From the NCBI GenBank assembly GCA_955652395.1, contig CATPBJ010000052.1:1-35317 (forward strand): 35,317 nucleotides of DNA, read 5' to 3'. Every line of letters begins with the position of its first letter. The first letter of the stretch is position 1. A program made the position numbers and the translations under genes. This DNA comes from an uncultured Terriglobales bacterium (GTDB lineage: Bacteria > Acidobacteriota > Terriglobia > Terriglobales > Acidobacteriaceae). Below are positions 1-35,317 of this stretch, in pieces. The notes under the pieces were generated by a model that saw nothing but the letters and a program-made list of their open reading frames with translations, searched no databases and had not been told where the DNA came from.

Positions 1-1
1 G

Positions 2-1153
2 CCCCTCCTCCTGAAGCGATATCCGGGTCTTTCGGAAGAACAGATCAAGGAGGCACACGCCTACGCTTATGGCGGCGCCGTTATTCAGGATCTGGGCTAC
101 TATCCATTCGGCAGTGTGGAGTTCAGCAGCCTGGTGCATTACGTCCGTAGCGGCGACTTCGTCCGTGAGCTGCTGCTCGAAAGCCAGGATGTCAACGAAT
201 TCGCCTTCGCCCTGGGTGCATTGTCGCACTATGCGTCGGATATCGTCGGCCACCCTGCGGTCAACCAGGCGGTCGCAATAGAGTATCCGAAGCTACGAGC
301 GAAGTTTGGCAGGTCGGTCCGGTATGCCCAGGACAAGACGGCACATTTGAAAACGGAGTTCGGGTTCGACATGGTACAGGTTGCAAAGAATCGTTATGCG
401 TCGCAGCAGTACCACGATTTCATCGGCTTCAAAGTGTCGAAATCCCTGCTGGAGCGGGTCTTTCCCGTCGTGTACGGGGTGGAGTTGAAAGACGTGCTTA
501 CCCACGAGGATCTGGCGGTCGGCTCGTATCGGTACGCGGTCAGCCGGCTGATTCCGCAAATGACAAAGGTCGCGCTGCAAACCCACAAGAAGGACCTGAT
601 GCGCGAGACGCCCAATTTTGCGAAACGAAAGTTCCTCTTCCGTCTTACCCGCTCCGATTATGAAAAGGAGTGGGGAAAGGACTACGTGAAGCCGGGCTTG
701 GGCACGCGAATTTTGTCAACTCTCCTGCGATACATGCCGAAGATTGGTCCCTTCAAAGGGATGGCTTTCAATAGCCCGACTCCGCAAACTGAAGACCTCT
801 ACATCAAGAGCATCAATACGACCGTCGATCAATATCGAGCCTTTCTCGAACAGGTGCGCACTGACTCACTTTCGCTCGCCAATTGCGATTTCGACAGCGG
901 CAATGAAACCAGGGCGGCCGAATACTCGCTGACCGATGAGACCTACGCCAAGTTGCTGGGCCAACTCTCCGATCGGAAGTTCGATCTGACCACGGTGGAA
1001 TTGCGGGATAACATTCTGCGCTTCTACTCTGATCTCTCGGCACCGATCGCGACCAAGAAGGACGCGGCTCACTGGCAAGAGGTGCTGGTAGCGCTCGACC
1101 AGTTGAAGTCGTTGGCTCCGGTTCCGACTCTCGCGGGCCAGGCTGCCCGATGA
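2..1153 (+). CDS. Zinc-dependent phospholipase C-like protein (5' end outside window)
   Basis: The reading frame is open from base 2, so the gene begins left of the window. The GTG at 116 is an internal valine, because the in-frame upstream stretch (AYAYGGAVIQDLGYYPFG) is conserved-looking coding sequence. The residues GALSHYASDIVGHP, with metal-ligand-type His and Asp, resemble the zinc-dependent phospholipase C / S1-P1 nuclease-like fold (Pfam Zn_dep_PLPC). Family members hydrolyse phospholipid head groups or are uncharacterised secreted hydrolases; the true substrate here is unknown. The C-terminal 200 residues show no motif I recognise. The stop overlaps the next start (ATGA at 1150-1153), which suggests an operon with the downstream alpha/beta hydrolase. 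The missing N-terminus would hold any signal peptide. Confidence 0.75.
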   Translation, partial: PLLLKRYPGLSEEQIKEAHAYAYGGAVIQDLGYYPFGSVEFSSLVHYVRSGDFVRELLLESQDVNEFAFALGALSHYASDIVGHPAVNQAVAIEYPKLRAKFGRSVRYAQDKTAHLKTEFGFDMVQVAKNRYASQQYHDFIGFKVSKSLLERVFPVVYGVELKDVLTHEDLAVGSYRYAVSRLIPQMTKVALQTHKKDLMRETPNFAKRKFLFRLTRSDYEKEWGKDYVKPGLGTRILSTLLRYMPKIGPFKGMAFNSPTPQTEDLYIKSINTTVDQYRAFLEQVRTDSLSLANCDFDSGNETRAAEYSLTDETYAKLLGQLSDRKFDLTTVELRDNILRFYSDLSAPIATKKDAAHWQEVLVALDQLKSLAPVPTLAGQAAR

Positions 1154-2052
1154 TTCCCGTCCGGACCCTGATCTTTTCCTTCGTGGCTGGTCCTTGCGCT
1201 GGGCCAGACCGGCCTGGCGCAATCTGTTCCCAGGGCGGCTATCCGCGCCATGCCTCCCGTAATCGTTATCGGGTTTGTCGTGGCTTCATCCGGCATGACA
1301 ATCTCGCCCACAGCGAGGTACAGCTGGCGGCGCGCCTGCGCCAGGCTTACCCCTCGGGGGTGGACGTGGAGACCTTTGAGAGCCACCACCGGGGTGACGC
1401 CCGAAAGAAAGTCCTGGACCTGCTCGACACCAACCATGATGGAATTTTGACAACCGATGAAAAACAAAACGCCCGCCTCATCATTTACGGCCATAGCTGG
1501 GGCGGCTCTCAGGCCATTGCCCTGGCACGTGAACTGGCGAAAGAGGGGATCCCGGTGCTTCTCACCGTGCAAGTAGACAGTGTCTCCAGGATTCATCACA
1601 ATGATCGGGTCATCCCCGCGACTGTAGCCCAGGCCGCCAATTTCTACCAGTCGAACGGACTTCTGCACGGCCAGTCCGAGATTCGCGCTGCCGATCCCAC
1701 CCGCACGCGTATCATCGGGAATTTTCGATCCGACTACACAGCGAACCGTTACAGCTGCGAAAAGTATCCGTGGTATGACCGCGTCTTCGTGAAGGCTCAC
1801 ACCCAGATTGAATGCGATGCCGCTGTGTGGAAACAGGCGGATTCTCTGATCCGGTCGTACCTGCCCCCACCACCCCGAACGGGACAAAGTAATAATCATG
1901 TCTGTCGATCTGCAGGCTCGCCAAACATCGCGGAAAACCAGGTTCTCACTAAGTTTCCGACAGCCGGGCTCCGGCTCGGTCTTTACTTCTTGGTATCGGC
2001 CTTCTTGGTATCAGCGAGTCGCGCCTTGTTGTTTGCCTCCGGGCTCGCGTAG
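1150..2052 (+). pseudogene. Secreted alpha/beta-hydrolase (lipase-like) with two compensating frameshifts
   Basis: The central region is clearly coding: IIYGHSWGGSQ is a GxSxGG nucleophile elbow, preceded by an EF-hand-like segment (DTNHDGILTTDE) and followed by a Cys-containing C-terminal half. The start ATG at 1150 overlaps the upstream stop. Between about 1175 and 1282 the plausible protein lies in another frame: that frame reads like a signal-peptide core with an ALA-type region (LVLALGQTGLAQS) and then the first beta-strand (PPVIVIGFV), while the annotated frame is Pro/Arg/Cys-rich nonsense there. The frame returns near 1283 (GFIRHDNLAHSEVQ). Two opposite one-base shifts therefore appear, one in the signal peptide and one before the oxyanion-loop region. 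The tail after YLPPPP (about 1875) looks like read-through, so the native stop was probably near 1890. It is either a pseudogene or carries sequence errors. Confidence 0.6.
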
Positions 2053-2156
2053 AGAGGCCGGGTTCTGGACACTAACTTCTTGGACTGCTCGACCGTTTCT
2101 GCTTCCTTCGCATTCACACGTCGGGTAATTTCTCGTCTCTCGCCTGTGTCTGGCAT
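1983..2156 (-). CDS. Small basic hypothetical protein (57 aa)
   Basis: This short minus-strand frame starts at ATG 2156 (MPDTGERREITRR) and ends with a Lys/Asp repeat (LADTKKADTKK). A good Shine-Dalgarno sequence, AGAGGAAGGA, lies about 9 bases before the ATG. The protein is highly charged, has no membrane segment or signal peptide, and is probably cytoplasmic and partly disordered. I do not recognise a family. It runs against the read-through tail of the alpha/beta-hydrolase frame, which supports that gene ending earlier than 2052. The support is the ribosome site plus protein-like composition. Confidence 0.5.
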   Translation of the reverse strand: MPDTGERREITRRVNAKEAETVEQSKKLVSRTRPLYASPEANNKARLADTKKADTKK

Positions 2157-2198
2157 ATATCGATCCTTCCTCTAACTGGCTACCAGCGGTCCACCTGG

Positions 2199-2361
2199 GG
2201 ACAGCCGCCCCGGCTGTCCGGCCAAGCCAGGCTCGGCGGTTGTAACTCTCGACTCTGAAGGTGGACGTTGCCTCGCGGTGCCTGGAAATACGACAGGCAA
2301 CTTGGCCGAGTCTCGCTCGGCTGGACAGCCGAGAGCCTGCCCTGAGCGTGGTCGAAGGGGC
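2199..2361. repeat. Cluster of palindromic repeats, including a REP-like element
   Basis: Two hairpins share the same arm sequence. At 2199-2219 GGACAGCCG is followed by CCC and its exact complement CGGCTGTCC. At 2316-2333 CTCGGCT is followed by GGAC and AGCCGAG. Directly after, 2334-2356 (CCTGCCCTGAGCGTGGTCGA) matches the pattern of a dispersed intergenic repeat seen in many environmental bacterial genomes. The block fills the gap between two minus-strand genes. There is no T-run, so it is not a classical terminator. Confidence 0.55.
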
Positions 2362-2428
2362 GGCTGTCTCCACGTGGCTGGACCGAGACCGGCACATGGC
2401 CTCGGCCAGAATAGAAATGCTCACACCA

Positions 2429-3145
2429 TTACTTCTTGTCGTCGTTCACTTCGGCGATAGCTGCCTGGTGCCCGGCTTGTGACACGGCCCTCATGAATGC
2501 GTCCGCACTTTTCGGGGTTGACGCCTTGCCCGAAAGGATATTGCGAAAGGTCATGTGCTTGCCGTAAATGGCGCGAGTGGAGTCGTTGTCCTGCTCGATG
2601 ACTGCACCTTCGAGCGTAAGGCCGGCGAACACACCTTTGGAGCGTGAGTACGTCAACATTTCGGTCTTCATCTTCCAATCAGTTCCGGCGGAAGCATGAC
2701 GGCCAACCGGGCCCGCTGCCACCGATCCCTCTCCCGAGAGTGCGAACTTGCTGGAGAGCAGATGCTGGAACCCCTGATCATTCATGACCAACACAACCAG
2801 GTCCACGCCTTCGAGGCCAATCTGCAAGCCCCAGCTTCCGCCGCCAATAGAAACGAACGCTGGCGCGGTCCAGCTATCGGATGTGCGGCACGATGCTACT
2901 CCGCGTCCGTGCTTGCCGCCAATAATGAAGCCGCCTTTGATCAAGTTAGGAACCACTAGGATGCACTTCGCATTGCTCAACACTTCTTCGGGAATTCCTT
3001 TATCCGGTGCCCCCATGATCGACTGTAGAACGTCGACGGACGATTGCAAACGTGCGATCGAGTCCTGACGGGCGGTGCCGGCCCAGGCCAACGTTCCAAA
3101 CAGGCCAATTAGACCCACAAGCAAGACTGACATTGTTTTCTTCAT
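2429..3145 (-). CDS. Secreted SYLF-domain lipid-binding protein (YSC84 family)
   Basis: This is a 238-aa protein with a clear signal peptide (MKKTMSVLLVGLIGLFGTLAWA, cleavage after AWA). The rest matches the SYLF/Ysc84 (DUF500) family: PEEVLSNAKCILVVPNLIKG, GGKHGRGVASCR, then SIGGGSWGLQIGLEGVDLV, and a C-terminal segment with KGVFAGLTLEGAVIEQD. SYLF domains bind phosphoinositides in eukaryotes; bacterial members are exported proteins of uncertain role. ATG 3145 is preceded by GAGGAAC about 7 bases upstream. Length and motif order are normal for the family. It is transcribed alone, away from the zinc-ribbon gene. A -10-like TATAAC and a palindrome lie about 100 bases upstream. Confidence 0.9.
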   Translation of the reverse strand: MKKTMSVLLVGLIGLFGTLAWAGTARQDSIARLQSSVDVLQSIMGAPDKGIPEEVLSNAKCILVVPNLIKGGFIIGGKHGRGVASCRTSDSWTAPAFVSIGGGSWGLQIGLEGVDLVVLVMNDQGFQHLLSSKFALSGEGSVAAGPVGRHASAGTDWKMKTEMLTYSRSKGVFAGLTLEGAVIEQDNDSTRAIYGKHMTFRNILSGKASTPKSADAFMRAVSQAGHQAAIAEVNDDKK

Positions 3146-3538
3146 GAATTGTTCCTCGAGGAGCTACGAAACTAAGAGAAGAGAGCTTCAGATGGACCGA
3201 CTTAGCTCAGAGGACCTGAAAGAGAGAGAAGAAGTGCTCGTCTCTAGTGTTATAGTGGCCCGGTCACCGGGAAATAGCTGGTCTGAATAGCTCCCCTTCA
3301 GGTCGCAGACCCTGACCGCCGGGCTTCGATTTCCCCAGTTCAACTCACGTCTCTCGCACAAAAGCGAGCAATCTTGCACAGAATCGGCGGCCCTGACGTG
3401 TCATGGTTAGTTCGGTCAGAGTATGAAAGAGGGCCTCCCCGCGCCTGGCAAATCTGGAGTGCATTACCTTTACATGTCTCTCAACCTTTGCTCGGCGCTG
3501 CCGATGGGGCAGCGAGCGATGAACGCGGAATTTCAGCC
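3146..3538. other. Intergenic region between divergent genes
   Basis: About 390 bases lie between the SYLF gene (minus) and the zinc-ribbon gene (plus). Apart from the -10-like site and palindrome at 3249-3271 I see no feature. The open frames crossing it lack ribosome sites and protein-like composition. Confidence 0.5.
3249..3271 (-). promoter_or_regulatory. Possible promoter/operator for the SYLF gene
   Basis: On the minus strand TATAAC (3254-3249) is a good -10 match. Just upstream, in the -35 to -10 spacer position, lies the palindrome CCCGGTGACCGGG (3271-3259). No good -35 hexamer is present, which would fit an activator- or repressor-controlled promoter. It lies about 105 bases before the SYLF start. 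This rests on pattern alone. Confidence 0.3.
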
Positions 3539-3739
3539 ATGACTTCCCTGCTGCAAGCGTTCCTCGGTCGTATTCGCAGTCTACGTGCCTTCATGGCCGC
3601 TTGGCTGAGAAAGTTGCTTGGCATGACACCACGCGACGGCGATTTCGCATCCCAGCGGATGTGCCCGTTTTGTGGCCTCATCACCCCGCGCCACGGAACA
3701 TGTTGCCTGGAGTGCGGCAAGTCATTGAAACCCGCTTAA
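3539..3739 (+). CDS. Small zinc-ribbon protein (66 aa)
   Basis: The frame is open further upstream, but only the part from ATG 3539 (MTSLLQAFLGRIRSL) looks protein-like. An amphipathic, Arg/Trp-rich helix fills the first 30 residues. The C-terminus carries CPFCG and CLECGKSL separated by about 11 residues, a CxxC-x(n)-CxxC zinc-ribbon knuckle pair. Such ribbons bind one zinc and serve protein or nucleic-acid binding; the function is unknown. The N-terminal helix could attach to a membrane surface. The ribosome site is weak (GCGGAAT). A longer form from 3374 is possible but unlikely. Confidence 0.55.
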   Translation: MTSLLQAFLGRIRSLRAFMAAWLRKLLGMTPRDGDFASQRMCPFCGLITPRHGTCCLECGKSLKPA

Positions 3740-4049
3740 AACGTCGCCGACTTCGCGAACGACACCCCTCTGCTTTTACGCGCGCTTCTTTTCCGCAAAT
3801 GGAATTGCCCTCTCCCAAGATAGAACGGATTTCTTGAACCTGCGCCATGCAGTCTTGCGGGGAACAATGGTTTCCGCACTCAGTCGGCTCCGCGGGCCAC
3901 AGCAGCGCGGCCACACCATCAGGTGAACGACTGAGAACTAAGTTCTTCGGGGCGAAGAAGATGGCTGAGAGCTGGTATCCGCCGCCGGGTGCCAGATGGC
4001 TTCAGCAAGAGTGGGAGGAGGAGGGTGGCTGAAAATTTTTCTGAGATTC
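3740..4049. other. Intergenic stretch with no clear gene
   Basis: About 310 bases follow the zinc-ribbon gene. The short frame at 3847-4032 has low-complexity, Trp/Gly-rich content and no ribosome site. The region may hold the lost N-terminal half of the OmpA-like gene that follows, but I cannot trace it. Confidence 0.4.
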
Positions 4050-4782
4050 GGTCACCCAAATACCGCGAGTAGCGGCAGCGTTTCTGGCAACGGCAGCACC
4101 GCGACCTTGGACTCCTCCAGCGCGGCCGCCGGCCTGGTCACAGTGAGTGCGACGCGTAGCGACGCTCGCGGCCTGAATACTCCCGCCACTGCCCAGGTTG
4201 TGGTGGAGAACCCGCCCACGGTATCGCCTGAGGTCCGGCGACTCGAAAGCAGACTCGCCTTGCACAGCATTTACTTTCCTAGGCCAAGCCTACGCTGCAG
4301 AATCCCGAGGCGCGGACTGCTGGCCAGCAGCAAACGCTCTTCCTTTGTCCACCATTTCCAGAAATATCTGGAGCTCAAGCCGGACGCACTTGATTCTGGG
4401 AACTCACGCCGATCCCCGGGGCTCTGTCGAATACAATCAGGCGCTCTCCGAACGGCGGGTCGAGCGCGCCCGACAATTCCTCATCGACCACGGCGTTCCG
4501 GCCGCAAACATCGAAACCAAGGCGTTTGGCAAAGAACAAAACCTTACCGATGCCCAGGTGAGAGATGCGGTTGAGCAGAATCCCGAGCTGACTCCCGAAG
4601 AGCGGCAGAGAATTCTCAAGAATATGCGAACCATCATCCTGGCGAGCAATCGACGTGTGGACGTCACTCTGAGCACCACGGGTCAACAATCCGTCCGCCA
4701 ATACCCGTTCAACGCTGCGCATGCATTGACTCTCCTCGAGCAGCAAAGAGCCGACAGCACGAATAAGGCCCATCGCCAATAA
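4050..4782 (+). pseudogene. OmpA-like peptidoglycan-associated protein, degraded
   Basis: Fragments of one protein are spread over three frames. Frame of base 4050 gives the end of an Ig-like domain (GSVSGNGSTATLDSSSAA, then VTVSATRSDARGLNTPATAQ) and LALHSIYFP. A second frame gives AKPTLQNPEARTAGQQQTL at about 4283-4340. Then come FQKYLELKPDA (first frame) and from about 4390 LILGTHADPRGSVEYNQALS followed by RRVERARQFLIDHGVPAANI (third frame) to the stop at 4780. Together these make an OmpA C-terminal domain with the peptidoglycan-binding NQALSERRVERAR helix region. At least three frame changes are needed, and the signal peptide and front half are missing. Intact members tether the outer membrane to peptidoglycan. 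Only the last 130 residues remain in one open frame. Confidence 0.75.
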
Positions 4783-5102
4783 AAAGGCAACGGCGCAGCA
4801 ATTAAGGCAGAGCGAAAGTACAAACTAACCAAAGGCCGGCCCAGTCCACCAATTTGCCGGCCTTTCTTTGTGTGCCGTCGAGTCCCGCAACGAAACATTT
4901 TGCCTGGAGCGCGACCACAATCTAAAGAACGGTTCTAACCGGTGAAAAGCTGCAAATACCACAAATGAGCAATCCTGCTCAGCAATGCCAATACGAATGA
5001 TGCAAACTCACGAGAGTTAGCATCCCAGGAAATTCCGAGGCGGCCCCGTCGACAGGAGTCGGAACTCCGGGTGTGCTGACAATTTCGCAGAGGAGAAAAA
5101 AT
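4783..5102. other. Intergenic region carrying the terminator
   Basis: Apart from the stem-loop at 4831-4869 and small hairpins such as GAGCAATCCTGCTC (about 4968-4981), I see nothing here until the ribosome site of the small membrane gene at 5103. Confidence 0.5.
4831..4869 (+). terminator. Rho-independent-type terminator after the OmpA-like pseudogene
   Basis: AAAGGCCGGC (4831-4840) pairs perfectly with GCCGGCCTTT (4856-4865) around a 15-base loop, and CTTTG follows. The ten-base GC-rich stem with A/T flanks sits about 50 bases after the stop at 4782. The downstream T-run is short and interrupted. Confidence 0.7.
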
Positions 5103-5252
5103 ATGCTTTGGACGATTTTCGTCGTTCTGGGAATTTTGTGGCTTCTGGGCTTTAGTCTCCATGTGGGCGGAGGCCTCATCCATTTGCTGCTGGTTGTAGC
5201 GTTAGTGATTCTTGTCATCAATTTGCTGAGCGGACGGCGCGGCGTAGCATGA
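5103..5252 (+). CDS. Lmo0937-family small membrane protein (49 aa)
   Basis: ATG 5103 is preceded by an excellent AGGAG about 8 bases upstream. The protein begins MLWTIFVVLGILWLLGF, continues through HVGGGLIHLLLVVALVIL and ends NLLSGRRGVA. This pattern (MLWTI..., a GG(L/F)IH(L/I)LL turn, then a short basic tail) is the signature of the Lmo0937/DUF5670 family. These are two-helix hydrophobic miniproteins with a cytoplasmic or peripheral basic end. Their role is unknown; they are often stress-linked (family knowledge). It is a monocistronic gene about 230 bases after the terminator. Confidence 0.88.
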   Translation: MLWTIFVVLGILWLLGFSLHVGGGLIHLLLVVALVILVINLLSGRRGVA

Positions 5253-5590
5253 AGCTGCTTCCTAACGGGCGTCAACGGCAAGGTTATAGTCTCCCCGGGA
5301 CAATTCGCTGGGTCCTTACCGATCCACGTCCACTGTGGCTAGCCTTACCCTGATGTTTTCGCATTCCGGGCTTTTATGAACTGAGTCTCGATTCGGGAAT
5401 CGGCGAAATCAGTGTGCGATTCAGGAGACATCATTGAGATTCTTTCAAATAGCATTATTTTCAGGTCGTTAGGAGCATGTAACTGCCTCCTACGTACTCC
5501 GTTAGCAACGTTACCCTCAGGAATAAGTGTTCAAAATTGCTCACCCTTTCAGGGGCCGCCCGGGTTATCTTGAGTCAACCGAGTCCTCCG
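5253..5590. other. Intergenic region with a candidate promoter
   Basis: About 340 bases without a gene. TTGAGA (5434-5439) and TATTTT (5456-5461) with a 16-base spacer form a candidate sigma70 promoter for the exported protein starting at 5591. The region around it is distinctly AT-rich compared with its neighbours. Nothing else stands out. Confidence 0.35.
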
Positions 5591-6427
5591 ATGAAACTAC
5601 AGAGCCGTTCCGCCCGGTTTACCGTTTCGTTCCTTGTCGGCATCGGCATTTCGCAAGCCGCATTCGCGCAGCCAGCGGACACGCCTCCGGCAGCTCCTAA
5701 CGCCCGGCTGAGCGCTGAAGAAATCGTAACCAGGCTGGTCCAGAGAAACCTGGAACGCGCCCGCACGTTAGGCGCTTACCAGGGAACCCGGATCTATCGC
5801 CTTGACTATCATGGCTTCCCGGGTTCCAGAAGCGCGGAAATGATCGTGGATGTAAAGTACCGCACTCCGGGAACGAAGGACTTCAGCATCCGGTCGGAAA
5901 AGGGCTCCCAGTTAATCATTGAGAGAGTATTCAAACGAATGTTACAGAGCGAGAAAGAGGCGGTCGCCGAAGAGAACCAGAGTCGCATCGCCCTCAACAA
6001 CGACAACTATAGCTTCACTTTGGCCGGCTACGAGAACACGCCGGGTGGTGCGTCCTACATTCTTTCGGTAGAGCCCCGCACCAACAACAAACTGCTGTAC
6101 CGTGGGCGAATCTGGGTCGATGCAGAAGACTTTGCCGTGACGCGCATTGAAGCGGCCCCCGCGAAAAACCCTTCGTTCTGGACGAAGGAAACTAAAATCG
6201 TGCAGGTCTACACAAAAGTGGGCGAGTTTTGGCTCCCTTTGTCCAACCGAAGCACCAGCGTGATCCGACTGGGAGGACAGGCCAATTTCACCATCGACTA
6301 CCAGGACTACCAGATTACGGCGGGAACTCCGCTGGAGGCGCCGCACAACCTCGGTACTAGTAGTGTGGTTTCGAAGAAAAAATCGGGGCGGAGTTGCTCA
6401 GTCGTGCAGAACTACATTCAGCAGTGA
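5591..6427 (+). CDS. Exported outer-membrane lipoprotein-sorting-like protein
   Basis: ATG 5591 opens a 278-aa protein with a signal peptide (basic MKLQSRSARF, hydrophobic FLVGIGISQAAFA, cleavage before QPADTPP). A frame extension to a TTG at 5537 adds a Pro-rich segment ahead of the signal peptide and is unlikely. The mature part (MIVDVKYRTPGTKDF, IWVDAEDFAVTRIE, then FWLPLSNRS) resembles the LolA/LolB-like beta-sheet fold of proteins annotated as outer membrane lipoprotein-sorting proteins, common in acidobacteria. These bind hydrophobic ligands in the periplasm; the cargo is not known. The C-terminus overlaps the convergent Crp/Fnr gene by 30 bases. No strong ribosome site is visible. Confidence 0.7.
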   Translation: MKLQSRSARFTVSFLVGIGISQAAFAQPADTPPAAPNARLSAEEIVTRLVQRNLERARTLGAYQGTRIYRLDYHGFPGSRSAEMIVDVKYRTPGTKDFSIRSEKGSQLIIERVFKRMLQSEKEAVAEENQSRIALNNDNYSFTLAGYENTPGGASYILSVEPRTNNKLLYRGRIWVDAEDFAVTRIEAAPAKNPSFWTKETKIVQVYTKVGEFWLPLSNRSTSVIRLGGQANFTIDYQDYQITAGTPLEAPHNLGTSSVVSKKKSGRSCSVVQNYIQQ

Positions 6428-7075
6428 ACTGTGAACCTGTAACCCGCCTTCGATACCTCCGGAGTAGTGAATGAAACCCAGTTTCCTGAACCGGTTCATG
6501 AAGAAGCTCACGCGCGAACGGGTGGTGCCGACCATTTCTGCCAGAGTCTCCTGACTTACCTTGGGAACCACGGTTTCAGGCACCCCTTCCTTGCCGAAAT
6601 GGGCCAGCAGAAGAAGGACACGAGCCAGCCTCTTCTCGCTGGAGTTGAAAAGCTGGTCCACCAGGTCTTCTTCATAACGGATATTCCGCGCCAGCAAATA
6701 GGCCACGAACATGTCGGAAAACGCGTGTTCGCGGTGAAGCGCGTCCATCATCGCCTTCTTGTCGATCCGTTGAATCTCGCAATCTGTCATCGCCGCCGCA
6801 GAGCCCATTCGGAGAGACTGCCCTGCCAGCGCGCCTTCCCCAAAAAAATTTCCCTCACCCAATAGCCCGATCGTCGCCTCCCGGCCAATCTTGGATACGA
6901 CGGTGAGCTTTACCCTGCCTTTCTGGATATAGAAAACGGAATCGGCCACATCGCCCTGGGCGAATATTCCTTCCTTTTTCGAAAGAGCGAGGTGCTTCCT
7001 GCCCTCGCCAATGGTCGCCAGGAAAGTGTTCGGGTCGAACTCGCGGGTCTTCTTGGGTGTTCCAGCAGACCTCAT
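6398..7075 (-). CDS. Crp/Fnr-family transcriptional regulator
   Basis: From ATG 7075 the protein is 225 aa (MRSAGTPKKTREFDPNTF), the usual length of the family. The frame is open for 44 codons more, but that part is AT-rich and unlike a Crp N-terminus. The first 120 residues form a cyclic-nucleotide-binding-type beta-roll (IFAQGDVADSVFYIQKGRVK, then GEGNFFGEGALAGQ). The cAMP-contacting Arg-Ser pair of E. coli CRP is not evident, and there is no N-terminal Cys cluster as in FNR, so the ligand is unclear. The dimer helix is followed by a winged helix with VSQETLAEMVGTTRSRVSFF as the recognition unit. It lies alone on the minus strand and converges with the exported protein gene. Its targets are not evident. 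Confidence 0.88.
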   Translation of the reverse strand: MRSAGTPKKTREFDPNTFLATIGEGRKHLALSKKEGIFAQGDVADSVFYIQKGRVKLTVVSKIGREATIGLLGEGNFFGEGALAGQSLRMGSAAAMTDCEIQRIDKKAMMDALHREHAFSDMFVAYLLARNIRYEEDLVDQLFNSSEKRLARVLLLLAHFGKEGVPETVVPKVSQETLAEMVGTTRSRVSFFMNRFRKLGFIHYSGGIEGGLQVHSSLLNVVLHD

Positions 7076-7411
7076 CGCCCATATTCTAGTCCCAAAAGAT
7101 GGCAAATTCACATAAATCTTAGCGAACTCAAGGATCAATTTTCGCTCTTCATTGCCTTTGGCATGACACAATAAACACCGCAAATTCAGTCGATTAACAG
7201 CAATCATTTAATAATTACATTCAGGCGATGACAATAGGGACATATCGAAACCACGACAAGTTCGATTTGGAACGAGCATATCCCTTCGGGGCGTAATACG
7301 CTTGAGTTTGAGGTGGTTACCGCCTTCTCCTCTTTGCAGGTCTTCTGACCTAAGCCAGTCCAGTCTGAAGTACTCCCACACCTTAGGTTTCTTGCGAAGA
7401 GCGGTGTCCCT
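7076..7411. other. AT-rich intergenic region upstream of the Crp/Fnr gene
   Basis: About 335 bases, with a marked AT-rich section at 7080-7240, separate the Crp/Fnr gene from a small plus-strand gene. Candidate elements on the minus strand (TTGATC at about 7140-7135; GATTGCTGTTAATC, an imperfect palindrome at about 7205-7191) could serve promoter or autoregulation, but none is convincing. Confidence 0.35.
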
Positions 7412-7594
7412 ATGCCTTTTGAAGCGATCCTGAACGAGGTTGAGCACCTTCATAGCGTCAGTACGCGCCTGGAGGGGCTGGCGGAGCAACATCCGCCCGT
7501 CTCCGAAGCCCTCATGACCATCGCGGGGAGCGTTCGCAACACTGCCGTAGTATTGGCAGTGCTGGTGGCGACTAAAAGCCCCAAACCGATCTGA
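7412..7594 (+). CDS. Small conserved-looking hypothetical protein (60 aa)
   Basis: The frame from ATG 7412 gives a compact helical protein (FEAILNEVEHLHSVSTRLEG, then PPVSEALMTIAGSVRNTAVV) with Leu/Val heptad-like spacing and no low-complexity bias, unlike the antisense frame over the same bases. It resembles short acidobacterial proteins with an EQHP(P/H)VSEAL core, a resemblance I recall but cannot verify. There is no clear ribosome site. A role is unknown. Confidence 0.45.
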   Translation: MPFEAILNEVEHLHSVSTRLEGLAEQHPPVSEALMTIAGSVRNTAVVLAVLVATKSPKPI

Positions 7595-7639
7595 TCAGGT
7601 AATGGTCGAATGATAGGGGCCGCGTGGTTTGCCAGCCGT

Positions 7640-8478
7640 TTAGATGGCTGGGCTGGGCAACGACTGGTTGACCTCGCAGAAAGGAAATCCTCGACCAGCG
7701 ACGGAGTTATCCAGGGCGAGCAGGTGCAGCCCGGCAAACACAGGGACGATCGCCCGCAGCCTGGTACCGGGATCGGCTGGTTCTTTCCAATCCCCCTTTG
7801 AGCTCATTCAACCGTTCGCGCATTCCGGCCAATCCTACGCCGGACTCCTGAACCGGCGGGCTTATGCGAGTGAACCACTCCCTGAGCATGCCTCGTCCGT
7901 AGTCCCTCACCTCAAGAATCGCAGAACGGGCATCCCGGCGAAAGCGAACGTCTACTTGAGATGCTCCAGAGTGGCGATTTACGTTCGTGAGACATTCCTG
8001 CAACACGCGGAAGAGGACGATCTCAATCATTTCGGGCAATCGCGGAGCCTCTGCCGCAAAGTCCATCCGCACCTTCATCCCGCTCCGCTTGGCGAACCCC
8101 TCGACATACCACTGCGCGGCAGAAACGAAACCTGATTCATCGAGCATGGGTGGATGGAGCAGGTAGGAAGTCGTACGAATTTCTCGAAGCGCCTCATCCA
8201 CTAAATTCGCTATTCCGGAAAGCTCGTCGCACCTTTGTTTGTCGTTTTCCAGTTTTCGCTGCAGCAGTGCAACCGATATTTTCAACGCCGTAAGGGTTTG
8301 GCCGGTGCTGTCGTGTAAGTCACGAGCCACCCGGCGCCTTTCCTCGTCCGGAACTCTAACTAAGAAGCTGTTGTGAAAGGTTTTGTAGTTCTACCTTGCG
8401 CTCCAGGACCAGCAATTCAAGTTGAGAGCGAGATTGCCTGAGCGACTGCCTAGTTTGAGGTCTTGAAAGCATCCCCAT
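7640..8478 (-). pseudogene. NarL-type (HisKA_3) sensor histidine kinase with two frameshifts
   Basis: The likely start is ATG 8478, six bases after GGGGGAG. The first 39 codons form a coiled coil (QLELLVLERKVELQNLSQQL) and then hit a stop. One base out of frame, coding resumes as VPDEERRRVARDLHDSTGQT, the phospho-acceptor His box of the NarX/DegS class. The HATPase domain follows, with VLQECLTNVNRHSGASQVDV (N box), EVRDYGRGM (G1) and GVGLAGMRERLNEL. Near 7772 another one-base shift is needed to reach the final strand (DPGTRLRAIVPV). Without the shifts no full kinase is made; only the core from GTG 8330 could be. There is no membrane or input domain and no response regulator beside it. It could be a recent pseudogene or hold sequence errors. 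Confidence 0.7.
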
Positions 8479-8756
8479 GGTCTACTCCCCCGGAATGCTT
8501 AAACTGTCTCATTAAGATTTCCTCAATTCTGTGCACAATCGCACACCCTGATGCTCGCTGAAGGGACTAATTACGGTTGGTGAAAAGTTACTTGCCCGAC
8601 GCCACCAGGCGCCGTTCTCGATGAGTGTCGGTGCGTGGTTGGCCGGTGCCGAGTTCACCCTTGGCGCCACACGTGGTGAGCGGACGTGTGAGTCCTGGCG
8701 CACCATGATGCCCTGGGGATCGCGTTGTACGGTCGTGGCCACGGCGGCTTCCTGGT

Positions 8757-9995
8757 TCACGCGGAAAGTGTGGCCAGCGCGTCGGCCAGCACCAGTGTCC
8801 CGCGGGCAATGTCTTCGGGAGATGCATACTCATCAGGACGATGGCTGTATCCGTTGCGACACGGGATAAACAACATCGCCACCGGCGCGATGAGGGACAT
8901 GAAAAGCGAGTCATGATAGGCCCGGCTGATCATGGGAAGGAACGCCTGCTGGTGCTTCCTACAGGCGTTAGAAAGAGCTTCGACGACAGAAGGCGCGGAT
9001 TCCGCCGGAGCATCCGCGTTCAGCGGTTCGATGTGAATTGCAACCCGCCGATTGGCGGATATCGCGTTACAGGTATTCTCCATCGCCCTGATCACGCCGT
9101 CGCGTCGCTCGGGATTCGTGTCGCGGATGTCGGCACTGAGCCGGACCCGGCTGGGAATGCTATTGATCGCGCCCGGAAACACTTCGCAAATGCCCACGGT
9201 CGCAACCGTATCAACGGCACCACTGCTTCGCGCCGCGTTCTCAATCGCCAGAATCAATTCCGCAGCCGCGCAAAGTGCGTCGTGCCGATCTGGCATGAGG
9301 ACTCCGCCGGCGTGTCCGCCGGCGCCTTCGATCGCAATCCGCATGCTGGCGGGTGCGGCAATGCTCGTAACCACTCCGAGCGGCGTCTGCTGACGTTCCA
9401 GAATCGGGCCTTGTTCGATGTGCAACTCGACAAACGCCTGGTAATACCCCCCGGGAAGCTTCACTTCATCGAGGTCTCCGCGGAATCCCGCCTTGCGGCG
9501 TACATCCTCGATCGATTCTCCGTCACCGTCCTTCAACCTTTTGGCAGCCTCGGCGGAAAGACTTCCGCTAAGTAACCGGCTGCCAAGGCATCCGATTCCA
9601 AAGCGTGTCGGCTCTTCCGAAGTAAAAACCAGCAGCTCAATCGAGTTCGTCGGACGGAAGCCCCCGCGCCGTAGCGCCCGTATCGCCTCGAGTCCTCCCA
9701 AAACTCCCACCACACCGTCGTATTTCCCGGCGTTCGGAATTGCGTCGATGTGGGAACCAGTACCGACCGCAGGAGCCGCCGGGTCTGAGCCATTCCACCG
9801 CGCAAAAGTATTTCCGATTGCATCCTGCCGCACCGTGAGTCCGGAGTCTTCACATCGCGCTCTCAGCCAGGCGCGGGCTTTAAGATCGGTGGGGGTAAAA
9901 ACGATTCTGGTAACGGCTGGTGGCTCCCCATCAGAAATCGCAGCCAGCACTTCGATCTCGGAGCACAGGCGGTCTCGATCAATTTCGAGATTCAT
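8757..9995 (-). CDS. Ureidoglycolate amidohydrolase, M20 family
   Basis: Predicted to hydrolyse (S)-ureidoglycolate to glyoxylate, CO2 and two ammonia, the last step of purine breakdown. It is 412 aa. M20 metal ligands are present: GSHIDAIPNAGKYDGVVG (80-97), FTSEEPTRFG (124-133), ELHIEQGP (190-197) and GYSHRPDEY (382-390). SHIDAIPNAGKYDG, SEEPTRFG, RAYHDSLFM (358-366) and the SPED tail match my memory of plant ureidoglycolate amidohydrolase rather than allantoate amidohydrolase, where the equivalents are SHLDTV, SEEEGVRF and GAGHDAM. The cluster has no ureidoglycolate lyase or dehydrogenase, which fits this role. The start ATG 9995 overlaps the stop of the ureidoglycine aminohydrolase gene (ATGA). 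An N-carbamoyl-amino-acid hydrolase is the alternative. It is the last gene of the purine operon. Confidence 0.85.
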   Translation of the reverse strand: MNLEIDRDRLCSEIEVLAAISDGEPPAVTRIVFTPTDLKARAWLRARCEDSGLTVRQDAIGNTFARWNGSDPAAPAVGTGSHIDAIPNAGKYDGVVGVLGGLEAIRALRRGGFRPTNSIELLVFTSEEPTRFGIGCLGSRLLSGSLSAEAAKRLKDGDGESIEDVRRKAGFRGDLDEVKLPGGYYQAFVELHIEQGPILERQQTPLGVVTSIAAPASMRIAIEGAGGHAGGVLMPDRHDALCAAAELILAIENAARSSGAVDTVATVGICEVFPGAINSIPSRVRLSADIRDTNPERRDGVIRAMENTCNAISANRRVAIHIEPLNADAPAESAPSVVEALSNACRKHQQAFLPMISRAYHDSLFMSLIAPVAMLFIPCRNGYSHRPDEYASPEDIARGTLVLADALATLSA

Positions 9996-10738
9996 GGGCG
10001 ACGATCAGCCAGCGGATGGCGGTTCCAGTCTTTGTAAATGAGATATTTCGCGGGCACTTTGCCGAGCGCTCCGAACCATTGCGGGCACCACGGGCCCATC
10101 CAGATAAAATCTCCTGCCGTCACCGGATACCACGAATCGCCCAAGCGGTAAATTCCCCCGCCTTCGAGCATGATGAGCCCGTGTTCCATCACGTGCATTT
10201 CGACCATGCTGAGCGCGGCACCCGGCTGGTACACCATGGTGTTTACAGCGAAGTCGAAACTCATCTCATCGGGAAGCAGACATTTAACCTGCAGGTCGGG
10301 ATCATCTCCGAGGGGATGCGAAGAGACAGCATCCTCATTCGATACCAGTAAGCGCGGCGAGTGGACTGAGTCGAGCGCCTGGTACAGCTTTTCGATGACA
10401 GCCACACGGCTCGTCTTCGCAGCCACGACGCGGTGCCGCGAGCCTTCAGGCAAATAAGCATAGCCGCGTCTGCCCAATTCGTTTCGCTGGCCCTCGACTT
10501 CCAGAGCGACTGCACCCTCGATCACAAACACAAAACGCTGAGCCGCTGTGCTGCCCAGTTCACCGCCCGCTTCGAACTCAGCCGTGTATTGGGTGAACTT
10601 CGCGCCCATGGCCGGACCCGCATGCACAATCGCGGAGCATGCCTTCATGCCCGGCAGCCTGGTACTGACGAAAGTGTCAGCAGTCAGTAGTAGATGATTG
10701 GGTTGTTGAGAACTTCGCGTCTGGCCAAGGTTATGCAC
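9992..10738 (-). CDS. allE: (S)-ureidoglycine aminohydrolase
   Basis: Converts (S)-ureidoglycine to (S)-ureidoglycolate and ammonia using Mn2+ in a bicupin fold. The chosen start is GTG 10738, with GAAGGA six bases before it; it overlaps the upstream stop by 8 bases and gives 248 aa (E. coli AllE is about 260). A longer frame from 10804 would add a Cys-rich, unrelated segment. The N-terminal HNLGQTRSSQQPNHLLLTAD and GPAMGAKFTQYTAEFEAGGE are hallmark AllE sequence. The second cupin has VYQPGAALSMVEMHVMEHGL with Glu/His metal ligands, then GDFIWMGPWCPQWFGALG. It lies between two M20 amidohydrolases that make its substrate and use its product, a complete three-step segment. Confidence 0.93.
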   Translation of the reverse strand: MHNLGQTRSSQQPNHLLLTADTFVSTRLPGMKACSAIVHAGPAMGAKFTQYTAEFEAGGELGSTAAQRFVFVIEGAVALEVEGQRNELGRRGYAYLPEGSRHRVVAAKTSRVAVIEKLYQALDSVHSPRLLVSNEDAVSSHPLGDDPDLQVKCLLPDEMSFDFAVNTMVYQPGAALSMVEMHVMEHGLIMLEGGGIYRLGDSWYPVTAGDFIWMGPWCPQWFGALGKVPAKYLIYKDWNRHPLADRRP

Positions 10739-12023
10739 GACACATCCTTCTTTGAAGTGTGGGCGAAGAAGCCAGCTGATCGAGCAGGTGCAAACCGCAT
10801 TCAATCGCCTTGGCTACATCCTCAGTCGCGACTGATTCGGCCGGGTGGTGGCTGATCCCGCCCGGAGTGCGCAGAAAAATCATGGCAGCAGGAACTTTCT
10901 CGGCCAGGATCATCGCGTCATGCCCGGCACCACTCACCATGCGATGCGGCTCACAACCTGTTTTTCGAATCGCCTGTTCGATTTCATAGATGAGAAACGG
11001 GTCCATCGACACGGCCTGCTGATTCAACATGATGTTCTGGCTTACAGACAACCCGCGCCGTCTCGCAATTTCTTCCGCCTCGCGAATAAGATTTTCCACC
11101 GCGCGGGTTCGAACCTGGTCCAACCCATGACGCACGTCGAGAGTCAGCCGAGCCTCGCCGGCAATGACGTTGGTGGCTCCGGGTTTGGCCTCTATTTTTC
11201 CAACCGTGGCCACCAGCCCTGAAATCTTGTTTGCTTCCCGTTCAACCGCGGTAGTCCACTCCGCCGCGCCTGCGATTGCATCGTATCGAAGATGCATTGG
11301 CGTTGTACCAGCATGGTTGGCCCGGCCAACGAATGTGAACTCCAACCGGCTCTGGCCAGCGATCGCATCCACGACTCCCAGCGGTCGCTTCCGTGCCTCC
11401 AAAACCGGACCTTGCTCGATGTGGAATTCCACGTAGCCAAAATTATCGTTCCCCAAAGCAGCCCGGGGAATCTCTTGGGGATTCAATCCAAACTCTTCTA
11501 TGGCGCTCCGAACGGAAATTCCTCGGGAATCTTTACGCTCCAGAAGCTCTCTATCGAGCCGTCCCGTCAGGGCCCGGCTGCCGACAAACGGCACGCCAAA
11601 GCGAACTCCTTCCTCCTCGGAGAAGCCAACGACCTCAATTCCGAACGGAAGCCGGCGTCCCTCGAGAGCTTCCAGCAATGCCACCGCAAGCACCACGCCG
11701 AGAACTCCATCGTAGGCTCCGGCATTGGGAACCGTGTCGAGATGTGAGCCCATAAGCAGTCGTGGCGCTTTGGATTCTGCCCCAGCATAGAATCCGCGCA
11801 AATTCCCAGCAGCGTCAATTCTCACCTCGGCTCCGATCGCCGCCATCCACACGGCGATTTCCCTGTGGCAATCATGCATGGGCGCGCAAAGAAAAGTCCG
11901 CCGCGTGCTGCCTGTATCTTCACTGAAATGCGCCAGCTTCCGACACCGGGAGATGACGTCTTCCGCGCGACTTGTAGTCTCGACCGTTGTCCGCACTGGG
12001 ATTCTATTGTTGGCGATAAACAC
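10731..12023 (-). CDS. allC: Allantoate amidohydrolase, M20 family
   Basis: Hydrolyses allantoate to (S)-ureidoglycine, CO2 and ammonia. It is 430 aa from GTG 12023, 13 bases after the urate hydroxylase stop; the ribosome site is weak (GGCGAGAA), and a later GTG at 11996 is possible. Metal-site motifs are GSHLDTVPNAGAYDGVLG (92-109), SEEEGVRFG (135-143), HIEQGP (201-206) and ISHHPAES near the C-terminus. The dimerisation-domain motif GRANHAGTTPM (233-243) and the SGAGHDAMILA motif fit bacterial AllC. The N-terminal CRKLAHFSEDTGSTRRTFL is also AllC-like. It is the paralogue of the M20 gene two positions downstream, which has the plant-UAH-like signature, so the two are assigned different steps. 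N-carbamoyl-amino-acid hydrolase is a less likely alternative. Confidence 0.88.
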   Translation of the reverse strand: MFIANNRIPVRTTVETTSRAEDVISRCRKLAHFSEDTGSTRRTFLCAPMHDCHREIAVWMAAIGAEVRIDAAGNLRGFYAGAESKAPRLLMGSHLDTVPNAGAYDGVLGVVLAVALLEALEGRRLPFGIEVVGFSEEEGVRFGVPFVGSRALTGRLDRELLERKDSRGISVRSAIEEFGLNPQEIPRAALGNDNFGYVEFHIEQGPVLEARKRPLGVVDAIAGQSRLEFTFVGRANHAGTTPMHLRYDAIAGAAEWTTAVEREANKISGLVATVGKIEAKPGATNVIAGEARLTLDVRHGLDQVRTRAVENLIREAEEIARRRGLSVSQNIMLNQQAVSMDPFLIYEIEQAIRKTGCEPHRMVSGAGHDAMILAEKVPAAMIFLRTPGGISHHPAESVATEDVAKAIECGLHLLDQLASSPTLQRRMCRA

Positions 12024-12036
12024 TTTCTCGCCAGCT

Positions 12037-12849
12037 TCAAGTCTGGCGGATTATCTTCGCCGCTACCCAACCGATGAGTACGAGGCCGACCAAAATTTCC
12101 CAGCTATAAGTGTTCCCGTAAGTGGCCACAGGGAAATGATTGCTGAGCATAATAAAAACGACTGGCACCGCCATGAACGTATTGTGCTTGGATCGCAGCT
12201 TGGCCTGAGCCCCGAGCGCCGCGTCGAACGTAGCGCCGGTTGCGGCCGCGGCGATCATCTTGCGCTGGGCGGGAAGAATTCGCTCCCACACGTTGAAGGT
12301 CATAATGGTTCCGAACATTGCCCCAAGGTGGATGTAAGCGGCGCGCCCGCTGAAGACGTGCACAAGTCCGAATGCGATCGCGGCCGTCATGATAAGGGAA
12401 AATATCGCAAACCCAGTTTCGGACTTCCCCAGGAACGACCGCAGCGCCAGATCATAGAGGAGCCAGCCAAAGACCAGCACACTGATTCCGATGGCGATGC
12501 CACGCCCCTGCGAAATTTCCGCCACGTCAGGATCAATCAGTCCTCCGCTGAGGTAATAGACCAGGAACATCAGCACCATTCCGCTCAGCCAGGTCAGGGC
12601 GGCTTCCCAGCGGAACCAGTGCACTCGCTCGGGACCGACTTGCAGCGATTTCTGTTTTTCGACAGTGTAAAAGCCCCCGCTGTGGACCATCCAAAGCGCG
12701 GCGGGCGTGCCCTTAGCGTTCTTCTCAAGCTTTCCGAAGTGGCCGTCCAGCCAGGTGAAGTAGTAGGTCTGGCCGACCCACATGATGGCGGCAAAAACAT
12801 GAAACCACCGCACACTAAGATTGAGCCACTCTCGGACGGAAGACGTCAC
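12037..12849 (-). CDS. puuD: Membrane urate hydroxylase, PuuD-type, without cytochrome c domain
   Basis: Oxidises urate to 5-hydroxyisourate. The start GTG 12849 has a strong GAGGAG eight bases upstream. The 270-aa protein is a multi-helix membrane protein: VRWFHVFAAIMWVGQTYYFT starts it, the loop LWMVHSGGFYTVEK follows, and helices lie near 84-102, 115-133, 145-165, 172-190 and 243-262. The AAYIHLGAMFGTIMTFNVW and LRSKHNTFMAVPVVFIMLSN segments are typical of the DUF989/urate-oxidase N-terminal domain. Characterised PuuD has a C-terminal cytochrome c (CxxCH) after this domain; here the protein ends directly after the last helix with IIRQT, and no CxxCH is present. The electron acceptor must then be another protein. 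Its place between HIU hydrolase and AllC supports the urate role. Confidence 0.88.
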   Translation of the reverse strand: MTSSVREWLNLSVRWFHVFAAIMWVGQTYYFTWLDGHFGKLEKNAKGTPAALWMVHSGGFYTVEKQKSLQVGPERVHWFRWEAALTWLSGMVLMFLVYYLSGGLIDPDVAEISQGRGIAIGISVLVFGWLLYDLALRSFLGKSETGFAIFSLIMTAAIAFGLVHVFSGRAAYIHLGAMFGTIMTFNVWERILPAQRKMIAAAATGATFDAALGAQAKLRSKHNTFMAVPVVFIMLSNHFPVATYGNTYSWEILVGLVLIGWVAAKIIRQT

Positions 12850-12888
12850 CCTGGCTCCTCATCGGTTTTCGGCAGGAGAGTCATGCGC

Positions 12889-13233
12889 TCAAGTTCCCCG
12901 GTAAGTCGTGTATCCATAAGGACTCAACAGGAGCGGGATGTGTAAATGTGATTCACCATCCCGCACCTGAAACGTAACTTCCACGAGCGGATACAAGGCT
13001 GTGGTTTGCCCGGCCGCGAAATAGCTTTCCGTATCAAATGCCAGACGGTAAAGCCCAGCCGAAAGAACGGTATCGTCTCGCAACAACTGGACGCATCGTC
13101 CGTCCTGATCGGTGCGCGACGAGCCCAGCAGCAACCAGTTGCCGGAGGCCTCTTGCCGTTCCAGGCGTACAGGCAGGTCTTGCGCCGGCTTGCCCTGGGC
13201 GGTGTCCAGAACGTGAGTTGTGATGCGTTTCAT
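12889..13233 (-). CDS. uraH: 5-hydroxyisourate hydrolase
   Basis: Transthyretin-related protein that hydrolyses 5-hydroxyisourate to OHCU. ATG 13233 overlaps the stop of the OHCU decarboxylase gene (ATGA) and gives 114 aa, the standard length. The N-terminal ITTHVLDTAQGKPAQDLPV holds the first active-site His; the C-terminal HLHIPLLLSPYGYTTYRGT holds the second His and the tetrapeptide that ends all members. That tetrapeptide is YRGT here rather than the usual YRGS, a conservative change. Two further in-frame ATGs upstream (13245 and 13275) lie inside the preceding gene and are not needed. The tetramer is expected in the cytoplasm. It accelerates a step that otherwise runs spontaneously and loses stereochemistry. 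Confidence 0.93.
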   Translation of the reverse strand: MKRITTHVLDTAQGKPAQDLPVRLERQEASGNWLLLGSSRTDQDGRCVQLLRDDTVLSAGLYRLAFDTESYFAAGQTTALYPLVEVTFQVRDGESHLHIPLLLSPYGYTTYRGT

Positions 13234-13742
13234 CCCGAGAGCCATTTTGTCAGCCGGATACGAGTGATCTGGCACTGCTGCTCCGCCGCTTCCAGAAGTT
13301 CGGTGCGCTCGTCATTCTGCAACCGGCGCCGCAGAATCTCCAGAATTTCCGGCGCCGACTTCCCCGTAGCGCACACGATGAAGATATGGCGAAACCGTTG
13401 CTCATATTCCTGATTCGCCTCCGCCAGCGCGATCATTACAGCGTCACCGGCAGCTGCGACGTTTCTTTGCTCCTGCGCTGACCAGGTGGCAGACTGAGCT
13501 GAAGCAGATTGCGCTGCGTGCGACTGGCCAATTCGAGGATGGCTATGGAACGCCTCCATCCAGTCGACTGCAGTCAGATTACTCCAGGTTTCGTCGGACG
13601 CTGCTAGCAGAGTGGTTACGTCCTGGAACGGTCTTCGGACCGCCATCCCGCTAGCCCAGGCCTTCGAGCCGCAGCAAGGGAGGATTTCCTTCACCGCATT
13701 CTCGACCGGAAGCCGATTCCATCGTGCCAGCACTCCGCTCAT
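13230..13742 (-). CDS. uraD: OHCU decarboxylase
   Basis: Converts 2-oxo-4-hydroxy-4-carboxy-5-ureidoimidazoline to (S)-allantoin. It is 170 aa, normal length, from ATG 13742 with GGCGAG eight bases upstream. The catalytic His lies in AFHSHPRIGQ; SAQEQRNVAAA supplies the conserved Glu/Gln; YEQRFRHIFIVCATGKSAPE is the strand-helix that holds the substrate Arg; and the C-terminal EILRRRLQNDERTELLEAAE is typical. The stop overlaps uraH, and only two bases separate it from the xanthine dehydrogenase FAD subunit. Separate uraD and uraH genes are the common bacterial arrangement, while some species fuse them. Confidence 0.93.
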   Translation of the reverse strand: MSGVLARWNRLPVENAVKEILPCCGSKAWASGMAVRRPFQDVTTLLAASDETWSNLTAVDWMEAFHSHPRIGQSHAAQSASAQSATWSAQEQRNVAAAGDAVMIALAEANQEYEQRFRHIFIVCATGKSAPEILEILRRRLQNDERTELLEAAEQQCQITRIRLTKWLSG

Positions 13743-13744
13743 GT

Positions 13745-14611
13745 TCAGTTCTCGCCGATCTTCTCAAGGAATTCTGCCACCAGATTCCCCGCAACTGCCG
13801 CCCGATATCTCGCGGTCGATCGAATGTCATCGATCGGTTGAATCTCCGCGATTGCCACCCTCTTTGCCGAAACCAGGAGCGACGGCTCGACCGGCTTTCC
13901 TGTCACCAGGCGTTCCGTTTCCGCCAAACGCAGCGGGACCGGCGCCACGCTCCCGAGTGCGATACGGACATCTTCAACCACTCCGCTGGCGCGCCGGCCC
14001 AGCGCCGCGATGCACACTTTGGAAATGGCCTGCGCGTTGCGCGCTCCAACTTTGCGCGTATAGGCGAGATAGCCCGAGAATCGCCGCGCCAGGCAGACCG
14101 CTCGAACGAGTTCATCCGAGGCCAGTTTCGTCTTCTTGTACCCTGTGTGAAAGTCCTTGTAGGGCACCCTCCGCTCGCCGCGAACTGATATGAGAATAAG
14201 TTCGGCGTCGTACACCAACAGCGCAGGAAGGGAGTCAGCCGCCGGCGATGCATTTACGATATTGCCGCCGAGCGTGCCACGATTCTGGTTCGCAATTCCG
14301 CCAGTCCACGCGGCCGCACGGGCCAGGAGCGAGAACTCACTTTGCACGACCTCATGCTCGCGCAGGTCAGTGTAGGTGCATCCCGCGCCGATACGAATTT
14401 CCTCCGGCGACACTTCAATACGCCGCAGCTCGGGAAGATTCCAGATGCTGACCAGTTTTCGTGCCGGAAGTTTTCCGGCAGCGTACTGCACCATCACATC
14501 CGTGCCGCCGGCGATCGGCAGCCAGGCGCCGGGCTCGGCAGCCAATAGCGATACCACTGCCTGCAAGCTGGCGGGCGCGACTAACTGGTAGTCGGCTGGA
14601 TTCGACCTCAT
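13745..14611 (-). CDS. xdhB: Xanthine dehydrogenase FAD-binding subunit
   Basis: Passes electrons from the iron-sulfur centres to FAD and on to NAD or another acceptor. It is 288 aa with the CO-dehydrogenase/xanthine-dehydrogenase flavoprotein fold: PIAGGTDVMVQ (32-42) and NRGTLGGNIVNASPAADSLP (110-129) bind FAD. A C-terminal CO_deh_flav_C domain begins after FSGYLAYTRKVGARNAQAIS. The start ATG 14611 overlaps the iron-sulfur subunit stop (ATGA). It lacks the [4Fe-4S]-binding Cys cluster found in 4-hydroxybenzoyl-CoA reductase, so it is of the ordinary XDH type. The gene symbol follows the common three-subunit naming; letters vary between species. Confidence 0.92.
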   Translation of the reverse strand: MRSNPADYQLVAPASLQAVVSLLAAEPGAWLPIAGGTDVMVQYAAGKLPARKLVSIWNLPELRRIEVSPEEIRIGAGCTYTDLREHEVVQSEFSLLARAAAWTGGIANQNRGTLGGNIVNASPAADSLPALLVYDAELILISVRGERRVPYKDFHTGYKKTKLASDELVRAVCLARRFSGYLAYTRKVGARNAQAISKVCIAALGRRASGVVEDVRIALGSVAPVPLRLAETERLVTGKPVEPSLLVSAKRVAIAEIQPIDDIRSTARYRAAVAGNLVAEFLEKIGEN

Positions 14612-15111
14612 GCTGCGGCCCTGCGCCGCGCCGCTTCCGCCACAGCTTCAACAATCTGGATGTAGCCGGTGCAGCGGCAAAGATTTCCCGAAAGTCCTTC
14701 CCTGATCTCCTCTGTTGTGGGATTAGGCTTTCGTCGCAGCAGATGATGGGCTGCGAGAATCATTCCCGGAGTGCAAATGCCGCACTGCGCTCCACCACTT
14801 TTGAGAAAAGCCTCCTGCAGAACATCCAACTGCACCCCCGCGGCCAGTCCTTCGATGGTAACGATGTCTGCATCCTTGGCCTGAAGAACAGGTACGAGGC
14901 AGCTATTCACCAGCGCGTCATTCAGCAACACGGAGCAGGAGCCGCACTCGCCTTCGCCACATCCCTCTTTTGCACCGGTCAATCCCAGCTGGTGCCGCAA
15001 TACGTCCAGCAATCTCTCCATTGGATAGGCGCGCACGGTTTTCAGCTCGCCGTTCACCGTCAATGAGACCTCGTGTAAGGCGCGAATCTCCAATGAGAGC
15101 GACTCGGTCAT
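14608..15111 (-). CDS. xdhC: Xanthine dehydrogenase 2Fe-2S subunit
   Basis: Small electron-transfer subunit of 167 aa. The plant-ferredoxin-type cluster is held by Cys51, 56, 59 and 71 (EGCGEGECGSC ... NSC); the second cluster is held by Cys110, 113, 145 and 147 (QCGICTPGM ... LCRCTGY). All eight ligands are present. ATG 15111 follows GGTGGAG at five bases and overlaps the stop of the molybdopterin subunit gene. The first 14 residues are an extension before the beta-grasp domain and may be dispensable. In E. coli naming this is XdhC; the unrelated MoCo-inserting XdhC chaperone of other bacteria is not encoded in the window. Confidence 0.92.
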   Translation of the reverse strand: MTESLSLEIRALHEVSLTVNGELKTVRAYPMERLLDVLRHQLGLTGAKEGCGEGECGSCSVLLNDALVNSCLVPVLQAKDADIVTIEGLAAGVQLDVLQEAFLKSGGAQCGICTPGMILAAHHLLRRKPNPTTEEIREGLSGNLCRCTGYIQIVEAVAEAARRRAAA

Positions 15112-17363
15112 CGCACTCCACCGACGGACTGCGGCTCACGCTTTGCCAGAAGCGCTTCGAATACGTCCTCGGGAAGCAGTGGAATCGAATCGAAAGGAAC
15201 CTTAAGCGCGTCTTCCACCGCATTCACGATGGCCGGAGCCGGACCATCCATCGGCAGCTCGCCGATTCCTTTCGCGCCAAACGCCCCGTGAACATTGCCC
15301 ATTTCTTCGAAGAACACCCGAACAACAGGAAGGTCGGCGGAAGTTGGCATGATGTAGTTCGTCATCTGGCCGTTTTGCATGCGCCCATTTTGCCAAATCA
15401 CTTTCTCGTAGAGCGTATATCCGATGCCTTGCGCGACGCCGCCGGCGATTTGCCCGCGGGCCAAGACCGGGTGTAACACCTTACCAACTTCCTGCAGCGC
15501 CAGGAAGTCGTCCACCGACACGTTGTAGGTCGTCATATCAACCGTCGCTTCTGCGACATAGACCGCCCAGGCAAACGCCGCGTAAGCCTCCCCGCGATAC
15601 TTGTCATCATCCCAGAACACATCGGCTGGCGCCTCGTAGCGTGCCCACGACCGGAATTGTCCGTGCGCCGCAACCTGAGTCCGGCACGCCGAGCGGAACT
15701 GTTCGGCAGAGTATGAATCTCCAAGCAGGCCGCTTCCCATCAGAGTCTGCTTGATTCCCAGCGCAGCCGATTGCACCAGTTTGCCCACGACCATGACGGT
15801 TCGCGACGCTACCGTGGGGCCGCTGTTCGGCACCTGGTCCGTATCTGCCTGCGCAATTTCGACGTTCTCGTAAGGCAATCCCAGCGTCTCGGCCGCGATC
15901 TGGCAAAGAACAGTTTTCGTTCCCTGGCCAAATTCTGTGCTCGAAACTAGGACTTTTATAGTTCCATCGGCGCATCCCTCCACCCCAACCACCGAGCTGA
16001 GATTGCGCTCGCCCGATCCGGTGAATCCCGCACCGTGCAAGAACGCCGCGATGCCGATCCCCTTCCGACTCGTGCCCAGCTCATTCTCCTTGGCGAAACG
16101 CTGCTTTTTAGCGTGATAGTCGGAGAGTTCCAGTGCACGGTCGAGAAGTCTTACCAGATCGAGGGGCTCGCGCACTGTCTGTTCTGTGGTTGTCATCTGC
16201 CCGGGTTGCAAAAAGTTTCGCTTCCGGATCTCGACCGGTGAGAGCCCCACCACCTGCGCGATGCGATCCATGTGCCGCTCCAGCGCAAACAGACTTTGCG
16301 GAGCGCCGAAGCCGCGAAATGCCCCGTGGGGTGGAGCATTGGTGGCTACGGCCTTGGCGGTGATCCGGACGTTAGGCCAATAATAGGCGCCGCCGGCATG
16401 GATGGTGGCGCGTGAAAGCACCACCGGGGACAGAGTTACGTAGGCCCCGCCGTCGATGGTCAATTCAATTTCGCCACCCAAGATCCTTCCGTCTTTACTC
16501 AGCGCCGTGCGATGGCGGGTTCGCGAAGGATGCCGCTTGGTAGTGGCCGCCATGTCTTCCAAGCGGTCATAAATGATTTTCACGGGTCGTCCGCATTTGA
16601 TTGCCAGCAGTGCAGCGTGCGCCGCAATCATCGACGGATATTCTTCCTTCCCACCGAAGGCTCCCCCCGTTTCCATTTGTACGACGCGAACTTTGTCGGC
16701 GGTCAAGTTGCAGAGCGCCATCAAAGCTTTGTGTACATAGAAGGGACACTGCAACGAGCCCCACACGGTCATCCCTTGCTGCGCATCGAAGCTCGCGATC
16801 ATGCCATTATTCTCGATATAAAGCTGCTCCTGCGCGCCTGTCTTGTATTCACCTTCGACGATGTAGTCGGCCTTCTTCCAGATGCCGTCGACGTCGCCTT
16901 TCTCCACTAAGTAAGACTTGAAGATGTTGTCCGAGCCCCAAATGACTTCAGATCGGGTCTCACTCTGTTCCACGGTGAACAACGCCGGAAGCTGGTCGTA
17001 TTCGATGGAGACCGCCGCCACGGCCTGAGGAAGAAGATGCCGGTCCGAGTGTGCCAGCAGAAGAATCGGCTCTTCGGGATGATTCACGACCCCGTCCGCC
17101 AGGCAGGGCTGATCGTTGGCAATCAGCGCAATGACATTTTTTCCTGGAATGTCCCTAGCCGTGACGACAATGAATTCGTCCCAGGCGATGCCCGGTCCAA
17201 ATGTAATTTTCCCGATCTTGCTCCGCGGAACCTGACTGCGAACCGTCGCACCGAAGAGCATGCCGGGCAGCGTCAGATCATCGACGTACTGCGCTCGTCC
17301 CGTGACTTTGTCGCGCCCCTCTTTGCGTGGAACGGATACGCCGACGATATGGTCACCGGTCAT
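15108..17363 (-). CDS. xdhA: Xanthine dehydrogenase molybdenum-binding subunit
   Basis: Oxidises hypoxanthine to xanthine and xanthine to urate at a molybdopterin centre. It is 751 aa, the full length of the separate large subunit. The three residues that define purine-oxidising enzymes can be placed by motif: Glu after FGGK (236-240, bovine Glu802), Arg in FRGFGAPQ (349-356, bovine Arg880) and the base Glu in GIGELP (about 702, bovine Glu1261). This argues for a purine substrate rather than CO or aldehydes. The N-terminal VGVSVPRKEGRDKVTGRAQY and DDLTLPGMLFGATVRS are the usual fold start. It is 32 bases after allantoinase, and no clear ribosome site precedes ATG 17363. It heads the XDH genes in the order Mo, Fe-S, FAD. 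Confidence 0.94.
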   Translation of the reverse strand: MTGDHIVGVSVPRKEGRDKVTGRAQYVDDLTLPGMLFGATVRSQVPRSKIGKITFGPGIAWDEFIVVTARDIPGKNVIALIANDQPCLADGVVNHPEEPILLLAHSDRHLLPQAVAAVSIEYDQLPALFTVEQSETRSEVIWGSDNIFKSYLVEKGDVDGIWKKADYIVEGEYKTGAQEQLYIENNGMIASFDAQQGMTVWGSLQCPFYVHKALMALCNLTADKVRVVQMETGGAFGGKEEYPSMIAAHAALLAIKCGRPVKIIYDRLEDMAATTKRHPSRTRHRTALSKDGRILGGEIELTIDGGAYVTLSPVVLSRATIHAGGAYYWPNVRITAKAVATNAPPHGAFRGFGAPQSLFALERHMDRIAQVVGLSPVEIRKRNFLQPGQMTTTEQTVREPLDLVRLLDRALELSDYHAKKQRFAKENELGTSRKGIGIAAFLHGAGFTGSGERNLSSVVGVEGCADGTIKVLVSSTEFGQGTKTVLCQIAAETLGLPYENVEIAQADTDQVPNSGPTVASRTVMVVGKLVQSAALGIKQTLMGSGLLGDSYSAEQFRSACRTQVAAHGQFRSWARYEAPADVFWDDDKYRGEAYAAFAWAVYVAEATVDMTTYNVSVDDFLALQEVGKVLHPVLARGQIAGGVAQGIGYTLYEKVIWQNGRMQNGQMTNYIMPTSADLPVVRVFFEEMGNVHGAFGAKGIGELPMDGPAPAIVNAVEDALKVPFDSIPLLPEDVFEALLAKREPQSVGGVR

Positions 17364-17395
17364 AGAATTTGATTATCGCATCCCGGGTGCGCGGC

Positions 17396-18745
17396 CTACC
17401 GCTGCCATTCCCGTCCCCTCGGCTCCCCGGGAAATTCGCCTCCCACAAACACCGGCCGTCCTCTCAGATATGTGGCCTTCACCACTCCGCGCAGGGTTTC
17501 GCCCAGATAAGGCGACAGTGGAAATCGGTAATGCAGCCGTTCTGGTGTCACCTGAAATGCGGCCTCCGGATCGAACACAACCAGGTCCGCATCGTAGCCT
17601 GCGGCTATGCGACCCTTGCGCGCTGCGCAGCCCGCCAGTCGCGCCGGACCCTCGGCCATCCAGCGGACAATATCCGCGAGCGCAAATCCCCGTCGGCTGG
17701 CCTCGGTCCAAATCACTGCGAGCGACACCGAAAGGCTTGAAATACCACCCCACGCCGTCCTGAAGCTTCCCTCTTCCAGTCGCTTCATGGCCGGCGGACA
17801 GGGAGAATGATCCGTGGCTACCAGATCGATGACTCCGTCGCTGAGCCCTTGCCACAATGCTTCGCGGTTTTCGCGGCTCCGGATCGGCGGCGCGCACTTG
17901 CACAAAGTCGCAGCGTCCGGAATATCTTCAGCGGCGAGATGCAGATAGTGCGGACAAGTTTCCACGCTCACCGCCAGTCCCTCGGAGCGGGACGCCCGCA
18001 ACTCGGGTAGCGCTTGGCCGGTCGCGAGATGGACGATGTGCAGACGAAAATCATACTGTCGGCACAGCGACAACATCATTCGAATCGCCGACAGCTCGGC
18101 TTCGTCCGGCCGCGATTGCAGATAGGTTGAGTAACATCTCCAGTCGGCCTCACCCAGACGCTCGGTCGCTGTGTCTACCGGCCCGGCAAGTTCCGCATGA
18201 ACCAGTAGAGGCAGTCCAGTCCGCGCCAGGTGAGGCAGCGCCGCCCGCAGATCTTCCTCGCCGACCATGGTAAAGCCATCGATCCCGGGATGAATCAGAA
18301 AGCACTTGAACCCCAGTACACCTGCAGTGGCAAGAGCTTCGATATCTGCTTGGTTGCCTTGAACCACGCCGCCCCAGGCGGCCCAATCCACCCAGCACCT
18401 GCTTTGCGCCGCGGAACGTTTCGCCTCGAGCGCGACAACCGTGGTCGTGGCCGGCAGACAGTTTAGAGGCATGTCCACCAAGAGGGTGTAGCCGCCTGCT
18501 GCCGCGGCACGCGTCGCGGTGTTGAAGCCCTCCCAGTCTGCCCGGCCGGGATCATTGATGTGTACGTGAGAATCGACCAGCCCAGGAAGAATGGCGGCAT
18601 TGCCGAAATCGTGAATGTCCGCGCCGGAACTTATTTCCGCGGGAGGAACAACCTCTCGTATCTGTTCACCCTCTACGAGAACGGCGGCCGGCCGCACTCC
18701 TTCAGGAGTGACCACCTGGCGGGAAACGAAAGCCTGCAAGCTCAT
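17396..18745 (-). CDS. allB: Allantoinase
   Basis: Opens the hydantoin ring of allantoin to give allantoate. It is 449 aa in the cyclic amidohydrolase family. Binuclear metal ligands are visible: DSHVHINDPGR (58-68, two His), the carboxylated Lys in GFKCF (147), His183 in LVHAE, His239 in LHIVHLAT and Asp312 in ATDHSP. VETCPHYL (261-268) and the RGRPVFVGGEF C-terminal beta domain are AllB-type. Dihydropyrimidinase and dihydroorotase are alternatives, but NDPGR and the purine operon favour allantoinase. ATG 18745 is the first gene of the minus-strand purine operon. A TTGAAA-17-TAGGCT promoter lies just upstream. Confidence 0.92.
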   Translation of the reverse strand: MSLQAFVSRQVVTPEGVRPAAVLVEGEQIREVVPPAEISSGADIHDFGNAAILPGLVDSHVHINDPGRADWEGFNTATRAAAAGGYTLLVDMPLNCLPATTTVVALEAKRSAAQSRCWVDWAAWGGVVQGNQADIEALATAGVLGFKCFLIHPGIDGFTMVGEEDLRAALPHLARTGLPLLVHAELAGPVDTATERLGEADWRCYSTYLQSRPDEAELSAIRMMLSLCRQYDFRLHIVHLATGQALPELRASRSEGLAVSVETCPHYLHLAAEDIPDAATLCKCAPPIRSRENREALWQGLSDGVIDLVATDHSPCPPAMKRLEEGSFRTAWGGISSLSVSLAVIWTEASRRGFALADIVRWMAEGPARLAGCAARKGRIAAGYDADLVVFDPEAAFQVTPERLHYRFPLSPYLGETLRGVVKATYLRGRPVFVGGEFPGEPRGREWQR

Positions 18746-18788
18746 GGTGTCAGTCGCCGTCCCGCAAGTAAGTGGACATCAGGAGCCG

Positions 18789-18817
18789 AGCCTATTCCGC
18801 CAGCTTTACTTTTTCAA
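18789..18817 (-). promoter_or_regulatory. Candidate promoter of the purine operon
   Basis: On the minus strand TTGAAA (18817-18812) and TAGGCT (18794-18789) are separated by exactly 17 bases and lie about 45 bases before the allantoinase start. The -35 matches consensus at five of six positions, the -10 at three. No riboswitch-like fold or known operator is visible nearby. Confidence 0.4.
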
Positions 18818-18850
18818 CTCGCCGTTCTCGAGAGTTCAAGCTGAGAAAAG

Positions 18851-18880
18851 TTTCGCGCACTTCCGTGCTCCGCTTATACT
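18851..18880 (+). promoter_or_regulatory. Candidate promoter of the guanine deaminase gene
   Basis: TATACT (18875-18880) is a good -10; TTTCGC (18851-18856) is a weak -35 at an 18-base spacing. It lies about 65 bases before ATG 18945 and points away from the purine operon promoter. The intergenic region of 199 bases thus probably holds divergent promoters, and a shared regulator could act there. Confidence 0.4.
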
Positions 18881-18944
18881 GGCTTGCTTGCAGACTGAGG
18901 CGGGCGCAGAATCCGCGCCAGCTCACGCGCCATCCGGCCCAAAC

Positions 18945-19412
18945 ATGAACAGCCCTTTCATGGTGCGCGCCATTCAACTCGCAGTTGAAAATGTCCGCTC
19001 CGGACAGGGCGGGCCATTCGGCGCGGTAATCGTGAAAGATGGCACCATCATCGCCGAGGGCGCGAATCAGGTAACTTTGACCAACGATCCCACTGCGCAC
19101 GCCGAAGTGCTCGCTATCCGCGTGGCTTGCCGGAAGCTCGGCCTGTTCGAACTGAAAGGCTGCGAACTCTACACCTCGTGCGAACCTTGTCCCATGTGCC
19201 TGGGCGCAATTTACTGGACGCGCCTTTCTCACGTTTACTACGGCAGCCAGGCCGCGGACGCATCCCATGCCGGGTTCGACGACTCGTTTATCTACCGCGA
19301 AATCGCCCAGCCGCATGCCGACCGCGGAATACCTATGGTTCAGATGATGCGCGAAGAGGCGCTGGCCGCGTTTCGCGCCTGGCAGGAAAAGCCCGACAAG
19401 ATACGCTATTGA
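18945..19412 (+). CDS. guaD: Guanine deaminase, cytidine-deaminase fold
   Basis: Deaminates guanine to xanthine, which feeds xanthine dehydrogenase. The chosen start is ATG 18945 (MNSPFMVRAIQLAVENVRSG), giving 155 aa, the size of Bacillus GuaD. The frame is open upstream, but that part is non-homologous. Zinc ligands are HAEVLAIR (His, with the catalytic Glu) and CEPCPMCLGAIYW (two Cys). The GGPFGAVIVKDG start and the C-terminal HAGFDDSFIYREIAQPHADR are GuaD-like, and distinguish it from the tRNA adenosine deaminase TadA. No Shine-Dalgarno sequence precedes the ATG (CATCCGGCCCAAAC). It is divergent from the main operon and upstream of the purine permease. Confidence 0.88.
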   Translation: MNSPFMVRAIQLAVENVRSGQGGPFGAVIVKDGTIIAEGANQVTLTNDPTAHAEVLAIRVACRKLGLFELKGCELYTSCEPCPMCLGAIYWTRLSHVYYGSQAADASHAGFDDSFIYREIAQPHADRGIPMVQMMREEALAAFRAWQEKPDKIRY

Positions 19413-19469
19413 CGCCGCCCAGCCGTGGCTAAATGAGTATTGCTGACCATTTCAATCGAGGGAAGACGA

Positions 19470-20765
19470 TTGCTCGATCGCTATTTCAAGCTCACGGCAA
19501 ACCAAACCACCGTGAAGCAAGAATTTCTGGGCGGCCTTACCACCTTCCTGACGATGGCCTACATCATCGTCGTCAACCCGCAAATCCTGGCCCAGGCGGG
19601 GATGCCGGTCGAGGGCGTGGTTTTTGCCACGTGCCTCTCGGCCGCGATTGGCACTCTGGTCATGGGCCTTTACGCCAACTATCCCATCGCGCTCGCTCCC
19701 GGAATGTCGCTCAATGCCTACTTCACGTATTCCGTTTGCCTGAGCATGCACGTTCCGTGGCGCACCGCGCTCGGCGTAGTCTTCTTCTCCGGTGTTCTTT
19801 TCCTCGTGCTCACGGTCACACGCGTCCGCGAACAGATTGTCAACGGCATGCCCGATTGCCTGAAGCATTCCACTGCGACCGGAATCGGCTTTTTTATCGC
19901 ATTCGTCGGGCTGCGGAATGCGAAACTTGTGGTCGCAAATCCGGCTACTCTTGTCGGCCTGGGAAATTTCGCCGACCGCGAAGTGCAGACCGCCTGCTTC
20001 GGTCTCGCCTTGACACTGATCCTGATGGCGCGAAAGATCAACGGCGGTATCCTCATCGGTATCGTCGGCACCGCGCTCCTCGGTATGCTGCGCGGCATCT
20101 CGAGCTGGCCCTCTTCCATCGTTTCCATGCCTCACCCATCGTCTACTTTTCTGCAACTTGATTTTCGCGGAGCCATCCATCTCGGGTTTCTAGAAATCCT
20201 GTTTGCCTTCTTGTTCGTGGACCTCTTCGACAACGTGGGCACCCTCGTGGGAGTGTGCGAGCAGGGCGGATTCATCAAAGACGGAAAAATACCGCGCGTC
20301 GGTAGGGCGCTGCTGGCCGACGCTACCGGAACTATTTTTGGATCGCTGGCGGGAACCTCCACAGTGACCAGCTACATCGAAAGCGTCGCCGGTATAGCGG
20401 TTGGCGCCCGCACCGGACTCAGCAACGTATTCGTCGCGGTGCTTTTTCTGCTCGCCATGTTCTGCTCGCCGCTGGCAACCGCAATTCCGGGCTACGCCAC
20501 CGCCCCTGCTCTCATCCTGGTGGGCGCGTTAATGACGCAGTCCATCGCGCACGTCGATTGGGCAGAATTCAGCGAAGCCGTGCCTGCATTCATCACCATG
20601 CTGGCCACGCCTCTGACTTTCAGCATAGCCACCGGCCTCAGCTTGGGACTCATTTCCTACACCGTGGTGAAGATTGCAGCGGGGAAGTTTCGCGAGGTCA
20701 ACCTGCTGGTCTGGATCCTCACCCTTCTGTTCATCCTGCGCTACATCTATCTTGCGACGGCATAG
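19470..20765 (+). CDS. NCS2 purine permease (AzgA/PbuG type)
   Basis: Proton-coupled importer for guanine, hypoxanthine or adenine. The start was set at TTG 19470 because GAGGGA lies six bases upstream and the protein then begins MLDRYFKLTANQTTVKQEFL, the typical opening of this family. It has 431 aa and about 12 to 14 membrane segments. Hallmarks are GGLTTFLTMAYIIVVNPQIL, ALAPGMSLNAYFTYSVCL, TATGIGFFIAFVGLRNAKLV, FVDLFDNVGTLVGV and SLAGTSTVTSYIESVAGIAV, all typical of AzgA/PbuG. A urate/xanthine transporter (UacT/UapA) would belong to a different NCS2 branch. It follows guanine deaminase by 57 bases and probably forms one transcript with it. Its stop is eight bases from that of the convergent acetate kinase. 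Confidence 0.9.
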   Translation: MLDRYFKLTANQTTVKQEFLGGLTTFLTMAYIIVVNPQILAQAGMPVEGVVFATCLSAAIGTLVMGLYANYPIALAPGMSLNAYFTYSVCLSMHVPWRTALGVVFFSGVLFLVLTVTRVREQIVNGMPDCLKHSTATGIGFFIAFVGLRNAKLVVANPATLVGLGNFADREVQTACFGLALTLILMARKINGGILIGIVGTALLGMLRGISSWPSSIVSMPHPSSTFLQLDFRGAIHLGFLEILFAFLFVDLFDNVGTLVGVCEQGGFIKDGKIPRVGRALLADATGTIFGSLAGTSTVTSYIESVAGIAVGARTGLSNVFVAVLFLLAMFCSPLATAIPGYATAPALILVGALMTQSIAHVDWAEFSEAVPAFITMLATPLTFSIATGLSLGLISYTVVKIAAGKFREVNLLVWILTLLFILRYIYLATA

Positions 20766-20773
20766 CAGGAGGC

Positions 20774-21979
20774 TCAATGCAGCAGCTTCCAGCAATCGCG
20801 CGCAATCTCCAAATCTTCCCCGGCTCGAATGAGCAAGACGCGAACCGCCGAACCTGGATCAGCGATGTCCTCGTCCGGCGGCGATTCAGCATTCTTTTTC
20901 GGATCAAGTTTCACCCCGACATACTCAAGGTTCTGGCAAGCGGCCGCGCGCACCTCGGGTGAATGCTCACCGACTCCGGCCGTGAAAACCAGGGCATCGA
21001 TACCGCCCAGCGCCGCGATCATTGCGCCGATCCCCGCGCGTAGGCGGTGGACATAGATTTCAAGCGCAAGCGTGGCTCGCTCGTGCCCATTCTTTACGGC
21101 AGCCAGGACTTCGCGCATGTCTGCGGATACGCCGGAGATTCCCAGCAGGCCGGAGTGTTCATTGAGAAGTTCATCGAGCTGTTCTCCTGTCGGCTGGCTC
21201 TGACGCATCAGGTAGGTGAGGATTCCGGGATCAACCGATCCGGAACGAGTGCCCATCATCAAACCCTCTAACGGCGTGAACCCCATGGTGGTATCTACGC
21301 TCCGCCCGTCTCGAATGGCCGCCAGAGAACAACCGTTTCCCAGATGGCAACTCACCAGCCTGAACGACTTCGAATCTCGGCGCAGCAGGTGCGCCGCGCG
21401 CTGAGCGCAATACTTGTGATTGATGCCATGAAAGCCATAGCGGCGGATTCCCGCCGCGAACCATTCATACGGTCCCGGGTAAACCGCCGCGGAAAGTGGC
21501 ATTTTCTTGTGAAAGCCCGTGTCGAAAACAGCAACCTGAGGCACCACGCCTAGCAGATTCTCGATGATTTCGACGCCCTCGAGTTCCGCGCGATTGTGGA
21601 GAGGAGCGAAGGCTGAAACCGCGGCAATCGCCGATTTCACTTCGGCGGTGATTACGACCGGATCTGCGAATGCCGGCCCACCATGCACTATCCGGTGTCC
21701 GACCACGTCAATCTCCGAGAGCGAGGAGACGGCGCTGGCTTCTCCTTTCCACAAAGAATCCAGCAGGCGGCCGGTCGCTCGGGCGCGAGAGGAGATCTTG
21801 ATCTGTTCCCTTCGGCTGAACCCGCGCCCGTTCTTGATCTCGGCCGTACCTGCCTCGCCTTCCCATTCGATTGTCGCCTGCCAAAGCCAGGCCGGCGGAT
21901 CCTCAGGAAGAACGTCGCCGATTTCGTACAGGCAGCTCTTCTGGCTGCTGGAACCCGAATTCAGCACCAGAACTTTCAT
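20774..21979 (-). CDS. ackA: Acetate kinase
   Basis: Turns acetyl phosphate and ADP into acetate and ATP. It is 401 aa, full length. KVLVLNSGSSSQKSCLYE (2-19) and VVGHRIVHGGPAF are the acetate/acetyl phosphate side; HLGNGCSLAAI and FTPLEGLMMGTRSGSVDPGI bind phosphate and nucleotide; FTAGVGEHSPEVR near residue 330 is the ADP site. Its start is three bases after the phosphoketolase stop, so the two are co-transcribed and probably translationally coupled. The product of phosphoketolase is acetyl phosphate, so this enzyme directly recovers ATP. The C-terminus has a variable PKKNAESPPDEDIADP loop, which is normal. Confidence 0.94.
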   Translation of the reverse strand: MKVLVLNSGSSSQKSCLYEIGDVLPEDPPAWLWQATIEWEGEAGTAEIKNGRGFSRREQIKISSRARATGRLLDSLWKGEASAVSSLSEIDVVGHRIVHGGPAFADPVVITAEVKSAIAAVSAFAPLHNRAELEGVEIIENLLGVVPQVAVFDTGFHKKMPLSAAVYPGPYEWFAAGIRRYGFHGINHKYCAQRAAHLLRRDSKSFRLVSCHLGNGCSLAAIRDGRSVDTTMGFTPLEGLMMGTRSGSVDPGILTYLMRQSQPTGEQLDELLNEHSGLLGISGVSADMREVLAAVKNGHERATLALEIYVHRLRAGIGAMIAALGGIDALVFTAGVGEHSPEVRAAACQNLEYVGVKLDPKKNAESPPDEDIADPGSAVRVLLIRAGEDLEIARDCWKLLH

Positions 21980-21982
21980 CGG

Positions 21983-24385
21983 TTAGTAAGGCCAGGTCCA
22001 GTCGCGCACTTCCTGCATATCATCCCCATGCTGCTCGATGTATCGCTTGTGCTCCACCAGTTGGTTGCGCAGGAACTGTTTGAAGTGGGCACCTACGCGT
22101 TGCAGCCTGGGCACGCGGTCGACGACATCGCCCGCCAGATGATAGCGGTCGATCTCATTGAGCACGGTCATATCGAAAGGCGTAGTTGTCGTGCCTTCTT
22201 CTTTGTAGCCACGAACGTGGAAGCTATCGTGATTGTGCCGGCGATAAGTGAGTCGATGAATCAGCCAGGGATAACCGTGGTAGGCGAATATCACGGGCTT
22301 GTCAGTGGTGAACATCGAGTCGAAATCGCGGTCGGAGACACCGTGCGGGTGCTCCAAAGGAGGTTGGAGCGTCATCAGATCCACCACGTTCACAAAACGG
22401 ATCTTTATATCGGAGAAATGCTTGCGGAGTAGGTCAACCGCGGCCAGGGCTTCGAGAGTAGGCACGTCGCCGGCGCAAGCGATCACCACATCGGGCTCGC
22501 TGTTCTGATCGGTACTGGCCCATGACCAGATTCCGATCCCATTGGTGCAGTGTTCGATGGCGGCGTCCATTTCGAGGTATTGCAAAGATGGTTGCTTTCC
22601 CGCCACGATCACATTGATGTAATGGCGGCTGCGCAGGCAGTGATCGGCAACCGAGAGCAGCGTGTTGGTATCGGGCGGGAGATAAACGCGCACAACATCT
22701 GCTTTCTTGTTCATCACAAAATCAATAAAGCCCGGGTCCTGATGACTGAAGCCGTTGTGGTCCTGACGCCAGACATGTGAGGTCAGCAGATAATTTAGCG
22801 ATGCGATCGGCCGTCGCCAGGGGATATGGCGGGTTACCTTCAGCCACTTAGCATGCTGATTAAACATGGAATCGACGATGTGAATGAAAGCCTCATAACA
22901 CGAGAAAAAGCCATGCCGCCCGGTAAGCAGATAACCCTCAAGCCAGCCCTGGCACATGTGCTCGCTGAGCATTTCCATGACCCGTCCGGTGGTGGACTCG
23001 TGCTCGTCCGTGGACAAAAGCGGTTCCATCAAGATTTTGTCGGTCACTTCGTAGAGCGCATCCAGCCGGTTGGAAGCGGTTTCATCGGGACCGAATACCC
23101 GGAAGTTTTTCGCATCCAGGTTCAGCTTCATGATGTCACGCAAGAAGGTGCCGAGCACCCTGGTTGCCTCGGCAGTCTCCGTACCCGGCCTTGCCACCTT
23201 CACAGCGTAGTCACAAAAATCCGGCATGAGCAAATTCTTGAGCAACAAGCCGCCGTTGGCATGCGGGTTGGCGCCCATCCGCCGCTCACCCTTGGGCGCG
23301 AGCTCAGCCAGTTCTGGACGAAACTCACCCTTCTCGTCGAAAAGTTCTTCGGGAAGGTAGCTCTTCATCCAGTCCTCCAAGATTTGGAGATGACCCGGCT
23401 TGGTAAACAAATCCGTAACTGGCACCTGGTGCGCACGCCATGTACCTTCCACTGGTTTACCATCCACGAACTTCGGTCCGGTCCAGCCTTTCGGCGTGCG
23501 CATCACGATCATCGGCCAGATCGGACGCGTCTTGGAGCCACGCGAACGCGCATTCTCCTGAATCGCCCTGATCTCGTCGACTATGGTTTCAAGCGTCGCA
23601 GCCATGATCTGGTGCATGGGCTCGGGCTCATGGCCCTCAACAAAGTAAGGCTTGTGACCGTATCCGTTGAACAGTTGGGTAAGTTCCTGGTCGCTCAAAC
23701 GCCCCAGTACAGTGGGGTTCGCAATCTTGTAACCGTTCAGGTGGAGAATTGGCAGCACCGCGCCATCGCGCTCCGGATTAAGAAATTTGTTGGAGTGCCA
23801 GCTGGTAGCTAGCGCACCCGTCTCTGCTTCACCATCGCCAACCACGCAACAGGCCAGCAGGTCGGGATTATCAAACACCGCTCCGTAGGCATGGGCAATG
23901 GAATAACCCAGTTCTCCGCCCTCGTTGATCGAGCCCGGCGTTTCCGGAGCGGCATGACTGGGAATTCCTCCGGGAAAGGAGAACTGCTTGAACAGCTTTT
24001 GCATGCCCTCTTCGTTTTGTTGGATATCGGGGTAGAGCTCTGTATAAGTGCCTTCCAAATAGGTATTGGCAACAATGCCCGGGCCGCCATGTCCAGGTCC
24101 AGTAATGTTGATCACGTTCAAACCGTATTTTTTGATAAGCCGATTAAAATGCACATAGACGAAGTTCAGCCCTGGAGTAGTGCCCCAGTGTCCAAGCAGT
24201 CGGGGCTTTACGTGCTCAATCTTCAGGGGCTCGCGCAAGAGCGGATTCTCATACAGATAAATCTGGCCCACGGAAAGATAGTTGGCTGCGCGCCAATAGG
24301 CATTGATCTTGCGTAGTTCTTCCGAAGTAAGAGGCTGGTTGGAAACTCTGGAGAGGGTGGAATCGGCGGAGGCGACGGGGGTCAT
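21983..24385 (-). CDS. xfp: Phosphoketolase
   Basis: A thiamine-diphosphate enzyme that cleaves xylulose 5-phosphate (and possibly fructose 6-phosphate) with phosphate into acetyl phosphate and glyceraldehyde 3-phosphate or erythrose 4-phosphate. It is 800 aa, the usual length. GPGHGGPG (96-103) and GDGEAETG (183-190) are the thiamine diphosphate/Mg sites; [25 protein letters not shown] and the C-terminal [20 protein letters not shown] are family hallmarks. ATG 24385 follows AGGAG at about ten bases. With acetate kinase it gives an ATP-yielding route from sugar phosphate to acetate. Whether it accepts fructose 6-phosphate cannot be told from the sequence. Confidence 0.95.
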
Positions 24386-24600
24386 GACAAAATGCTCTCC
24401 TGTTGAATCAACTGTCGATTGGAATCATTTCGATCCTACACCTATCGGATTGGCCATGCCTGCTCCCGTCAGATGAAATTACTGTTACATCACCAGTGCA
24501 GCACTAGCCCGACATCGGAGCCCGAGCGTAAGCATGCACAGGATCTCCGTGCCAAAACCCAAGATTCCCCCCTCGGTTAGGCCTTGGTTGGCAATGGTGG

Positions 24601-24765
24601 TCATTGTGCTGACGGCTTCTCAACGTCTTTTATGGCGGACTTGAAGCCGCGGATGCCCTCTCCGATTCCTTTGCCCAGTTCCGGAAGTTTTTTGGGCCCG
24701 AACACGAGCAGCGCAATTCCGAAGATCACCAGCAGGTGCGTGGGTTGAAACAGTCCTTCAAACAT
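24601..24765 (-). CDS. tatA: Twin-arginine translocase subunit TatA/TatE (54 aa)
   Basis: A small frame from ATG 24765, with GGAG seven bases upstream, encodes MFEGLFQPTHLLVIFGIALL followed by VFGPKKLPELGKGIGEGIRG. One membrane helix, the FGPKKLPELG hinge and the amphipathic helix with GFKSAIKDVEK are the TatA/TatE signature. TatA oligomers form the passage for folded proteins carrying a twin-arginine signal. The protein is short (TatA is often 60-90 aa) because the charged tail is nearly absent, ending KPSAQ. No tatB or tatC is beside it, as is common when TatA is a stand-alone copy. Upstream lies a run of three 15-base repeats. Confidence 0.9.
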   Translation of the reverse strand: MFEGLFQPTHLLVIFGIALLVFGPKKLPELGKGIGEGIRGFKSAIKDVEKPSAQ

Positions 24766-24776
24766 ATCGGCTCCTC

Positions 24777-24821
24777 AGATCGAGTAACGAAAGATCGAGC
24801 AACAAAAGATCGAGTACGAAA
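24777..24821. repeat. Three tandem 15-base repeats in the tatA leader
   Basis: On the plus strand AGATCGAGTAACGAA, AGATCGAGCAACAAA and AGATCGAGTACGAAA follow one another without gap. On the tatA strand each unit ends CTCGATCT, and the last ends right at the Shine-Dalgarno sequence. Copies differ at two to four positions. They could be a slippage product, a binding-site array or a structured leader. Confidence 0.8.
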
Positions 24822-24885
24822 ATCTCACAACCGTGTTGGTGAAAATGTCAGTGATGCAACCGGCAGCCAGGTACAGCGAAAGCTG

Positions 24886-25042
24886 TCAATAGGACTGCAC
24901 GACAATCCTGCCGGTCATCTTCGGATGCAATCGTTGGCGAATGCCCGAGATACCAATGCCAGCCCTCAAAGTCCAAACCAGGCCTGTACCTGCCCATGCC
25001 ATGCACTTCAGGAACCCGCGACGATCGACGCCATCATGATTG
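24886..25042 (-). pseudogene. Remnant of a Tat-exported protein (signal-peptide region)
   Basis: The minus strand encodes VDRRGFLKCMAWAGTGLVWT at about 25029-24970. The RRGFLK motif followed by a hydrophobic stretch with WAGTG is a textbook twin-arginine signal, of a type I associate with exported metallophosphoesterases. The likely ATG ATG after GGAG (near 25040) is one base out of frame with the RR motif. After the hydrophobic core a second shift is suggested, since another frame reads SRAFAN, before a stop at 24886. No mature domain follows. So this is a truncated, frame-disrupted gene start next to tatA. Confidence 0.6.
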
Positions 25043-25193
25043 AGATCTCCGTAATTTGTAACTTCCGAGTTGATAACTGGCACCTTTCGCTTTTAGTCCC
25101 ATTTACGTTGAGGTGGCGTCAGGAAATTTCTGTGATTCTTTAACGACTCTGAATTTTCCATTTACGTGTCCCAGTTGAGATCTCGTCGGGCGC

Positions 25194-25641
25194 CTAGCCA
25201 GGTCCGTTTAGACCGCTTAGGTAGCCACCCAAGTGCCCTGTCAACGCGACAATACCAACCGTCAGAAATTCAATCACCAGGCGGTAGGGCGGCAACGCTT
25301 CGGCCCGCCGCCGCCCGCGGAAATGCAGCCACCAGACCAGCCCGATCATTACGCTCGAGACGCACGCAAGTACCAGGTGCAGCAATAGGATGCCCTTCAG
25401 CTTCTGGCCCTCGAGTTGGAGCTGCCACGCGAGGACACCTGGCGAGAACCGGGACGGTCGAAATCGCTGCCACGAGCAGGTTGTAGTAGGCTGTGTCCGC
25501 CAGGCCACGTCGCTTCGTCCAGTGGGCAATGAGATCGAAGGCCACTGCTGAAATGAACAGCGCGATTGGAAAATGGATCAGCACGACGTGTTGTGCATGC
25601 CTCGGCAAGAGCGCGGTTTTGAGATCGAAAGGGTTTGCCAT
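25194..25641 (-). pseudogene. DUF2231-type membrane protein with one frameshift
   Basis: Starting at ATG 25641 (MANPFDLKTALLPRHAQHVV), the first frame encodes LIHFPIALFISAVAFDLIAH and AYYNLLVAAISTVPVLA, two membrane helices with the HFPIALF motif of DUF2231. Near 25443 the frame breaks; the next one carries on as GVLAWQLQLEGQKLKGILLL, HLVLACVSSVMIGLVWWLHF and LTVGIVALTGHLGGYLSG to a stop at 25194. Joined, they give a normal four-helix DUF2231 protein of about 148 aa. Such proteins are predicted membrane sensors or redox partners of unknown role. A single missing base near GCCAGGTGT explains the break. Confidence 0.75.
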
Positions 25642-25801
25642 CGTCTGCGCCTGTTCTTAGATCTCCCGAATGTCACATCCCAAGAACTCCAGGCCCGCAG
25701 GTTATGAGCCCTGCACCGTCGACGGCTCTACCCTGTCCCCGGGGTTCAAAGCTGATAACCGACCCGAGAGTGCTCTATTCCCAGCAGAATTATTGTTATT
25801 T

Positions 25802-26419
25802 ATGAGGAATAAAAGTCCTTCGCGCTGGTTTAATCTTGAGTGGATGTCCGGAGTGGGCCCTCAATCCGATTCCTTCGAAGAATTGGCGATGCCGCTCTTC
25901 GATCAGTTGTACAACTTCGCGCACTGGTTGACGCAGAATCGCGAAGAAGCTGAAGATTTGGTTCAGGAAACCTACGCCAAGGCTTTGAAAGGGTTCTCGT
26001 CTTTCCAGCTGGGGACTAATTTTCGGGCGTGGATGTATCGCATCCTGCGTAACACGTTTTTGACCTCGCGCACCGGGTTGAAAGTGACCATGACTGTACC
26101 TTTGGATCCCGAGGAGGACGGAACTGAACCGGCAGTCGAGTGCGACACGCCGGAAACGATTCTATTTGAGCGCTCGAACCGCGAACTGCTGCAGAACGCC
26201 ATCGATGAGCTGCCGGTCCATTTCCGGGAGATCCTCCTCCTCTGTGAGGTGGAGGAAATGTCGTATCAGGAGATTGCCGAAACGCTTTCCATTCCTATTG
26301 GTACGGTGATGTCGCGTCTATCGCGTGCAAGAAAGACGTTACGTGCACGCCTGCGACCACAGTTGCCACAAGGATCAGCTGCGGCAGCGATGGCAAAGGG
26401 GACGAACCGTGGTGTGTGA
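25802..26419 (+). CDS. ECF-type RNA polymerase sigma factor
   Basis: Sigma region 2 is REEAEDLVQETYAKALKGF followed by GTNFRAWMYRILRNTF, and region 4 is LPVHFREILLLCEVEEMSYQ then EIAETLSIPIGTVMSRLSRA. ATG 25802 is preferred (205 aa) because the frame before it is non-homologous and the bases just upstream are AT-rich as in a promoter, but ATG 25844 and ATG 25670 are possible and no good ribosome site decides. The stop overlaps the following anti-sigma start (GTGTGTGA), so the two are coupled. It is predicted to be held inactive by that membrane protein and released by an envelope signal. It resembles the SigW/RpoE-like low-molecular-weight ECF class. Confidence 0.88.
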   Translation: MRNKSPSRWFNLEWMSGVGPQSDSFEELAMPLFDQLYNFAHWLTQNREEAEDLVQETYAKALKGFSSFQLGTNFRAWMYRILRNTFLTSRTGLKVTMTVPLDPEEDGTEPAVECDTPETILFERSNRELLQNAIDELPVHFREILLLCEVEEMSYQEIAETLSIPIGTVMSRLSRARKTLRARLRPQLPQGSAAAAMAKGTNRGV

Positions 26420-27161
26420 GTCCTGGAAGGCAAAACTCGAGACCTACCTCGATGGTGAGCTTCCGTCGGACGAGATGCGCGCCTTTGACGCTCATGTGCA
26501 CGGCTGCTCCTCCTGCGCCGCAGATACCCTCGCGCGGGTGCGGATGAAGCGCGGCATTCAGGCAGCCGGAAAGCGGTTTGCTCCGACGTCTGAATTTCGG
26601 CGCCGTGTGCAAAGCACTATTGCCACAAAGACACGCCGCAGTTTCCATCTGACGTGGATGTTCGCGGCGGCCCTATCCATTCTCGCGGTCGTGGGCCTGC
26701 TTTCAACTTACATGGCAGTGCGCCGATCCAGCCGAGAGCAGGCTTATGGCGAAATCGCCGACCTGCATGTCGCGGCGCTGGCCAGCTCATCACCAGTAGA
26801 CGTGGTATCCACAGATCGCCACACAGTAAAGCCCTGGTTTCAAGGAAAGATCCCCTTCGCCTTCGATTTGCCGGAAGTCCAGAACTCCGAGTTTTCCCTT
26901 CTAGGGGGTCGCATGACGTACCTCGGTCAAACACCCGGCGCACATTTGATCTACACCGTGCGGAAACACGAAATTTCCGTGTTCGTGTTCCGGGAAGCAG
27001 CGATGCGGGGTGGATGGGACAATAGCTCTGCTGTGACAAAACAGGTGTCGTTCAACCTGGCAACCTGGAGCCAAGGCGGACTTCGCTATTTCGTGATCGG
27101 CGACGCGAGCACTGCCGATATCGACAATCTTACGAAATTGTTCAAAGCCGCGAGTTCGTAG
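26409..27161 (+). CDS. Membrane-anchored zinc-finger anti-sigma factor
   Basis: GTG 26409 (or the next codon, GTG 26412) follows AAGGGGA at about six bases and overlaps the sigma factor stop. The N-terminus carries the zinc-binding anti-sigma fold: CESWKAKLETYLDGELPSDE then HVHGCSSC, an HxxxCxxC motif. One membrane helix follows (WMFAAALSILAVVGLLSTYM, about residues 82-101). The outer part of about 145 residues includes FAFDLPEVQNSEFSLLGGRM and HLIYTVRKHEISVFVFRE, a beta-rich domain as in mycothiol/redox-type anti-sigma proteins, without a clear ligand motif. It probably holds the neighbouring sigma factor at the membrane until a signal arrives. Confidence 0.85.
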   Translation: MVCESWKAKLETYLDGELPSDEMRAFDAHVHGCSSCAADTLARVRMKRGIQAAGKRFAPTSEFRRRVQSTIATKTRRSFHLTWMFAAALSILAVVGLLSTYMAVRRSSREQAYGEIADLHVAALASSSPVDVVSTDRHTVKPWFQGKIPFAFDLPEVQNSEFSLLGGRMTYLGQTPGAHLIYTVRKHEISVFVFREAAMRGGWDNSSAVTKQVSFNLATWSQGGLRYFVIGDASTADIDNLTKLFKAASS

Positions 27162-27208
27162 GTTCAACGTCGCAAGCCAGGCAGCGCGCTTCACTGGAGT
27201 CGCAGGAT

Positions 27209-27640
27209 TCAGTACAGCACTTCGTTCTCGCCTTTTTCAGAGATCTGCTTCTGGAACAGTGCCACAATCTTGCTTTCACCTCACTCTTCGTGAGGTAGCC
27301 CTTGGTTTTCGCTGCCAGTTCATTCCCGTCCAGCGCCTTCAGTCTCTCCAGTAAGTGCCGGTCGCAGCGCGCCAGGTCAGGGGGGGTCTGAGGTTTTCCT
27401 GGAGGCGGAAGGCGCGAGTGAAATCAAATCCTCTAAGTCTTCCAGTCCTTCCCAGTTAACACATTCGTGAGGTTGGGATCGTTATCGTAGACGGCGCGCT
27501 GGATGCTGACACTTGGAACAATCAGATGTACAAGGTTCGCGTCTTAGTACAGCCTCAGCGATTCTGAAACTGGTTGGCAAAGATGACTGGGCCCTTTTTG
27601 TTGGACAGTGGCCTGCGGCCTTCATGTTAATGGGTGTCTA
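27209..27640 (-). pseudogene. Degraded coding remnant, family not recognised
   Basis: No long frame is open, yet protein-like segments follow one another on the minus strand in shifting frames: KGPVIFANQFQNR, then VHLIVPSVSIQRAVYDND followed by NLTNVLTGKDWK, then LARCDRHLLERLKALDGNEL followed by AAKTKGYLTKSE, and finally KIVALFQKQISEKGENEVLY to a TGA at 27211-27209. At least three frame changes and one in-frame stop separate them. The pieces seem to be the C-terminal 110 or so residues of one protein. I do not recognise the family. Confidence 0.45.
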
Positions 27641-27787
27641 TAACAAAATGGTCAAGCAGAACGGCTCTGACGTTTACAGTCGCGCAGCCTAGCGGGCAGA
27701 GGCGCGTAGATCGCTCGCCGGTAAACGGACGGCCCTGGGTGTAGCTATCTCGCAATTGCTTCAACGTTCTTTGCGTCGCCACGCGAC

Positions 27788-28140
27788 TCAGGTGATCGGG
27801 TCGGGATTGAAAAGTGCTAGGGCGTTGTGCAGCCCCCAGTGGTCCGCCCACGTCTTCTTGCGGCCGCTGGCCACATCGAGAATAAAGCGGAAGATTTCCC
27901 AACCAACTTCCTCGACGGTGGCGGTGCCTGTGGCGATCCGGCCTGCGTCAATGTCGATCAGGTCGGGCCAGCGCTCTGCCAACGCGCTTCGCGACGAAAC
28001 CTTGACCACCGGAACCAGTGCCAGCCCGTACGGACTCCCCTCCCCGGTGGTAAAGACGTGCAGGTTCATCGACGCCAGCTGCTGGGTGCCACAGATGAAA
28101 TCACTGGCGGGGGTGGCCGCAAACACCTTACGTGCAATTG
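27788..28140 (-). pseudogene. C-terminal fragment of galactarate/altronate dehydratase (GarD/UxaA family)
   Basis: The open frame contains [55 protein letters not shown] and [20 protein letters not shown], which are the C-terminal hallmarks of hexonic/hexaric acid dehydratases (UxaA/GarD). The first 380 or so residues are missing; upstream the sequence changes to a regulator fragment. QLASMNL lacks a Gly that family members have before Met (QLASGMNL). Intact enzymes dehydrate altronate or galactarate with an Fe-type metal. This is a dead fragment of about 118 residues. Confidence 0.8.
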
Positions 28141-28144
28141 CCGG

Positions 28145-28275
28145 GTGCTGTCCTTGAGGACGGCAATCGCTCGCGAAGGCACCCGGCACACGGTTTCCAG
28201 CACGGGCGGTTTCGTGGCCAGATGGCCGCTGTGTTCCACCAGAAGTCGTAGGACGGCAAACGCTTTCCTGCGAAA
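28145..28275 (-). pseudogene. Fragment of a winged-helix (OmpR/PhoB-type) regulator
   Basis: In one minus-strand frame [20 protein letters not shown] is followed by VLETV and, after an altered stretch, [12 protein letters not shown]. This pattern ([21 protein letters not shown], then AVLKDSIRQLR) is the DNA-binding domain of the trans_reg_C family. The conserved Trp after LETV is replaced by Cys, the recognition loop is missing, and it joins directly to the dehydratase fragment. About 44 codons survive. Confidence 0.6.
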
Positions 28276-28302
28276 GCGGGATCGCCCGCGCGCATTACGC
28301 CG

Positions 28303-29718
28303 CTACAGCGCTGGTCGCGGCAGAATGACTCTCACTCTGCAGCCCCGCTCGTGAGGCCGATTCGTGAGTTCGAGGGAGCCGCCGTGTGCTTCTGCGATTT
28401 GCCGGGAGAGAACGAGACCGATACCACTACCGGAAGGTTTTGTTGTGTAGAACGGAACAAATGCGTTGCTCGGATTCAGCAGGCCCGGACCGTTATCTTC
28501 GATGGTCAAGTCCACAGCTTTTTCGAGCAGCTTCCAGCTCACGACAACGGTCGGCTCGAACCCATTCTTTGGAGGGGAATCGGCTTCGCTAGGGCTTTTG
28601 GATGGCGGGCCTTCCAGCACAGCTTCGGCTGCGTTGCGCACCAGATTGATGAGCATCTGCTCGAGTTGATCCGGATCTGCCATCACAGAAACCTCGGGTC
28701 CGGGAATCACTTTGACTTCTATCCGAGTCTCCAATCCAGCCACGCGGGTCACTAAGGGCGACAGGGTTGATTTTTTTAGGACGGGTGGCGGCATCTGCGC
28801 CAGTTGCCGATACGCTTGCAAGAAGCGGTTGAGGGACGCGGCCCGAGCTTCGATGATTCCCAGCCCACGCTCGAAATCCTCACGCTCCTCCGCGGCCAGC
28901 GTAGTTCCAGAGAGCCGCGCATGCAGGCTCCCGGCAATCGATTTAATGGGCGCCAATGAGTTATTCAGTTCGTGTCCCATTACCCGAATCAAGCGCTGCC
29001 AGGCGAGCCGCTCTTCTTCCCGCAAAGCCCGGCTCACATCGGAGAGCACGACCAGGGTGTGCGGTACTCCCCCCTGTCTAAAGGAGCTTCGCCGTACGAA
29101 CCAGCGCGCGTCCCTGTTGAAGCGCAATGGAATCACGGAGGCATTCTGGACAGAAAGACATGTTTTCAAGCCTAGCTCCGCGGCCGTCCGGCCGAGAAGT
29201 CTCGGAGAAATCCGTTGGAGAAGTCTTTCGCCGGCAGAGTTCACCAACCGCAGTGCTTCGCTCGGATCGAACGCAAACAGCGGAATATCCACCTCTTCGA
29301 CCACACGCTGCAGAAGGGCAGTCGCTTCAATCGCTCCGATGCGATGTTCCGCCAGCAGGTCGGCCAGCTTGTTGACTTCGAGAGAGAGTTCCCCGAGAGC
29401 GTCGTCTGGAACCGCCATCCGCGCGCGAAAGGAATAGTCCTCTTCCCGCAGAGCGCCAACCACATTGGCCAATGTCTGTAACGGACGAATAATTTGATCG
29501 TGATGAGCGGCGACGATCAATCCGCAGATGAGCAATTCACCGAAAAGAAGGGCCAACTTTGACTCGCTGGTCCAGTCTTGAAGCCAGATCAAGATACCGC
29601 TGGTCACCAAGCCGGGGATTGCCAACCACAACGAGGAACGAATAATCCGGCGCTCAAAAGGAGCTCGACGCGGTTTCTTGCGCTTGGATATTCTTGACTG
29701 GCGCGGGCTAAAGCCCAT
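28303..29718 (-). CDS. Membrane sensor histidine kinase, NtrY-like
   Basis: A 471-aa kinase. Two helices (about 29-46 and 54-72) with a short loop anchor it; a HAMP-like linker (IIRPLQTLANVVGALREEDY) and a PAS-like domain (about 130-230) follow. The His box is RVMGHELNNSLAPIKSIAG with His249; the ATPase has MLINLVRNAAEAV (N box), IEDNGPGL (G1) and GSGIGLVLSRQIAEAHGG (G2). HELNNSLAPI is typical of NtrY-like partners of NtrC regulators. It overlaps the response-regulator gene by 11 bases and is the last gene of the efflux operon, so it and the regulator form a cognate pair. The short periplasmic loop suggests it senses the membrane or cytoplasm, not a large external ligand. Confidence 0.92.
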   Translation of the reverse strand: MGFSPRQSRISKRKKPRRAPFERRIIRSSLWLAIPGLVTSGILIWLQDWTSESKLALLFGELLICGLIVAAHHDQIIRPLQTLANVVGALREEDYSFRARMAVPDDALGELSLEVNKLADLLAEHRIGAIEATALLQRVVEEVDIPLFAFDPSEALRLVNSAGERLLQRISPRLLGRTAAELGLKTCLSVQNASVIPLRFNRDARWFVRRSSFRQGGVPHTLVVLSDVSRALREEERLAWQRLIRVMGHELNNSLAPIKSIAGSLHARLSGTTLAAEEREDFERGLGIIEARAASLNRFLQAYRQLAQMPPPVLKKSTLSPLVTRVAGLETRIEVKVIPGPEVSVMADPDQLEQMLINLVRNAAEAVLEGPPSKSPSEADSPPKNGFEPTVVVSWKLLEKAVDLTIEDNGPGLLNPSNAFVPFYTTKPSGSGIGLVLSRQIAEAHGGSLELTNRPHERGCRVRVILPRPAL

Positions 29719-31123
29719 ACTTTTCCATTCGACGATACAGGGCGCCGCGGCTCAGGCCAAGCGCTTCGGCGGCCTGGCTTACATTGCCCTGGAAGCGCTG
29801 CAGCGCCTTCCGGATCAGGATTGTCTCCACCGATTCGAGACTCAGTTCCTCCAGGTTCTGCGCCTGTGATCGCTGCAGACCCAAGCCCAGGTCGCCGGCC
29901 TGGATTTGTTCGCTGCGGCACATGAGGACCGCTCGCTCCAGCGTGTGCTCCAGCTCGCGAACGTTGCCGGGCCAGGAATATTGCATCAACGATTGCAGGG
30001 ATGATGCGTCGAGCCCTCGAATTGCACGACGGTATCGCGAAGCATAGTGCGATAAGAAGTGGAGGGCAAGAACCGGAATATCCTCGCGGCGCTCGCGCAA
30101 GGCCGGCAAATGGATTTCAACTGTATTCAGGCGGAACAACAAGTCTTCGCGAAACTGGCCAGCCTGACAGGCAGCTTGGAGATCTGAATTCGTGGCCGAG
30201 ATGAGGCGTATGTCAACCTGCTTGGAACGCGACGATCCCACCCGTTCAATTTCTCCCGACTCCAGCACGCGCAGCAGCTTGGATTGCTGGCGCATTGGCA
30301 CGTTGCCAATCTCGTCAAGAAAAATTGTGCCGCCATCCGCCAGTTCGAATCGGCCGATGCGGTCCGTCCGGGCATCCGTGAAGGCTCCTTTCACGTGGCC
30401 GAAGAGTTCGCTCTCAAAAACGCCTTCTGCCAAGCCTCCGGTATTCACTGCGATCAGCTGACGCGAAGCCCGCAGCGACAGGACATGGATCGTCCGCGCG
30501 ACTACTTCTTTGCCAGTCCCATGCTCGCCGGTTATCAGGACATTCGCATCTGATGGAGCGAAGCGGGTGATGGCTTCCAGCACCGGGGTCATCGATGGTG
30601 CCGTGGCAATGAACTCAGGACGCCCCTGGACACTCAGCAAACGATTCTCGGCGGCCAGCCGTTCCGCCCGCTGCAGCGCGCGGTGAAGTTCGACCTGGGT
30701 TCGCAGAATGGCCAAGAGCCGCTCGTTCTCCCATGGCTTCTGAACAAAATCGCGCGCTCCCCGGCGCATCGCCTCAACCGCCAGGTCCACATTGCCCCAC
30801 GCAGTCATGACGATTACGGGGAGCGTACTGTCGATCGCGACAATATCGGAAAGCAGGCCCAGCCCTTCCTGTCCGGATGTGGTGTCCCGGGTGTAGTTCA
30901 GGTCGATCAACACAGCGTCGTAGGAAGAACTCGCGAGGGCGTCGCGTGCGAGCTCTGGAGAGCGAACGACGTCAACTTCGTAGCCCTGCGGTCTTAGCAG
31001 GAGTTCGATGGCCTCGAGAATATGCTGCTGATCGTCAGCCGCCAGAATGCGGGGAAGTTTGGATGCGCTTTGCGCCAACCCGGCGGAAAGCCCGATCTCC
31101 CCGGTCTTGGTTGAGCTTGGCAT
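29708..31123 (-). CDS. Sigma54-dependent response regulator (NtrC family)
   Basis: A 471-aa three-domain activator. The receiver has ADDQ (29-32), phospho-acceptor Asp74 (LIDLNY), Thr107 and Lys129. The AAA+ domain has the Walker A GEHGTGKE (199-206), GAFTDA (246-251), Walker B GGTIFLDEIG, RFREDLLFRLN-type second region (QFREDLLFRLNTVEIHLPAL) and the sensor WPGNVRELEH. The C-terminal Fis-type helix-turn-helix is NVSQAAEALGLSRGALYRRM. The sigma54-contacting loop is GAFTDA instead of GAFTGA, a variant known in other family members. It starts three bases after the TolC stop, so the regulator is made with the transporter it probably controls. No -24/-12 promoter is visible in the window; the operon promoter is outside. 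Confidence 0.93.
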   Translation of the reverse strand: MPSSTKTGEIGLSAGLAQSASKLPRILAADDQQHILEAIELLLRPQGYEVDVVRSPELARDALASSSYDAVLIDLNYTRDTTSGQEGLGLLSDIVAIDSTLPVIVMTAWGNVDLAVEAMRRGARDFVQKPWENERLLAILRTQVELHRALQRAERLAAENRLLSVQGRPEFIATAPSMTPVLEAITRFAPSDANVLITGEHGTGKEVVARTIHVLSLRASRQLIAVNTGGLAEGVFESELFGHVKGAFTDARTDRIGRFELADGGTIFLDEIGNVPMRQQSKLLRVLESGEIERVGSSRSKQVDIRLISATNSDLQAACQAGQFREDLLFRLNTVEIHLPALRERREDIPVLALHFLSHYASRYRRAIRGLDASSLQSLMQYSWPGNVRELEHTLERAVLMCRSEQIQAGDLGLGLQRSQAQNLEELSLESVETILIRKALQRFQGNVSQAAEALGLSRGALYRRMEKYGL

Positions 31124-31126
31124 GAG

Positions 31127-33031
31127 TTAAGGGCGCTGACTGGCGATGGTGCCGCTTTCCGCGTCCTGCACCTTTATTCCATTATGTTCCAAAGTGTTGC
31201 CAGTTGCACGATCGAGCTCAATTTTTGCCTTTTCATAGGTCGTCATGGCGGTGACCATATCCAGTTCGGCGACGGAAAGGTCCCGCTGGGCGGTCATGGT
31301 CTGGTAAGTCGATCCCGCCCCCAGCGTCTGCTCCTTCTGCATGATCTCGAACGTACGCTGCGCCAGGTCCCGTGCCTTTCGAGCGGCCCCTACCCGCGCC
31401 CCGGTCTGTTCCAGTGCATATTGTGCGTTTCGCACTTCAATCCGGATTTGTTTTCTCAATTGCTCCCGGCGCAGTTCGGCCTGCCGATATTCCAACTCCG
31501 AGCGGTACTGATCTGCCCTGGCCACCCGATTTCGTAAGGGGATATTGAGACTCAGCCCAATGTAGTAATCAGGAGAGGAATTGTTGAAGGCGTTCGCCAG
31601 AGCCCCGGAGTAATCTATGGGCACGCTCGAAGAATTCGGAGTTGGAAGGTTGTAGATTGGATTCAGAGGTCCGGCCAATCCCGATCCTCCATAGAAGCCG
31701 ACCAGGGCCAGTGACGGCAACAGCGCATTGCGGGCAGCCCTCCCGCTGATCTGACGGCTTGCCAGGTCAACATCGGATTCGGCGAGTTCAGGACGGTCGC
31801 GCAACGCTTGGGCGATAAGGTCTTGGACGGCCTCCGTGCCCTGTGTTTCGACGGACTCGAAGCGGTCCACAGGCACAACCGGCACGGCTTCAAGTACTGG
31901 GTCATCAAGACTCTTGGTCAATGCGTTCTTGATGAGTAATTCCTGAAGTTGCAGGCTGGTACGCGCCACTGTCAAGTCTTGATCGCGCTTTGACACTTCA
32001 GCTTCAGCGCGCATCACGTCCATCGCCGGAACGCTCTCAAGCTGAAGCTGTTTCTTGGCATTGTCCAGCGACTGCTGCGCAAACGCTCGCGACTGATCAT
32101 TGACCCGAGCCTGCTCATAGGCGTTTACGAGGTCCCAATAAATATTCTTGATCTGCGTGATGGTTGCGATCACCTGGTCTTTGAACCCGATGTCAGAGAT
32201 CTTCTTATTGTTCTTTGCGATCGTTAGATAGCGTAGATTGGGTCCAAAACCGAATCCCGCCAGCAACTGCTGCTGGAAGGAGAAGCGGTACATCGAATTC
32301 AGGACTGGGGACAAATTGAAGAACGGACTGTTCGTGGTCTGACGGCTATTGTTGAACTCGACGGTAAAACTGGTTCCTGTCGGAAAAGCCTGCGAGTAGG
32401 TAACGCTTGCCTGTCCGGTGTTCGATTGCAGCGACGGCACACCGTAGACCTGCTGATTGGCCAGGGGGGTAGTCTGGTGTTCAGCGCCGACCGACGCGAT
32501 GATTGAGGGATCGTACGAAGCGACTGCTGTGCCCGCCCCCAAGGTAGATTGCACCAATCCGGACGCGCCCGCCCCTGCTCCACCCGCGCCGCCGGTCGTA
32601 CCACCTGCGCCCGCTCCCGGAGCTCCTGTGCCGAAACCGCCAACTCCGCCGCCGGGAGTTCCTTGCACCACGCCGGCATTTACGCCACGAAAAATTCCGC
32701 CCGCTTGAGTGCGCAATATATCCATGTTGGCGATGGGCAGATTGTAGCGGGCGATAGCCAGGTCGAGATTGTTCTCCAGCGCCAGCCGGATGGCATCCTC
32801 GAGAGACAGGTACAGTTTGCCGTCGCGGATCAATTGCCCAAGCAGCGGAGAATTCGCAAGGTCTGGGCGAGGAACCTGATCCGCCGAATACGCGCTGAGA
32901 GGATTGTGCGATGCAGGCATATCAAGGCGAACAGACGCGTTTGTCTGTCCGGAAGCTGTCGCAGTCACGGCGACGAGGAACCATGACACGCATCGCATTA
33001 GAAAGTTAGGCCAGCGAGCAAGCTCCCTCAT
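31127..33031 (-). CDS. TolC-family outer membrane efflux protein
   Basis: A 634-aa protein. The N-terminus (LMRCVSWFLVAVTATASGQT) is a signal peptide. Paired outer-membrane factor repeats are seen in LSLEDAIRLALENNLDLAIA, ITQIKNIYWDLVNAYEQARV, DVMRAEAEVSKRDQDLTVAR and the mirror half ELAESDVDLASRQISGRAAR, YYIGLSLNIPLRNRVARADQ. The closing AELDMVTAMTTYEKAKIELD matches the usual end. It is longer than E. coli TolC (about 470 mature) because of an N-terminal extension and a Gly/Ala/Pro-rich insertion at residues 124-157. It overlaps the ABC ATPase stop (ATGA). It should form a trimeric outer-membrane and periplasmic channel. No membrane-fusion protein gene is seen in the window, though one could lie beyond its right edge. 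Confidence 0.92.
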   Translation of the reverse strand: MRELARWPNFLMRCVSWFLVAVTATASGQTNASVRLDMPASHNPLSAYSADQVPRPDLANSPLLGQLIRDGKLYLSLEDAIRLALENNLDLAIARYNLPIANMDILRTQAGGIFRGVNAGVVQGTPGGGVGGFGTGAPGAGAGGTTGGAGGAGAGASGLVQSTLGAGTAVASYDPSIIASVGAEHQTTPLANQQVYGVPSLQSNTGQASVTYSQAFPTGTSFTVEFNNSRQTTNSPFFNLSPVLNSMYRFSFQQQLLAGFGFGPNLRYLTIAKNNKKISDIGFKDQVIATITQIKNIYWDLVNAYEQARVNDQSRAFAQQSLDNAKKQLQLESVPAMDVMRAEAEVSKRDQDLTVARTSLQLQELLIKNALTKSLDDPVLEAVPVVPVDRFESVETQGTEAVQDLIAQALRDRPELAESDVDLASRQISGRAARNALLPSLALVGFYGGSGLAGPLNPIYNLPTPNSSSVPIDYSGALANAFNNSSPDYYIGLSLNIPLRNRVARADQYRSELEYRQAELRREQLRKQIRIEVRNAQYALEQTGARVGAARKARDLAQRTFEIMQKEQTLGAGSTYQTMTAQRDLSVAELDMVTAMTTYEKAKIELDRATGNTLEHNGIKVQDAESGTIASQRP

Positions 33032-33735
33032 TGCTGCACCGTTTCATACGGCTGTAAGTCCGGGTTTGCCGTGTCGCCGACCATCCAGCCGTCGCGCAAT
33101 TGAATAGTGCGAGTGCCATAGGCTGCGTTAACTTCTGAGTGGGTCACCTGAACAATCGTCGTTCCCTGCTGGTTCAGCTCGCGAAAGAGTTCCATGATTT
33201 CCTTAGCCTGTGACGAGTGCAAATTCCCCGTGGGCTCGTCGGCAAGCAGGAGCGCGGGTTTGTGGATGACGGCGCGGGCAACTCCTACCAACTGCTGCTG
33301 TCCTCCGGAAAGCTGGCTGGGAAACAAATCTTTCTTGGCGACGATCTGGAACCGGTCGAGTGTGTCAGCCACCGGGCTCTGCCGCTGACCGCTTGGGACA
33401 TCTTTATAAGAGAGCGGCAGGTCAATGTTCTCGCGCACGGTCAGATCATCGAGCAAGTGATAGCTCTGAAACACCACGCCGATGTTGCGTTTGGCCAGCT
33501 CGCCACGCTGTTTACGCTTCATCTCATGGACGGCCTGCTCGCGAAACCAGTACTCTCCTCCCCACTGATCGTCGAGTAAGGCAAGCACATTTAACAGGGA
33601 AGACTTCCCTGCCCCGGACGGCCCCATGATAGTCACGAACTCACCTTGGCGAATCTCCAAATCGATGCGGCGCAAAACCCATGTTTGACCGGCGGCAGTT
33701 TTATAGCTTCGTTCGACATTCTTCAATTGAATCAT
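33028..33735 (-). CDS. ABC transporter ATP-binding protein (LolD/MacB type)
   Basis: A 235-aa ATPase with GPSGAGKSS (Walker A, about 39-47), FQSYHLLDDLTVRENI (Q loop), LSGGQQQ (signature), ALLLADEPTGNL (Walker B) and a final VTHSEVNAAYG (H loop). The signature LSGGQQQLVGVARA and the SSLLNVLALLDD start belong to the MacB/LolD/FtsE-like group that drives FtsX-type permeases. The final helix is followed by an extension (NPDLQPYETVQQ) that overlaps the next gene. It is 41 bases after the permease gene and overlaps TolC. The neighbour permease of the ADOP type is its likely partner. Confidence 0.93.
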   Translation of the reverse strand: MIQLKNVERSYKTAAGQTWVLRRIDLEIRQGEFVTIMGPSGAGKSSLLNVLALLDDQWGGEYWFREQAVHEMKRKQRGELAKRNIGVVFQSYHLLDDLTVRENIDLPLSYKDVPSGQRQSPVADTLDRFQIVAKKDLFPSQLSGGQQQLVGVARAVIHKPALLLADEPTGNLHSSQAKEIMELFRELNQQGTTIVQVTHSEVNAAYGTRTIQLRDGWMVGDTANPDLQPYETVQQ

Positions 33736-33776
33736 TTCACTCTCGCTTCAGAGATATCCATACTTACAGGAACGAA

Positions 33777-35317
33777 CTATTCAGACCTCAAGGCTTCTGT
33801 CGGATCCACATGCGCGGCTCGCCACGCCGGCAGCAGACCCGAGGCAACCGACACCAACAAGAGCAGCACAGCAGCGGCGGCCAATGTCAAAGGGTCGTGA
33901 GGACTCAAGCCAAAGAGCATGCTGCTCACAAGACGCGTTCCGGCCAGCGACAGACACGCTCCAACAAGTATCCCCGCTCCGATCACGATTAAAATTTCAC
34001 GCAGCACGACCCACAGCACCTGCCAGCGCGTCGATCCCAAGGCAAGTCGAATTCCCAATTCGCTGGTACGCCGCGCGACGCTGTAAGACATCACGCCATA
34101 CAGGCCCAGGCAGGCCAGGCCCAGAGCCAAGACGCCGAATATGGTCGTGAGCCGGGCAATCAGTCGTTGCTGTGTCAGGTTGTTCCGTACCTGTTCGGCC
34201 AATGTCGTCATGCCGCCGATCGGTAGATTCGGGTCGACAGTGCGGACGGCTTGCCGGACTTGTGAGATCAACTGGCTCGGATCGGCAACCGTGCGCACGT
34301 CGAGACTTTCCACATCGATGACGTCCTGCGCAATCGAGTGATAAATCATGGGCGGCGCCTCTTCGCGGATGTCGTTCACGCGCGCATCTTTGACGACGCC
34401 GACAATATGGAAGCGGTGATCGCTAACCTGGTCATAGCCGAAGTACTGGCCAATAGGATTCTTGTCTTTCAGGAACTCGCGAACGAAAGTCTGGTTTACG
34501 ATCGTGACGGGGGGAGTTTTCTCGTTGTCAGTGGTCGCGAACTTCCTGCCTTCGACGAGCGGAATTCCAACCGTGTCGAAGAAGTGGTGATTGACGCGCC
34601 GCTCCTGGGCATCTGTTTCACCATTGGTATGTGGAATTCCGGGAAGGTAGATGTCGCTCGAGTCACCACATCCAATCGCGAGGCCGCAGCTGGCCAGCGA
34701 TGCCGAGCGCACACCCGGGATGGCCTCCACCTGCTCGATTAGCCGCTGATATAAAGAGGATAGTTGCTCCTGCTTGCCCCCCCCCATATGCGTGTCCAGC
34801 CATACCGTCAGGATGTGAGCCTGATCAAAACCAGGATCCAGCTCGGAGAAATTCCGGAGAGTGCGAAGAAACAAGCTGGCCCCAACCAGAAGAACGAGGG
34901 AAAGCGCGACCTGCGAGGCTACGAGCGTCTGTTTCAACGACCGGCCGGCGCCAACGCGCCCTGTGCCCGCGAATCCTCGCGAGCTGGCCTTCAGCGCGTG
35001 GACCGGCTCAACTCGTGTGCCCTGCACTGCCGGAGCCAAGCCAAACAGGAATCCAGTCAGCAATGCAAGCGCTGTGCTGAAAAAGAGAACGCGGGCATCC
35101 GGCGCAAGATTCAGCAGGATCATCGCGCCTCCGCCGGATGCCCACTTAGGCAAAACGGCGCTGCACCAGTAAGCGATCCCGATACCAAGCACTGCGCCGA
35201 AACCAGACAGCAGGATGCATTCACTCAGAAGCTGACGCGCCAGCCGCGTACGGGTTGCTCCCAAGGAAAGGCGCACGGCGATTTCACGTTCGCGTGCCGC
35301 TGCCCGCGCCGACAGGA
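33777..35317 (-). CDS. FtsX/MacB-type ABC permease, acidobacterial ADOP family (5' end outside window)
   Basis: The frame stays open to the right edge (35315 is a codon start); the residues ARAAAREREIAVRLSLGATR cross position 35276, so the true start lies beyond. The visible part is about 513 aa. It contains a first FtsX half-domain end (RLARQLLSECILLSGFGAVL), a central helix before a periplasmic domain (LVASQVALSLVLLVGASLFL), the large MacB_PCD-like periplasmic region (about 34100-34850) and a second FtsX domain: GVLALGLACLGLYGVMSYSV, then RRTSELGIRLALGSTRWQVL and a final GLLPAWRAAHVDPTEALRSE. The duplicated FtsX module is the ADOP pattern common in acidobacteria. It is transcribed with an ATPase, so it is not an orphan. 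Substrate unknown; lipoprotein or hydrophobic-compound handling is likely. Confidence 0.9.
   Translation of the reverse strand, partial: LSARAAAREREIAVRLSLGATRTRLARQLLSECILLSGFGAVLGIGIAYWCSAVLPKWASGGGAMILLNLAPDARVLFFSTALALLTGFLFGLAPAVQGTRVEPVHALKASSRGFAGTGRVGAGRSLKQTLVASQVALSLVLLVGASLFLRTLRNFSELDPGFDQAHILTVWLDTHMGGGKQEQLSSLYQRLIEQVEAIPGVRSASLASCGLAIGCGDSSDIYLPGIPHTNGETDAQERRVNHHFFDTVGIPLVEGRKFATTDNEKTPPVTIVNQTFVREFLKDKNPIGQYFGYDQVSDHRFHIVGVVKDARVNDIREEAPPMIYHSIAQDVIDVESLDVRTVADPSQLISQVRQAVRTVDPNLPIGGMTTLAEQVRNNLTQQRLIARLTTIFGVLALGLACLGLYGVMSYSVARRTSELGIRLALGSTRWQVLWVVLREILIVIGAGILVGACLSLAGTRLVSSMLFGLSPHDPLTLAAAAVLLLLVSVASGLLPAWRAAHVDPTEALRSE

Follow-up and report, generated by a model that had tools for sequence, protein, structure and literature searches.

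We analyzed a window of 35,317 nucleotides, contig C52 of the 4.42-Mb genome of a soil acidobacterium (234 contigs, 88% complete). The minus strand carries an intact open reading frame (ORF) at 8757-9995, which starts with ATG, includes its stop codon and encodes 412 amino acids; the plus strand is broken by stops over the same interval. The first-pass annotation of this DNA had given these coordinates exactly and had omitted the strand. The ORF closes an operon of ten genes, which occupies 18745 to 8757 of the minus strand and encodes, in this order, allantoinase AllB (17396-18745; TIGR03178, 535 bits, cut-off 358), three xanthine dehydrogenase subunits, OHCU decarboxylase UraD (13230-13742; TIGR03180, 160 bits, cut-off 139; PF09349), 5-hydroxyisourate hydrolase of the HIUase/transthyretin family (12889-13275; PF00576, E = 1.1e-38), a PuuD-type membrane urate oxidase (12037-12849; PF06181, E = 2.5e-86), allantoate amidohydrolase (AAH, the AllC function; 430 amino acids, 10731-12023; NF006775, 553 bits, cut-off 479), the cupin (S)-ureidoglycine aminohydrolase AllE (ORF 9992-10804; TIGR03214, 298.6 bits, cut-off 200) and the 8757-9995 product, which we assign as an M20 di-metal (S)-ureidoglycolate amidohydrolase (UAH) from phmmer, a tree, residues found only in UAHs and an AlphaFold model.

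The xanthine dehydrogenase subunits were named from their best families and their context. The molybdopterin subunit, of XdhA/PucD type (15108-17363), scored highest with TIGR03196 (435 bits, below cut-off), and the FAD subunit, of XdhB type (13745-14611), with NF043083 (206 bits, below the cut-off of 310). The [2Fe-2S] subunit, of XdhC/PucE type (14608-15111), has Fer2 and Fer2_2 matches and 176 bits with TIGR03198, also below cut-off, and its role is assigned by context. At 9995-9992 the UAH start codon and the AllE stop share the letters ATGA. The AAH stop is likewise overlapped by a GTG at 10738, the probable start of AllE. AllC and AllE, which the first-pass annotation had placed alongside, are adjacent on the same strand. 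Upstream of the operon and divergent from it, the plus strand carries a putative guanine deaminase of the CMP/dCMP deaminase fold (ORF 18615-19412; PF00383, E = 9.6e-26), whose substrate is suggested by context and whose true start is probably internal to the ORF, and a purine permease of the xanthine/uracil permease family (19440-20765; PF00860, E = 2.4e-51). The PuuD-type urate oxidase is only 270 amino acids long and matches Urate_ox_N only, with no cytochrome c domain seen, and the PuuD match is absent at the equivalent place in several related operons (L017-L020, L024, L028, L031, and L032).

Searching all solved structures with phmmer returned Arabidopsis UAH (AtUAH, PDB 4pxe) as the best match, with 441 bits and an E value of 3e-131, which excludes a chance match. 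The next family, Geobacillus L-N-carbamoylase, reached 254 bits, and AllC, the allantoate amidohydrolase of E. coli, 170 bits. An AlphaFold (AF2) model of the window UAH, built from 31 orthologs, reached a pLDDT of 91, and its top PDB matches were AtUAH with glyoxylate or (S)-ureidoglycolate (4pxe/4pxb), at 51% identity. By these comparisons the 8757-9995 product is an ortholog of Arabidopsis UAH, the kinship that the first-pass annotation had proposed. Among the NCBIfam models, only the generic TIGR01879 ("hydantoinase/carbamoylase family amidase") passed its cut-off. No UAH-specific model was among the matches of the window protein or of all 31 orthologs, which match the same families. As NCBIfam lacks a UAH model, bacterial UAHs receive generic names.

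To place the protein in its superfamily, we used IQ-TREE on 73 rows (LG+C20+F+G4, PMSF), in addition to a quick tree of 78 rows. AtUAH and 34 bacterial proteins, including the window UAH, form one clade (bootstrap 100, SH-aLRT 100) with a long stem (0.80), apart from the operon AAHs and the carbamoylases; the L-N-carbamoylase 3n5f lies outside. This is the placement by which the first-pass annotation had proposed to judge its claim. In the free tree AtUAH is nested among the bacterial UAHs (88/88), and confining the bacterial UAHs to a single clade gives an equally good tree (p-AU 0.57). Plant UAH may thus branch from among the bacterial UAHs or beside them, and the data fit both equally. Plasmid-borne homologs, all less than 60% identical, were used as outgroups only. 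E. coli AllC forms a long branch outside the operon AAH clade, and the tree holds no plant AAH sequences, so the name of the window AAH rests on NF006775 and context.

Could the gene instead encode a second allantoate amidohydrolase, a paralog of AllC whose activity is redundant or a backup? The two enzymes have the M20/hydantoinase-carbamoylase superfamily in common, and the window UAH reaches 381 bits with the "allantoate amidohydrolase" subfamily model NF006771, just below the cut-off of 399. However, the operon already has an AAH that exceeds its curated cut-off, and the window UAH falls short of the corresponding models, with 342 bits for NF006775 (cut-off 479) and 223 bits for the AllC model TIGR03176 (cut-off 598). 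It also lies outside the AAH clade, and forcing AtUAH into that clade was rejected (p-AU 2e-8) at a cost of 280 log-likelihood units. As the residues at two active-site positions also differ from those of AAHs (see below), we regard a second AllC as very improbable and rejected it on the tree.

Slightly less probable still is an N-carbamoyl-amino-acid hydrolase, such as an ErtE-like N-carbamyl-glutamate hydrolase or an L-carbamoylase, recruited to the operon by chance. The best NCBIfam score of the window UAH is indeed with ErtE (NF058540), and an ErtE-context protein encoded beside hutH and an amidohydrolase (L120) is sister to the UAH clade (96/89). Yet this score, 385 bits, is well under the ErtE cut-off of 520, the UAH clade is set off by its long stem and holds a biochemically characterized UAH, and the co-occurrence with AllE described below (12 of 12 genomes) would be unexpected for an enzyme acting on carbamoyl amino acids. 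The genes around the window UAH are purine genes and not those of ergothioneine use. These sub-cut-off scores, together with the position of the carbamoylases and ErtE outside the UAH clade, led us to reject this candidate. We conclude that the gene very probably encodes a genuine bacterial UAH, orthologous to the plant enzyme, that would catalyze the final reaction of an operon for complete purine catabolism without urea.

The active site separates UAHs from AAHs. Among the columns that UAH, AAH, and E. coli AllC have in common are H82, D84, D93, E127, E128, H192, R291, and H385, of which H82, D93, E127, E128, H192, and H385 are what we take to be the M20 metal-ligand and catalytic positions. 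The three motifs singled out by the first-pass annotation are all present: SEEPTRFG, which contains the catalytic E127 and E128, RAYHDSLFM (358-366), and GYSHRPDEY (382-390). Its claim that the active site departs from the AAH pattern is borne out by our comparison of alignment columns, in which Arg358, Tyr360, Leu233, Pro129, Pro215, and Ala85, among others, are identical in 35/35 UAHs (including AtUAH) and different in AAHs. Arg358 and Tyr360 stand where AAHs have Gly and Gly in the motif SGAGHDA, and Leu233 stands where AAHs have Pro in HAGTTPM; Pro129, Pro215, and Ala85 are replaced in AAHs by Gly, Gln, and Thr, respectively. Arg358, Tyr360, Leu233, Pro129, and Pro215 fall within or beside active-site motifs. 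Structural comparison of AtUAH with E. coli AAH reportedly traced specificity to the smaller active site of UAH, and a Tyr close to the HD motif, where AAHs have Gly, would fit such a site.

We scanned the genomes of 84,980 species and recovered 80 related loci, in Acidobacteriota, Verrucomicrobiota, Chloroflexota, Myxococcota (Sandaracinus), and Planctomycetota, with the nearest relatives by identity in Acidobacteriota. Because the scan used peptides of the window UAH, distant phyla may be under-sampled. The description of the gene as plant-like in a bacterium thus stands as to plant kinship and is too narrow as to range, as bacterial UAHs form a broad family that spans at least five bacterial phyla. 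AllE lies directly upstream of UAH in 64 of the 74 assessable loci, mostly with a gap of less than 60 bases, AAH lies upstream in 57/62, and AllB is nearby in 51/62. In five of the 10 exceptions (L044, L045, L048, L057, and L065) the locus does contain AllE, beyond the set distance, and a further locus (L058) has only xanthine dehydrogenase genes nearby. In four Opitutae/Pedosphaera loci (L043, L049, L052, and L053) we found a UAH homolog and no ureide gene nearby, so the gene context may have been lost or altered in some UAH members. These four homologs are 53-56% identical, and their neighbors include DUF885 with GMP synthase, DUF1015, or a DNA methylase and a GmrSD nuclease. On a contig labeled Betaproteobacteria (L028), the whole operon occurs at 66-76% identity and falls inside the Acidobacteriota clade; this contig is probably misbinned.

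In an evenly drawn sample of 199 Acidobacteriota genomes, UAH orthologs (at least 58% identity; the next best homologs reached at most 37%) were present in 12, and AllE exceeded its curated cut-off in exactly the same 12. If the two genes were independent and kinship is ignored, the probability of this coincidence is ~2e-19. The ureidoglycolate lyase AllA was found in none of the 12 UAH-bearing genomes and in only two of all 199. Urease alpha above cut-off (TIGR01792) was likewise detected in none of the 12; PF00449 urease matches in the source genome and its relatives were partial and weak, with nothing above the TIGR01792 cut-off. Allantoicase, searched for in the source genome and 30 relatives (including G007), was found in neither of the two genomes of this set that bear UAH. 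Absences in the source genome carry less weight because it is 88% complete, and the complete relatives G007 and G152 agree with them. At the level of genes, the plant-type route that the first-pass annotation had proposed in place of the AllA lyase is upheld, with AAH and AllE adjacent to UAH and neither AllA nor true urease found.

Gene identity, family placement, operon structure, co-occurrence, and the absence of AllA and urease are read here from sequence, and the reaction, metal, and stoichiometry of the bacterial enzyme would follow by analogy with the plant enzyme. Together with the divergent genes, the operon is predicted to specify every step from guanine and xanthine down to glyoxylate. 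Xanthine dehydrogenase would oxidize xanthine to urate, which PuuD urate oxidase, HIUase, and UraD would convert to (S)-allantoin. AllB would open the ring to give allantoate, AAH would convert allantoate to (S)-ureidoglycine, NH3, and CO2, and AllE would convert (S)-ureidoglycine to (S)-ureidoglycolate with release of NH3. The di-metal center of UAH (His82, Asp93, Glu128, His192, and His385), with Glu127 as general base, may then hydrolyze the ureido amide, yielding carbamate (CO2 and NH3) and hydroxyglycine, which would decay to glyoxylate and a second NH3. The plant enzyme is described as hydrolyzing the amide in this way, via hydroxyglycine (PMC3793230). Every nitrogen of the purine ring would be released as ammonia by this route. 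In the literature that we searched, we found no biochemistry for any bacterial UAH member.

Arabidopsis UAH (EC 3.5.1.116, formerly 3.5.3.19; PDB 4pxb/4pxc/4pxe) is the closest characterized system. It is 51% identical over the catalytic domain, agrees in the metal ligands, the catalytic Glu, and the Arg/Tyr/Leu positions found only in UAHs, and is likewise paired with AAH and AllE/UGLYAH. However, the bacterial protein lacks the N-terminal extension of the plant enzyme and begins directly with the catalytic domain, and its gene sits in a single operon with the whole pathway. E. coli AllC resembles the window UAH in its M20 fold, its di-metal center, and in acting on a neighboring ureide intermediate, but the two are only 28% identical, AllC carries the two glycines of SGAGHDA in place of Arg and Tyr, and the E. 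coli route ends with AllA (urea) or AllD rather than UAH. L-N-carbamoylase (3n5f, ~36% identity) and ErtE belong to the same superfamily and are the second-best structural and sequence relatives, in clades of their own. The lyase AllA/DAL3 (EC 4.3.2.3) acts on the same substrate as UAH but has an unrelated cupin fold and releases urea (PMC3793230).

UAH has already been stated to occur in "plants and bacteria" (PMC6320678), and a passage in PMC9667741 attributes to Yue et al. 2012 a transfer by which plants acquired AAH and UAH from bacteria; bacterial UAH is therefore a known kind of enzyme. The operon-level picture, an intact urea-free ureide pathway of plant type across bacterial phyla, seems unrecorded in the literature searched, as does the exact AllE-UAH linkage in Acidobacteriota. 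A 2025 survey of Acidobacteriota genomes reported "purine degradation to urea" (PMC11778308), which the genomes of the UAH-bearing lineages do not support. Soil bacteria with the operon would convert purines fully to ammonia and CO2, without urea or urease, and nitrogen-release modeling for them would change. We give roughly even odds to a wider reading, in which UAH was originally bacterial (at least five phyla), is tied to the urea-free ureide operon in Acidobacteriota, and gave rise to the plant gene, and in which the purine turnover of these soil bacteria feeds ammonia directly rather than urea, contrary to the survey. Rooting and dating the origin of plant UAH would need the bacterial set, and a model built on the Arg/Tyr motif would split UAHs from allantoate amidohydrolases.

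Elsewhere in the window, beyond the purine permease, a phosphoketolase gene and an acetate kinase gene are adjacent on the minus strand (20774-24385) and form a two-gene phosphoketolase-acetate kinase module. Further along the same strand (28303-35276), genes for a histidine kinase, a sigma-54 response regulator, an outer membrane efflux protein, an ABC ATPase, and a MacB-like permease all run in one direction, which we read as a regulated MacB-type export cluster.
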